From: Adineta ricciae
Lineage: Eukaryota; Rotifera; Eurotatoria; Adinetida; Adinetidae
Direction: 5' to 3'
Length of the DNA stretch: 64,000 bases
NCBI GenBank assembly: GCA_905250025.1
Contig: CAJNOJ010000292.1
Location: 60,520-124,519 of the forward strand
Positions within the stretch are counted from its first letter, which is position 1; every line of letters starts with the position of its first letter. Under the pieces are notes generated by a model. That model did not search any database. It was not told the DNA's origin and saw only the letters and a list, made by a program, of their open reading frames with translations. Both the position numbers and the translations under genes were made by a program. Of this stretch, positions 1 through 64,000 are shown piece by piece.

Positions 1-2
1 TT

Positions 3-131
3 GATCGAGTGAATGATCCTGACACGTATCAAGATTACTTGACTATAGCAATGAGAATGTCGCCGTTTAACATTTGGTATTCAGATGAACATGGCATCCG
101 CATTTTTCGATATCAGCCAAAACCCGAATAG
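3..131 (+). CDS. 3' end of an unidentified gene (partial)
   Basis: Reading frame 3 is open from the window edge to a TAG at 129-131 and encodes 42 residues ending in ...FRYQPKPE. The peptide contains DPDTYQDYLTIAMRMSPFNIW, which looks like folded, aromatic-rich protein, and not a random frame. The start lies outside the window, so the family cannot be named. The frame is on the same strand as the genes that follow but about 1.2 kb from the next one. It could be a last exon only. Confidence 0.5.
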   Translation, partial: DRVNDPDTYQDYLTIAMRMSPFNIWYSDEHGIRIFRYQPKPE

Positions 132-1223
132 TTAAAAAAATAAAAAGATTTGTCCTCTCATTCCTCGATTTGTTTGTCAAATTTTCTGAACAAAATGTTC
201 GAATGAGAAACTCGATCCTATAATCTGGTCTAAGTCATTGATGAATAAAAATGTATACCTCGCTATATATTCCACGGATTGAATAAGAATGAAAGATTCC
301 AAGTAAATTTCAAGACTTCTTATCTAATTTTTTTGTTAGCTTCAATGATACAAATATACCGTTTAGAGTCATTTAGTCCTCATGTATGCTGTTCGCGTAC
401 GTGATTTAGACATGATGCCATATACCTATATTAATAGAGCTTATTGTTTTGTCTTCAAGTATATTCAAATAAGCGTGCAATCAACATTTTAAGCTCCTTC
501 ATTTGAATTTGGAAGTTACTATCATGTCAATAAATTTACCAATTAAAATCATTGATCCTTGCAAAGATAACTTATTTTGCAACGAAACAAATTCAAAAAG
601 CTGGTGAATGATCGTTTCGAAAAAAAAGAGAATTATGAACTGCCTTTTCTATTCAATAAAACTTTAAGACGAGTATGATCGTACGAATATGGCATCGTGT
701 ATGGGTTTGATAAAGTTCGCTATGCGATAGGAATTGATTCGTTCTTGTCTTCTTTTTCATTACCAAGAGTACTTAAAAGATAACATTTTTACGTTCTTAT
801 TTTTTCGAATTATTGCAGTCTCATCGTTACGATTTTTGATATATTTAACTTAGATTGTAAACTATTGTTGATAGTGTACCGAGTTAGGTGAAACGAATCT
901 TTTTTGTAGAGTAATGCTGATAAAGTAAAATGGTGATACATAAGAGAAGAGATAAAAAAAAAACCCTTTCTTTGAGAAGGTCATTGTTCCCGTTCGAAAA
1001 GTGATTCATGTGTGCAAATAGAGAGTTCACCTATGCTAAAGTGATTCATGTGCAAATAGAAAGTTCACCTATGCTAAAATTAAATTCTAAAATTTAATGT
1101 AAATCATTTTCCTCTGTATTCTCGTTGATGTATAAAGGTGAAGCATTATTCCAATATTCCTTTCACTTTATTAAACTTCTATGGAAATAGTGAGTATCGA
1201 CGAAGGAAACGCAAGGCTTCAGA
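132..1223. other. intergenic, with a short tandem duplication
   Basis: No gene is supported here. The stretch is AT-rich. At about 1000-1078 a unit beginning GTGATTCATG and ending CACCTATGCTAAA occurs twice in tandem with small differences. The last part presumably holds the promoter of the haem-oxygenase-like gene. Confidence 0.5.
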
Positions 1224-1666
1224 GATGAACTCTCGCTTTTCGCTTTGTTGACATGTAATATTTCAAATATTTAGATTTTCTCTTTTGATTATCAGGGAAC
1301 AATGCAAATCACAAGTAGTATATTACCACTGATTAATAATCTATTTAATGACGTGCTATGTTCAATGATGGCCGTTGAAATAACAATAGTGATTCTGTTA
1401 TGTGCGATTGGTGTTGTTTTTGGAAATATTTATGCATTTCCGAANGATGAACTCTCGCTTTTCGCTTTGTTGACATGTAATATTTCAAATATTTAGATTT
1501 TCTCTTTTGATTATCAGGGAACAATGCAAATCACAAGTAGTATATTACCACTGATTAATAATCTATTTAATGACGTGCTATGTTCAATGATGGCCGTTGA
1601 AATAACAATAGTGATTCTGTTATGTGCGATTGGTGTTGTTTTTGGAAATATTTATGCATTTTCGAA
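1224..1666. repeat. unmerged 221-bp overlap around a single N (assembly join)
   Basis: Bases 1224-1444 are repeated almost perfectly at 1446-1666, separated by one N at 1445. The repeat includes the promoter and the first 48 codons of the haem-oxygenase-like gene, so an apparent second start at 1302 is a copy of the start at 1524. The repeat length is exactly the same as at 2855-3297, which points to an assembler overlap, not biology. Confidence 0.85.
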
Positions 1667-3900
1667 GTACAAGCCAATAAAGACAAACAAAGGAAAGCTA
1701 ACAAAAACGTTAGACGATTATTCGTATCGAGATCTTTTTCACTTTTTTATCAATCCCGAAAATCATTACGACAAAATACATATTGCCAAAGGTCAGTATA
1801 TACAATAGCATTAGAAATACGAATAAATCTTAAATTAACATCGGTATTTAGAATTCAGCGAACGAATGCATGCTGCAGCTGCTAAATATATGATGGAAGA
1901 TCATGAAGATAACCATGATTTTCCAGATCATTTTACTTACATTCCTTACGACAAGAAAAAGGTCAACGAGAAATTAAATAATATCTTTGAACGACTTTTC
2001 AAGAAATATTACCTCGATTGTAAGTAGTCGAAGACGATCTATGGATAATCGAGTTTCTTTGCCAATAGGGTGTGAAGCTGGTCAACCTGTGTCTAATGAT
2101 TCTCTGTTCTGGTGGGCTCAAACAAAACTTCACTTAACTACTTATCTGATTCAACACGCGCCTTATCATCTTACGGACGGTGCTTGGCTACGTGGTGTAC
2201 CACAAGGACCAATGTCAGCAGCTTCCGGTAAACTCTTCTCTATCTACATCGATGAGATGGGCAATGGAGATGTTTTGCAAAATCATTGTAATGTCTATTT
2301 GAATGTTCTCGAGAGTCTTGGTTTGAAAGTTCCATCGATATTTTCCCGTGAATTCGTTGATCAACAATCGATCTTTGAAGTTAGTTTCAAAAAGCCACTA
2401 CTTCCACTGACTACTTCATTATTTCCCAAAACATTCGAACCAGAAATCCTCGGTTACACATTAGTATGTTATAGTTTTGGGTCAATATTGCGAGAGTTTT
2501 AATCTATAAATTTTAGTGGCTTGAAACCACATCACCTGCACATCATGCTAGTCTACGAAAAATACTCGAACGATATAATTTAAATCCTAGTTTCTCACTT
2601 TTGCATACTACGATTGATAATAATGTCAACGGACACGGACGGTACGCTCGAGATGCAGTAACAATATATCTTAATCAGATCATGGAGACACAAGGTGAAG
2701 AAGCTGTTCAAGAACATTGGAAACGTATTTGGATAGGGTATGTTAGCAAAAAAAAAACAAAAGGAATAACGAAAGTGATGTGTGTTTTCTCAAAGATATG
2801 TTGCCTATGGAATGACTGGGAATATTCACAGTGCTCTTCAACAATATTTTGAGAAACAAAAAGTATTAACACCACGACAAGAATTCATTAGATTGATAAA
2901 GAAAAAGTCAAGTGGTGCCAAAGGAATGCATAACTCGATTCGGGTGGGTCCTGAAGGACATTTGCTAAACGAATTGTTTAGTTCTGGCAATGCTGAAAAG
3001 TTATGTGAACAACTTGAAAGTTCTGATCTCATCGTCAAAGGAGATCCCGGTGCCAGTAAATTTCTTAACTATTCCNAACAAAAAGTATTAACACCACGAC
3101 AAGAATTCATTAGATTGATAAAGAAAAAGTCAAGTGGTGCCAAAGGAATGCATAACTCGATTCGGGTGGGTCCTGAAGGACATTTGCTAAACGAATTATT
3201 TAGTTCTGGCAACGCTGAAAAGTTATGTGAACAACTTGAAACTTCTGATCTCATCGTCAAAGGAGATCCCGGCGCCAGTAAATTTCTTAACTATTCCATT
3301 GGTTTTCACGGTCCAATGTATCAAGTAATATATTCAATTTGTATGGAAATAAAATTGACGTTTTCTTTTGAAGATATTCGATGCTGATGAACTGATTATT
3401 ATCTCACGCTGGATTCTTTCATTACAACCATCTGCTGTCAATGAAATGCTTTCTCTTGTCCTTCAACGTCGAAAATTGGCTGAAAAGATCCAAAATCATG
3501 TTACACTCAAATTATCAGACAAATCCCATAAATCATTGCAACAATTATTTGCTGGTAGCATAACTGATCTGTTAGCTGCTTTTCGTGCAAGTGAATGGAC
3601 TGTTCCATTTGTGAGTCATTTTGATTATGAAGCGATAAGAGAAATGGCGATGATTTTCAAATTCTTTAGGATGGACAAAGATTGACTAAAGAAAACGTTG
3701 ATACCTGCAAATTAATGAGAGCGATTGAGTCCAATGGTGAACTTGAACAAGTTTTCAATCGTGACACTGATGACAAAAGAGTTTTGCAACAATGGTTACT
3801 CATGGGAGCGCCTTTACCTAATGAAACTTTCGCCACATCAGAAATATCAAAAAGAAAAATCAAAATTCAGTCGCACGAACGTTTTAAATTCGAACTTTAG
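1524..3900 (+). CDS. haem-oxygenase-like di-iron (iron-containing redox enzyme) protein, 7 exons
   Basis: Exons 1524-1791, 1852-2019, 2069-2463, 2517-2737, 2796-3324, 3374-3610 and 3670-3900 join in frame through GT-AG introns of 48-60 bp. The N terminus carries a membrane anchor (about residues 23-46, VEITIVILLCAIGVVFGNIY). The core has the helical metal-ligand pattern of the Haem_oxygenase_2 family (PF14518): YIDEMGNGDVLQNH in exon 3 (Glu and His ligands) and TTIDNNVNGHGRYARDA in exon 4 (Asp and His ligands). Family members use a di-iron or haem-like helical fold for oxidative chemistry; the substrate here is unknown. A C-terminal extension of about 300 residues (exons 5-7) is also conserved in the second copy. 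Exon 5 is disrupted by the 221-bp assembly duplication around N3076, so the true exon is shorter. The family is best known from bacteria and fungi, so ancient horizontal transfer followed by intron gain is possible. The link between the TM exon and the enzyme rests on matching splice phases. Confidence 0.75.
2855..3297. repeat. second unmerged 221-bp overlap around a single N
   Basis: Bases 2855-3075 recur at 3077-3297 with a single N at 3076. At least four substitutions separate the two halves (for example GGTGCC against GGCGCC near the end), so they look like two alleles joined without merging. The duplication lies inside exon 5 of the haem-oxygenase-like gene and adds 74 residues artificially. 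Confidence 0.85.
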
Positions 3901-4168
3901 TTTAATGATAATAAGCGTTTGCTAATCAGATTCTTTCGCTTTTTGATTGATTATAGAACTTCACGAACGAAAATATTTTTTCTGAGAGGTTTGAATTCTG
4001 CCCTACAATTTCAAGTTTACCTTCATACTTGGGTAAAATACAAAATGCCCTATGCAGTTTACATGAATAACACCTTCGGACATGATAATTGAATTTTAAC
4101 GGCATTTCACGAATTTTTATGAAGGCATAAACATACGTTTTGTTTCGTTATTTCAAAAAGAATATGAT

Positions 4169-4460
4169 TTATGCATGAGAAAAACATAATGTCGTTGTTC
4201 TACTTCCTCTTCGACATTGAAGTCCAGCTGTCGCACCATAATCTTTAAGTATACCGGCACGTGGATACGTCACAATTGAACCTTGCTCTAAATCATAATG
4301 ATAGAACACCGAGCCTGTTGTTTGATCATTTACCGAAGTGCATGGTTCGACCATCAATCAGATAAATATCAAATGACCAATTACAACGGATATTAGGTGG
4401 ATTGATTGTTATATTAAGATTGAGTAATGTTTCAGGAATGAAAATACTTCCATCAATCGG
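4169..4460 (-). pseudogene. unidentified gene relic, copy 1
   Basis: On the minus strand two frames together encode a peptide (IDGSIFIPETLLNLNITI..., then DQTTGSVFYHYDLEQGS...DYGATAG...CFSHA, stop). The frame changes between them. The same peptide, with its own deletion, is found at 6093-6511, so both copies are decayed versions of one gene. The repeated FxHYDLEQGS and RAGILKDYGATAG strings are conserved between copies. I do not recognise the family. Confidence 0.4.
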
Positions 4461-4737
4461 ATATTTTGTCTAATTATGAAATGATAATCGAATGCATATC
4501 TGTATATGAATGTTGATATTCGTTGTAATAAAAGGTAATAGTGTCCAAAAACGCTCATATTGACGAAATTCATTTTTTCACCAAGTCATATTTTATCACT
4601 TCGAAACACGTTTTTTTATATAAAAAATAATCAATGAAGCATGTCTTTTAATTTTTTTCGTTTTCTTCCTTTTTCGATAAACATTCGATCGCCTAATCAA
4701 ACATGATGTGCTTTTTTTGTGTTTTTCTCTCTTTAGA

Positions 4738-4929
4738 ATGGGAAATTCGAACTCGACTCATTCCAATGATATTTCAAATATTCGTCACCGTCATTCTACA
4801 TCTCCAATTGAAATCAATCAAGAATTCATTTTGATCTGGGTCGATGAGAATGCCAAAGAAAATAATCTCGATTCCCTTCGAACAAAAATCGTGTTGAGAC
4901 AAATCAATAATGATCATTGTTTATTTTTT
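4738..4929 (+). CDS. ADP-ribosyltransferase-TPR gene, truncated first copy
   Basis: These 64 codons (MGNSNSTHSNDISN...) match the start of the complete gene at 6710 with very few changes and are cut by the run of Ns at 4930. The same TTTAG acceptor one base before the ATG is present. This is the end of the first copy of a roughly 2.1-kb block that is repeated after the gap. Confidence 0.7.
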
Positions 4930-4982
4930 NNNNNNNNNNNNNNNNNNNNNNNNNNNNNNNNNNNNNNNNNNNNNNNNNNNNN
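4930..4982. other. 53-N assembly gap
   Basis: Fifty-three Ns join the start of the ART-TPR gene copy 1 to the middle of exon 5 of the haem-oxygenase-like gene copy 2. The gap size is arbitrary and the adjacency should not be trusted. Confidence 0.95.
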
Positions 4983-5833
4983 ACAGTGCTCTTCAACAAT
5001 ATTTTGAGAAACAAAAAGTATTAACACCACGACAAGAATTCATTAGATTGATAAAGAAAAAGTCAAGTGGTGCCAAAGGAATGCATAACTCGATTCGGGT
5101 GGGTCCTGAAGGACATTTGCTAAACGAATTGTTTAGTTCTGGCAATGCTGAAAAGTTATGTGAACAACTTGAAAGTTCTGATCTCATCGTCAAAGGAGAT
5201 CCCGGTGCCAGTAAATTTCTTAACTATTCCATTGGTTTTCACGGTCCAATGTATCAAGTAATATATTCAATTCGTATGGAAATAAAATTGACGTTTTCTT
5301 TTGAAGATATTCGATGCTGATGAACTGATTATTATCTCACGGTGGATTCTTTCATTACAACCATCTGCTGTCAATGAAATGCTTTCTCTTGTCCTTCAAC
5401 GTCGAAAATTGGCTGAAAAGATCTCAAATCATGTTACACTCAAGTTATCCGACAAATCCCATAAATCATTGCAACAATTATTTGCTGGTAACATGACTGA
5501 TCTGTTAGCTGCTTTTCGTGCGAGTGAATGGACCGTTCCATTTGTGAGTCATTTTGATTATGAAGCGATGAGAGAAATGAAGATGATTTTCAAATTCTTT
5601 AGAATGGACAAAGATTGACTAAAGAAAACGTTGATACGTGCAAATTAATGAGAGCGATTGAGTCCAATGGTGAACTTGAGCAAGTTTTTAATCGTGACAC
5701 TGATGACAAAAGAGTTTTGCAACAATGGTTACTCATGGGAGCGCCTTTACCTAATGAAACCTTAGCCGCATCAGAAATATCAAAAAGAAAAATCAAAATT
5801 CAGTCGCACGAACGTTTTAAATTCGAACTTTAA
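4983..5833 (+). CDS. haem-oxygenase-like protein, partial second copy (exons 5-7)
   Basis: The 3' half of the gene at 1524-3900 recurs here without interruption: exon 5 remainder to 5257, exon 6 at 5307-5543 (237 bp, same as copy 1) and exon 7 at 5603-5833 (231 bp, same as copy 1). Both introns and the stop are conserved, and most differences are silent or conservative (for example SITDL/NMTDL). This copy shows the uninterrupted sequence of exon 5 that copy 1 lacks because of the assembly duplication. The 5' half is missing because of the gap at 4930-4982. It is probably an allele or homeologous copy placed in tandem, or a true tandem duplicate. Confidence 0.7.
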
Positions 5834-6092
5834 TTTAATGATAATAAGCGTTTGCTAATAAGATTCTTTCGCTTTTTGATTCATTATAGAACTTCACGAA
5901 CGAAAACATTTCCTCTGAGAGATTTGAATTCTGCCTCCTAATTTCAAGTTTCCCTTCGTACTTGGATAAAGTACAAAATGCCCTATGCAATTTACATGAA
6001 TAACACCTTCGGACATGGTAATTGAATTTTCGCAGTATTTCTATGAAGGCATAAACATACGTTCTATTTCGTTATTTCAAAAAGAATATGAT

Positions 6093-6511
6093 TTATGCAT
6101 GAGAAAAACATACTGTCATTGTTCCACTTCCTCGACATTGAATTCCAGCTGTTGCACCATAATCTTTAAGTATACCGGCACGTGAATGCGTCACAGTTGA
6201 ACCTTGCTCTAAATCATAATGACAGAACACCAAGCCTGTCGTTTGATCATTTGTCAGACAAATATCAAATAACACCAAGTACAACCGATATTAAGTGGAT
6301 TGATTGTTATATAAAGATTGAGTGATGTTTCAGGAATGAAAATACTTCCATCAATCAGATATTTTGTATAGTTATGAAACGGTTTTCCTGGTGCTACATA
6401 TTCTACTGGTTGAGTCAGGCATAAACTCAATGATGTATTCGAAATGATAATCGAATGCATATCTGTACATGAATGTTCATATTCGTTGTAATAAAGAGTT
6501 ATGGTGTCCAA
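6093..6511 (-). pseudogene. unidentified gene relic, copy 2
   Basis: This is the minus-strand homologue of 4169-4460. The 5' part (MDTITLYYNEYEHSC...IDGSIFIPET) is better kept here, but a deletion of about 25 bp near 6255 puts the two halves out of frame. The conserved end (DYGATAG...CFSHA, stop) is the same as in copy 1. It lies between the haem-oxygenase-like gene and the ART-TPR gene on the opposite strand. Function is not recognisable. Confidence 0.4.
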
Positions 6512-6699
6512 GAAACGCTCGTATTGACGAAATTCATTTTTTCACCAAATCATACTCTATCGCTTCGAAACATGTTTTTTTTTAATATCAAAAATAATCA
6601 ATGAAGCGTGTCTTTGAAGATTTTTTTTTTTCGTTTTCTTTCTTTTTCGATAAACATTCGATCGTCTAATTAAACATGATGTACTTTTTTGTGTTTTTC

Positions 6700-6709
6700 T
6701 CACTTTAGA
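6700..6709 (+). promoter_or_regulatory. 3' splice acceptor directly before the ART-TPR start codon
   Basis: A pyrimidine-rich tract ending in CACTTTAG stops one base before the ATG at 6710, and the same arrangement (CTCTTTAG-A-ATG) occurs in copy 1 at 4738. It fits either a 5'-UTR intron or a spliced-leader trans-splicing acceptor; bdelloids are known to trans-splice a leader. No upstream donor exon is obvious, which favours trans-splicing slightly. Confidence 0.45.
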
Positions 6710-8992
6710 ATGGGAAATTCGAACTCGACTTATTCCAATGATATTTCAAATATTCGTCATCGTCATTCTACATCTCCAATTGAAATCAATCAAGAATTCA
6801 TTTTGATCTGGGTCGATGAGAATGCCAAAGAAAATAATCTCGATTCCCTTCGAACAAAAATCGTGTTGAGACAAATCAATAATGATCATTGTTTATTTTT
6901 TGACAATTGCGACGAATTTTTGCTGGAAGTCGAACGAATTCGAAATGAAAATTGTCGAATTATAGTGATTCTCTCTGGTTCATTAGCTAAAGAAATTCTC
7001 CCCAAAACTCAACATATCATTTCAACCATAATCATCTTTTGTGAAAATTCAGCATATTATTGTCATTTATCACGGCAATATCTCAACGTTGTGGATATTT
7101 GTACAAATTATGAGTCACTGAAAAGTTCGATTCAAAATGAAATTCCTTCGCTAAAGTTAAATTTATTTGCCAATCAAACACTAAAATCTGTTCGAGCATT
7201 AACATTCTCGGAAGATTTGACGAATTGTGACGCATTTTATTCATATATTTTATTTCTGGAATTATTAAAACAAATGCCTCAAACAAAACAAGCGAAACAT
7301 TTGATGTTAAATAAATGTCGAGATTATTATCGAAATGACAAAAAACAAAGTTCTTTAATTGAATCATTTCGAGAAACTTACACATCCGATCAAGCCATTC
7401 TTTGGTATATTAAAGATTCGTTTATTTACCGTTTAGTAAATCGTGCATTTCGTACGGAAGATATTACCTTATGGTATTTATTTCGTTTTTATTTAATTGA
7501 TCTTTGTAAACAATTAGAATTAGTTCATAAACAGCAGAATATTCAAACATCGTTGATACTTTATCGTGGACAAACACGGATGTCGATTGCAGAATTCAAT
7601 CATCTCAAATTTAACATTGGTTCATTTATTTCAACTAATGGGTTCTTTTCATCATCGACTGATATTCAAATAGCGAGACAATTTCTTGCTGGAGCGATTG
7701 ATACCGAACATTACAAAGCCATTTTATTTAAAATTCTCCTCGAAAAACCCGTTCTCGACAAAATCATTTTTGTTGATATTGATCAATATGTGGGACATTG
7801 TGGAGAAAGTGAAGTTTTGTTTACCATTGGTTCGATCTTTCAAATCGAAAATGTTGAATTCAATAATGAATTAAATGTTTGGCAAATTGAAATCAAAGCA
7901 GTTGATCAAAATGTATCCAAAGTAAAAGAATCCATTGAAACAATTAGAAAACGATATGGAAGTGGAGAAAATGTCAATTTTATCTTTGGTCGTTTATTAC
8001 TCGATATGAATCAATATACAAAAGCGGAATCTTATTTTCAAATGATTCTCAAAGAATTACCACGAAATCATGTTGATTTACCATTCATTTACGATCATTT
8101 AGCTGATCTTTTTATGCAAAGCACTAATTGGAACGAAGCATTTCGTTATTTCAATCTCTCATTGAAATTCAAACAGAAACATTTGTCTTTGTATCAATCA
8201 ACTATTTCCTTAACGTTCAATGGAATCGGCAATTATTACAAAGCTATTGGAAATCTTCATGAAGCAATGAAATACTATCTCGAAGCATTGAAGTATCATG
8301 ATAAAAATAATCGAAATAATTTCGCAATTATTCTTAGTAATCTTTCCACAATTGATTTAAGAAATGAAAATTATGAAGAAGCTTTGAACAAATGTATCGC
8401 AGCTCGAGATCTTCTTTATGAAACTGATTCATCTCTATCGAATGAAATTTTACATTGTCAAGGAATTCTCGGTGATATTCATTTGGCGATGAAAAATTCT
8501 CTTTCTGCTGAACAATTTTATTTGGTAACATTCGAAATGAGTAAAATGATTTTATTTACCGGAGAAAATATCAAATTGAATTCAATAAAATCCTTAATTC
8601 ATCTTTATAAACAAGAAAATGTTGAAAAAGCTTTGGAATATTCATTCAATCAACTTTCGTTTTATGAAACTAATCATTCTGAACGTGAATTGAGTATTGC
8701 AAATATTTGTTTAGAAATTAGTCAATTATATGATCCAATAAATTCACAACAAATCATTTACTTAGAAAAAGCGTGGAATATTTTTCAAAAGAATCTTCAT
8801 ATTCCATATTCATCAACAATTCAATGTTTGATTTTCATCGCAAATTATTATTTGAAAAACTCTTTCTTGGACAAATCGAGAAAATTTTATTTAAAAGCAC
8901 TTCAGTTACAAAAATTTATTTATCCGGATGGTCATCCATCGATTCGTCAAACTCAAACTATGATTGACACTTTACATTTATCACTTTCATAA
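6710..8992 (+). CDS. mono-ADP-ribosyltransferase (ART, R-S-E type) with C-terminal TPR repeats
   Basis: This is a 760-residue single-exon protein. The start at 6710 gives MGNSNST, a good N-myristoylation signal, so the protein may be membrane-tethered in the cytosol. Residues about 15-150 form an unassigned alpha/beta domain (ILIWVDENAKENN..., CRIIVILSGSLAKE). Residues about 270-390 carry the arginine-specific ART fold (PF01129): Arg in LYRGQ (about 286), the Ser-Thr motif in FISTNGFFSSST (about 308) and the ExE catalytic pair in GESEVLF (about 366 and 368). All the key R-S-E residues are present, so NAD-dependent ADP-ribosylation is likely. From about 430 to the end there are TPR-like repeats (YDHLADLF..., NGIGNYYKAIGNLHEAMKYY, ILSNLSTIDLRNENYEEALNK) of the kinesin-light-chain type, probably for substrate binding. 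An AATAAA lies 14 bp after the stop. ART-TPR fusions are strongly expanded in bdelloids. Confidence 0.85.
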   Translation: MGNSNSTYSNDISNIRHRHSTSPIEINQEFILIWVDENAKENNLDSLRTKIVLRQINNDHCLFFDNCDEFLLEVERIRNENCRIIVILSGSLAKEILPKTQHIISTIIIFCENSAYYCHLSRQYLNVVDICTNYESLKSSIQNEIPSLKLNLFANQTLKSVRALTFSEDLTNCDAFYSYILFLELLKQMPQTKQAKHLMLNKCRDYYRNDKKQSSLIESFRETYTSDQAILWYIKDSFIYRLVNRAFRTEDITLWYLFRFYLIDLCKQLELVHKQQNIQTSLILYRGQTRMSIAEFNHLKFNIGSFISTNGFFSSSTDIQIARQFLAGAIDTEHYKAILFKILLEKPVLDKIIFVDIDQYVGHCGESEVLFTIGSIFQIENVEFNNELNVWQIEIKAVDQNVSKVKESIETIRKRYGSGENVNFIFGRLLLDMNQYTKAESYFQMILKELPRNHVDLPFIYDHLADLFMQSTNWNEAFRYFNLSLKFKQKHLSLYQSTISLTFNGIGNYYKAIGNLHEAMKYYLEALKYHDKNNRNNFAIILSNLSTIDLRNENYEEALNKCIAARDLLYETDSSLSNEILHCQGILGDIHLAMKNSLSAEQFYLVTFEMSKMILFTGENIKLNSIKSLIHLYKQENVEKALEYSFNQLSFYETNHSERELSIANICLEISQLYDPINSQQIIYLEKAWNIFQKNLHIPYSSTIQCLIFIANYYLKNSFLDKSRKFYLKALQLQKFIYPDGHPSIRQTQTMIDTLHLSLS

Positions 8993-9641
8993 CAATAATT
9001 ATTGAAATAAAACATCGTCAAAAAGCGTGTCTTCTGTTTCTCTGAACATACCAATGTGAGATCCACATTTTAGCTGACAAGCTTTTTCATAAGCATCAAA
9101 CACTTGAATATATCGATATAAGCGAGAATGCGTAATGGCTTCTGATAACCATAGTTAGATCCAAGATACCGTCCGAATATTCTTATTTCGCTTGAATTAG
9201 AAGAGTTTTATTGATGACTGTTTCTGCCTTCATTTTCATGTTGCGTGGTAATTACGAAAAAGTTGTCCGAATACATGTTTGATGTTCATTATTATTCGAT
9301 TTGCTTTCTTGTCTGTGACTTTAACAGAGACACTTACTATCTGCTATTATCAAATTGATTCTGAATTGATGGTACGTTTTCCTTTGATTTTCAGGTACTG
9401 CAAGTAATTTCATTTAGTTACAAATATGAATAGAAATATAATCTCTTTTTTCTTTTCGAAAAAAAAAGATTATTTTCTTAAATGAAACAGATTAGAAAAT
9501 CACAAATAAAATAATCAATTATTTAAAGATTAATTTGTATATTTTGATGATACTACAAAAATACTTTAAAATCGTCATCACACTGCACATATATATAAAT
9601 AAAAAACTTCCTATTGATTGAATATTATTGAAATACAAGCT
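8993..9641. other. intergenic
   Basis: The polyadenylation signal of the ART-TPR gene is at 9006-9011. Beyond it the minus strand has short peptide scraps (for example VFDAYEKACQ near 9075-9100) that resemble an old TPR relic but are broken by stops. The same sequence recurs at 26830-27456. I see no functional gene. Confidence 0.4.
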
Positions 9642-11179
9642 ATGATAACTATATCAATAAATATTTGCTTTACACTCATTTTCTTATTCAGGTAATTGTA
9701 AAAAATAAATAATTCATTCGTTTAAATTTTTATCATTAATTTATAGTTTATCATTTTATGAAGTGAATAGTACTCTATGTTCTGATATATCTCAATATGG
9801 TCGATGTTCAACGAATAGTGCATGTGGTTGTTTTCCTATGATTGGTGCTGATAATGTTGGAATATGTGGTTTTCTTTGGGCAAGTTGTTCAACTCTTGAT
9901 TTATGTGATTCTATAACTAATGCTTGTGCTAAAGATGAACATATTTGTATTCATCATTCACGATGTCATGCAAAACCTGTTTGTTATCCAGCATCAATGA
10001 TTAGTTCACGAGTTTGTCCACCATTAGCAAGTAAGATGAATTAGATTAAAAATAAATCTTTATCAATATAAATTAATTCTTAACAAATAGCAACAAATAC
10101 AACAACAACCAGTATAATTCCAACTACAACTACTGCTATAACAAAAAGTATAGATTTTTCTAGTTTTTAGATTATTAAAATAAACTTTATGTTTCTATTT
10201 AGGATGGTACAATACCAGTCAAATGCCTTCACTAGTAAGAGAACATGTAGCATCGATATTATTCGATGGAACAATTATGATTAGCGGTGGACGTGCTGGT
10301 CGCACAGCTATAACAAATAAAGTTATTTTATATGATCCAATAAATGAAACTTGGAATACCACAAGTAATATGCGAGATGCACGATATAAACATACAGCAT
10401 CAGTCTTATTACATGGACAAGTTTTAGTTACAGGTGGATATAGTGATTCAAAAACTTTAGATAGTGTTGAATTATATGATCCATTAACAAGAAAGTGGTC
10501 ATCAATTGATAGTTTGATAAATATACGAGGAAGTCATACAGGAACTATTTTAATAGATGGAAAAGTATTAATTGCAGGTGGATATAATCGAATTAATGGT
10601 TCTCTAGCTACTGCTGAATTGTATGATCCAAGATCAGGTACTTGGACAATTACTGGTAAAATGAAAATAGCACGAATGGACCATACAGCATGTCTTTTAA
10701 AAAATGGAAAAGTATTAGTGGCAGGAGGTTCGGATATTACTGCAGAATTATATGATCCAGTAACGGAACAATGGACTGAAACGGGTAGTATGAATACCTT
10801 ACGCAAAGATCATACAATGACATTGTTGAATGATGGACAAGTATTAGTTACAGGTGGAAATAATTCCAGTAGTGCTGAATTATATGATCCAATAAGTGGA
10901 AATTGGTCCTATACTGATAGTATGCGTTACGTCAGAAAACAACATACAGCAACTCTATTACCTAATGGAAATGTCTTAGTTACAGGTGGATTTGATACTG
11001 ATGCTACAAATCGAGTGGAAATTTATGATCCATTAATAAGAAAATGGACAACAACTTTTGAAAGAATGAATTATGAACGTTATATGCATACAGCATCATT
11101 ATTACCTAATGGAAAAGTATTAATTGTTGGTGGATCTTCTAAGATTTATCATTGGGCTAATGCAGAATTATATTATTAA
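9642..11179 (+). CDS. secreted cysteine-rich Kelch-repeat protein, 4 exons
   Basis: Exons 9642-9691, 9747-10030, 10091-10147 and 10203-11179 join in frame. Exon 1 encodes a signal peptide (MITISINICFTLIFLF). Exon 2 encodes a cysteine-rich module of about 95 residues (CSDISQYGRCSTNSACGCF...), exon 3 a threonine-rich linker, and exon 4 six Kelch-type blades of about 48 residues, each with a VLVTGGY-like strand, an AELYDP motif and a W six to eight residues later. This should be an extracellular beta-propeller of the kind found in galactose-oxidase-like and bdelloid Kelch proteins. No copper-oxidase ligands are visible, so a binding role is more likely than catalysis. The 5' half is repeated at 27457-28247. 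Confidence 0.85.
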
Positions 11180-12263
11180 TTTGAAATAAATAAAGAAAAC
11201 TTTCATGATTTTAAAATCATTATTTTCTATACTTCTCTTATTTTTACCACTAGATTGATGATTAAATATAATGAGATACATATTCATCTAACATGAAACT
11301 TCTTTTATTAATCATAGAAGCATTGAATATTAACCTGTTAGTTAGTTTTTTAGTATCATTGATCAAATAGAAGGTCAAGCAATCCTTAACTTTGATTAAG
11401 TAATCTACGAATATGTTCATTTACTAAATAATTCTTTGTTTTAAAACATGTTAGTTATTCTGAATGGAAATTCACATGTTTTCCTTATGAAATCGAGATC
11501 TGTTAGCATTTGTGATCTTTTTGATAGATCACCTTTTCAGTTAGTAATCCTACTTTACTGCATATATAGGTAGAATACTAAAAGCTGTTTTTATTATCTA
11601 TTAATTCGAGGAGATTCCTTACGTGGGACGTCTTAAATGAAAAACTACACTACTCAACGGTGTGCAGGCTTTCCGTTGACTCAATACATGTTAAGTTTGT
11701 CACACTGGATTTCGTTAATTGTTTACAAACATCATTATTTCCATGAAATATACCTCTCTTCTCATCTACCTGTATATTTCCGTAATCTTATTACAATTAA
11801 TTAATTCTGCGACGAATCGTCCGTCCGCGGGCAACTGGTGCAAAAACGAGAGAGATAAAGACAGCCAAGCTATAGAATGTTAGTAGATACGGTGAGCTTT
11901 TGCGAGATAAGTGCAACACTAAATTCTGTGTGATAACGTATAACCATGCTGCATGCATTTCTGAATGAAAACATGGAAGTAGAAGTGATATTGTTTGACA
12001 AATTGCTAAACCATATTTTTCAACTTGGAAAATAAGTGCATTTGATGGAATGCAACATGCCTCTGATTTGCGCATGTTATCAATGGTTCAAAATTCGAAA
12101 ATCATTCAACATCTATCACATGAGATAACATATTCAATATAGGTCAACATATGCGGTCAAAGGTGACACGAACATGTTCATAACCATCGTCTAAGCAAGA
12201 AAATCAATCGCACTGTTCGCTCACACAACTTGGTTCGGTATCAGTATGATATTTTCCCTTACA
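11180..12263. other. intergenic
   Basis: No gene is supported. A minus-strand frame at 11797-12075 (92 codons, hydrophobic) has no recognisable features or splice context. The last about 50 bp before 12246 may hold the 5' end of the F-box gene. Confidence 0.4.
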
Positions 12264-14054
12264 ATGTCGAATATGAAAGAGAATGTTACCAGTATACTTG
12301 ATCTACCAAATGAAATCTTACTTCATATATGTCGTTATCTTTCACAATCGCATATTCTTTATGCATTTTACACACCTTTAACACCAGAATATCGATTTCA
12401 TTCAATTATTAGCGATTATTATGAAACAATTCGACTTGACCAACAAACATACTATGAATTTATTCATTTACGATCTTTATTTCTTTTTTCCGAACTACCT
12501 CTTCGACCTAAGTCATTAATACTAAGCAATAGACACGTCAATATTTTAATAGAACGTTTTTCTGATTCTGAATTCTTCTCGAATGATGTGTTGCAATCCA
12601 TATTTTCAAATTTAACTCATCTCACCATACTCAACTATTCAGTAACTGATTTACACTTTATCGACGATCACATCAAGGAGTTAAAACAACTTGAATATTT
12701 CCACGTAAATATAATTCCATTCGATACTCAATCAGGTATTCAAATTGCGATAATTTGCTGTAGATTTTTTTGAAAAATCCGATGACTTTTTTCAGATGCT
12801 TATATGCTTTCTAAATGCAATCGATCGTTTACTGAAATAATATATCGCGTTAAAATGCCTCTTCTGCATACGTTTCGTTGTGAAACACCTAATGGACTTA
12901 TATTACAAAAAGGTTCGGGAATTTATAAGAGTCTTCGAATTATTGATCTTGTCTTAGACACTATTGATGATCTATATATATTACTTGATGGAATAGCTCC
13001 AAACGCTGAAACCATGCTTATCAAATTATACCAGCCAAGAATACTAAGTATAACTCATATTGTGTGAATAAAAGATAAGAAATAATCGCAATAATTTCTA
13101 TATTAAGCTCGTCCTCGTCCAAACGGTCGTTTATCCTGTCCTCGATTGACTCAATTTAGCTTCTTAGAATGCTCCATTGGGCTTTCTATTGATGATTTGA
13201 AAAGCATTTTTGTTTATATGAAGAATCTAAATCAATTAACATTAAGTATCCGCAATACGCCCGATCCAACCTTTTGTGATGGTTCAATCGTTGAATCTAT
13301 CTTAAATAAATACCTTCCGTCTCTTCGCCAATTTCATTACACAATGACACATCAAATATCTGATCAAACAGTTCCGAAAGATTTTCTTCGGTGGCCAATG
13401 GTGATCAAAACTTATGGGGAACGGATACATATTTATTCGCTTCCGTGGCCATCGAATAAGTATGACAGACGAGAAATACCCGCTGAAAGTGAAGCAACTG
13501 ATCTTAACCATTCAAAGTACAAGAAACATCTTTTAGTGACTAATAATACACAGTTTCATCAATTCAACAAATATTTTGCTCATGTTGATCAAATTACAAC
13601 TAGTTTACCGCTTCATATTCAACTTCCATGGCATGTAACAAAGTTAATTCTCTCTGCAAACACATCTATAAATGTTTGGATAAGCAATGCAGTTGTTCAA
13701 CCTTCTATTCGTCATTTTATCGCTAAATCTAATGTCATCGATGAGAAACAAATGTTAATATTAATTCAAAAATTTCCGCGGGTTAAATATTTAGAATTAT
13801 TATTGTCATCCGATATGATACCATTTATACGATGTTGGAATATTCTATTTAATCGGAAGGATAATACTAGAAAATATTGTAGTGATTGGCCTAATTTAAT
13901 TATCTTTTCCACAGCTGTGAGTAGGGAACAAAGATATTTCTTAACAGCGACAAGTTACAGTTTTGAATGGTTTATTCGAAACACAGATCTCAAATATTAC
14001 ACTGATCGATTTTTCTTCGATGAAAATAATTCAAAAATTACTATTTGGTTCTGA
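12264..14054 (+). CDS. F-box protein with degenerate LRR-like region, 3 exons
   Basis: Exons 12264-12735, 12796-13047 and 13108-14054 join in frame (each break at phase 1) to give about 556 residues. An alternative upstream ATG at 12246 adds six residues. Residues about 10-50 are an F-box (ILDLPNEILLHICRYLSQSHILYAFY), the SKP1-binding part of SCF ubiquitin ligases. The rest shows leucine-rich, irregular repeats (LTHLTILNYSVTDLHFIDDHI, FVYMKNLNQLTLSIRN) that would recruit the target. The family is one of the largest in bdelloids. The third exon starts after an ATATTAAG acceptor, placed here because the frame upstream of the ATG at 13146 (RPNGRLSCPRLTQFSFLE) is clearly coding. The substrate is unknown. 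Confidence 0.8.
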
Positions 14055-14586
14055 TTTTCTTCCCGAGAATGTTCGGAAATAAAGATATGTACATGTATAT
14101 GTATGTTGACAATAGTGTAAATATTGTCTCTTCGTCCTCACAAGAGGTATACTTCTGCTTATGATCTTTTTTAAGCGGAATAAATTTACGTTATGCGCTG
14201 TATCAATGGTAATTCTTAGTTGCTAAATAATGACTCAGAAGGCACACCCTCATAGAGGACCTTTCGACAATGACGAAGTGTGGGATAAATAACGACACAG
14301 AATAGAAAAGAAAAACGACGATGTTTTTTATTTGTTTTTGCTGTACGCATTTTGAAGGACATTTATTTATACTTTGTATATGAAAAAAGAACAATATTAT
14401 GGGGAAATTATCAAAGTAGAAAAAAAAACATAAAAAAGAATGATATCCTACGTACAAAATCGAACTATGAAATAAGAGCAATGAGTATGGCATTACTACA
14501 TTGTTAATTAGTCAGCTAAAAGGAAACAGTCATCTGTGAAATCTCGGTTTTATTGGCATCTCATACTATTTTGGATAATTCGAAAT
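14055..14586. other. intergenic
   Basis: AT-rich, with poly-A/poly-T tracts around 14300-14440. Open frames on the minus strand are low-complexity. Nothing is recognisable. Confidence 0.4.
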
Positions 14587-15351
14587 ATGACAATGAAATC
14601 CAACCGTCACCTTTTGATTGTTACTATTTATCTTACTCTCATTGTGTGTCTGGTCATCGGTGCTCCTTCTGCATCGAAGGGCGATAAAACTGTTCCGTCT
14701 CATCTGAACAAGTCGAATCTGTTTTATCGTGGAATTTATAAGACAACAATTCAAGCTCTCGGACAAGACTATGCTAAAGGAAAATCACCAATAGGTCACA
14801 CAAAGGATGCAGGTGATTTTGCTCCTGAAGGCATGGGTGCCTTCTATGTGTTTGACGTGAGTTTTTCTTCAGTTCGATATCGATTGTTTATTTGCATTTC
14901 TCTATAGAATGAACAAGAAGCACAAGATTGGGGTCGTTGTCATACAGAGGGCACAGCCATTAAGACGTACGTTGTAGTCACTTACCAGTATACACCCAAA
15001 GCAGGCTTGAAGACAAAATCCTTTACCAGTGCCGACAACAACTGGCTCAGCGTAGGTGCATGTGCTTTCTTTTTAACATGTAAATCTTTTTCGTTGTCGG
15101 TTTAGTTCGTAGAGAGCAACTATGCGTCGACTACAAAAACAAGTCCGTATGACATTGTGGAAGGACCAATATCGGCACCTTTCAGAGATAGTAATGGTAA
15201 AAAGATCAAAGTTGCATATACTAAAAATGGCAAACTCGTCTGGCAAGGTGCTTTCATTACTCCAGCTGCTTTGAAAACGCTCGTTGTAGCCGATATCAAA
15301 CAGTATTCGGTAGCTAGCAAAAAAGGTTCAAGCTCGTGCATTATCCAATAG
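14587..15351 (+). CDS. small secreted protein with DUF3990/ART-like fold, 3 exons
   Basis: Exons 14587-14856, 14908-15051 and 15106-15351 give 219 residues; all introns are phase 0. An upstream ATG at 14536 is possible but would put 17 residues before the signal peptide (HLLIVTIYLTLIVCLVIGAPS). The mature part has LFYRGI, then GDFAPEGMGAFYVFDNEQEAQDWG, and later NNWLSFVESN...YDIVEGPIS. This is the layout of DUF3990 (PF13151): YxG, DFGxGFY, QAxxWA, and WxxFxxxN...YDxVxGP. That family is related to the ADP-ribosyltransferase fold and is mostly bacterial, where it appears in polymorphic toxins. An active ART is uncertain because a clear catalytic Glu cannot be assigned. An AATAAA follows at about 15422. 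The assignment rests on the motif pattern only. Confidence 0.55.
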
Positions 15352-15559
15352 AAATAACGTTACATTCTTTTTTTTATTGTACCATTCATGTATTTTGTTA
15401 ATAAGTTTTTTGGTGATGGTGAAATAAAATCTTTTTATTACGTCTTTAATTATAAGTTCTGTTTTGCACGTGATTTCGAATGTCAGACCTCAAAGAGGAG
15501 GTTGCTTGTAGTTTTATACGAATATTTTTTTCACGGGCTAATCTGCTCGTAAGTCGTTT

Positions 15560-16420
15560 CTATTCATTACAACGCATGTCCAACAAAACTCGTACAGTAT
15601 GCGTTCCAGTATCTGCAATAACTGGATCATCCTTTCCATCGTTGTTCAAATCAGCGACTTTGATAGATTGTGCACAATCGTTGAGCATTTCTTCATTTAT
15701 GCTAAATGATAAATAATTTCGATTGAATAAATCGCTACTTGTTCCAAGAAAAATGTTGATTGTTTCACTACAGTGCAACACAGCTATATCATCGATTTGG
15801 TCATTATTGAAGTTGATTTTGGCAACAGATGTCGGATGGTGACTGGTGAGATAAGTTTGCTGAATAAATTGTTGATCATCAGAAGCGAGTAGAATTTGTA
15901 ATGTATCTGACAGAGATGATACCATTGCTAAATCATCATAGTCATCCTCATTGAATCTTGCAGTTATCAACGAGAATGGGTCTTCATACATACGATTTTG
16001 GGTTATCTGATATCCATTTCTAATATTCTTGAAGTTCAATAAATAAAATGTTACTACACCACCATAGATATTGCATGTACTGAAATCATTCCGGTTGCCA
16101 TCATGATCAAAATCACCAATGGTTATAGAGACAATATTTGACACGATGGTACATAGTATATCGCACTGTTTAATAAACGTTTGTCCATCAATATACTTAA
16201 AAAAAGATAATAAATCTTATCGCGGACTTGTTTGTGAGACGATATTGATTAGTGACAATCAAATCGAAAAGAACATTTCCATCAAAATCAGCCGACTCAA
16301 TTACACCAGGTGCATTTTTATGAAGATCCAATACAAATTTACTGTCTAATGAGAATACTGAGCCATTCGATTGTTCATTGAAGAGCAGAACTATTTGACC
16401 TGCTCCAGGTAAACTCACAG
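15560..16420 (-). pseudogene. FG-GAP (integrin-type) repeat region, frameshifted
   Basis: From an acceptor (TTTCTAG) at 16421 the minus strand encodes AVSLPGAGQIVLLFNEQ... and five calcium-loop-like motifs: SADFDGNVLFDLIV, IGDFDHDGNRNDF, ARFNEDDYDDLAM, KINFNNDQIDDIAV and VADLNNDGKDDPVIAD. The frame is lost in a run of seven T (plus-strand A 16199-16205). Removing one base would let FIIFFKYIDGQTF continue in frame, so it may be a sequence error or real decay. FG-GAP/VCBS repeats form beta-propellers on secreted proteins. It lies directly downstream of the two-TM module array, and the 5' end of this reading frame is not separable from it. Confidence 0.55.
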
Positions 16421-16439
16421 CTAGAAATATACAAAACAG

Positions 16440-17359
16440 TCATATATCTGTTTTCGAAGAACTTTCCAATATACAGATCAAATGAGGTTTTATAAAACCA
16501 TTGGGATATCAAAAGTTGACTCAAACTTGTTTCAATTCGTATATCTAGTTTAGTTATTTGAATGTCTCTTAGAATTTGAAGTGAAACAGGTTTAGTACAA
16601 GAGATACCTGCTTGCATAAGATCTAAACATGTTTGATTGTAAAGACATGCGAAAGTCGATTGAAGAAACGCATCGAGATACAAACAAACAGTGCGAAAGC
16701 CCGAGTTAACAGATCCAATGCGAGTGCAGGGTCAAAAATAGTATTGGATTGAATCGATGGATCTTGAAGAACAAGTTGCCAATTGATTTCCTTCATTGAT
16801 CAACAAGATCAATTCTAAAGTCTGCATGAAGTCATCGGCTATGGTATTCTTGAATTGATTGAACAATGTGTCCGTTTGGACTTGAAATTCAGTCGGAGAA
16901 AGAACTTGTCGAGTGAAAAAATCTGTTTGTTCGAAACTGGTCAGTGATAAATTGCATAGGATTGACACAACCTCAAACTGAAAAGCAATGTTATTCCGGT
17001 AATCTTCGCCGAAGGCATATCCCGATATTATTTGGGCTATGTGTCTCAAGACTTCACGCCATTCCGATGAAATAAAAACACTCGAACAGATCTCGTGATA
17101 TGTTGGTTGCAGTTGTGAAATAAATTGTTGACATTTTATCGCAATATGAGTGCAGCGGCATTGTATAGTCAATGGATATTGAGCATACAATTCTTTATAT
17201 TCGAACACACTCGGCGATTGGATAACAGATACCATTGTTTGTTGCTTTAATGAAGTGCATAGAAGTAGAACAAATAAAATCGTAATTAGATTTCGACGAA
17301 TAGTTTTCGCATTTTGTCAGGATGAAATATCACGAAAGAGATTTAATTCGATGATACTT
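16440..17359 (-). pseudogene. two-TM cysteine-rich module 3 (decayed)
   Basis: After an in-frame TGA (17317-17319) the frame continues with a TM segment (NLITILFVLLLCTSLK) and an ectodomain start (YPLTIQCRCTHIAIKCQQFI...YHEICSSVFISSEWREVL...FQFEVVSILC). This follows the pattern CPC...HxxC...S.W...FQ..S.LC of the intact relative at 37250-38509. Near 16732 the frame breaks, and the cysteine-rich middle is missing before LDAFLQSTFACLYNQTC resumes in another frame. The C-terminal TM is not recognisable; FG-GAP sequence follows instead. Confidence 0.6.
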
Positions 17360-18629
17360 CGTCGAGTAAATGCACATGAAGAACAAATTCCTCTCGAACT
17401 TTGCGACTGATGAGTAAAATAATTTCGTATATTGAATACCGATGAAAATATAATCGGTAGTAATAAATGTAGGATAGTGTTTAATCCGCCAATTAAACCA
17501 AGAATGGTTGTGATGATATAAACCATTTCCAAGTGACTTTCAATGAGATATTCACATATCCATGGTTGGCATTGATTAAAATATAATTGATACGAACTTT
17601 CATTAGTCCATGATTGTACGAATAAATCGTTTGTTAAAGATTCAATCGAAACGTTGTTCGAAGATGTTGATAGTTGAGGTTTTGTGAAATTTGATTCAGT
17701 TAAAGTTGAATCAATAAATTGTTGAATATGAGAAACACATGTTTGATTATACAAACGTTCTAAGTTTGACATATGAGGACTGACTGAAAAGGAAACCATG
17801 TGTGAAACATTCCTGGAATAGTAAAACTGTCATTAATCATCGTTTTCATGATGCATTTATCATTAATAGACAAGGGATCGCAACGACATTTCAAAGCGAA
17901 GTTACGTAAATCTGGATAATCGACTTCATCATATAATGGATAGGTATTTAAGGTCACACCACAGATTTGCTCGCCATAGAAATCTTTCGCGAGGTAAAAA
18001 GCGGTATTTGTCGACGTAATGAATTGATTGATTTCCATATGTGATCCGATTAGTTGAATAAGCGTCCGAAATAGTTCTCTTGTTGTCTTTAGAAATTTTT
18101 CGAAAATTAAATTAATATGTAGCTGAAAGGATGGATAACTGAGTAGTTGAGAAGTAAGAAATTCTTTTTGATAGAACGAATCGAGAGATTCAATGACTGT
18201 TGATTGAGATGCTTGACAAAGAGTTGACAGCAGTTGAAAATGAAATTTCGATTGACTACGAAAATCATGTGTAGCAAGGGTTTCTGATATTGATCCATTC
18301 AGACGATATGAATTTACTTGAGCAGATCTCGTGATATTTAGATCGAATAGAAGAAATAAACTGAGAATATTTGATTGAATTTTGTGAACATGGGCAATTT
18401 AGTGTCGATGAATATTACGGTTATAAAGCTGGAAATAGTCTTCTAATGATGGTGATTTATGTGTGATTGTGGTTAAGGATATTCTAGTGAAGTTGAATGA
18501 TGTCAAAATGATAAAACTAATGAATAATAAAAGTAATTGAACTCGTGTTGTTACACATTCTTGTTTGAGAATAATTTCATTTTCCGCTCGAGGCATTTTC
18601 TCAAAGAGATTCAATTGCGTTAACTTTTG
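17360..18629 (-). pseudogene. two-TM cysteine-rich module 2 (decayed)
   Basis: The module starts with LNLFEKMPRAENEII and a TM (VQLLLLFISFIILTSFNF). It then needs a frameshift at about 18399 to reach LNCPCSQNSIKYSQF...YHEICSSKFISSEW, a second shift with loss of about eight residues at about 18300, and a third at about 17790 before YNQTCVSHIQQF. It ends with NESSYQLYFNQCQPWICEYLIESHLEMVYIITTILGLIGG (no more than parts quoted by position: about 17580-17460) and a final TM. Three breaks make it clearly non-functional as one frame. Confidence 0.65.
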
Positions 18630-19997
18630 TTTACACGAAGAGAAGAATCCGATGATACAATTGTGTAGAGAGGGTTTCGAAGGGTTTGATTGCTTTCGAA
18701 CGATGAGATTCTCTACTATTCCAACAAGTATCGATGCGAAGATCCGAATCGTTGAAGCCAATCCGCTGAATAAGCCAGTCAACAATGTCATAATATGCAA
18801 AAATGGATATTTCTCATTGACTGTATATTGCCATTGATTAGGAGAACATTGATTATAATATTGTCAATATGATGTTTGATTTAACCATTGTAAGATAAAC
18901 AATTGACTGAGTAATGTTTCAATAGTTGAAGAAAAGATGGATGAGTTCAGTTGTCGAAATATATGAGAAGAATTTGTAAGAATATCAATAAATGTTTGGT
19001 TCAGAAATGCTTCGAGTGTGGATTGAAGAAGAGCACTGACCGTATAACATCCTGTTTGAAATCCAGGGATGATTTCATTTTGGAATGAAGTTGGACCAAG
19101 ACAATCAGTCGATGTGGAACTTGAACAGATACAAGTGGATCCATCTGTAAATGTGTAATTAATTCCGGGAAAAGGTGTAGAATATTCCAAGAATGGTTGA
19201 TAAGCAAGAACAGGCCGAACACTGATGACTGAAGCACCAGTCATGAATAAACTTTGTGCAGTGATGTTTTGAATGAAATGTAATTTTCTCAAAATTGTTT
19301 TCGATAGAAGACGAATGAATTCGGTCGTCAATGTATTGATTTGAAGTTGAAAAGAGTACTGAAAAACAAGTTTTGATTGAACAAATTCGGTTAAATAGAA
19401 GGTTTCGAGTGCATCATTGATGGTATTTTGTACTAAGGAACAAATCGATCGGAGGGTTTGAAACTGCAATGCACCTATACGACGAAAATCGGTAATTGAT
19501 GAAACATCCCAACTTTGTTCATAGAGTATAAACAGATAATTAATCCATTCGTCAGCCACTAGATCGCTTCCACATAATTCATTGTAAACAATTTTGATTT
19601 CAAGAAATTCTCTGTATTTAATACCAATTTTCGAACAAGAAGATTTTAATGTTGGGTACAATGATAATGTCGAATATTCTTCAAATGATAGAATTTTTCT
19701 CATATATGTTTCAGTGAACGATGCGATCGAGTAGTAAAATGTAAGAATAATAAGAGATACCCCCCGAAGAATAACATACACTCGCGATGAGTATCGTTCC
19801 TGTTGAATTTGTTTCACATCAATCGTCCCTGTTTTGTACACATTTAGTTCCAGTAGAAAAGGTTTTAGGTTTACGAAAAAAGAACAAAGGAAAGTGTACA
19901 GCGGCATTCTCTTTCTGTAGTACTTCGTAAACTGAGTTACTCGTAGAGGAAGAACAACACAATTAAAAAAAAACACGGTATGATGGAGTGAGCGCAT
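18630..19997 (-). pseudogene. two-TM cysteine-rich module 1, one premature stop
   Basis: A 377-codon frame (start 19997) runs through a TM (VYVILRGVSLIILTFYYSIA), an ectodomain with CSKIGIKYREF...VYNELCGSDLVADEW...LQFQTLRSIC and a cysteine-rich part (CICSSSTSTDCLGPT...GFQTGCYTVSALLQSTLEAFLNQTF). It meets a TGA at 18864-18866. The same frame continues past it with QYYNQCSPNQWQYTVNEKYPF and the C-terminal TM (LHIMTLLTGLFSGLASTIRIF). This is homologous to the intact protein at 37250-38509. The single stop may be recent, and the module would otherwise be complete. It runs on into module 2 without a stop, so the original gene was probably a head-to-tail fusion. Confidence 0.65.
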
Positions 19998-20179
19998 CGA
20001 TGTTCTAGGAAGAAAAAAAACCTTTTAACTTAAGGTTTTTCAGTGAAGTTTTCGTCGAAAGAGAGCGTAGATTGAGGAAACAATATATTGAAAAGAAAAC
20101 TTATATGCTTTCTCTGTTTATTAAAAGACATTCAGCATTTTAAAATGAACAGTCATTCCAATATATGCGCATACAAAGT

Positions 20180-20986
20180 TCAAATATTGATTTCTCCTTT
20201 TAAATATGTAACCGCTTTGCCAGAAAGCAACACTCGATCATCTTTATATTCCAACCAAAGTTCTCCCTTACGCGCCGAAATCTGGTAAGCGTGCAGTTGA
20301 TTTTTACCTAATCGTTCAGACCAGAAAGGAGTCAAAGTGCAATGAGCTGAACCACAAACGGGATCTTCGGGAACGCCGGCGTTAGGAGCAAAAAATCGTG
20401 AAACAAAATCTACTTCGTCACCAGGAGCTGTGACAATCACAGCAAAAGCATCATCGATTTTGCTCAATGCAGTGAAGTTCGGCGACAACTGTTTGACGTC
20501 GGCCTCGTTTTCATAAACGAGCAAGTAGTCCCTTGCCTTATAAACACCAATTGGAGCCTTTTCACTTTGTAGCGCTGACAACATGCCAGTTGGCAAATCG
20601 ACTTTGGTAGCTGGGCGAGCTGGAAAATCGAGGGTATATAAATCATTTTCTTTTTGTCGGTATACTATGAGTTCACCAGCCTTCTTCGTCTGAAAGTTGA
20701 TCTCCTGTTTCATGGGAGACATTTCAATGAAAATTACATGTGCTGTCGCTAAGGTCGCATGACCACATAAGTCTATTTCCACCGTAGGTGTAAACCAGCG
20801 AAGTTCGTATGTGTTGTCACTGGAAGTAGGTACAAAGAAAGCTGTTTCGGACAGATTGTTTTCAGCAGCAATATTTTGCATCACTGCATCGGGTAACCAC
20901 TTATCTAGTGGACATACAGCTGCCGGATTACCGCCAAACAATTGATCAGTGAATGCATCGACTTGGTATATTTTAATACTCGTCAT
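20180..20986 (-). CDS. PhzF-family isomerase/epimerase-like enzyme
   Basis: A single intronless frame of 268 residues, the usual length for PhzF proteins. Diagnostic parts are the start IKIYQVDAFTDQLFGGNPAAVCPL, the catalytic Glu in NNLSETAFF (residue 47), WFTPTVEIDLCGHATLATAHV (about residues 64-84) and GVPEDPVCGSAHCTLTPFW (about 208-226). PhzF proteins have two diaminopimelate-epimerase-like halves and carry out acid/base isomerisation of small cytosolic metabolites. The physiological substrate of the animal and bdelloid homologues is unknown, so a phenazine role should not be assumed. It is less AT-rich than its surroundings and lacks introns, which is compatible with transfer from bacteria, though PhzF-like genes also exist in animals. 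Confidence 0.9.
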   Translation of the reverse strand: MTSIKIYQVDAFTDQLFGGNPAAVCPLDKWLPDAVMQNIAAENNLSETAFFVPTSSDNTYELRWFTPTVEIDLCGHATLATAHVIFIEMSPMKQEINFQTKKAGELIVYRQKENDLYTLDFPARPATKVDLPTGMLSALQSEKAPIGVYKARDYLLVYENEADVKQLSPNFTALSKIDDAFAVIVTAPGDEVDFVSRFFAPNAGVPEDPVCGSAHCTLTPFWSERLGKNQLHAYQISARKGELWLEYKDDRVLLSGKAVTYLKGEINI

Positions 20987-22168
20987 TTCAAGTTATATCG
21001 TGTGACCTAGAAAAGTGAACTCTATCTTACATATTTAGTACAAATAAATTTAAAATGTATCAAAGAAAATGCATGGGTGTCTTTCTACATTCAAATACGA
21101 ATCTTTATTATTTTGCTACAGCGGTATCAGTCACGTTCTCTCTTATCTACCTCTCCAATCTTCGATATAGCTTACAATGCAAAAATCTGTGATACTCCAG
21201 GAGGTATATCGTGATGCAGTAACACAATTTGCTTTTTTTTCTCTCGTTCTGTTCTTATGAAGAGTGACAATGAAATGCACTCATTCTGTTTAAATTACAA
21301 GTTACAGAGACGAATCGCTTGCTATTAATTATTGGTATGACTGATCTTCAGTAGCCGATGAATAACTACCCAGGTCGAACAATCCCATAATCGAATCTCG
21401 TCGGATCCGAAACATGGATTTCCTAAGGGTCATCATAGAACATAGCTAAAAGGATCGCTCATAAAATTTGCAACAACCGACGGGATTTTTCTGGTCGGAT
21501 TTGTTGACCTGGGCGATGAGTCCCTTAAGCAAGGACGAAACGCGTCGTGAGTGCTTGGAACTGTTTATATATTTTTGTAAACTCACCCACACCCACCCCA
21601 CCCTTCGTACTTTTGAAAACTGTTGAGATGAAACTATTGATCATTCCACCATCGACGATGATTGAATGAACAAGGATCCTAAACTTTGATAAACAAAAAC
21701 TCTTTTTTTTGCGAATAACAGATCATGTCAGACACCCCTAATTGCATCAACGATTTTTCCATTTAGGAAATATCTATAAACGCTTGTAGATCTATGGTAA
21801 GTTTTTAAAAAAAGAGAAGGTTTTTGTATATTGCTGTTTTCTTTACACTATACGTTAAATGTGATTGACGTCAATGATATTGCAACATAGAAGAGTAGAA
21901 ATAAATGATAATTAGTATGATATATGTAGGCACAGAAAAAGCCTGTCACAATATGCTATTCTATTTTTTATCATTCTTTGTTTCTCTCAAGATCGCCTTC
22001 CGCTAGTAACCAGCGAAACTCTTATCAGTTTCATTATTTTCTTTTGAAAGTTAAAAAAATCATTATATTTACTCCAGTTGCATTTCTCTCTCTCTCTCTT
22101 TTCTGCAACATTATAGCGTCTTCTATGTATCCATACACTTTCACTATCTCACTTCTTACATTCACAAA
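20987..22168. other. intergenic, with CT microsatellite and short telomere-like tract
   Basis: No gene is supported. A C-rich tract at about 21584-21606 (CTCACCCACACCCACCCCAC) reads as TGTGGG/TGGG-type sequence on the minus strand. A (CT)n microsatellite lies at about 22085-22101. The sequence between is ordinary AT-rich DNA. Confidence 0.5.
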
Positions 22169-25100
22169 ATGATGTCAGTAAAGTATTTGATTTTCATAAT
22201 CATATTATCTGCGATCATCGCATTAGGACGAATCAATCTTTATCTGTCAGATGAAATTCACGGGAATTCTGATGACGTTGTTCAGCAAAATAATTGCCTT
22301 TATTTTGATTTAAGTGAAGATGAACGAACTCGTGAAATTATTCCTTATTGTATAAGTGAATCACCATCGATGTGGGCTATTGAGTCAACGAATTTTGGCG
22401 GACGATTTACTTATGCCGACCTTAATCGACAAAATGTTACCAGTGAACAATTATATCAATGGTCAACACCGATTGATATTTGTGAACGTTATGAATATTA
22501 TTTAGCCCTGTTTCTATTGGGGTATGATACATCAAAAATCGAAGGAGAAATATTTTACAACTGCACATTTCCAATATTCGGTCCACAATGTCAATATCAA
22601 TTGGACTTCAATGGCTGGAACATGACATTAAATGATATGATCCGTAGTTACTATAGTCAACAACGTTATGGAGAAGAACTATTGACTTGTTATACACATT
22701 TGCAATGTAATCGTGGTTCGATCCCTGTTTGTCTTGATTGGACGGAAATATGTGATGAGAAGATCGATTGTATGGATGAAGTTGATGAGAAAGATTGTTG
22801 GCCACTGATGTATGATCGATGTGATAATGGTCAATGTGTTCCATCGAGATTCGTCAGAAATGTTCCGCATTTCGAAGATCTTGATCGATCTGATGAATTG
22901 GGAAATGAATATAATGCACCAACCGTATTAAATGAAGATACCGTCTGTTCATGGCGTGAACGTAGTGGAAAGCAATTTCTTTTTCCTCATACAAGTTCAT
23001 GCCGAGCTCAACGTCAGAAAACAATCGAACAAGCCATGTTTGCCGACAAATTAGAGTTAAGCCTAGGTGACAAATGCTTTTTGGCATTTCAATGTTATTC
23101 AAACATTTCCGCGGATAACGATCTACGATGTGCGACTTTTTGTCAAAATGAAACATGTACCAGAATTATTAAGGATATGTGTCCAGCTATCGTGTATTAT
23201 CCATCGGTTCCGATTGCCTTTGGTCATATTTACTTTGCTTATACCATCGAATATATCATGCATCGGAAAGGTCGAGAACAACTTTTTCCTGAATATATAT
23301 GCTACAATGACCAGCTTTGTGGCGGATTTTCTTTAAATGCAACGGTAATACGGTTGCGAAATAGTACATGTCGTCATCCTGAAGATTTTCCACTATCGGT
23401 TTCCTACAATGGTATCGACTGGCATTCTACATATATCCAGCTAATATACACACAGCTTGGTCATTGTAGTCAGCCGCGAATGTATCATAATTTCATATGT
23501 GATAGTTCCAATATGTATCAATGTAAGAACTCTTCGAAATGTATTCCGATTTCATATGTCGGTGATGGTATTCGAGATTGTGATTATTATGATGATGAAG
23601 ACCAAAGTACGATCGATCAGCAATGTCCGACAGGTCAAACCAAAAGATTCTTCTACTGTCGAACAAACAAGAAGTGTATACACCGAAATCAAGTGAAAGA
23701 TGGCATCTGTGATTGTCCAATGGATGAGTATGGCATGTGTGATGATGAAAAACGAGACTTTCATCAGCTTCAACAAGCAATCATTTTTGCAGAGATTTGT
23801 GATCGATCTTTTGATCTTCGACCGATGATCATCAATGGACAATCTCATACAGATGAAACCAATTGTGAACATTGGCCATGTAATAATACTTATACGAGAT
23901 GTGATGGTTTTTGGACTTGTCCTGATGGAGCAGATGAAGTCGACTGTCATCGAAAGCGCACTCATTACTGTCCACATTATCATCACAGATGTATTTCGGC
24001 AAGCACATATCAGTGGATATGTCTGCCTATTGACAAAGCCAATGATGGTCGCATAGATTGCTTAGGCGGTATCGATGAACCAATGTTATGTCCAGTGAAA
24101 AACCGTCAAGAAAAGTCGAAATTCTATTGCAAAAGTGTTCATTCAGGTATATGTCTATCAGCGCAACATGTATGTGATAAAGTAATCCACTGTGAAAATG
24201 GTGACGACGAACGATTGTGTAATACAACTATGTATAATTCCTTATGGAATAATTTACTAAGTTCAAATAGAAATTTCGACGAATCGATTCTATCGAAATC
24301 AGCAAGCGCTCAATTAAGCAAATCGAAAGGTAAGAAAATCACTGCGCAATTTATGTCGATGATCAGCAAGGATAAAAATTATTGTAATCGTGGTTTGCCT
24401 TTACGAGTCGTATTGAACAGTCAGACAAATGTAACTCGACAATCATGTCTTTGTCCGCCGAGTTATTATGGTGATTATTGTCAATATCAAAGCCAACGGG
24501 TTAGTATTACTATGAACATCACTGCACCTGCAAGATCTCGACAAACATTATTTGTTCTGGTCGTTTTATTACTTGACGATACTTCACAACGACTGGCCCA
24601 TTCATATGAACAACTATCGTATTTACATGTGCGCGATAAAGATGTTCAATACAATTTCTATTTACTTTATTCAACTCGACCAAAAGATGCAATAAAACAA
24701 TATTTCATACATATTGACATCTATGAAAAGACTACGTTGCATTACAAAGGAAGCAAATTAATTCGATTACAACGACCATTCTTACCTGTCGAACGTGTTC
24801 TTATTCGATTGAATATTCCACATATACACAATATCATCCAAACATGTTCGAATGAGCAACATGGTTATGGCCACTGCTTGCGATACTTAGATGATCCAAG
24901 CAATGCAACGTTTTATCAATGTGATCAAGGTTGGATTGGACGAAATTGCAATATCCGATATAATGGCACTTGTCGGTCTGATTCGTTGTGTGCTGGCGCG
25001 ACAACCACTTATCGATCAATATGTGTCTGTCCGTCGCACAAATTTGGTTCTCAATGCTTTTTGACGAAAAATTCATGTCAACATAACCCATGTTCGAACA

Positions 25101-25849
25101 GAAGCGTTTGTATACCAGCTGATGAACGCAGTACATCTCAACCATCATATGTATGCATTTGTCCCGAAGGATTTCATGGAGAAAGATGTGAAATACCTGA
25201 TTACCAAATTATTTTGATTCTTCAAAATAACCTTACTTTTCCTTCGCAACAATTCGTACATTTCTATTTCATATATTTTTTTCCGAATGGTAAATCTATG
25301 TACAGCAAAAAATCGACGAGAATCTGTGTGAATCAAACGTCAGTTATTGGCTATTCATCATATCCATTACATATTACGCTAGTCGAACTTGCTGCAAATC
25401 AGTACTACTTGATGTCGAATAAAAAAGGCGAGTCTCCAGTAGCTCTTGTGTACCAGATTAATCTATCCAATCGCTGTCGATCTATCAGTGAAATATTTTC
25501 GGACAACATTACTCGGATGCCTGTCATTCAACGTCTTAAATATTACCATTTGCCATGTCAAAATCGTTCATTGAATTTATCTTGCTTTTACGATGAAGTG
25601 CATATGTGCTTGTGTTCGGATTTTGGTGATTCACGTTTAGCGAATTGTCACCAATTCAAGCAATTTCCTTATATCGGAGACTTGGATTTGCTATATCATC
25701 CATCCGAACGTGTTTGTCCAGAAGATTATTTATCGAATTCATCCTTGATATCGATGGGTAATTACATGCCATGCATGTATATTGGTGAACGTTTTCTCTA
25801 TGTATTCATCTTGCTGTTTTACTTACATATTTTTCATCGTATACAATGA
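22169..25849 (+). CDS. LDL-receptor class A / EGF-like multidomain membrane or secreted protein
   Basis: One exon of 1226 residues. The N terminus is a signal peptide or anchor (MMSVKYLIFIIILSAIIALG). Residues about 170-700 hold about seven LDLa-type modules, recognised by the DxxxDCxDxxDE calcium pattern, for example ICDEKIDCMDEVDEKDC, YVGDGIRDCDYYDDEDQ, DGFWTCPDGADEVDC and HVCDKVIHCENGDDERLC. Residues about 735-1010 include four EGF-like modules, for example CLCPPSYYGDYCQ, CDQGWIGRNC, CVCPSHKFGSQC and CICPEGFHGERC. The end is a short hydrophobic segment (FLYVFILLFYLHIFHRIQ) that could be a TM or GPI-type tail. Proteins of this type bind extracellular ligands; related bdelloid proteins continue into a 7TM domain, which is absent here. 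A start at the second Met is equally possible. The frame is intact. Confidence 0.85.
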   Translation: MMSVKYLIFIIILSAIIALGRINLYLSDEIHGNSDDVVQQNNCLYFDLSEDERTREIIPYCISESPSMWAIESTNFGGRFTYADLNRQNVTSEQLYQWSTPIDICERYEYYLALFLLGYDTSKIEGEIFYNCTFPIFGPQCQYQLDFNGWNMTLNDMIRSYYSQQRYGEELLTCYTHLQCNRGSIPVCLDWTEICDEKIDCMDEVDEKDCWPLMYDRCDNGQCVPSRFVRNVPHFEDLDRSDELGNEYNAPTVLNEDTVCSWRERSGKQFLFPHTSSCRAQRQKTIEQAMFADKLELSLGDKCFLAFQCYSNISADNDLRCATFCQNETCTRIIKDMCPAIVYYPSVPIAFGHIYFAYTIEYIMHRKGREQLFPEYICYNDQLCGGFSLNATVIRLRNSTCRHPEDFPLSVSYNGIDWHSTYIQLIYTQLGHCSQPRMYHNFICDSSNMYQCKNSSKCIPISYVGDGIRDCDYYDDEDQSTIDQQCPTGQTKRFFYCRTNKKCIHRNQVKDGICDCPMDEYGMCDDEKRDFHQLQQAIIFAEICDRSFDLRPMIINGQSHTDETNCEHWPCNNTYTRCDGFWTCPDGADEVDCHRKRTHYCPHYHHRCISASTYQWICLPIDKANDGRIDCLGGIDEPMLCPVKNRQEKSKFYCKSVHSGICLSAQHVCDKVIHCENGDDERLCNTTMYNSLWNNLLSSNRNFDESILSKSASAQLSKSKGKKITAQFMSMISKDKNYCNRGLPLRVVLNSQTNVTRQSCLCPPSYYGDYCQYQSQRVSITMNITAPARSRQTLFVLVVLLLDDTSQRLAHSYEQLSYLHVRDKDVQYNFYLLYSTRPKDAIKQYFIHIDIYEKTTLHYKGSKLIRLQRPFLPVERVLIRLNIPHIHNIIQTCSNEQHGYGHCLRYLDDPSNATFYQCDQGWIGRNCNIRYNGTCRSDSLCAGATTTYRSICVCPSHKFGSQCFLTKNSCQHNPCSNRSVCIPADERSTSQPSYVCICPEGFHGERCEIPDYQIILILQNNLTFPSQQFVHFYFIYFFPNGKSMYSKKSTRICVNQTSVIGYSSYPLHITLVELAANQYYLMSNKKGESPVALVYQINLSNRCRSISEIFSDNITRMPVIQRLKYYHLPCQNRSLNLSCFYDEVHMCLCSDFGDSRLANCHQFKQFPYIGDLDLLYHPSERVCPEDYLSNSSLISMGNYMPCMYIGERFLYVFILLFYLHIFHRIQ

Positions 25850-26414
25850 AAATGCATGACTAAACTAAAGCAAACTACTAAGACATTTTTCGATCTTGCT
25901 TAATCCTATTTTCGCTTATAAATGATTGGAAAAACAGATTAGTTTGTTTCTGTCTAAGAAAAGTTAGTTCATTCTGCTGGATTTCAACTTTTGCTTTTCA
26001 GCAATCGACTTTCTGTGCAAAACAAGTATCGCTCATCCTTTGCATCCGCTCACCCTTTTCTGAAAGAATTATCCCAGTGCTGACCACATTCAAACACTTT
26101 GAAAGACAACTTAGGCACTGCGATTGCTACTAATCAGAGGTAGGACACGTACACGTACACAAAGTACACGTACAAGTACTTGTACGTGCATGGATATACC
26201 TGTACTTCTACTTGTACTTGCCAGACAATACTTGTACTTGTACTTGTAATTCTACTTCCAGTGGAGTACTTTATACCTGTATTTCAACCTCCGAAGTGAT
26301 ACAAAAATCAACCAATGGGATTACTGGAGTCATTTGCCCATTTTCTTCGCTATTCTCAAAGAGAAGCCCTTAGTTACCTGTACCAATGTTGGGGTAATCG
26401 AGTACGGTCTATCA
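25850..26414. other. intergenic with GTAC-rich simple repeat
   Basis: At about 26140-26280 the sequence is built from GTAC, TTGTAC and CGTAC units in both orientations (for example GTACAAGTACTTGTACGTG), giving local palindromes. The block ends at N26415, which joins unrelated sequence. Confidence 0.6.
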
Positions 26415-26415
26415 N

Positions 26416-26811
26416 ATTTATCTTTATAAACCGGAAAATGTCGAAAAAGCTTTGGAATATTCATTCAATCAACTTTCGTTTTATGAAACTAATCATCCTG
26501 AACGTGAATTGAGTATTGCAAATATTTGTTTAGAAATTAGTCAATTATATGATCCAATAAATTCACAACGAATCTTTTACTTAGAAAAAGCGTGGAATAT
26601 TTTTCAAAAGAATCTTCATATTCCATATTCATTAACAATTCAATGTTTGATTTTCATCGCAAATTATTATTTGAAAAACTCTTTCTTGGACAAATCGAGA
26701 AAATTTTATTTAAAAGCACTTCAGTTACAAAAATTTATTTATCCAGATGGTCATCCATCGATTCGTCAAACTCAAACGATGATTGACACCTTACATTTAT
26801 CACCTTCGTAA
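26416..26811 (+). pseudogene. 3' fragment of an ART-TPR gene (second locus or misplaced allele)
   Basis: From just after N26415 the frame encodes the last about 128 residues of the ART-TPR protein at 6710-8992 with only a few changes (for example NHSERE/NHPERE, QQIIYLEKAW/QRIFYLEKAW). It lacks the ART domain. The downstream intergenic sequence and the Kelch gene follow in the same order as at 9-10.4 kb. It is either an allelic contig placed wrongly or a real segmental copy. Confidence 0.75.
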
Positions 26812-27456
26812 CCATAATTATTGAAATAAAACATCGTCAAAAAAGCGTGTCTTCTGTTTTTCAGACATATTGCATCACCATTCACGTTCTCTGAACATAC
26901 CAATGGAAGTTCCACATTCTAGCTAACAAGCTTTTCCATAAGCATCAAACACCTGGATATATCGATATAAGCGAGAATGCGTAATAGCTTCTGATAACCA
27001 TAGTTAGATCCAAGATACCGTCCAAATATTCTTATTTCGCTTGAATTAGAAGAATCTCATTGATGACTGTTTTTGCCTTCATTTTCACGTTGCGTGGTAA
27101 TTACGAAAAAGTTGTCAGAATACATACTTGATGTTCATATTATTCGATTTGCTTTCTTGTCTGCGACTTTAACAGAGACACTTACTATCAGCTATTATCA
27201 AATTGATTCTGAATTGATGGTACATTTTCCTTTGATTTTCAGGTACTGCAAGTAATTTCTTTTTTTCTTTTCGAAAAAAAAAGATTATTTTCTTAAATGA
27301 AACAGATTAGAAAATGACAAATCAAATAATCAATTATTTAAAGATTAATTTGTATATTTTGATGATACTACAAAAATACTTTAAAATCATCATCACACTG
27401 CACATATATAAAAATAAAAAACTTCCTATTGATTGAATATTACTGAAATACAAGCT
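26812..27456. other. intergenic copy of 8993-9641
   Basis: Colinear with 8993-9641. It has an extra about 30 bp near 26860-26895 and lacks about 25 bp near 27258. No gene seen. Confidence 0.6.
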
Positions 27457-28247
27457 ATGATAACTATATCAATAAATATTTGCTTTATACTGATTTTCTT
27501 ATTCAGGTAATTGTAAAAAATAAATAACTCATTCGTTTAAATTTTTATCGTTAATTTATAGTTTATCATTCTATGAAGTGAATAGTACTCTGTGTTCTGA
27601 TATATCTCAATATGGTCGATGTTCAACGAATAGTGCTTGTGGTTGTTTTCCTATGAGTGGTGCTGATAATGTTGGAATATGTGGTTTTCTTTGGACAAGT
27701 TGTTCAACTCTTGATCTATGTGATTCTGTAACTAATGCTTGTGCTAAAGATGAACATATTTGTATTCATCATCCACGATGTCATGTAAAACCTGTTTGTT
27801 ATCCAGCATCAATGATTAGTTCACGAGTTTGTCCACCACTAGCAAGTAAGATGAATTAGATTAAAAATAAATCTTCATCAATATGAATTAATTCTTAACA
27901 AATACAACGACAACCAGTATAATTCCAACTACAAGTACTGCTATGACAAAAAGTATAGATTTTTCTAGTTTTTAGATTATTAAAATAAACTTTATGTTTC
28001 TATTTAGGATGGTACAATATTAGTCAAATGCCTTCACTAGTAAGAGAACATGTAGCATCGATATTATTCGATGGAACAATTATGATTAGCGGTGGACGTG
28101 CTGGTCGCACTGCTATAACAAATAAAGTTATTTTATATGATCCAATAAATGAAACTTGGAATACCACAAGTAATATGCGAGATGCACGATATAAACATAC
28201 AGCATCAGTCTTATTACATGGACAAGTTTTAGTTACAGGTGGATATA
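27457..28247 (+). pseudogene. 5' half of the secreted Kelch gene, truncated copy
   Basis: Exon 1 (27457-27506, signal peptide) and exon 2 (27562-27845, cysteine-rich module) are intact and the same lengths as at 9642-10030. About 10 bp are missing where the exon 3 acceptor should be (TAACAAATAG in copy 1, TAACAAATAC here), so the linker exon may be skipped or spliced elsewhere. Exon 4 (from 28008) is cut by N28248 after about 1.5 Kelch blades. Confidence 0.65.
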
Positions 28248-28248
28248 N

Positions 28249-28555
28249 AGGGCGAGAAATCGGAGCTATTGTGCCAACAACCTTTCTATCCGATGCCATT
28301 CAAGAGTTACTTGAATTTATAATTAATCAGGTTTATGCAGCATTTGGAGGACCAGGAGGGAAAAAGCTCAGTAGCTGGAAAAACATTTTAATTGAACTGT
28401 GCTTATTCATCCTTAAATGGATTCTCCTTCTCCTTGTTCAAAATCTTATTAAGCTATTGGAATCTGGTTATCCATTGATCGCTTTGCTTTTACGCATAAC
28501 ACCTTTTTTCATCAGGTATATTATTAATCAACTGCGTAACACAGTATGCAAGTGA
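28249..28555 (+). CDS. C-terminal fragment of an unidentified membrane protein
   Basis: After N28248 the plus strand is open for about 100 codons to TGA at 28553-28555. It encodes two or three hydrophobic stretches (ILIELCLFILKWILLLLVQNL, YPLIALLLRITPFFI). The apparent fusion to the Kelch frame through the N is an artefact of the join. I do not recognise the family, and the 5' part is not in the window. Confidence 0.4.
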
Positions 28556-28916
28556 CCCAATTATACTCAGGCAAACATAAAAAGTTGTATTTTTTAACGA
28601 ACTTTATTGAAAAAAAATTAATGATCTTATAACAACACTTAGCCACATATTGAATAACGTCTCATTTATGTTCTTGAAATACTTTCTCTTTAAGGAATAG
28701 CAATATGTGTCACCTATCTACACCTCACTCTTCAATAATTCAGATTTGAAGAGATTATGAGTTATGATGTCAATAGTACCTACTGTGTTTGGTTACTCTA
28801 TATGCTATTAAAAGAATGTATTAACATCAATAGAATAATTAAGCAACAACATAAACTTTGTTTTAATCAAGAATTGATGTAAAAATAGCAAAAGAGTTTT
28901 CATAGTTTTAATCTAC
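28556..28916. other. intergenic
   Basis: AT-rich sequence between the fragment above and the 3' end of the GPCR gene. Nothing recognised. Confidence 0.4.
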
Positions 28917-29876
28917 TCAACGGCATCGGAAAATACGTTTTAATTCTGTACGAAAATTCTTTGATATAAGGATATTTGCGTAACAACTGATGCTCGAGTC
29001 AATAAAACCTGTGAAATATGTTATATTTGCAATGAATTGTTCAATTGATATTTGCGCATCACTCTTCGTTTCATGTTGAGTAATTTGTTGATAAATAAGA
29101 AAAATTGTAGATGGAAATCTTGAAATAAGATAAATCATAATTTCCATGAATACTATTCGAATAAGTTGACGATCTTTTGAATGAATTGCGTGTGGTCTAC
29201 CTGCTGCTATTGTTTCAATTATTGATGTATGAGAATGATGTCTAACTTGAGAGACTTGACGAATATTTCTTAATGTTAAAAATCCAAATATTCCCATTAA
29301 TACCGGTGGAGTAATTCCAACAATGAAAAGTGAATAAAAGGTTATGAATGCTGTATATAATCCTGCTTGATAATAACATAAAAAGTAATTTGGTGCAATT
29401 TGTATGATGTTTATATAGATAAATATATGAATTTGAAATAATGCCCAAAACAAAATTGAACTGATCAGACATAGAAGAACTAAACGTCTTGTACTTCGTT
29501 TTCGTATTCCTGCATTTCGAGAAGTGACTAATGTTCGCTCAATTGATGTGATAATTAGATAAGTTGGACCTAGAATACTAAGAATAAAATCAACATAATA
29601 AAAACATCGACAGAAAACAATATTGCTTGTTCCAGGATTGATATTAAAACCACTTTGAAGTATTGTTGGAAGCAAACCTAAATAAAGGTATAATAAATCA
29701 ACAGTGCTAATACCCACAAAGCACATTGCACAAGGATTTTTTCGTAAAGAGTTGCTCGTAAATACTATTAAATTTAATATACAACTTAAACTACCGATAG
29801 CTAATAATATTATACCAGCAATTTGAAATAATGATGATAATATTGACATTTTACCGTAAATTATTTCTACTAACAA
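28917..29876 (-). CDS. rhodopsin-class seven-transmembrane receptor (peptide-receptor-like)
   Basis: A 319-residue intronless frame with seven hydrophobic helices: about 13-35, 45-70, 88-112, 132-154, 175-200, 240-262 and 278-300. TM3 ends in ITSIERTLVTS, a variant of the E/DRY motif. TM1 has GSLSCILNLIVF with the conserved Asn. TM7 (SSISCYANILIS) lacks a clear NPxxY proline, as in other bdelloid orphan receptors. It should signal through G proteins at the plasma membrane; the ligand is unknown. Similar FMRFamide/neuropeptide-like receptors are greatly expanded in bdelloids. A second Met at residue 10 (MSILSSLFQ) is an alternative start. Confidence 0.8.
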   Translation of the reverse strand: MLVEIIYGKMSILSSLFQIAGIILLAIGSLSCILNLIVFTSNSLRKNPCAMCFVGISTVDLLYLYLGLLPTILQSGFNINPGTSNIVFCRCFYYVDFILSILGPTYLIITSIERTLVTSRNAGIRKRSTRRLVLLCLISSILFWALFQIHIFIYINIIQIAPNYFLCYYQAGLYTAFITFYSLFIVGITPPVLMGIFGFLTLRNIRQVSQVRHHSHTSIIETIAAGRPHAIHSKDRQLIRIVFMEIMIYLISRFPSTIFLIYQQITQHETKSDAQISIEQFIANITYFTGFIDSSISCYANILISKNFRTELKRIFRCR

Positions 29877-30366
29877 TCATGTAGTTACTTAGTATAGATT
29901 TTATAGAAGATGTAAAAGTCAAAATGTAGGATGAATAAGTAAGGTTGATTAACAAAGAACATTGCATTCTATAGAGAAAAAAACGCAAATTGACCTATTT
30001 ATACGTTGAAATAGTCAGATCTAGTTATTAAAATTACTTATAAACAATTTCTATTGAAATGCCAAAAATATATTTTTCTGTCCTTTATCTGCTACACTTT
30101 ACATAATTACATTCTAATACTTATGAACTTGAGAGAGTTGATAAATCATTGTTTCCAGTTGGACATTTTTCTTAAATAAAGCAGTTCCCCAGGTGCATCA
30201 ATCCGACAATCTGGCCGCCGATTGTGATTTTTTGAAAAATAGGAATCCTTATAGGGCTGCTTTCTTTCGAAAAAAAGGATTTTCCGTCAAAAAATAGGAT
30301 AGCATCTTTAAATTAAAAGGTACGTTTTGTCGATTTGTCCTACTGAAAATCTAAAAAATATACTTA
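29877..30366. other. intergenic
   Basis: Upstream region of the GPCR gene up to the target-site duplication of the transposon. No gene or repeat recognised. Confidence 0.4.
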
Positions 30367-30374
30367 GGATATCT

Positions 30375-30396
30375 CAAGGGGGAATAAACTGATTTC
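30375..30396 (+). repeat. left terminal inverted repeat, 22 bp
   Basis: Starts CAAGGGGGAATAAACTGATT and is the exact reverse complement of 35645-35666. It is preceded directly by the 8-bp target duplication GGATATCT at 30367-30374. Confidence 0.95.
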
Positions 30397-30401
30397 CAGC
30401 T

Positions 30402-30535
30402 CAGAAATCACTTGAAATCAAATGAAATCACAGAAATCAAATGAAATCACGGAAATCAAATGAAATCATTGAAATCAAATGAAATCAAATGAAATCACAG
30501 AAATCAAATGAAATCACTTGAAATCACCGGAAATC
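30402..30535 (+). repeat. left subterminal GAAATCA array
   Basis: About 14 copies of GAAATCA spaced mostly 9-10 bp apart, often as GAAATCAAAT or GAAATCACAG. The motif is also part of the inverted repeat. Such arrays are usual transposase or accessory-protein binding sites near transposon ends. Confidence 0.85.
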
Positions 30536-30977
30536 AATGGATATTCCTTCCGATAATAAGTTTGAATATTTCATTAACTCTTTTGATATCAAATACAGAA
30601 TAAGAAAATATTGCAAATCTATCTGAGTTTGATGATCTCGACGTGCGAAAACATGATGCTTGAGTAATGTAACATGAAGGTAATGTTTCTCTTACATGAG
30701 TTATACATTTTCAACTGTTCATAACCATTGTTTTGCGATGTAATTTGAAAGCAGGCTCATGCAAATCATCCATAAGTATCATAAAACCACAAATAGACAT
30801 TATTATTCAAGCTTGACAGTTCACGTGTTTTTTTTTCATTCTGTTCGCATGTATTTTCCATATAATTGTTTAACAGCCAGAAATTTGTTCATCGTCATTT
30901 ATATCTTCGCTAACGGACAATCGTCATCCTTCTACCCGCTTCACATCGCTCGTTTGTATCATCAACTCACATTAAAT

Positions 30978-32305
30978 ATGTCGAAGAAAAGCAACAATTT
31001 ACCATACGATGTCATTGAACTCGAAAACGAACCATTTTACCAATTTGTAAAGAAATTTGCAGGCGACAAGGTTGTATCGCTTCTTCAGTTTCAAGATATC
31101 GATAACGTTGAATGCCTTATGGCATGTAGCGATCCGTTTGAGATTTTATCGTACGATTCAGATGATCTACTTGACCTGAAAAAGAAAACCTGTTTGAAAT
31201 TGAAAACAAATTCACATGTTGTTTTACCAGGGATCAAAAGCAAAATGAAACTTTTGAAAAAAGCATTAACAAGGAAATATGACGAAATCAAAAACGTAAC
31301 AACAACTTTTTCTAATCAATCTATGTCGATGGACACATCTTTTACTAACTCAACAGGTAATTATTTCGATACTTTTACAAATTCATTCACGTGTACAAAT
31401 TAGTAGATAATGCTCTTCCAAACACTACCAGCTCAACTTTAGAAGAGAATGTTAAAATCCATTTGATTAATTCAATGAAAGAGTGGTGTCGAAAAACGAA
31501 ACAGGATAATGCACAACGAACTTTGGATATGGTAGAAGGAACAGATTATGAAATTGTTGTTGATTGTACGTCGAACAAAGTTTACATTAAATGTCAATGT
31601 GGTAAAACTTCGACATTAGGACAAAAGAACAATTTGTTTATAGTAAGTCATTTAACTCTGATGAGTATAGCTTCAGAAGGATAGTTAGACATAGGTTTGC
31701 GAACTCTAGGATTTTTGACGTAGAGAATAACGAATATTCAGTTTTTGTACTTGTCTTTGAATGAACATCACCTTGACTGAGCATTGTTTGTTTTGAAAAA
31801 ACCTCACATGGATTGTCATTCCATTCTATTATCTTTCTGATTGTTCTTTCTAAAAGAAAATTACATGAACATTAAGAGGACATGATCGATCTGATGTACT
31901 CATATCGATATTATTCTTGAAACTCTTCCTTAAGATCTTATTGATGCTTATCTGTTCAGGTTCGTCAGAAGGCGTATTAATTATATGCATTGTACCGCGT
32001 TCCCTATTCCTCGATTAGTAACATTATTTCGCGTATAATAAAATGTTTAATTATTTTAGTTATCTAATTATATTCGTCACTTAACAAGCGAAAATCCATG
32101 TTCTATGGTTCGGGACAAATTGGAAAATAGTCGTGACACTTTGACTGTCGGCGCTGTCGATACATTCGATAATGATGATTCGAGTTTATCTCCTGGTTTA
32201 CCAGCCGATGGTTCTCCGAGTTCAAGTTCATCGATTTCGAAATTGTCGAAAAGAAAAAGAAGTGCGAAATCATCGTCTACAACAAAGAAAACGAAGACTG
32301 TTTGA
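30978..32305 (+). CDS. transposon-encoded zinc-finger protein, 3 exons
   Basis: Exons 30978-31356, 31404-31642 and 32060-32305 join in frame (phases 1 and 0) to give 287 residues. Residues about 10-100 form a helical domain (DKVVSLLQFQDIDNVECLMACSD...YDSDDLLDLKKKTCLKL) that is also found at the N terminus of the transposase candidate in the same element. Around residues 190-222 the splice joins YIKCQCGKTSTLG...FI to LSNYIRHLTSENPC, giving a C-x-C...H...C zinc-finger-like pattern (C2HC, BED-like). The tail is Ser-rich and ends with a basic nuclear signal (KLSKRKRSAKSSS...KK). It probably binds the GAAATCA arrays or the ends. The finger appears only when the 417-bp intron is removed. Function is inferred. 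Confidence 0.65.
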
Positions 32306-32644
32306 ATTCATTTGTTTATTTTGTATTTCTATTGTATTTAAGCAGTTTTTTATTTATCTTTGTACGATTTGACTTTTATGATATTATTTATTTCTATAGG
32401 ATTGATGTCATATAAGCACTTTGATAAAATATATTTGATATTAAATTGATACAAATATATCTTATGGAGAAGAGGATTGAAAAGTCATAGATGATATGGA
32501 CTATTCAATGAGTGAAAACCCATATTTTCTTCTCATTGCAAACTGACTGAGATGCGTGCTGATTTTGAGTGACATTCCTTAATATCTATTCTCAAATCAT
32601 TGAAATATGATTATGTTTTTGATCATGTTGTAGAGATTTAAAAG

Positions 32645-35236
32645 ATGGCAAATATTGCTTCTAGAAGTGACTTCACAGATGATATTCTATCATTTTGTGA
32701 TGATGATTTCTACAATTTAGTTCAACAGCAGTGTGGTGCGATTGCTTTGGAAATTATAAAAGCTCAAGATATTACATCAATTAGTTGTCTACTGGATATT
32801 AACAATATATTTGATTTTCTGCATCTTGACTCGGATGAATTAATTCCATTGAAGAAAAAAGCTGGTGTCATACTGAAAGATGGTCGCTTAATTATCAAAA
32901 CGGGACTTGAGCACAAAGTTAAGAGTTTTCTGAACAATCTTCATTGTCTAAATCAACAACGTTCAACTACCTCTTACAATTCAGATCGTTCTCTTGATAT
33001 GACTGTTCCTGAACAACTATTACACATGTTTCCGTTCATCCGAACCCTTATCAACTGTTCAAATCTGATTACAAAAAGTGAAATTAATTTTACCTTTTTC
33101 AATGCAATGTTGAATAATATGGTTAGAAACTTCATTACTGAAGAACAAGGTTATCGATATGATTCAACTGTTCGACAATTTGCAAGCTGTTTATATATCC
33201 TTGGTGGCCGTACAGCGTATGAATTTGTACGTTTGAATCTTCCGGGTTTTCTTCCAAGTGTACAAATTATTCAATCAGATATTAATTCGTTCAAAAATCA
33301 TTTATCTGAAGGACAATTTAATTATGACTATGCTCATGAGTATTTCCAATTAAATAAATCAACAATCGGTTTTTGTGCAGAAGACTGTACTGCGATCATA
33401 CCCAAAATCACATATGACACAAAATCGAATGCATTTATTGGGTTCTCATTACCTCTTGATAAAAATGGGATACCTCTTAACAGTTTCTATTCAACGTCAT
33501 CTTTCACTCGTTTTGAAGAATGGTGTTCTAATCTCTCACAAGCAAATCTGTTAAATGCTTGTCTCATTCAACCACTCTCTTCTTCAACCGAAAACATTTC
33601 TCCGTATCTTCTTGCTGCTTTTGGAACCGACAACAGATTCATATCATCAGACATCATTGCACGTTGGCTTCACATTTATGAAGAATGTAAGACAAAAGGA
33701 ATTAGAATTATTGGATATGCAGCTGATTGTGACAGTCGTTACTTACGTGCAATGAGAATATCTCTCGGATTTTTCAGTTCTTTTCGATATCATGACCGTT
33801 CTGATCTTTTTGAAATTGAGCTTCCATCTAATTGGTCTTGGTTTTTTATGCAACCGGAGCAATTATATGTGTGCATTCAAGATCCAATCCACATTTGTAC
33901 AAAACTACGTAATCGACTTTTGTCTACAACTGCAACTCTTGTTTTGGGCAACCAGTTAATTAGCACTAAACCACTTTTTTATTTAATTGATAATTTTTCT
34001 AAATTTGACCATGCGCTTGTACCATCCGATGTTAACGTTAAAGACAGGCAAAACTTTCAATCGTGTGTGAAAATATCAAGTCAAAATGTAATCAATATGC
34101 TCGAACACGTTCCGGATTCGATTGGTATTATCATTTACTTGAAGGTTAATAATAGAGAAGTTTTGCAACCGAAAAAATCAAGTGTAGTCTTTAATTTTGA
34201 TTTGTCTTTCTAGGCCATACAAAGCATTCGACTTGCTTATATTGAAAAAAGTACAAGTGTTGTCGATAGAATTTTCCATGCATGGTTCGTAGTGTTCATT
34301 TTTCGGCTTTGGTTTGTGTGGTTGAATTCTACGAAGAAACATGATCTTGACATAGCTTTTACAAAATTATCTAGATCGGATATATCTGATATGGAGAAAA
34401 AGAAAACAAAACGTAGCTATTTCGTTACGTATCAATCATATTTCTCAATGGAAATCAATGCTCATAGTTTAACATATCTTGCTGTCTTAGTGTCAGAAGG
34501 AACCCTTCCTTCTGAGGCTCTTCATACGTGGTTACAAAATTCGCAGAGTTGCGAAAGCACTTTTCGTTCAGCCAGATCGATATCCAGCATTAGTTCATCA
34601 GGAGTGAATTTTACAATTTCACAATTCTTATCTCGAATCAACAAATTCTTCATGTTAAATGACATAAAAACTCATGCACATGAAAATAAATTACGTTTCC
34701 CTAAACACCACAAACTGTCGTCAACACTGCCGTATGCTTCGAATTCATCAAACGTAATGATTATTTCAAAAATTGATATTGAAAATATTGTTATTAATGC
34801 CTTTCAAAGTGCAATTGAACTTTTTAAACCAATCAATATTGAAGAAATTTCCTCAAGTGAAACGTCAATATCGATCAATGATCTTAGCGACAAGGTTTCA
34901 CGTCATTTAGATGACTTTTGGATCACAGAAGATAGTTCTCGCGACGACAAAAATTCAGATTTTGCCACTGAGTCTGATGATGAATTGGACAATGACGATA
35001 ATACTGATGAATATATGACACTGAATAGCAGTTTTGACACCATAGATGATGTTCGTGAATGTGATACGGGCTTTAGGTTGGTTGATAATGTGAAAGAAGA
35101 ATTTTCTCAAAACTACTTTCATATTAATGTTAATGGAAACAAAAAGTATCTTCACAAACAGACCGCATGTTGGTATCTGCAAAATGATAGATGTTCTTTA
35201 TCGTCAGATCGATTAACCCGCGTTCAAGGTGTATGA
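32645..35236 (+). CDS. DDE-like transposase candidate, 2 exons
   Basis: Exons 32645-34144 and 34214-35236 give 840 residues; the 69-bp intron is phase 0. Residues about 15-110 repeat the helical domain of the neighbouring zinc-finger gene (IIKAQDITSISCLLDINNIFDFLHLDSDELIPLKKK; positions 32750-32860). Three acidic candidates fit an RNase-H-like catalytic triad: Asp247 in CAEDCTAIIPKITYD, Asp361/Asp363 in GYAADCDSRYLRAMR, and Glu614 in NSQSCESTFRSAR. After that there is an acidic, low-complexity stretch (DDELDNDDNTDEY) and a conserved-looking end (KYLHKQTACWYL...LSSDRLTRV). The layout recalls P-element/THAP9 transposases, where the Glu lies in a QDxxE helix, but the match is weak. It is intact and probably autonomous. 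Confidence 0.65.
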
Positions 35237-35433
35237 AAAATTCTAGCTGTATTAGGACTCTTTGTTTTCTTTCTTTGTAGAGTTTTTTCAATAAAATTCA
35301 TGAATTAATAGCGTAGGCTCAAGCAAAATGTCAACATTAGTTATAACAGAACATTTCTCTCTGTTATAAAGAGAACTACTGAGAGTTCAAGTGATTCCTG
35401 GATCAATATGCGATGAATCAGAATTAGCTGAAG

Positions 35434-35643
35434 TCACAGAAATCACCCGAAATCACAAGAAATCAGTGAAATCACTCGAAATCATCAGAAATCAGTGAAA
35501 TCACTCGAAATCAGTGAAATCACTCGAAATCAGTGAAATCACTCGAAATCAGTGAAATCACTCGAAATCAGTGAAATCACTCGAAATCAGTGAAATCACT
35601 TGAAATCATCTGAAATCAAAAAAAAATTTGAAATCCAGAAATC
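35434..35643 (+). repeat. right subterminal GAAATCA array
   Basis: About 20 GAAATCA motifs, mainly as a 19-bp unit GAAATCAGTGAAATCACTC repeated several times in tandem. They have the same plus-strand orientation as those at the left end, so the arrays are direct, not inverted, relative to each other. Confidence 0.85.
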
Positions 35644-35644
35644 A

Positions 35645-35666
35645 GAAATCAGTTTATTCCCCCTTG
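35645..35666 (-). repeat. right terminal inverted repeat, 22 bp
   Basis: Exact reverse complement of 30375-30396 and followed directly by GGATATCT at 35667-35674, the second copy of the target duplication. Confidence 0.95.
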
Positions 35667-35674
35667 GGATATCT

Positions 35675-37249
35675 TTGTGCAGGATTCAAAATTTTCTTGA
35701 GCTGATTCGTTTCAGTGTTGGTTCCAATCGAACTAATACTAGTTCTAAATACAACTTGATGCGCTCTATCGGTTCTAAAAACAAAATTTTGGAAAAAGTC
35801 TCTCCCTGATCCTCGAAAACTCAAAAAACGTCAAGATTTTAGAAAAACTCGGACGGATTCGTCCAACAATCACCTACCTCGATTTCAACACTGGTTCAAG
35901 ATCAAACTCGATGAGCTCTATCGGTTCCAATCATAAAAATATTCACACACACCCTCAAGATATCTTCCCATTCATAAGCTCAGGTTGAAAGGAGAAGTCT
36001 CGAGAATCGTTTAAAAAAGGCATTCCTTCTTGTCTAATAGTCGTGTGTCTGATCTCGAAACGAAACTATATAGATTATTGCTGAAAGGACATTTTACAAG
36101 AGGTCCTTTTTAGTGAAAGACATCAAAGTCGAGGACATCTATCGTCAACAAATGCTGTACGAAGATCAAATTTCGGGAACATTTTGCACCAGGACGAAAG
36201 CACCAGGACATTTGTATACATATTCCTCATTTCTCTGAGATCAAACTAAAAAATAAATCGTAACCAAATTATCATCAGGCAAAACAAACGTTCCATAGAC
36301 ACCACGAGATGTACAAAGAATTTCAGCCCAAAAATCTCTTTCATTCTAGGTATGCACCAAATCCAACTCCAATCGAATTCAAATCCTATTCTAGAGTTGG
36401 ATTTGAATCATTAAGTTAGGGTTGGATGTGGGTTTGACAAGATTTGAAATTGGATTTGATCAGATTTGACTGAAATCGCTCGCAACGCTGATTAGATTTA
36501 AATTCAAGCTTTCTTGAATTTCATTTTAACGCGAATTAATAACAAATTAGAGTGAATGTGACCTGACACATTTTGCAGAGGTCTCTGACTTTCTTCATGA
36601 AAAGATTCGAATACGTTCAAATGTTGGTTAGAATTTTATTGTTTTTTTTCCAGAGTTGTGTCACCGATTCTGTGTCGTGTGAAAATAATGAAGATTTGGT
36701 TGGATTTGACAGTGAAATCCGATCAAACACAAATCTTGTCAAATCCATTTCAAATTCAAATCCACTCAGCTCCGATCCAATCTAGGAATTGGAACTGATT
36801 GGAATTGGATTTGCTGCGTATCTGTTTCATTCATTTACAAAACATTTTAAATCTTTTGCGGATTTCCTTCCTACCTCAGCATTTACCATTAAAAAAGTCA
36901 AAACCATATGGTCGTACCAATTCTCTTACAACATGTTCAATAAATCTATCGAGCGAATTTAATAGCAGCTTTTGCAAATAAAACATCTCCAAAGTTCATT
37001 AAAAATATTTTTATGTATTTTGTTCTGATGTACAGCTCTACTCTAATCGATGCTTTTTGTAACGGTCAAAATCCTAGCTTGATACTCCTCGCTGTCGCTG
37101 AGTTATTTAACAAACAACCAACTTCACTCTGTTTCGAAATGAATAATGCACACAAACATATCTATTTAGTTTGACTGCCAATATGTACATAATCTACAAC
37201 GCTTCTTTTTATATAGCATAATAACATAAAAACATCTCAGTATTCGTTA
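35675..37249. other. intergenic containing a MITE
   Basis: Apart from the element at 36353-36818 nothing is supported. Short frames around 35600-35810 and 36573-36981 are not convincing. Confidence 0.4.
36353..36818. mobile_element. MITE candidate with TA target duplication
   Basis: The ends are imperfect inverted repeats: left GCACCAAATCCAACTCCAATC (first base excluded), right GATTGGAATTGGATTTGCTGC, with three or four mismatches in 22 bp. Both are flanked by TA (36351-36352 and 36819-36820). The interior contains many further TTGGATTTGA/TCAAATCCAA units in both orientations and no coding capacity. This fits a Tc1/mariner-mobilised MITE. Confidence 0.6.
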
Positions 37250-38509
37250 TTACTGTGGTGAAACTCTCATTCGTTGTCTGATAATATAATACACAAATGC
37301 GACAATTCGAGGAATCATCACTTGTAGACCAGATACTAAACCTCCAACTAGACCAAGCAATGTTGTGACAATATATAGCACATCATTCCGACTCGTTATC
37401 GTATATCGACATTCTGTTGGTTGACATGCATCGTAATACTTCTCAAACACCAATGATCGATTCCACTTTTCGACCATCAGCCCATCTACCATCGCTTTGA
37501 CTGTACTCTTTACCAAGAATCGACTTGGTAAGGATACATTGAGAATCGATACATTTAATGTCCAACTCACATTCAATGCAATAATCAGTTGGTCAAAACA
37601 TGACTGATTGTAGAAACATTCCAATGTTGAATCTAACAAGGATTCCACTATATAACAACCTTGATAGATACCTGGTACGGTGAATAGTATGCCAGTGACC
37701 AGACGATTGTAGATTGATAATGCTGTTCTACAGTCGTAGCCTGAGTCACAAGAACAGTTCTCATACTCCTTTCCAACAGTTCTTACCCAGTCATTATAGT
37801 CTTTTACAAGGAAATATCCATTAGTGAATCGTGTGGATAGAAATGAATTGCCATACGCTATCTCACGAACGATTCGCATTGAAAGTAAGAAACTGTTCGT
37901 TGTCGATAGTATGTACTGATCGATGGATGAGTCCATTTGTACTTCAAAGAGATGTCGTGGTGTCAGAGTCATAGCAACATATTGGGTGGAATAGAACTCG
38001 ATTAGACTATCTGAGATAGTTCGATTTGCCAATTCACATAGCGCCGACAAGAACTGGAAATGTGATATACTTATGATGCGAAAATCATTCTCGTTCAAAC
38101 GTCGCGAACCCCATGCTGCATTGAGATAGTCGAGCCAATGCGATGTGACAAATGCACTATGACAGACTTGATGAAAAGTATAGGTGAGATCGATGAATAT
38201 GTGATGATCGACTGATATTTTTGTACATGGACATGTCAATGTTCGTGCATGTTCGACATATAACTGTGAATACTCATCTATCATTGGCGTGTTGACGATG
38301 ATCTCTTTTGTAATAGACACTAGTGAGTTGTAGAGAAGAAGAATAGTTAAGGAGAGTAGTAAGATAACGATGAACAATCGGGTAGATATTTTCTGATTGC
38401 GAAATTGATGTTGATCGGTAGTAGGAGGAACTGATGGGAACATGTTGTAGTTACGGAGATAGTGAACACATCGAGTTGTATAATACGCACAAGTTTCCCA
38501 GTGTGTCAT
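37250..38509 (-). CDS. intact two-transmembrane, cysteine-rich surface protein (bdelloid family)
   Basis: One exon of 419 residues. Short cytoplasmic N terminus, TM1 about residues 45-67 (RLFIVILLLSLTILLLYNSL), a long ectodomain with paired cysteines (TCPCTKISVDHHIF, YTFHQVCHSAFVTSHW, FQFLSALC, NCSCDSGYDC, GCYIVESLL, CFYNQSC) and many N-glycosylation sites. CQPTECRYTI and TM2 follow at about residues 385-410 (LYIVTTLLGLVGGLVSGLQV), with a short basic tail. Three relatives lie at 16440-19997 as pseudogene modules. The topology (two TM, big Cys-rich ectodomain, Gly-rich TM2 with LLGLVGG) is like that of DEG/ENaC channels, but the usual N-terminal HG motif is absent, so channel activity is only a hypothesis. 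Confidence 0.7.
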   Translation of the reverse strand: MTHWETCAYYTTRCVHYLRNYNMFPSVPPTTDQHQFRNQKISTRLFIVILLLSLTILLLYNSLVSITKEIIVNTPMIDEYSQLYVEHARTLTCPCTKISVDHHIFIDLTYTFHQVCHSAFVTSHWLDYLNAAWGSRRLNENDFRIISISHFQFLSALCELANRTISDSLIEFYSTQYVAMTLTPRHLFEVQMDSSIDQYILSTTNSFLLSMRIVREIAYGNSFLSTRFTNGYFLVKDYNDWVRTVGKEYENCSCDSGYDCRTALSIYNRLVTGILFTVPGIYQGCYIVESLLDSTLECFYNQSCFDQLIIALNVSWTLNVSILNVSLPSRFLVKSTVKAMVDGLMVEKWNRSLVFEKYYDACQPTECRYTITSRNDVLYIVTTLLGLVGGLVSGLQVMIPRIVAFVYYIIRQRMRVSPQ

Positions 38510-41437
38510 GATTGGTAAGTTATTTATTCACGGATGTAGTGAATAACAGAATATGAGACGAGGATCGAAAAAAGAAATATCTGAAATAGTACGATTAGTA
38601 ATGAATATTGGATAAAAATTAAGTCAGAATGAATTCAGAATAGACTATTGACGGATAGAGGAGTATCTTTTCTTGTTGTCGAAAGAAAATAAATGCGGTA
38701 TTTTTATCAATTTATGACCTTTTCATCTGGGTTCGTATACATGCATAGGGTGCGGCAGTAGCATCTCAACACTCGAACTCCGCACGGCAATCTGAACGAG
38801 AAACTTTTCTATCGATCACTATTGATCTCAATAAGAAAAATTGTTTGATTTTGCAGACAAGTGGTACCATTATCTGTTTACATGCGGTGTCAGTACCTCT
38901 CACCCAAACAACGATAGTATATTCAGCAACGTTGGATGCTTTTTTTATAGAGTACATCCTTCATTTACCTGAACATAATCATTGTGGGGACTGATGAAGT
39001 TGATTGATCACTCTATTAAGTATCGTGATTGAGTTTAAAAAGTGAGCTGGAATCGTGCTGTGCTTGAAATTTTGAGCTCATTCCACGTCGACGTATATTA
39101 TACTATCAAAGTCTGTCCATCGTAATCATGAAGCTGAAATTTCCCAAAACAGGACGAAACTACTCAGAACCCGGACGTATTATCCCCAGAATAAAACAAT
39201 TTTGTTCTGTTTCCGCAATGGTACTTATTAAAAACATAAATAACTACAGTTGTCTGAGATGACCTATAGAAAATGAACTTTAAATAATCGGCAAATTATG
39301 GGTGCATAAGTCAGCACGAAATTTCGAGTTGACGTGTCGAGCTCACTTTTTTTTGGTCTCGTGATTGTAGGCATCAACACTCTGTGTAATGATATGACGA
39401 TATCTATGTCTTGTTCGTGTGAGTTTATAGTGTCAACATAGCACGGGTTTATAGGAGCAAATAAGTCCCTCGAATCGAATGTCAAAGACATCGGCGGACC
39501 AGCACTCAAATACACGTGGTGAGATAAGAATAGTTTTTCGTAGGATAGTTACTGGAAAAATTGTTTTACGTGCCAATTTTTCGTAAAATCGTTAGTTATT
39601 CCGAATGTTTTCCTGGGACAACTCCCCCCACCTTGTACGCTGTTGGCGCGTCGGATACGCGAAGGAGACACTCAAGCTTGAATATGTCGAGTGATCAGTG
39701 GAAGTCCTATATGAAGAACAGCTTTTGAGAATTTCTGAAAGTGGGATAAGCGTTTTTTGTATGATTTCTACTGTCTGCATTGCCTTTAAACATATCGAAA
39801 GTAGGGTGGAAACTTTATGATACTCCTTCTATTACAGGCGCAGCATACCTTCCAGATAACAGCTCACATGGATATTCCTGACGATGAGATTAGTATTCAA
39901 GCAGATTCATTATCTCAATGATTCTACCAACTCAACCATCTCGAGAATTGGATGTATGGAAAATCGATCCACTATTTTAATATCTGTCCTCTATCTGTAC
40001 ATGCAAAGAAAAACGTTTGTATCTCTGGGCTTTCTGTATTAGATCCCTGTCGTTAGCGATGATGAATGTCCTCGCTATAGTTTCTCTCTCCTTTAAAGTA
40101 TAATCTTTTGCAGACATTTCCCCATTTTTTCCATTTACATTCTGCTCTTCACTTTGTTTCATGTTGTCTTCTGATAAAGAATGCTCTGTTCGATACCATT
40201 TTCCCTCTGTTTGTTAGATACAGGGATTCTTATGATGCGTTGGTGGAGTTGGCTTTCTACTTTTTCGTACATATACAATGCAATTTCTCTCAGCCACAAT
40301 AGATAGGGATTTGTATTCTCGGCGAGAGCTCACATTTGCACACAATATCATCGCCAGACTTTCTACAGTGTTCCCTTAGCATCACAGAAAGACCGAAAGA
40401 ATCGAATGAAACACAGAGATTGCGAGGTATTCATCAAGGTTATCATACACCACACTCTTCAACGAGTTTTGTGACATTCTCCAGAGTTTTCTGGAGTTGC
40501 AGACTAGCTTCCTTTCGCACTATCTGTATGTGGATGGCAAATATTTGCTCGACAATTTCTTGGCAGCTACGGCCGGATAATCTTACGAGAGAACTGTAAC
40601 GATATATCTTCTATCCTAAGAGTTTCTGCCGGCTATTGTATTCTTATGAAATTAAGAACAAAGCAGGATCAAATTCGGTCGATTTTAGCAGGCGCTGTAA
40701 AAAGTCAGTGTCAAATAAAAAACCTTGAATAGCCGCTTATCATTGATTTAACCTTTTCTTTCAGTTTTGAAGCTTCAAAAAATTTACTAATAAACGTTTA
40801 TCGCCAGAATGAACAGTTTGCGACGCAAGATTTGTTAAACATGCCTAACTGGTTGTAAAATCTGAAACCTTTAGACGTTTTAGCACGCACTTAAGCCTTG
40901 AAAACTATATGTCATAAATATAAATCTTTTTTTACGGATTTGTTGGTATTATCCTATTTGACGGTGTATAGGTGTAATACCTAGTTTCGAAGGTTTGTGG
41001 GCTTGTTAAACCGTCACAAAGTTTCAGAGTTAAGAACCAATTAGATATGTTTAAGCGCTTTTGGGATGCAAACTGTTTCTCCTGGCGAGAAAAAAGTGTT
41101 TGGATCAATTATAAGTGGCTGTTCAAGACATTTTCTTCGACAGTCATTTTTTACAGTGTAGTTTGGTAGCCAGTAATATATATTCTCGCTGAATGTTTGA
41201 CGACGATGTTAAGGAGCGATAATAAACTTTCAAAAACAGACTTATGAATTTCTAAATTAACGCACAAGCGGTTCAGATAGATATAAGAAACGTGACTTTT
41301 AGATCGAAGTTTCTCTACACAGACTTGAACAGGATTATCACCGAAACGAAAGCGTTTTTACCGGAACTGTAAGCAATAGATTTCTATTATTGCAAATGGT
41401 ATATGAAATGTTGTTGTTAGGGCTTTGCCAGACATCA
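38510..41437. other. gene-poor region with coding scraps
   Basis: No intact gene. Around 40336-40600 the plus strand has a broken protein-like string (LFNEFCDILQSFLELQTSF, then LSHYLYVDGKYLLDNFLAAT), probably an old transposon or gene relic. The sequence at 39600-39780 and elsewhere shows nothing definite. Confidence 0.35.
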
Positions 41438-41566
41438 TATTAGGTTGGCCAGAAAGTTTTTGCGATTTTTCTTAAGTTTTCCTAGAATAGTCAAGCAAGT
41501 TCTAGAAGTTTCCATATTAAGAGTATATAAAGAGGGTACGAATTTTTTTCGAATTAGAACAAAACC

Positions 41567-42956
41567 ATGGATATGGGCGTTGATCAAGAATTAGAATGTA
41601 AGATATGTCGTAGAGAGCTCCGAGTGCTTTTGCGTCATGAATTCCGTCTGGGTCACAAAGCAACGGATACAGCTAGCAACATATGCAGCACGATGGGCAA
41701 GGATGTACTCTCCATTCGTACAGCGCAACATTGGTTCAGGAATGACAATTTAGAATTCGGCGATTTACCTCGGTCCGTAAGACCAATAGAGGTGGATATG
41801 AATGCTTTGAAGCAGCTCATCGAAGAAGATCCAAGACTGACTACAAGGTGTTTAATAGGCCTAGGACAGTTCAAAGTTCCAAATCCATAAGAACTGAGCA
41901 AAAGAACTCCTTACTCAGTTCTTCTGAAAGGAACTGATCTGTGTCTACCAGTTCTTTCATAGGAACTGATCTGCAGCCAACAGTTCTTTGACAGGAACTG
42001 AACTGTTTCTGACAGTTCTTTGATAGAAACTGAACTTTTCGTAACAGTTCTTTTAATAGAACTGTATTCTGAAAACCAGTTTTTTCGAACTGTGAAATTG
42101 TTTTAAACATCCCAGTTCCTTGAAAAGAACTGTCAGAAACAGTTCAGTTCCTGTCAAAGAACTGGCAGGTGCAGATCAGTTCCTATCAAAGAACTAGTAG
42201 GTGCAGATCAGTTCCATTCAAAAGAACTATTACATAGTTCCCATGATCGGAACTAATATGGAACTGTCCTAGGCCTAGTGTTTAACCAGAGCGACTTGTT
42301 TGCGTTCGTGCTGCAGTGGAAACATACCTGAAAGAATTAGGTAAAACGTGAAAATACGGTGTTTAGATTCCACATGAGTTGTCACCGCGTCAGCTTCAAC
42401 TCAGGGTTGACGCTTGTATAGAGTTAATGACATCTCATCGCAACTACCAATAGCTTCACAAGCAGGCGTAGCAACGTCTAAGAGCGAACTTCACCCAATG
42501 AAGGTTATGCTGAGCGTTTGGTGGAGTATCAAAGGAATTATTCATTCGGAAATTCTTCCTGCTGGCTGCACTGTCACCGCTGATCTCTACTGTCAGCAAT
42601 TAGATTGAGTTGCTCAAGAACTCAAGGGAAAGCAGAATCGAATTTACTATTTGCATGGCAATGTCAGACCACATGCTGCAAAGATGACCTACGTAAAACT
42701 ACTGAAGCTTGGATGGATTACCATTCCTGATCCACCTTACTCTCCTGACTTGGCTCCAATAGACTGCCATTTGTTTGGTTCTATTCCTAATTAGTTGGGC
42801 GAGAAAAAATTCGGTGACGAGAACACCCTTAGAGCGGAACTGGTTAACATCGTCGCTCAAAAGTTTTAAGACTTTTACGAACATGGAATCCTTTCTTTAC
42901 TAACACGTTGGCAACAAGTCATAGACAGTGATGGAGGTTACATTGTTGGAAGCTAA
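41567..42956 (+). pseudogene. mariner transposase remnant
   Basis: N-terminal part 41567-41847: a helix-turn-helix region (VLLRHEFRLGHKATDTASNIC, then AQHWFRNDNLEFGDLPRSVRP and LKQLIEEDPRLTTR), clearly mariner/SETMAR-like. After the nested insertion, YLKELGKT and IPHELSPRQLQLRVDAC continue from 42330 with several stops. The first catalytic Asp region is deleted around 42440. The second motif reads YLHGNVRPHAAK where a catalytic Asp (HDN) is expected. The end (LAPIDCHLFGSI...WQQVIDSDGGYIVGS) is typical. It cannot be active. Confidence 0.85.
41856..42277. mobile_element. foldback MITE inserted in mariner, hAT-like 8-bp duplication
   Basis: Termini are perfect 17-bp inverted repeats (TAGGCCTAGGACAGTTC) flanked by an exact 8-bp duplication GTGTTTAA (41848-41855 and 42278-42285). 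The interior is a series of AGTTCTTTGAYAGGAACTGA-type units, each a short palindrome (AGTTCC...GGAACT), and the two halves are roughly reverse complements of each other. Nothing is encoded. The 8-bp duplication suggests mobilisation by a hAT-type (or similar) transposase. Confidence 0.85.
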
Positions 42957-43400
42957 TTGTATTTTTTGGAGTTAAAAAATAAAAATAAAATTTTCAAAAA
43001 AACGCAAAAACTTTCTAGCCAACCCAATATTAAATCTGTTTTCTAAAATGTTTAGCGGGAGTTATCATCGATTTACCTTCTGATGGAAAAACTAAGAGAA
43101 CTGATAAATAACTGATCAGTAGAGTTCCTCTAAAATCTTCAAAGAATATGATAAAATAGATTTCTTATATATGGTTGTGCAGGACTTTGGACGGGCTACG
43201 CCGTTTCATACTCCACACTTTAAATCATCTAGTAGTAAGAAAAATGCAGAAGACAATTCCTAATTAGTTTTACTTTTTTTGTATTACAAGGGATAATTAT
43301 AGATTTAGTGTGATCAATAGTGCTCATCTTAGGCAGAGCATCCGTTCGTCAAAATTTGCCAGAAATTGTCCCTTCGATAGCGATGCAAAATGCATTTTTT

Positions 43401-43698
43401 CAAGATTTTCAGTATCAGCGATTGCGTCTTCTTTAAAATAAATACGATATTCGAAATCAGCATAAAAACCTGTATCAGACAGTTCATCTTTCAATCGCAT
43501 ATTTTTTCGACCGAAATTCGACCGTTGGGAAACCACAGCGAGGCATTTTAAAGAAAGTGGCTGAGAGAGGAATACAAGTTGAATTTCGATCGAAAAAATA
43601 TGCGATTGAAAGATGAACTGTCTGATACAGTTTTTGTGCTGATTACGAATATCGTATTTATTTTAAATAGGACGCAATCACTGATACTGAAAATCTTG
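43401..43698. repeat. long inverted repeat (about 120-bp arms)
   Basis: Bases 43401-43522 and 43578-43698 are near-perfect reverse complements (CAAGATTTTCAGTATCAG at the outer left, CTGATACTGAAAATCTTG at the outer right), with a 55-bp loop. A transcript would form a long hairpin. No target duplication was found at the ends, so it may be part of a larger decayed element. Confidence 0.75.
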
Positions 43699-45567
43699 AA
43701 ATAATGTTGTAAAATAGATGATTTTAAGCAAAGCATGGCGACAGTTTCTGAGGGTAAGGCAGTTTTTGACACAGAGCAAAAACGTCGAAGAACTTCCAAA
43801 TAGTGTGTTTTGTAGCCCTATCGAAGGGGGTAATATCTGGCAAAGTTTGACGAGCGGACGGTCTTGCTAAGACGAACGCCATCCATTCTTCTGAATTTAT
43901 ACTAGTCTTTTTCAATGAAAAATAATGCCAAATCATAAGAAATGGCCTCATGCTCTTTTCTTATCACTATATGAATAGAGATACTATATAGGTGTTTTTT
44001 TGACCTAAGCAAGGCCCTATATAAGATATTTTATTTATGACGTTCTTTGGCTTACTTATAAGGGTTATATTGGGTAGCTCTTCATTATCATTTTCAATCT
44101 CACTGCTTCATCAATAAATTAACCATAAATTCCGCATAACAGCTTAGAAAATAGACTTATTATACACCGTTCGATGCGCATTGAAAAGGTCAATAAGATG
44201 GAATATATGGCTTCTCAATTTGGGATACCTCATCTTATCTGACAGGGCCTTTTACGATTTCGAGTTTTTGAAAGAACCTTTTTGTGTACTGGGCAGAATT
44301 TATGTATTTACTAATTGGTTTATAACACTTTTCCTTAAAAAATCTAGCTTTGGTCACTTATACGTTATATAAAATACTGAATGAAAATTGATTTTCTTAT
44401 CTAGAGTTTCTTCGAATGAAAAACTTACCAAAAATTAAATTTTTTATTTAGTTTTTCTTCCAAATAAATGTTTTTTAATAGGTACCAAACAAGACTTCTT
44501 CCAATGCAACTGTTAATAAATGGAAGCCCCGTTTTTTCTAAATGATTTTTATCATTTTTATTCTTTGATTTACTGTATGACATGAAAACTTTGAGCTGGT
44601 TCTTTCAACCAACTCTCATCATAAACTAAGGATAGAATCTCAGGAAAATTCAGTCGCTGATGAAATTACGGATAATAATAACAACAGATGATCACTTTTT
44701 TTGCTTGACAATATTTAACATAGTTCCGGATAAACTTCTAGCGTTCATTCTTCTTGCGCATTTTCTGACACATCTGTCGTTGGATATCATGTTAGCAAAA
44801 CTAATGATATATAGACGAAGTGGGCATGATCTCGAGGTCCAGAGTCATAACCGAATCCGGTCGGAAAAAACTCACTGTAACAAATTGAACTTTTTTATTG
44901 TCTGAAGCTCGCAGAACAGCTAAAAAGATTGTATTAACACAAAATCTGATTCTGTCTGGTTGAGGCACATCGATAGCTATCATTAGAAATAGTTAGATAC
45001 TAAAAAGAAGCATAAAACTGTCATTTAAAAACAATAGTGACCTGTTAAAATATCAAACATGGTGGAAAACAGGTAAAATAAATGAAAATCATTGGAAATC
45101 AAATCAACAGTAACAAAGAATTAATATGTTCTTCATGTTAGCTTCTATTTAATTGATAACCTCAAGATAGTTTTTGCCCTTGACGCACAGCTTGATTAAT
45201 GTACCTATTTGTTTTCATTAAGAAAATATATGAATGCTTTGCTTCTCATTAACACATTCGAGGCGCTCCAGTTTTTGTACAGGAGCTGATCGAGATGCCT
45301 GTCCATTCATAGAATAAACTTTTTGTAGATGCACTTATGGGCCTGTTCTTACTATTCTCTCGATTTTTACTGTCCTTATCTGTTACAGAACTAGGCAGTA
45401 AATGCAATCTCGTGTTCCGCTATGTAATAACTCAATTTACTTTTTGGTTCTGTAGTGTGTAGTACACACTATATGCGAGATAAGGATAAAAGGTTTCTAG
45501 ATCTTTCTGTTAAACTCGTGTCTGTTCTATTAATACAATCAATCCTATCGATTGCTATCGACATTTC
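43699..45567. other. gene-poor region
   Basis: Only short, unconvincing frames. Nothing recognised on either strand. Confidence 0.4.
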
Positions 45568-45829
45568 ATCACTGATGAAATCATTAGCCTGATGGTTTAC
45601 GAAACTAATCGATATGCACAACAACACTTACAAGTTCGAGAACTTATCTAACGATCAAAAACTCTTCAATGGAAGCCAACTATTCTTGAAGAAGTGTTCA
45701 AATTCTTGAGAATTATCATCGAAATGGCTTTGATTCAAACGCCAAAAGTGGACTATCACTGGAGCAAAAATAAGCTATACGATTCCGAAGTTATTCAAAA
45801 TACCATGTCAAGAGACGTAATGGAAGTTA
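45568..45829 (+). pseudogene. piggyBac transposase N-terminal fragment
   Basis: The frame reads ITDEIISLMVYETNRYAQQH, then a stop at about 45652, then WKPTILEEVFKFLRIIIEMAL and TPKVDYHWSKNKLYDSEVIQ, ending in NTMSRDVMEV. This is the DDE_Tnp_1_7 (piggyBac/PGBD) pattern: IxxETNxYA, W...E...F, MG...P....YW, and MSRxxF. It is cut off at the start of an inverted repeat that contains other transposon sequence. Confidence 0.7.
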
Positions 45830-46389
45830 GCAGCGGATTCGAGTATTTCTTGCTGACATTCGCCCCAGTACTTGGGATGAGTGTGAAACTCCTGGGATGG
45901 ATAGATCTCGTCATTCTGCATCGAATGATGTAAGATGCATCTGGTTTATTAATTTTTGAGATACTATCACCAAGAACAATGCTAATTAGCAGTAGATCAC
46001 ACACATACAACCCCTTCTCTATCACTCATTGGTTCATTCTTGTGGGCCAATGGAAATAGAGCTATGAAAAATACGATATTATGCCAGAAAATTTATCGTG
46101 ATAAACTCATAAGAACTATCATTAATGATAGAATATTCTTGTCTGAATTATTTTAGATAATTCGAGTAAAAAACTGTACATGCCTTTGTTTGGTCGGCTT
46201 TCAAACAATCAACCATTGTTCTCACCTGAAAGTCATACTCTATAGCTTCTTTCATTGGTCGATTTTTCCTGTTGAAAATAAATGTTGCAATAAAACTTTA
46301 TTTGAAAAGCTTTGTGAAAATTGAGTTTCAAAGTTTTCTTGGAGCTTAAAATTAAAATTAGTTTGTTTTTCAGAAATAACCAGAATATT
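45815..46389 (+). repeat. left arm of a large inverted repeat
   Basis: Reverse complement of 47693-48087, with small differences. The right arm lacks about 180 bp that would correspond to the stretch around 45940-46130; that loss coincides with N47968, so it may be an assembly collapse. The arms start inside the piggyBac relic. Confidence 0.8.
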
Positions 46390-47692
46390 GTAATTTTATG
46401 GCTCTAGGGTGGGGGAGATTTCGGTGCATGTAGCAGAATTCTTTTTTTGTGGAAATGTATCGATCCAGAAATTATACAGTCAGGATTGAATATTTTCAGG
46501 GAGCTATTGTAACTAGTAACGCTCGTCGAGGCAGACTCGCTATGCCCTCGACTGAACCACTGACTGAAAATAAAATAGTCTTATGTGCGTTTTATGCAAA
46601 AAAAGACAGAAGTATAACCTTTGAAAGGGTCCCCAGAGACTGATCTTCATTCGTCTCACAGTCTTCAAAAGAGTCAAAGGACTACTTGTGNTTTTCACCT
46701 TATAAAACTCACCCAACAACGCAGCGTGTTACATAGCCACACTTACAAATCTAACATTAGTACTAAATTTGCATACTAAACGCAGCCACGCAAGTATTCA
46801 CGAGTGATCAACTAAACCTTATGGAACCATATAGTTAGCTACATACTTAAGAACACCACTTACCGACACAAATTCTCGCAGCTTTTATTGTCCAATGAAA
46901 TTCTACTGTACCTATATAAAAATACTCATTTGACCGAATTCAAACAAAGAGCAATCTTTTCTTAGAAAATAATCGACAAACGTATTCACCTACTCAGTTT
47001 TCTATCCTTCAAAGACAGTAATGATATCATTTCGCAATTGTAATTGTCACAAAAGAGGGGATATCACTAATTACTATCATCACTTCTCTTTTTCCGTGTC
47101 ACAGACGATTCTTGAAGCTGTCCATCTATACAGGGATCGAACTTTGAGTTTAACATTTAAAGCAAAGTACAGTCATCCTAAACTCTAATCTTTCTATAAA
47201 ATATAAGATATATCAAAATTATTCTCCTTTCCGTTCATACTAAATACAGGACATATCTGAAGCACTTTAACGATTTTTCAACGTTTCAGCCTATTACGCC
47301 GTGTTAACTCGATAGATGATATCATATCGATATCACACGAAGGTATCATGTCTTTGTTCTACGACCTCAACCCACGCTTTATTTTCTGACATATAAGAGG
47401 ACGCGTGTGTTTTCGAAACACAGATACATAGCCATGCACGTCAGAAACAACGTCTCTCACTGTAAAACGCTGAATGTCCTTATGAAAAATTAACCGACAG
47501 GCATATCATTTAATAATATTCATTGATCAATCCCTTTTCTTTTACTTTCCAAGAAAATGCAATTAAAAATTTCTACTACATAATGTATTCCTTCGATTCA
47601 TCACATCGTAACACATCTTAGAACTTTAAACTGTTTTTCCCGATTCTTAATATAGAGTACAAAGCATTAAGTTTTCGAAATCGACGCAATGG
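46390..47692. other. spacer of the inverted repeat, interrupted by N46691
   Basis: About 1.3 kb between the two arms with no supported gene. The single N at 46691 marks another contig join, so arm orientation and spacing depend on scaffolding. Confidence 0.5.
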
Positions 47693-48087
47693 AAATATTC
47701 TGGTTATTTCCGAAAAACAAACTAATTTTAATTTTAAGCTCCAAGGAAACTTTGAAAGTCAATTTTCACAAAGCTTTTCAAATAAAGTTTTATTGCAACA
47801 TTTATTTTCATCCTTTTTGTCCAACAGGAAAAATCGACCAATGAAAGAAGCTATAGAGTATGACTATCAGGTGAGAACAATGGTTGATTGTTTGAGAAGC
47901 GACCAAACAAAGGCATGTACAGTTTTTTACTCGAATTATGTCAAATAATTCAGACAAGAATATTCTANTTACACCATTCGATGCAGAATGACGAGATCTA
48001 TCCATCCCAGGAGTTTCACACTCATCCCAAGTACTGGAGCGAATGTCAGCAGGATATACTCGAATCCGCTGCTAACTTCCATTACGT
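47693..48087 (-). repeat. right arm of the large inverted repeat
   Basis: Reverse complement of 45815-46389 apart from the segment missing at N47968. It carries the coding-like sequence of a hAT relic on the plus strand, which continues beyond the arm. Confidence 0.8.
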
Positions 48088-48212
48088 GTTATTACCTTTA
48101 AAACCAGCTTTTCCTGAGCTGACAGCGCTTCTTCTCGTTGCAATAACAATTCCTATCCCTTCTACGATGTGTGAACGAATATTCAGCAACCCAGGTCCGA
48201 TAATCCCGGCGA
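47969..48212 (+). pseudogene. hAT transposase C-terminal (dimerisation domain) fragment
   Basis: The frame encodes THPKYWSECQQDILESAANF, then LKPAFPELTALLLVAITIPI and PSTMCERIFSNPGPIIP. This is the hAT dimerisation signature (PF05699): PELxxLA..xLxIPxxSxxxERxFSxxGxI. The preceding catalytic part is not in frame, and a GC-rich repeat replaces the end. It is a relic. Confidence 0.65.
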
Positions 48213-48475
48213 CTAGATCCGTTGAAATCTGAGTCGGTTCCGGTACAGCTCTTCTCGATTCCAGCAAGTTCCGGCAGGTTCCTTACCGCCAGATTCCGGC
48301 CGGAATTTCAGAGGAAATATCCGATCAGTTCCTGGCCGTTTCCAGCTCGAACTTTGCAGGAAACGGTCAGGAAATGACTGGAACCTACGTTCGAACTTCG
48401 GGCCGGAATCCGGCGGCAAGGAAATGGTCGGAAAACGAACCTAACCGGCCGGAACCGACCGTGCCATAATAACCT
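48192..48475. repeat. GC-rich palindromic repeat block
   Basis: A sharp GC-rich island in an AT-rich region, made of TTCCGGCCGGAA, GTTCCGGC, GGAAACGG and related units in both orientations. It interrupts the end of the hAT relic. It resembles the interior of a foldback MITE; clear termini or target duplications were not found. Confidence 0.55.
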
Positions 48476-48733
48476 GGAAAAGATCTAAAGACAATCACAG
48501 ATCATCATGGAATAAAACGATAGATGGTCGTTAATTGCAGAGCTCTTCGTGTTGAATTTATAAGATATTTCGATTATTGTGTTTTACATTTTTTATACAA
48601 TAAAGATTGCACTGACAGCTTTTCTTGGAAGATGTCACTATAACAATTTAAGATGGCAAGGGAAAACTTTAACAGCGTACCATTAAACATATATCGACAA
48701 GTGCGGAGTCTTTCGAGCACAGATACAGATACC

Positions 48734-48869
48734 CAGACAGACAAAACTTTCAAAAATACGCGTATAAGCGCTTGAAAATGTGCGCTTTTTATGAATTTAC
48801 TTTCGTTAGAACTTAACGCATTTCATTCTTGTAAAAAACGCGTATTTTTGAAAGTTTTGTCTGCCTGGG
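48734..48869. mobile_element. 136-bp MITE with 32-bp inverted repeats
   Basis: Left 48734-48765 starts CCCAGACAGACAAAACTTTC; right 48838-48869 is its reverse complement with one mismatch (CCCAGGCAGAC...). Both are flanked by TA, as for Tc1/mariner-type elements. The interior of about 70 bp has no coding capacity. Confidence 0.8.
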
Positions 48870-49213
48870 TACCACCAAAACCGTACTCGATTATTTTATC
48901 CATATCTGCTATTAAATACTTGTATTTTTAAGTATATAATAGCTGCTATGTTTTAATTCAAGAGTAATTTACTAATAAATGCTATTAACAGATTTGTCGA
49001 CAAATGGTAGTGTAGGACTAGCACCGATAGGTGATAAATCATGAAAAGTTTTTTTGGAAATATTTTTAAAAGATAGAAAGGACTGTTTGTAATATAAAAG
49101 AAGCAATTGTTAAAAGGTTCATTAAAGAAAAAAGAAAACGAAAACAAATGAAATGTCAGATAAAATAAATTTAAATAAAAATCATAAATAATAACATATG
49201 TAAAAAGTTGATG
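48870..49213. other. intergenic
   Basis: AT-rich sequence beyond the 3' end of the giant gene. Nothing recognised. Confidence 0.4.
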
Positions 49214-49311
49214 AAAGAAAAATAAACGATTTTACGATAACACTTTAAAATCGCATTACAAAAAAGAAAAATAAACAATTTTACGATAACACTTTAAAAT
49301 CGCATTACAAA
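49214..49311 (+). repeat. two tandem copies of a 49-bp unit
   Basis: The unit containing TTTTACGATAACACTTTAAA and ending ATCGCATTACAA occurs twice, with one substitution (CGATT/CAATT). It lies about 215 bp beyond the stop codon of the giant gene. Confidence 0.8.
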
Positions 49312-49525
49312 TTGAAAAGATCTTTTCTGTTATCAAAAAATGATGAATCACTATATTCTGGGTGACATATTCAATAGATTGATGAAATTAAAATACGATT
49401 AATATGAAGAAAAGTTTTATTCATCGATTACATATTTGAATAAATTGTCATTAAAACTATATCCTTTTAAAAAAAAAGTCAACAAGAAATACTAGAAACA
49501 TAGAAATGAAATATAATCTAATATC

Positions 49526-52500
49526 TTATTCAAGTACTGTTTTTAATGTACTACTTTGATACTGATCGCTTTTTCCTCTAATTCTAATCAATTGTTTAAT
49601 TAATCCCGGTAATTCATAAACCTTCTTAACGTCTCCTACAATACTTTCATTAATAATAGAATGAAAAATATTTTGAAGATCAATTCTAAATTGATTTTCT
49701 GTTTCGAGTAAGATTTGATCATTTGAATTAGCTAATTTAATTGCTAAATTCGAAGTTATGAAATTATTCATAAGATAATGTTTCGACTCCAATTCAGTAT
49801 GGATTCGTTTCGATATTGCTTTGTCCTCATGTAAACGGTCACTCTCGACAAGAGCAACACATTTTTTTATAACATCAATTTCATTCATATTATAATGACA
49901 ATCTCCATTAAATAATCGAATGATAGTTGCAACATCCTTCTCTTCTTTTGTTAATTTTGGAGCATTTATTGGAATCATAATCGAACCATCTATATCATCG
50001 ATATGTATTAGTCTTACTGTAGAATCTATTCTTTTCTGACATAATTGAATAAGATGTTTAGCTTCAAACGCAGAAATAATTATAAAAGACGTTTCTCTAT
50101 CCGTTTTATGAATTACTATCATGTTTACTGGTTTCAAATAATCATTCTGATATTGTCTATTTTTCTTATCTATAATATCGGTTGTTTCTATAAAATTATT
50201 AGTCGCAAGAATTTTACTATTCCATTTTAACGTTTTTAAACCATCAATATTTGTAAATTCAAAACATTTATTCAATTCTTTCAATACTGGATAATCTTTT
50301 TCTCCTCTTAATCCTTTCTCTTTAAAATCTTGTTCGAAAATCATTTGAAAATTCCAAATAATCTCCCTTATTGGTACTGAATATTTTACATAAGCTATCT
50401 CAATACGCTTTATTTCTTCAGTCTCTCTTTCATTTTCTTGATCACCATTGAATTCAGTATTAGTTGTTAATATTTTGCTAGGAAGTTTGCTATATACTTT
50501 TTCTATTATACTTCTCATTTTTTCTCTATCAGTATCTTCGCTTATAGTAAGAATTTTTCCATGTAAGTCTGAGGATTTTACCTTTTCCTTCAGTTCATTT
50601 TGAAAAATTGGATAAAACCGACCTAGTAAAGCACTCATACTATGATGTAAAAGATCTCTTGGATTTCTTGGTTGAGGCGTTTTTCCATAGAAATGTTCAA
50701 TACTATCTACGTATTCACTGACAAATACTTTTATAAGAGAATCCAATCGAATATCTAGAAATAGTTTTTGAAACTCAAGTGCTCTACTTTTAATAATATA
50801 TTGTAATTTTTCTTTCGTAACAAGATATAAATCATTTTCATTTGTTTGAATTGTATTATAAGTAACCCATGTTAAAACATGTTTACTATTTATATCATCT
50901 GGTTTAATTCCATTTACCATTGCAATATCTGCTGAGATTTCTTTCGAACCCCATAGTACGATTGATTGTTTATAATCAAGATCGCGAAGACGCATAACTG
51001 CTTGCATTAATTTATCTTTACTCATATGTTTTCCTAATGTTACAATTCCATTTGCAGTTAATGGTAATTTCAAATCAGTTCCACGAGTATGAACTTCATC
51101 GAAGTAAATAAATAATTTCTTAATATCGATATGACATGTTGATATCGGTAAACAATTTTCATTTCTTAAAATAACCATTATTTGGTTAGTTTTATCAGAA
51201 AAATAGACAATTCCATCAAATCGTTGATGGATTTTCTTAATAAAATACTTCGATACATCAAAATTACTAATTTCTGTAATCATAGCACCTGCGTCAATTA
51301 AAGTATAACAGTCCTTATTTATTTTTACATATTCACAAACTTGATCTAAGAGATTCAATGTATTAGATATTTCTAATTTAGATTGATATTTAGTATTTAT
51401 TTTTCGAGATAAAATATGTAACATCTTACCATTTGTTCCCTCTTGAGATGTTAGTAATTTTGGAATAATAGATTCAGGCATAGTATCATTACAATCATTA
51501 GTACCCGAAAATCCTTTTGTTTTTCCTTCACCTGCTAATGTGTGAGCATTTCCTGTAAGTTTCTTTTCATAATATTTGGCATCATGTGGAAATGTGAAAT
51601 TACTTAAATAATATTGAATAAAATTAAAATTTCGAGAAAGATAGAGATAAACTTTTCTAATTCTATTTTCATTTTCAAGATCAAATGTTCTGAAAGATTT
51701 TAACCATTGTGGAAAACGTTGATTTTCTTTTTCACTCAATTCATGAATCCATGTTGTATTTTCTTCAACCCATTGTTTTAATAGAACATCTTTATCTTGT
51801 CTTGGATCATTTTTTAATTTAATTAATCCATCTTTTACTTGACTTAAATCTAAACCTCTATATAAATAACTAATAATTGTAAAACCTATCATAACATCAG
51901 GATGACTATATTCAGAATTTTCAGATGGTAAATCTTTTCCTCGAAATGGAATAGCAATTTCTTTATCTTTTTTATCAGTTAATCCATATTCAACTCGATA
52001 TCGATAATTCATTACATGATAGAGTAATTTATGAGATAACCAAGCTTTTGCTAATAAAAAACAATTTAACATTTGACGATTTTTTGTTCCTAAAAAATGA
52101 ACAATTTCATTTTTCTCGGATAAATATTTTCCTGCTACAAAATTCTCATAACTTCCATAGTTTTTACCATTTTCATCGATCATATCTATGTTTTCTTCAT
52201 GAAATTTTAAACGCAATATTACACAAAGTTTCTGACAAAGTTTTGTTTTGATGTTTTCTACAAAATATTCATATTTAAGAAAACGTATGAGAGAACATCC
52301 TCCTCCTATTCCACTTAAGGGTCGAAAATTTTCTTGAAAAATAACAGGACAATCATTGTTTTGTGAAGCATGTTTTAAAAATTTGCCAAAATCAATATCA
52401 GTAAAAATGATTTTAAATAATAAGAATGGAATTTCCCAACGATCTTCACCACCATCTAAAGGTTGAGCTAAACCCAATGTATAATTTAATTCTTTTTTAT

Positions 52501-55500
52501 GACGTAAAATTTCATCAGATTCATCTAATATATCAAAAAATGTAAATTGATCGATTAGATCAAGTAAATCTAACTGTTGTTTCACGTATTTTTTGTGTTT
52601 TGTTGAATAATATTTTAAAATATGAAATGCATCTTTAATATTCAAAGAATCTTCTTCACTATTTTTACTTCGTATCTCTTCAACAAAAGTTTCAATTGTT
52701 TCACAAGGATATTTCAATATTTTATCTCGAGAATCTATATATTTCAATGATCGTAATGTTTCTTTTAATGTATTACTAGAACGAATTAATTTATATTGTG
52801 TTTTAGTAGTTTGTTCTTCATATACTTTCCAATTAAAAACATCATCCGCATTTTCTGATTGTACATATTCTAAAATGATTTCTTGTTTTTTTAATTGAAA
52901 GCATAAACGTTGTGCAGGTGTTACTAATAGAATATGTTTTTCTCTTTGACATTCAATAAGTATTTCTTTAATTTTTTCCAGATTTTCAATTGAAAATAAA
53001 ACTCCTCTTGAATATGGTAACATATAAATTTTCTTTTGTAATAATCTACTAAATTTATTTCTCAATAATTCATACATAACACCTATTAGTGGTTCTAAGC
53101 AATTTATTCTGACAATTTGTTTAGTATTAGCTAATATTTCACTAAGTATAATTAGAATAACTGATGTTTTACCTTCTCCCATATTTAATTGATAAATACT
53201 ATTCTCTTTTTCTTCTATCATTGTTTGTATAAGAGTAAATTGTGTATTGCGAATTAAAAGATTATTTTCTATTTCAAATAATAACCAAGATGGATATATA
53301 TTTTCATTATAAGATCGTTTCATTAAAAGATTTGTTAGAATATTTTCTAAAATTCTTTCTTTTTCTTCATAATTATTTTCTAAATCTAATGATTTATATT
53401 GATAAACTAATAAAAGAACTCTTCGAATTTGTTGAATTAATGTTTGTTGAATTGAATAAATTTTGATTTTTTCATAGAATATTTCTTTTTGATTTAGAAT
53501 AAAAGGATTAAATTCACTAAATTGATCGATATTTTTCAATAAAGATAGAATTTCTTTTCTACTTGGATTTCTTTCTTCTCCTATAATCAAACGTAAAACA
53601 AATAGATTTATTTCATCAAATTCATATTCAATTACAGGAATCATATTTTGATATATTTCTTTAAATAAATTTTCATTCGTTCTATCGAAATCGAAATAAT
53701 ATTCAATTAAGATACGAACAATATTATCGAAATTATATTCAGATTTCAAATGAATTTTCTTTTGTGGTGTTTGTAAATATCCGATAATTGTTGAATTAGT
53801 TATAGATTCTTCTGAGATTTCCTGATTTATTTCTATTTCATAAAATTTATCTTGATTTAACCAGAATTGAAATTGTTTTTTATATTTGTCATTTCTATAG
53901 GTATACTCTTCGATTTGTTTTAATTCGAATACTGTATTATCTAATTTTTCATAGATTATAATATTAATTTGTTTTCTTCGAAATATTAACATAAAAATAT
54001 ATGGATTTACAATATCATATTTATAACAATAGTCGAAATATTGTTGAAAAAGATAATTATTTTCAAGAAGAAAATCTTTTATATTGTCTTCCATATCTTC
54101 TAAAGTTCTGAGCCAATACTTCGCATCTTTTTTAAGATTATTATCACTCTTGAATTTTTCTAACTGTTGTTTAAGTTCTTCTAATGTAAGAATTTCAAAT
54201 ATAATACATCGTTTAATTAATTCATGATTGATATTCTGATATAGATTCTCTAACTCTATTCTCATATTTTTTATTTTGTTTCGTTCCCATTCTGAAATAT
54301 ATTCTTTGGAAATTTCATTTTTAATCCATTGTTCAACATGAAAAAGTAATTTATTTTTCATTTCATTGAAATTATCTTTTAAATTAGACAATTCTTTTCT
54401 ATAATCATATTGGAATTCTTTTAAAATTTCAATACCTAATTTGGGTTCTTTCATAGAAAAGTGAAAATATTTTTCATTAATTTTCACTATTGATAAATCT
54501 TGTCCATAACTTTCTTTCAGATTAGAAATAAGGTTTTTTCCATATCCACTTGAAAATACTTCTTTCAAAATAGAATTATTAGAAAGAGTATCTAGATCGA
54601 GAGGAAAAGGTAATTTCTCAGGATAAGAAGTACTTGTCTGAAAATAATTTTCAAGATGTTTATAATATTTTTCTATATCAATATTTTCTACTTTCCATTT
54701 TAAATCATATATATCATCTTTACTGATGTTTCGATATGAATAATTTTCATTAATCTCATTCTTTCTATCTTCAATAGATAAATTCATATTAAGACTTTGT
54801 AAACCTGTTGTATTGATAACATTATAACCTATGTCATAATGACAAACTATTTGTTCACATTGATGAGCAATATCAATTAAAAATTCATAAAAGTCGTTAT
54901 ATCGAATTTTAACAACAAGAATTTGATATAATTCGTTCAAAAAAGTAGTGGAAATATTATTTTGCTTTATTATTGGTTCGAAATTTCTCTGAAATTCTAG
55001 TCGGAAATCTGAATTTACAGAATCTGCTACACTATATTTCGGTTTTAGTTCTTCATTGAGATAATTCTTCTTTAAAGTTGACCAAATTGAATTAGAAATT
55101 TCATTATCAAGATTTGTCTCAATATTATTAATCATTGGAATGTCAGTTTTATGAAATTCAATTGAATAATTATCCAATTTATAACTTTGCTCACAATTAA
55201 TCTCTTTCGTTGGTAATAAAAGAAAATCTGGTAAAGGCTTAAATAGATGTGACAACAAAGAAACTATGTACAAAATTCTTACAAAAATCTTGTTTTCGTC
55301 AGATGCATTTAAAAATAAACAAATCAAAAAATATTCAAAGTTGTTTTTTATGAAATTATTAGTCATTCCTATATCTAAGGCTGTTCTATAAAGAGAAACG
55401 AAATAGGAAAAATTAAAATTGAATTGAATCCAATGATTAAATCGATTTGTAAATCGATAGATTTTATTAGAATGCGAATAAAGAGAACGAGAAAACCAAA

Positions 55501-58500
55501 GTGATAAACTTTTCTTTATTTCTGTAATGAATTTAAAATTTTGAAATGATTCTTTTGATATAAAAGACTTTTGTAAACGTTTATAATCAATTGGATTATT
55601 TGTTGATAATTTTAATGTTTTGAAATGATTTATAAATTGAAAATAATCGAAAATTCTTGAATTAGGATAATTTTTTACACAAAATAATAATAATTTCTTT
55701 TCTTCTTCGAGACTTAATCGACATCGTTTGTCAATACGATTTTTAAAAATTAAATAAAAATTCAAATGATAATTTAGAAAACCATTTTCTATAAAATACG
55801 AATAAAATCTTTTCTCTTTATTATCTATTTTAATTAGAAAATCTGTTTGATAACTATCGATTAGAAGATATATTAAACGAAGTAAAATAGCATGAGTATT
55901 ACGATGAAAAGGAGTTAATCCACAAGTAGAGATTTCAAATATTTCTTTTAAATTAATATCATTTGAACAAGGTTCTTCTAAATTTAAAAATCTCTTATCA
56001 AAAAAATTTAAAATAAGATTAAATTCTATATCTGAATATGGATTGGATTGCCAACATGTTTTAAGAATTTCTACGCATATTTCATAACCATTCATTTGAA
56101 GAAATAAATCTTTATCTAATGTAGCAGTCTTAAAATAGAGAAGCGCAAGATACAAATTTCCAGCTGTTGTTTCTGCATTAATCCATTTAAGATTTTCATC
56201 AATTTCATATGAAAAATATCTTGGTTTTCCGAGTTTATCTAAATTTAATTTAATTCTATTATCAAAGAATAAATCTTCTTTTTCAATACGACAATAAGGT
56301 ATAATTATTTTCTGATTACATTTTATTGGATTATCATATTCCATATCTGTTTCTAATACTAAATATTGTGATAATCCATTCAAAGTATCAATATGTTGAT
56401 TTGAACTTAAACGATAATCTTTAAAAACTTCAGATAAAATTTTGTTATTTTCAAATTTAAATTTTAAATTTAATCGTAATAAATAAATCATCTTTGGTAC
56501 ATCGTCTTGTAAATTGTTTTTCAATACTAATATATAATTATCATTTTCAATTTGAGAAAATGTTCTATATAAAATATTTGATTGATCAAATTTATGTTTA
56601 ATAAAAGGAATAATATACATATTATGTATATTTGAATAAATTTCTTTATTTTTTAAATCTATTTCAAATTGAATCTGTTTATTTTGATTTTTAATATAAA
56701 TCTTATCATTCTTATACCAATGATTATAAAAAAGAATTTTTTCATTTTCATAATATGAACAATCTTTAATCAAGAATTTTGGTAATTTACTTAAATAATT
56801 TCTTGAAACAAATGTTTCATCATTATTTTCAATCCAGATTTGATTATTTGCCAATAAATTAATTTGAACATTACTCTTCGCTTTGTAACAACGTAATCTA
56901 CAGTCGAAAGCATGTCTTTCACTAATCTCTACAAGAAAATTTTCTTTTCCAAAGCATTCTTCATAATGTGAATTATTAAGAATTCGACTTGGTAAACATG
57001 TCAATGAATGACCATTTTTCAATATACGACCTTTCAGAGGTATAAAGGAGTAACAACTGTTAAGATAGGAGTTCGTTTTTGTATCTTTTTTCCATAATTC
57101 ATTTGAATGATTAAGAGAAATATTTAATATATCTAAATTCTTATCAATAATATTTTCAATTTTTGAATTTAAATTAAAAAGAACTCTCATTGTTTTAATA
57201 TATAAACTAGAAGGTACAGAATAGTTCAATCGAAAATTATTATCTATCAGTATTCGGAATTTGAGTATTTCTATAACATTTATTTTATCGAACATCGTGA
57301 CGTGTTTATATGTTAAAATAAAATAGCAACTCAAGATAGATGTTATAATTTGATTATCTTTCAAAGTTGACGCACTTTCCGTCGATATATATGTCGAGAA
57401 TGAGTTCTGAAGTTCTTTTAAACAGTTATTAATTTCAGTTTTTAAACTATTAGAGCAAAAATCGTACAAATACAGTAATATATCTATAGCGTGTCCTATC
57501 GATTTATACTGTGTAAGTTTTTCCTTTAGATCTAAAGTTATTTTAATAAATATATTGATAAATACATGTGCAAAATTTTTGTTCTGAAAATCTTTTTCTA
57601 AAATACAATTTAAATTCGAGGATACTGATTTATATAAAGCTTGTTTAACTAAATAACAATGTTCTTCTATTTCAAAATTAATCTCTTCATTTTTTAATCC
57701 AATATATAACAATATATATCTTAATTCATTATATAATTGAATACATCCTAAACGATAATATTGTGGTCGAGTCAAATTATCTGGTTTTTCATTTTGACTG
57801 CTAATCATTTTATTTTCATCCATATAAGATTCACTTTCTATTGAACATTTAAATGCAATTAATCTTTGGTATTTGTTTTGTTCTCTAACGAGTACAAAAT
57901 CAGTACATTTTCTATTATCAACATACGAATCTATTTTATTATATAAATCGGTATTAAGATCTCTATCGCATTCATATTTAGAATCACAATGAATAGTATT
58001 ATACTCATTTGTTAACGATGTTTGTTGTTTTAAGTGTTGTATCTGATAACGACCAGTAAACTGTCGTAGTAAAAAGACTTTATTTTGAGAATTAAACATG
58101 CTTTTGTTATATGATGAATATCGTGTTTTTTCAACTGTTTGTTTAGAAAATCCATATAGAGATAGTCGTGACAAATATGAGATCTCTCTCAAAGATATTA
58201 ATAATATTGGTATATACTTATCAGTAAATAAAAGTTCACACCATCTCTCTGTCAATTTATTCACTTTAACATCTTGGAGAGTTTCTTTAAAACTCGAATA
58301 AATGTCTGGAAGACTATTTATTAAGACATTTAATATATAAATTACATCAGTATTCGTCCTATCAGAGTCTTCTCTTATAATAAGTGACGACCAATGAAAA
58401 AGATAAAGTTTCTCTGTTGTACTTTGTTCATTATTCACTGAAGATAATTCATAATATTCTTTAATGTTTTTCAATAGATAAAACCACTTGCTCTCTGGTA

Positions 58501-60259
58501 AAGCTAATTGTGGAAGAATTGATTGTAGAGAAATAGTCTGTAATTCAGTACTTATCTTATAATTTCTAAGACTAGGACCAATCTTGTCATCATTTCTAAC
58601 TATATCTTCTATAATAATAGAAAGACTAAATAGAATAAGAACTAATTGTGTATAATAAGTTGGATCATACGAACGATTTTCATCAGGATATAACTCTGAA
58701 AAAATGATTGCTGAGCAATTATAATACAAATATCCAATTTGAACTAACATCTTAACTACTATTAGATTGGACTTTGAATCACTGTACCAGTTTTTAAAAC
58801 GATTTTCTTTAACAATTAAAAATACAAAGTTTTCTATTAACTGACAGATCTGAATTACTCGGTTAAATCCATAATTTTGAGTCAGTTCATCTAACATTTT
58901 AGAAAGAACAATTATAGTATTATTTTGATTTTGGCTAAAATTAAAGCTCACAAAAGGAATTTGTTTTCGTACTATACTATTCTGTAAAGAATCGAAATTG
59001 TTAATAATATCTTTCTGAATAAATTTTAATCCTTTTAAATCATCTGATAATAATGTCTCAAAATTATTACGATAATATTTTATATTTTTGATTGTTTTTT
59101 TATCTCGCTCTTCTTTGTTTAGTATCAAATTCCTATTCATAATACTCTTTTGAACTGTCAATATATAATCAACAATTGTTTTCTTCGAAATCTCTCGATT
59201 AATTACAACATCATATGCTATTTTGTTGCACATTTCATTCAGTAAAAAGTTATATTTTAAATGATTTATAATAGAACCAGTTCTTGCTTGTTTATACTCG
59301 TGGAAATAATTTGTTAGTAAATAAAAATGAAATTTGCAAAGTATTTTCATATATAAAGAATGCGCTTCTTGATGGTTAAAGAATTTTTTCAACAAATAAT
59401 AAAATACATTCTTTATAAGTGTCCAAGATAAACTAAAATATCCTTTCTCTTCAATATCAACAAAAAATTCTTTTTCATTTTTTAAATTTCCTTCTCCCGC
59501 TAATTTAGCGATAACAACTTCGTAAAGATGTTCCAGTTTATACGCTGTGTCACTTCGAATAGTTTTAAGTGTTACGAATGGTAAGAAAAAATTATCATCG
59601 AACTTATCATTTGGAATTCTTTTTATTTCTATTCCTAAACTAATTTTATCTGTAGTGAGTTCACGCAGCGATCTATGATAAGGACTTATTGTATCCATCT
59701 GAATTAATGATTTGAATTCTTTACTGTCACATTCAATAATGGAGGCAGCGAAGTATGGACCACTATATTTATTTTCTAGCATAAGAAAATCTGAATGATT
59801 GGAATTACTGAGAGAAACTTGCGCAAGACCGCTCGGTAAAACGCAGATATCTTGAAGATCGCGAATTTTCTTCTGTAATTTAGTGACATAGTTCTTCAAA
59901 TTTTGATCTTGCTCTGATGATTTTCTAATACAATTCACTTCTTCCAGATCAACAAACCATTCTTCTAAAATCTTAACAATAGTCTTCATTCTATTCTTTT
60001 GCTCATCGGTAATAGAAAAAATCCTTCTAGCATAATCATTTTCTTCTGCGTTTTCAACCTTTGGAAATACATATTTTAGAAACAAACTTAATATTTCTTT
60101 TTCATCGGGAATCTCTAGTCCACAACCAACAGTTATATTGGAGCCATAGAAAATCGCAAAAAGCTCACCTCTCTTACCAACCATCAGTTCTGCAAAATTA
60201 TATTGAGTATATTCCGCAGTGAATCGTAATATATTGTCCATTGGGAAACTTGTAAACAT
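49526..60259 (-). CDS. giant DUF3638/DUF3645 SF2/SecA-like NTPase protein, 3577 aa
   Basis: A single uninterrupted exon of 10.7 kb. The N-terminal 2300 residues are helical, Lys/Asn-rich and without a family I can name. The NTPase core begins with YQLNMGEGKTSVILIILSEIL (Walker A, about residue 2360; DUF3638), followed by MLPYSRGVLFS and ILLVTPAQRL. A Walker-B-like DILDESDEIL lies at about 2575 and IPFRGKDLPSENSEYSHPDV (DUF3645) at about 2770. The second helicase half has FIYFDEVHTRGTDLKLP at about 3055 and KLMQAVMRLRDL at about 3088, equivalent to SF2 motifs V/VI. GEGKT and RGTD are also reminiscent of SecA. All core NTPase motifs are intact. Such 3000-residue proteins occur in fungi, protists and some animals, sometimes annotated as ubiquitin hydrolases, with no proven function. 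The absence of introns in an intron-rich genome suggests retro-copying or transfer. A second Met at residue 7 is an alternative start. Confidence 0.85.
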   Translation of the reverse strand: MFTSFPMDNILRFTAEYTQYNFAELMVGKRGELFAIFYGSNITVGCGLEIPDEKEILSLFLKYVFPKVENAEENDYARRIFSITDEQKNRMKTIVKILEEWFVDLEEVNCIRKSSEQDQNLKNYVTKLQKKIRDLQDICVLPSGLAQVSLSNSNHSDFLMLENKYSGPYFAASIIECDSKEFKSLIQMDTISPYHRSLRELTTDKISLGIEIKRIPNDKFDDNFFLPFVTLKTIRSDTAYKLEHLYEVVIAKLAGEGNLKNEKEFFVDIEEKGYFSLSWTLIKNVFYYLLKKFFNHQEAHSLYMKILCKFHFYLLTNYFHEYKQARTGSIINHLKYNFLLNEMCNKIAYDVVINREISKKTIVDYILTVQKSIMNRNLILNKEERDKKTIKNIKYYRNNFETLLSDDLKGLKFIQKDIINNFDSLQNSIVRKQIPFVSFNFSQNQNNTIIVLSKMLDELTQNYGFNRVIQICQLIENFVFLIVKENRFKNWYSDSKSNLIVVKMLVQIGYLYYNCSAIIFSELYPDENRSYDPTYYTQLVLILFSLSIIIEDIVRNDDKIGPSLRNYKISTELQTISLQSILPQLALPESKWFYLLKNIKEYYELSSVNNEQSTTEKLYLFHWSSLIIREDSDRTNTDVIYILNVLINSLPDIYSSFKETLQDVKVNKLTERWCELLFTDKYIPILLISLREISYLSRLSLYGFSKQTVEKTRYSSYNKSMFNSQNKVFLLRQFTGRYQIQHLKQQTSLTNEYNTIHCDSKYECDRDLNTDLYNKIDSYVDNRKCTDFVLVREQNKYQRLIAFKCSIESESYMDENKMISSQNEKPDNLTRPQYYRLGCIQLYNELRYILLYIGLKNEEINFEIEEHCYLVKQALYKSVSSNLNCILEKDFQNKNFAHVFINIFIKITLDLKEKLTQYKSIGHAIDILLYLYDFCSNSLKTEINNCLKELQNSFSTYISTESASTLKDNQIITSILSCYFILTYKHVTMFDKINVIEILKFRILIDNNFRLNYSVPSSLYIKTMRVLFNLNSKIENIIDKNLDILNISLNHSNELWKKDTKTNSYLNSCYSFIPLKGRILKNGHSLTCLPSRILNNSHYEECFGKENFLVEISERHAFDCRLRCYKAKSNVQINLLANNQIWIENNDETFVSRNYLSKLPKFLIKDCSYYENEKILFYNHWYKNDKIYIKNQNKQIQFEIDLKNKEIYSNIHNMYIIPFIKHKFDQSNILYRTFSQIENDNYILVLKNNLQDDVPKMIYLLRLNLKFKFENNKILSEVFKDYRLSSNQHIDTLNGLSQYLVLETDMEYDNPIKCNQKIIIPYCRIEKEDLFFDNRIKLNLDKLGKPRYFSYEIDENLKWINAETTAGNLYLALLYFKTATLDKDLFLQMNGYEICVEILKTCWQSNPYSDIEFNLILNFFDKRFLNLEEPCSNDINLKEIFEISTCGLTPFHRNTHAILLRLIYLLIDSYQTDFLIKIDNKEKRFYSYFIENGFLNYHLNFYLIFKNRIDKRCRLSLEEEKKLLLFCVKNYPNSRIFDYFQFINHFKTLKLSTNNPIDYKRLQKSFISKESFQNFKFITEIKKSLSLWFSRSLYSHSNKIYRFTNRFNHWIQFNFNFSYFVSLYRTALDIGMTNNFIKNNFEYFLICLFLNASDENKIFVRILYIVSLLSHLFKPLPDFLLLPTKEINCEQSYKLDNYSIEFHKTDIPMINNIETNLDNEISNSIWSTLKKNYLNEELKPKYSVADSVNSDFRLEFQRNFEPIIKQNNISTTFLNELYQILVVKIRYNDFYEFLIDIAHQCEQIVCHYDIGYNVINTTGLQSLNMNLSIEDRKNEINENYSYRNISKDDIYDLKWKVENIDIEKYYKHLENYFQTSTSYPEKLPFPLDLDTLSNNSILKEVFSSGYGKNLISNLKESYGQDLSIVKINEKYFHFSMKEPKLGIEILKEFQYDYRKELSNLKDNFNEMKNKLLFHVEQWIKNEISKEYISEWERNKIKNMRIELENLYQNINHELIKRCIIFEILTLEELKQQLEKFKSDNNLKKDAKYWLRTLEDMEDNIKDFLLENNYLFQQYFDYCYKYDIVNPYIFMLIFRRKQINIIIYEKLDNTVFELKQIEEYTYRNDKYKKQFQFWLNQDKFYEIEINQEISEESITNSTIIGYLQTPQKKIHLKSEYNFDNIVRILIEYYFDFDRTNENLFKEIYQNMIPVIEYEFDEINLFVLRLIIGEERNPSRKEILSLLKNIDQFSEFNPFILNQKEIFYEKIKIYSIQQTLIQQIRRVLLLVYQYKSLDLENNYEEKERILENILTNLLMKRSYNENIYPSWLLFEIENNLLIRNTQFTLIQTMIEEKENSIYQLNMGEGKTSVILIILSEILANTKQIVRINCLEPLIGVMYELLRNKFSRLLQKKIYMLPYSRGVLFSIENLEKIKEILIECQREKHILLVTPAQRLCFQLKKQEIILEYVQSENADDVFNWKVYEEQTTKTQYKLIRSSNTLKETLRSLKYIDSRDKILKYPCETIETFVEEIRSKNSEEDSLNIKDAFHILKYYSTKHKKYVKQQLDLLDLIDQFTFFDILDESDEILRHKKELNYTLGLAQPLDGGEDRWEIPFLLFKIIFTDIDFGKFLKHASQNNDCPVIFQENFRPLSGIGGGCSLIRFLKYEYFVENIKTKLCQKLCVILRLKFHEENIDMIDENGKNYGSYENFVAGKYLSEKNEIVHFLGTKNRQMLNCFLLAKAWLSHKLLYHVMNYRYRVEYGLTDKKDKEIAIPFRGKDLPSENSEYSHPDVMIGFTIISYLYRGLDLSQVKDGLIKLKNDPRQDKDVLLKQWVEENTTWIHELSEKENQRFPQWLKSFRTFDLENENRIRKVYLYLSRNFNFIQYYLSNFTFPHDAKYYEKKLTGNAHTLAGEGKTKGFSGTNDCNDTMPESIIPKLLTSQEGTNGKMLHILSRKINTKYQSKLEISNTLNLLDQVCEYVKINKDCYTLIDAGAMITEISNFDVSKYFIKKIHQRFDGIVYFSDKTNQIMVILRNENCLPISTCHIDIKKLFIYFDEVHTRGTDLKLPLTANGIVTLGKHMSKDKLMQAVMRLRDLDYKQSIVLWGSKEISADIAMVNGIKPDDINSKHVLTWVTYNTIQTNENDLYLVTKEKLQYIIKSRALEFQKLFLDIRLDSLIKVFVSEYVDSIEHFYGKTPQPRNPRDLLHHSMSALLGRFYPIFQNELKEKVKSSDLHGKILTISEDTDREKMRSIIEKVYSKLPSKILTTNTEFNGDQENERETEEIKRIEIAYVKYSVPIREIIWNFQMIFEQDFKEKGLRGEKDYPVLKELNKCFEFTNIDGLKTLKWNSKILATNNFIETTDIIDKKNRQYQNDYLKPVNMIVIHKTDRETSFIIISAFEAKHLIQLCQKRIDSTVRLIHIDDIDGSIMIPINAPKLTKEEKDVATIIRLFNGDCHYNMNEIDVIKKCVALVESDRLHEDKAISKRIHTELESKHYLMNNFITSNLAIKLANSNDQILLETENQFRIDLQNIFHSIINESIVGDVKKVYELPGLIKQLIRIRGKSDQYQSSTLKTVLE

Positions 60260-61198
60260 ACCAACTGCCTCTATAATAAAGTAAAATAATTCCTATACTA
60301 GGGATGTTAGTGTGAGAGTAGAGCACTAAGCTAATAGGATGGGAGGAATATGTGTGTAAGCAGATCATTGTTTGAGGGTTTGACTATAAATATAAGAATG
60401 TATTTGTTGTACATATACATATATTTGTACCTGCACTCTAGTTCATACCACTCCATCACATCTTGGGGCTATAATTGAGGGTAGATGTTAATAAAAGATA
60501 GCAACAACTTCAGTCATATTCATCCATATCACTACCCTAGATATAACGACTAACGTTGCAGATATATGAATCTCGTTGACAAAAAGGGTGGCTAATCCTC
60601 GAAATTATAACCGCACTTCTGATGGTATTTTTTCAGAACTAGACATATGATATAATGCTTTTCTCGAAATTCTTCCATCATAATTGCTCATCAGTCTCAT
60701 TTTTGTGTACTCAAAAAGTGAGTACATCTATAGAATCGGTCAGTGTCTCGGTTGAGAAATACCCGAGTTATTCTAAAAGTACTGAAACATTACCAACCCC
60801 ATCCTGAGAGGGAGAGAGGGGGGATACAGGGATTCCTGAAAAAACAATTTTCGCATAAAATTATTTACAAGATTTGTAATAACATACGTCAGTTTAGTGG
60901 AGGTACCATAACTGCTCAAGTTCCATACTATGGCGGTCTCCTTGGGGTCTCATATACTATACTATGGGGGTACTCGTAGATTGTCAATCATATTAGTCTG
61001 TCAGTCGAGTTTGAGGATGCTCGCGATTTATGAGTCATTACTAAGTTATGTCAACATCTTGATATATGCGTATGATTTTTATGCTTTAACAGATACTTTT
61101 TACAGTATACACAATGTTCGGATAAAATCCGAAGTCTTCGCCTTTATTATACTTGTGATATTTAGGTGTAAGTAAATCATCTCTATTTGCGCTATTAT
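60260..61198. other. intergenic between giant gene and ankyrin gene
   Basis: About 0.9 kb upstream of the giant frame and downstream of the ankyrin gene. There are tandem-like ATACTATGG/GGGGTAC strings around 60920-60980 and no supported gene. It should contain the promoter of the giant gene. Confidence 0.45.
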
Positions 61199-62587
61199 TC
61201 AATCAATAATATACTCACTGATATTTGCTTCTTTAACCCAGTGGTGACGTAATGCGTGCTCAAGATTGTTTCGTTGTTGTAATAAATTCGCTCCTCTTAA
61301 TTTTATCGCGTAGATTCCCATAATTGTTATAATTTTGCGAAAGATATTGTAATTATTTGATCTTATCGCTAAACCACTTTCATGTGATTTAAAAAAACAA
61401 TTACTCTCTGCTTGTGGTCGGAAACACTCGAGTTTTCTGCAAAGATCTTCTAATTGATATGTCATCTGTGCCACTCGACTTGTGTCCAAATATTTTAACT
61501 TTCTGTTATTGTAAAATGTTTCGATTCCGTCGGAACGATTCAGAGTTTTTTTCATAGACATTAATAATGATTTGAAGTAATCTGTATTATCATCAAGCTT
61601 CTTCAAAGGAATTTCTCCTATTATTTTCGGAATCATGATGCAATTTTTTTCATCAGTTCCATACGTTTGATGTTCGGTTGATTCATTGTAATTCAGATTA
61701 TCAATTCGAATCACAATACTATAAGATTTTCGTATAAAGTTGAGACATATCGCATGTTCAAGCCATTTAACTGGTAATGTGTATTCTTCGTTCCTTTCCA
61801 TATTCTTCAATTGATGAATAATATTTCTTATTATTGACGAGTAAAACAATTCTACATGTTCATTAGCAATACAACTAATATTCACAAGTAAATTACATGC
61901 TTCTAAATTATGACGAAGTTCACGTAACATATGTTCGTATTCATGTTTTGATTGGATATTGGAGCTCTGGTTTAGCTCAAAACGAACTAATTCTTCGAAT
62001 AAGCTACGTATTATCAATGTAAAGAATGCTTGATGTGTACCACCATCTACCGATGGTTCATTAATGTTTAAAATACCTGTTATCATCGTAAGTGAAGGAT
62101 CTTCACCAACAACCCATAGGTGATCATACATATTTTTTCGTAAAAAATAACTTGCAGCATAATCAAATAATGTTTCCTGATTTCCGTCGTGAAATAATTG
62201 TACACAGTATCGAATTCGTTGATTTATCATACCTTTGGTAATTGCAGATCGATGTTCTAGTAAGTATTTAAGGATTTCATTATTGACAGGATTATTCTCA
62301 ACGCATAAAAAGTCAATTGGAGTTGAAATAAAGCATAAATGTTGTAAACCATCATTAGGATGTTCGTTATTATGATCGAAATCTAATTGAACAAGATTAC
62401 AATCGGCTCCATTTTCTATTAATAATTTGGAAATTGAAAAATCACGTAATTTAATAGAATGATACAATGCTGTACCCTTCAGTGTCAGAACATTGACCTG
62501 TATACCTTTTGTTAGCATCTCTCGAATCAGTCGTACGTTTGATTCTTCGATAGCTCGCAAGAAAGCTTCGTGCGCGATATGAGACAT
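61199..62587 (-). CDS. ankyrin-repeat protein with unidentified C-terminal domain
   Basis: An intronless 462-residue frame. Residues about 1-130 contain two or three ankyrin-type repeats (HEAFLRAIEESNVRLIREML, TLKGTALYHSIKLRDFSISK, LLIENGADCNLV, STPIDFLCVENNP...ILKYLLEH). The rest has short motifs: GGTHQAFFTLIIRSLF, LPVKWLEHAICLNFI, SIVIRIDNLN and QAESNCFFKSHESG. The last group (a xRIDN strand and later a QxxxNC) recalls ankyrin-linked cysteine-protease-like effector domains of intracellular bacteria, but I cannot confirm this. The gene is on the same strand as the giant NTPase gene and also lacks introns, so the two may have arrived together. Its targets are unknown. Confidence 0.65.
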   Translation of the reverse strand: MSHIAHEAFLRAIEESNVRLIREMLTKGIQVNVLTLKGTALYHSIKLRDFSISKLLIENGADCNLVQLDFDHNNEHPNDGLQHLCFISTPIDFLCVENNPVNNEILKYLLEHRSAITKGMINQRIRYCVQLFHDGNQETLFDYAASYFLRKNMYDHLWVVGEDPSLTMITGILNINEPSVDGGTHQAFFTLIIRSLFEELVRFELNQSSNIQSKHEYEHMLRELRHNLEACNLLVNISCIANEHVELFYSSIIRNIIHQLKNMERNEEYTLPVKWLEHAICLNFIRKSYSIVIRIDNLNYNESTEHQTYGTDEKNCIMIPKIIGEIPLKKLDDNTDYFKSLLMSMKKTLNRSDGIETFYNNRKLKYLDTSRVAQMTYQLEDLCRKLECFRPQAESNCFFKSHESGLAIRSNNYNIFRKIITIMGIYAIKLRGANLLQQRNNLEHALRHHWVKEANISEYIID

Positions 62588-63225
62588 TTTATCGACGCCA
62601 GTTATTGCTATTGATTATGCAACAGAGTTGAAGATGATAAAGTATTTTATCAAAATACTCTATGTAATAAAACTGTTGATTAAAAATAATGATCTCTTTT
62701 ATGAATAAGCACTATTGTTAACTCATACGCTTACAGCGTCGATTTTGTATATGGTTAAATGCAACTGCTTTCTCTTTCTGTTTACATTCAAACTTCGTTT
62801 GATAAATTTCTCTTCTGTTCTGATTCAATGTTTACATTGGGAAAAATTTCTTCCAACATTGCTCTTGGGAAGCCAAAGCAACGATGTTTGAAAAGAACAG
62901 CACTGTGTGAATGGCAACTAACTAAACATAGAGTCATGTATGTATTTGAATGAGAGTACGCGAACAAAATTCGTAGGAAAATGTATTTTTATGCGTTCAA
63001 AATCGCACATTTTAACATATTTTGGTGTAGACAAATAGTGAGTACAAAACCAGAATCGGGCAGTGTGTCTGTCCGACAGTTTATTCGATAACTCTCGAAA
63101 AATACAATTGCTTGAGCTAAAACTTTGTGCATAAATTTGTCTCGTCAATATCTAGGTCAGATTCGAAGGTGAGAAGGAACCGTTAAGAAATGGTTAAGTT
63201 ATCAAAAACATACTTCTTATTGAAG
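62588..63225. other. intergenic
   Basis: Upstream region of the ankyrin gene and flank of the G-rich array. No gene recognised. Confidence 0.4.
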
Positions 63226-63420
63226 ATGAGGGTGAGGTGTGGGTGAGGGTGAGGTGTGGGTGAGGGTGAGGTGTGGGTGAGGGTGAGGTGTGGGTGAGGG
63301 GGAGGTGTGGGTGAGGGTGAGGTGTGGGTGAGGGTGAGGTGTGGGTGTGGGTGAGGTGTGGGTGAGGGGGAGGAGGGGGTGAGGGTGAGGTGTGGGTGAG
63401 GGTGAGGTGTGGGTGTGGAT
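63226..63420 (+). repeat. G-rich telomere-like array (17-bp unit)
   Basis: About 195 bp built from TGTGGG, TGAGGG and TGAGG, mainly as the 17-bp unit TGTGGGTGAGGGTGAGG, with some variants (GGGGGAGG, TGTGGGTGTGGG). TGTGGG is the telomere unit reported for bdelloids as I recall. The G-rich strand is the plus strand, and runs of three G every few bases could form quadruplexes. The TPHPHPH-type frame on the other strand is a by-product. Confidence 0.85.
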
Positions 63421-63714
63421 GTTGCTGTTGAAGGGAGAACCCATATGTACATAGTCATCCTCACTCACACTCAGATCCTCAATCAAAACAATGAAACTTT
63501 TAGTATTGCAAAAAGAACCTCTTGAAACGTCACTTTCTTCAAATTGAAGACAGAATAGAGTTACAAGATATTTCTTCGTGTATTCAAAAAGTTAACTAAC
63601 AAAGTATCGGCGATAAACGATTGTCTTTTTGGTTAATCTCAATCGAATAAGAGCATAGATATACATAGGGATATCCAAAAGTAGTGGCAACGATATTTTA
63701 GGATTAGACCTGCG

Positions 63715-63875
63715 ACAGTTCAAGTTCAATAGTTACTACAAACTGAGAACTTGAAATGCACGACAGTTCTAATTCAAAAGAACTGCAACTCTTCGACGGT
63801 TCTAGTTCAAGAGAACTGTGATGGCAAACAAGTTCCTACTCAAAGAACTCAAAATGAACTTGTAGCTTGAAAACT
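63715..63875. repeat. AGTTC/GAACT palindromic repeat, related to the foldback MITE
   Basis: Several units of the type ACAGTTCTAATTCAAAAGAACT and CTAGTTCAAGAGAACTGTGA recur over about 150 bp; single units resemble those in the element at 41856-42277. No terminal TAGGCCTAGG or duplication was found, so it may be a diverged or truncated relative. Confidence 0.55.
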
Positions 63876-64000
63876 CCCCTATTGTGATATTTATGTTCTT
63901 TATTCGATCCTTGATGCGCTTGATATTGAAGAGATATGCATGATCTAATAAGAATCTGCTAGATCGTCGACTTAAACGTTGTCCGATAGTCTCTGTATGT

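Follow-up and report, generated by a model that had tools for sequence, protein, structure and literature searches.

A two-gene transposon with a predicted P-type transposase and reiterated words at its ends in the bdelloid rotifer Adineta ricciae

What kind of transposon lies inside a 64,000-nucleotide stretch of the Adineta ricciae genome (the window, that is, the whole stretch analysed), and how would its enzyme tell its own ends from those of other elements? A sequence-only reading had seen here a complete, apparently young DNA transposon of an unclassified type. The element extends from 30375 to 35666 on the forward strand (5292 bp), the limits given by that reading, and is flanked by GGATATCT on both sides (30367..30374 and 35667..35674, neither assigned a strand). 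Its 22-bp terminal inverted repeats (TIRs), CAAGGGGGAATAAACTGATTTC, had been called perfect and are identical at 30375..30396 (+) and 35645..35666 (-); further matches with up to 3 mismatches were absent from the 64-kb window and from every one of 100 shuffles.

The 8-mer GGATATCT alone is not rare, as about two copies are expected per window (mean 1.88), and it is taken as a target duplication from its place directly outside the inverted ends together with the empty sites. The target is a dispersed host repeat of ~290 bp (35667..35957, +), outside the element and interrupted by it. A candidate allelic empty site on C379 was rejected, since that contig matches the left flank of the element at 93% up to 30156 and then diverges before the insertion point; therefore, paralogous copies of the host repeat were used instead. 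From 58 match pieces we picked the 17 copies that start near the left edge of the repeat, two of which (L091 and L094) have nearly the same left flanks and may be one locus. All 17 (101 bp read each) contain GGATATCT or a near form of it a single time, without mismatch in 2 cases, with one mismatch in 11 and with two or three mismatches in 4; in L098 an extra GGATATCT-like 8-mer lies 44 bp upstream and is non-adjacent. The empty copies read as differing left flanks, then gta in 15 copies, gga in one and ata in one, the single stretch, and ttgtgcagg or a variant of it, as opposed to TTA-GGATATCT-element-GGATATCT-TTGTGCAGG in the window. This order shows that insertion took place close to the left edge of the host repeat, with a duplication of 8 bp.

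The same comparison was extended to 12 end pairs of the family, whereby the window, L083, L081 and the outer pair of L009 were added to the pairs from the pattern search, and the second reading of a nested element in L059 and two alternative pairings in L063 were left out. The flanking 8-mers agree at 7 or 8 of 8 positions in 8 of the 12 pairs as against 1 of 132 cross-pairings. Three of the remaining pairs agree at only 5-6 of 8, and L081 (C877), a complete-ended element, has no duplication at its flanks (0 of 8). L083 (C384) is diverged and complete-ended, with 4961 bp, the TIR CAAGGGGGAAAC and ATTATTCA on both sides (8/8); its transposase match contains one stop codon, which may be intronic. 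The perfect 8-bp duplication proposed earlier is thus confirmed by the empty sites and by the family. The palindrome GATATC was dropped as a target rule, since it is absent from the duplications ATTATTCA, CAAGATTA and TGAGATCC.

The genome searched comprises 130 Mb in 1033 contigs. The end pattern CAAGGGGGAANAANNTGATTTC with at most 2 mismatches occurs at 50 places, including the window's own two, as against 0 for a reversed-pattern control, so that further copies whose ends are of this kind, for which the sequence-only reading had proposed to search, do exist. Transposase matches amount to at least 65 pieces, which we grouped into 31 loci. At the DNA level, only the focal locus among 17 matches is a full copy and the rest are fragments; the nearest relatives are left-end pieces at 91-96% on C679 and C957 and, at 94%, about 65 bp of an end on C146, while short pieces in other places are at 71-90%. 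The genome also has short non-autonomous copies flanked by duplications, such as those of 624 bp (C31) and 163 bp (C526). A long open frame in one relative was spurious and arose from unread bases, and 34 stretches of viral contigs that matched a pattern include no relative. As regards the supposed youth of the element, the identical ends, the identical duplication and the two open genes stand, but the focal copy is the sole full one found, and we keep the word young as a weak suggestion.

The two open, spliced genes of the earlier account hold. Gene 1 (287 aa) has three exons on the forward strand, at 30978..31356 (the N-terminal domain common to the transposase), 31404..31642 (a CxC formed by C190 and C192) and 32060..32305 (H213, C220 and a basic Ser-rich tail). 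Gene 2 (840 aa) has exon 1 at 32645..34144 (+; residues 1-500, with the shared N-terminal domain, a P-type helix-turn-helix at 153-209, D247, D361/D363 and the start of the insertion domain), a GT..AG intron at 34145..34213 (+) and exon 2 at 34214..35236 (+; residues 501-840 plus the stop, with the rest of the insertion domain, E614 in SQxCExxFRxxR and an acidic C-terminal region). Each model equals, at 100% identity over the full length, a predicted NCBI protein entered as 'unnamed protein product [Adineta ricciae]' (P0121 for gene 1 and P0001 for gene 2), which means that another annotation reached the same predicted splicing. The acidic positions singled out from the sequence are conserved in relatives (D247 in 69 of 71, D361 in 70 of 72, D363 in 72 of 72 and E614 in 58 of 59), the alignments A1 (72 rows) and A3 (20 rows) having been picked from 120 listed of 184 matches. 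The description as a complete DNA transposon with a candidate transposase, of DDE type by these residues, was right in both parts.

The verdict of an unclassified type without a standard P signature did not survive. The P-element helix-turn-helix of Pfam (PF12017) is matched by the 840-aa protein at 24.2 bits (cut-off 23) and by 18 of 20 family members, and the predicted fold of the protein is that of P transposase, with an RNase H domain split by a helical insertion; the structure prediction suggested earlier thus gives an RNase H fold, of P type, in the model. The hAT, Transib/RAG and retroviral integrase folds were all weaker matches than P. With Pfam, neither an hATC nor a BED domain was matched in the 840-aa protein (E <= 10) or the 20 members (E <= 1), and no THAP domain in the protein or the members; the region where THAP is expected contains the domain shared with gene 1. 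PF21787 gave no match in the 840-aa protein, in the 20 members or in a further search run without a positive control. Similarity to known P transposases beyond the helix-turn-helix was not found (one such search also had no positive control), and the searches for sequence-level proof of descent from P failed. Therefore, the P assignment rests on the predicted fold and the helix-turn-helix. P elements are generally known as one-gene THAP elements, a single transposase gene being the rule of the superfamily, and CACTA (En/Spm) elements have CACTA termini and a 3-bp duplication. Here the ends are CAAGGGGG, the duplication of 8 bp suits both P and hAT, and a second gene lies inside the same two ends in the window, L083 and L081. 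On block alignment E614 aligns with P E531 (31/2000 shuffles) and D247 with P D230 only as the second-best site (1098/2000 shuffles), and P D303 was not recovered by the D361 block. Among the GTP contacts of P, D528, given as one in the portion of PMC7776569 consulted, was the only one that could be aligned; with blocks aligned without gaps, it stands opposite Q611, which is invariant in A3, so that GTP use by the 840-aa enzyme is uncertain.

The domain common to gene 1 and the first ~110 residues of the transposase is matched by blastp at 57 bits and by hhalign at 98.9% (E 1.3e-17), which, as far as sequence comparison goes, establishes the two N-terminal domains as homologous. Its fold was not settled by the whole-model fold search. 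The structure model of gene 1 is of poor quality and its frataxin-like matches were too weak for use. The C-terminal part of gene 1 is kept in relatives (C190 in 22 of 22, C192 in 21 of 21 and C220 in 8 of 9), as is H213 in 9 of 16, where the misses look like models running into an intron; the CxC was found in 5 of 5 genomic copies examined. By the match rows of the transposase and gene-1 genome searches, 13 of the 19 loci where the transposase match covers 300 aa or more have a separate gene-1 match within 5 kb, which shares the strand of the transposase in 9 cases and lies on the opposite one in 4. In 11 of these 13 the match extends into the C-terminal part, and the other two (C599 and C807) cover about the shared domain only. 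For L082, L084 and L085 one end only was found. Gene-1 sequence is also present inside 4 of 102 scanned relatives of at least 600 aa, all four from Rotaria; P0002, P0006 and P0182 combine gene 1 with a second shared domain, and P0008 contains sequence from the C-terminal part of gene 1. Be they real fusions or merged gene models, these four would point to adjacency of the two genes in another genus.

In the left TIR the outer CAAGGGGG is common to diverged relatives and the inner TGATTTC holds a word that is specific to the element. It may be noted that many ends were found by CAAGGGGGAA-like patterns, so that their sameness is partly built in, and the fairer test is the count of CAAGGGGG around transposase loci. 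An exact CAAGGGGG is present in 13 of 16 such stretches (0.54 expected from shuffles), the count covering 16 of the 31 loci, with the C877 and C586 stretches taken with ends already known. Inward of the TIRs lie subterminal arrays, on the left at 30404..30537 (+; 14 GAAATC copies at 9-10 bp spacing) and on the right at 35429..35652 (-; 16 GAAATC copies in the 160 bp on the inner side of the end repeat, most of them 9-10 bp from the next). The word table covers 11 of 18 ends, non-autonomous and fragment ends being left out, and its words were picked after looking, with unbiased top 6-mers computed alongside. The window word GATTTC has 15 and 19 copies in the first 200 bp of its two ends, ACTTC of C877 has 8 and 6 and ACTCC of C384 has 11 and 7, and these three elements, read at both ends, have the same word at both. 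The others are GATTC in C419 (10 copies), GATTG in C586 (11), GAGTTT in C789 (9), ACTTT in C468 (10) and GCATTT in C567 (7), with off-diagonal counts between elements of 0-2. Most neighbouring copies lie 9-10 bp apart, about one helical turn, or at roughly double that distance, and C384 alternates between 8 and 11-12 bp. Nine of the 11 ends, from 6 of the 8 elements, have the full word within their first 26 bases (C789 and C567 are the exceptions), and a top 6-mer of the array falls in the first 24 bases of only 6 ends out of 11. For 12 of the 18 ends tested, a 6-mer from the inner TIR recurs more often than in any of 300 shuffles; the ends where it does not are C764_R, C789, C468, C567, C5a and C679. 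A clean co-variation of the gene-1 C-terminal domain with the end word was not obtained.

With the ends, the duplication, the conservation, the gene pairing and the arrays as observed, and the P fold as a predicted model, we consider it probable that the element is a complete, likely autonomous cut-and-paste transposon of the P fold, whose ends would be recognised in part by the constant edge and in part by the word array. Both cutting at the CAAGGGGG ends and joining of these ends to target DNA, at points 8 bp from each other, would be the work of the acidic triad D247, D361 and E614. The array may be a binding platform that chooses which ends belong together, its likeliest reader being the 287-aa protein with its Cys/His motif and basic tail, which could dock with the transposase via the shared N-terminal domain. 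DNA reading would then be split from catalysis, on a P-type enzyme. A more far-reaching proposal, tentative and possible rather than probable, is a separate P-fold lineage of superfamily level, in which the catalytic subunit reads the constant CAAGGGGG and a smaller partner that shares its docking domain reads a helically phased array of the element's own word; the partner could then change the word without any change of the enzyme, which would give each element a private address code.

The main rival to a required partner is that the 287-aa protein is a repressor, which by mixed oligomers with the transposase, formed via the shared N-terminal domain, or by competition for the array would limit copy number. 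Truncated P-element products act in this manner, and both the shared N-terminal domain devoid of a catalytic part and the single full copy of the focal element are in agreement with it. We hold it to be somewhat unlikely, as the conserved CxC and C-terminal part of the protein suggest a further function and its presence beside many diverged transposases suggests more than poisoning, although both are compatible with repression. That single full copy, there being no near-identical second one among the genome matches, could also mean an inactive relic whose frames are intact by luck or by a host function. The 840- and 287-aa frames with clean splice sites, the identical TIRs, the perfect duplication and the acidic residues conserved in relatives argue against a relic, which we regard as a little less likely still.

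The arrays themselves might be plain tandem-repeat growth that binds nothing, for tandem repeats grow by slippage and periods of 10, 19 and 29 bp are detectable at the element ends; the 6 of 18 ends without significant reiteration of the inner-TIR word and the top 6-mer, placed in the first 24 bases in just 6 of the 11 ends, would suit it as well. Yet the word stays constant while the spacers vary, the full word mostly reaches the first 26 bases, the two ends share a word in the three elements read at both, and the words differ between elements, so that we rate mere growth as improbable. Lowest of all we place a hAT-type element, for which an 8-bp duplication and short TIRs starting with CA are typical. 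The duplication length, the TIR style, the reiterated subterminal motifs and the presence of Hermes among the fold matches go with it, but the P fold is the stronger match, and it seems very improbable.

The named relatives are all from bdelloids (Adineta, Rotaria and Didymodactylos) among 120 listed of 184 and 120 listed of 133 matches, and since the protein search needs shared 5-mers, relatives elsewhere may be missed. In the literature searched (titles and abstract starts), neither a two-gene P-type element nor the rotifer family is named; the term P element is absent from the main text of the bdelloid survey PMC7943196 as far as available, and appears in PMC6431247, in the part seen, in the reference list only. 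Bdelloid proteins listed only as unnamed, uncharacterized, hypothetical or 'THAP9-like helix-turn-helix' thereby gain a concrete identity, and the element is an intact candidate to use in transposition assays. Its source, the bdelloid rotifers, has long been regarded as asexual. If the partner reads the word, the family would be a natural series of at least 8 protein-DNA address pairs on one enzyme scaffold, from which one could learn how transposons acquire a new specificity and keep clear of one another's copies.

Among known systems, En/Spm has TnpA and TnpD, the accessory DNA-binding protein reading subterminal arrays. The rotifer element resembles it in working only, by two proteins and subterminal arrays, and the role of its partner is a presumed one; En/Spm differs in its CACTA ends, 3-bp duplication and transposase and is not a relative by any test. 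With hAT elements (Hermes, Ac) it shares the 8-bp duplication, an RNase H domain with a helical insertion and subterminal motifs, in part well-known features of that group. The transposase of the Drosophila P element (PDB 6P5A, 6PE2) has a THAP domain, whereas the rotifer enzyme has an unrelated-looking N-terminal domain with no THAP found and no detectable similarity outside the helix-turn-helix, and the rotifer element further differs by its second gene, its 22-bp TIR CAAGGG.. and its long word arrays. The sections of PMC7776569 consulted describe a THAP DNA-binding domain in the transposase of P elements. Zebrafish Pdre2/THAP9 has, by the portions of PMC10983969 consulted, an 8-bp duplication, short TIRs starting with CA and internally deleted relatives, all of which the rotifer element shares along with a P-type enzyme; it differs by its THAP domain and by 12-bp subterminal repeats in place of arrays, and a second gene is unmentioned in those portions. 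As compared to these P-type systems, the rotifer element would have kept the catalytic core, replaced THAP, added a second protein and built its ends from a constant edge and a changing word.

Positions 28876-30156 of the window were found to be 93% homologous to positions 37384-38667 of another contig of the searched genome (G000:C379), which would be either an allelic or a homeologous copy of this segment. The homology stops about 220 bp short of the insertion, and the element is absent from the stretch of C379 that was read (38600-39000). Window 35667-35957 is occupied by a repeat, about 290 bp long, that is dispersed in the genome. Its left edge is sharp, with (c)gta followed by GGATATCT, and the motif GATATCTT occurs close to each of its two edges; the repeat looks like an independent MITE family whose copies number in the tens. 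The G+C content of window 50001-60000 is about 23-27%, distinctly below that of the remainder of the window.

In two stretches fetched from the same genome, 340-bp elements of the P-like transposon family host a 153-bp element of their own family with CAAGG ends (L009:1548-1700 and L059:1641-1793), on the flanks of which GAAATCA-like words are found. Also, in the annotated Rotaria proteins P0002, P0006, P0008 and P0182, the transposase-type sequence is preceded by that of gene 1 (the 287-aa second protein), so arranged either because the transcripts are true fusions or because gene models were merged in the annotation.
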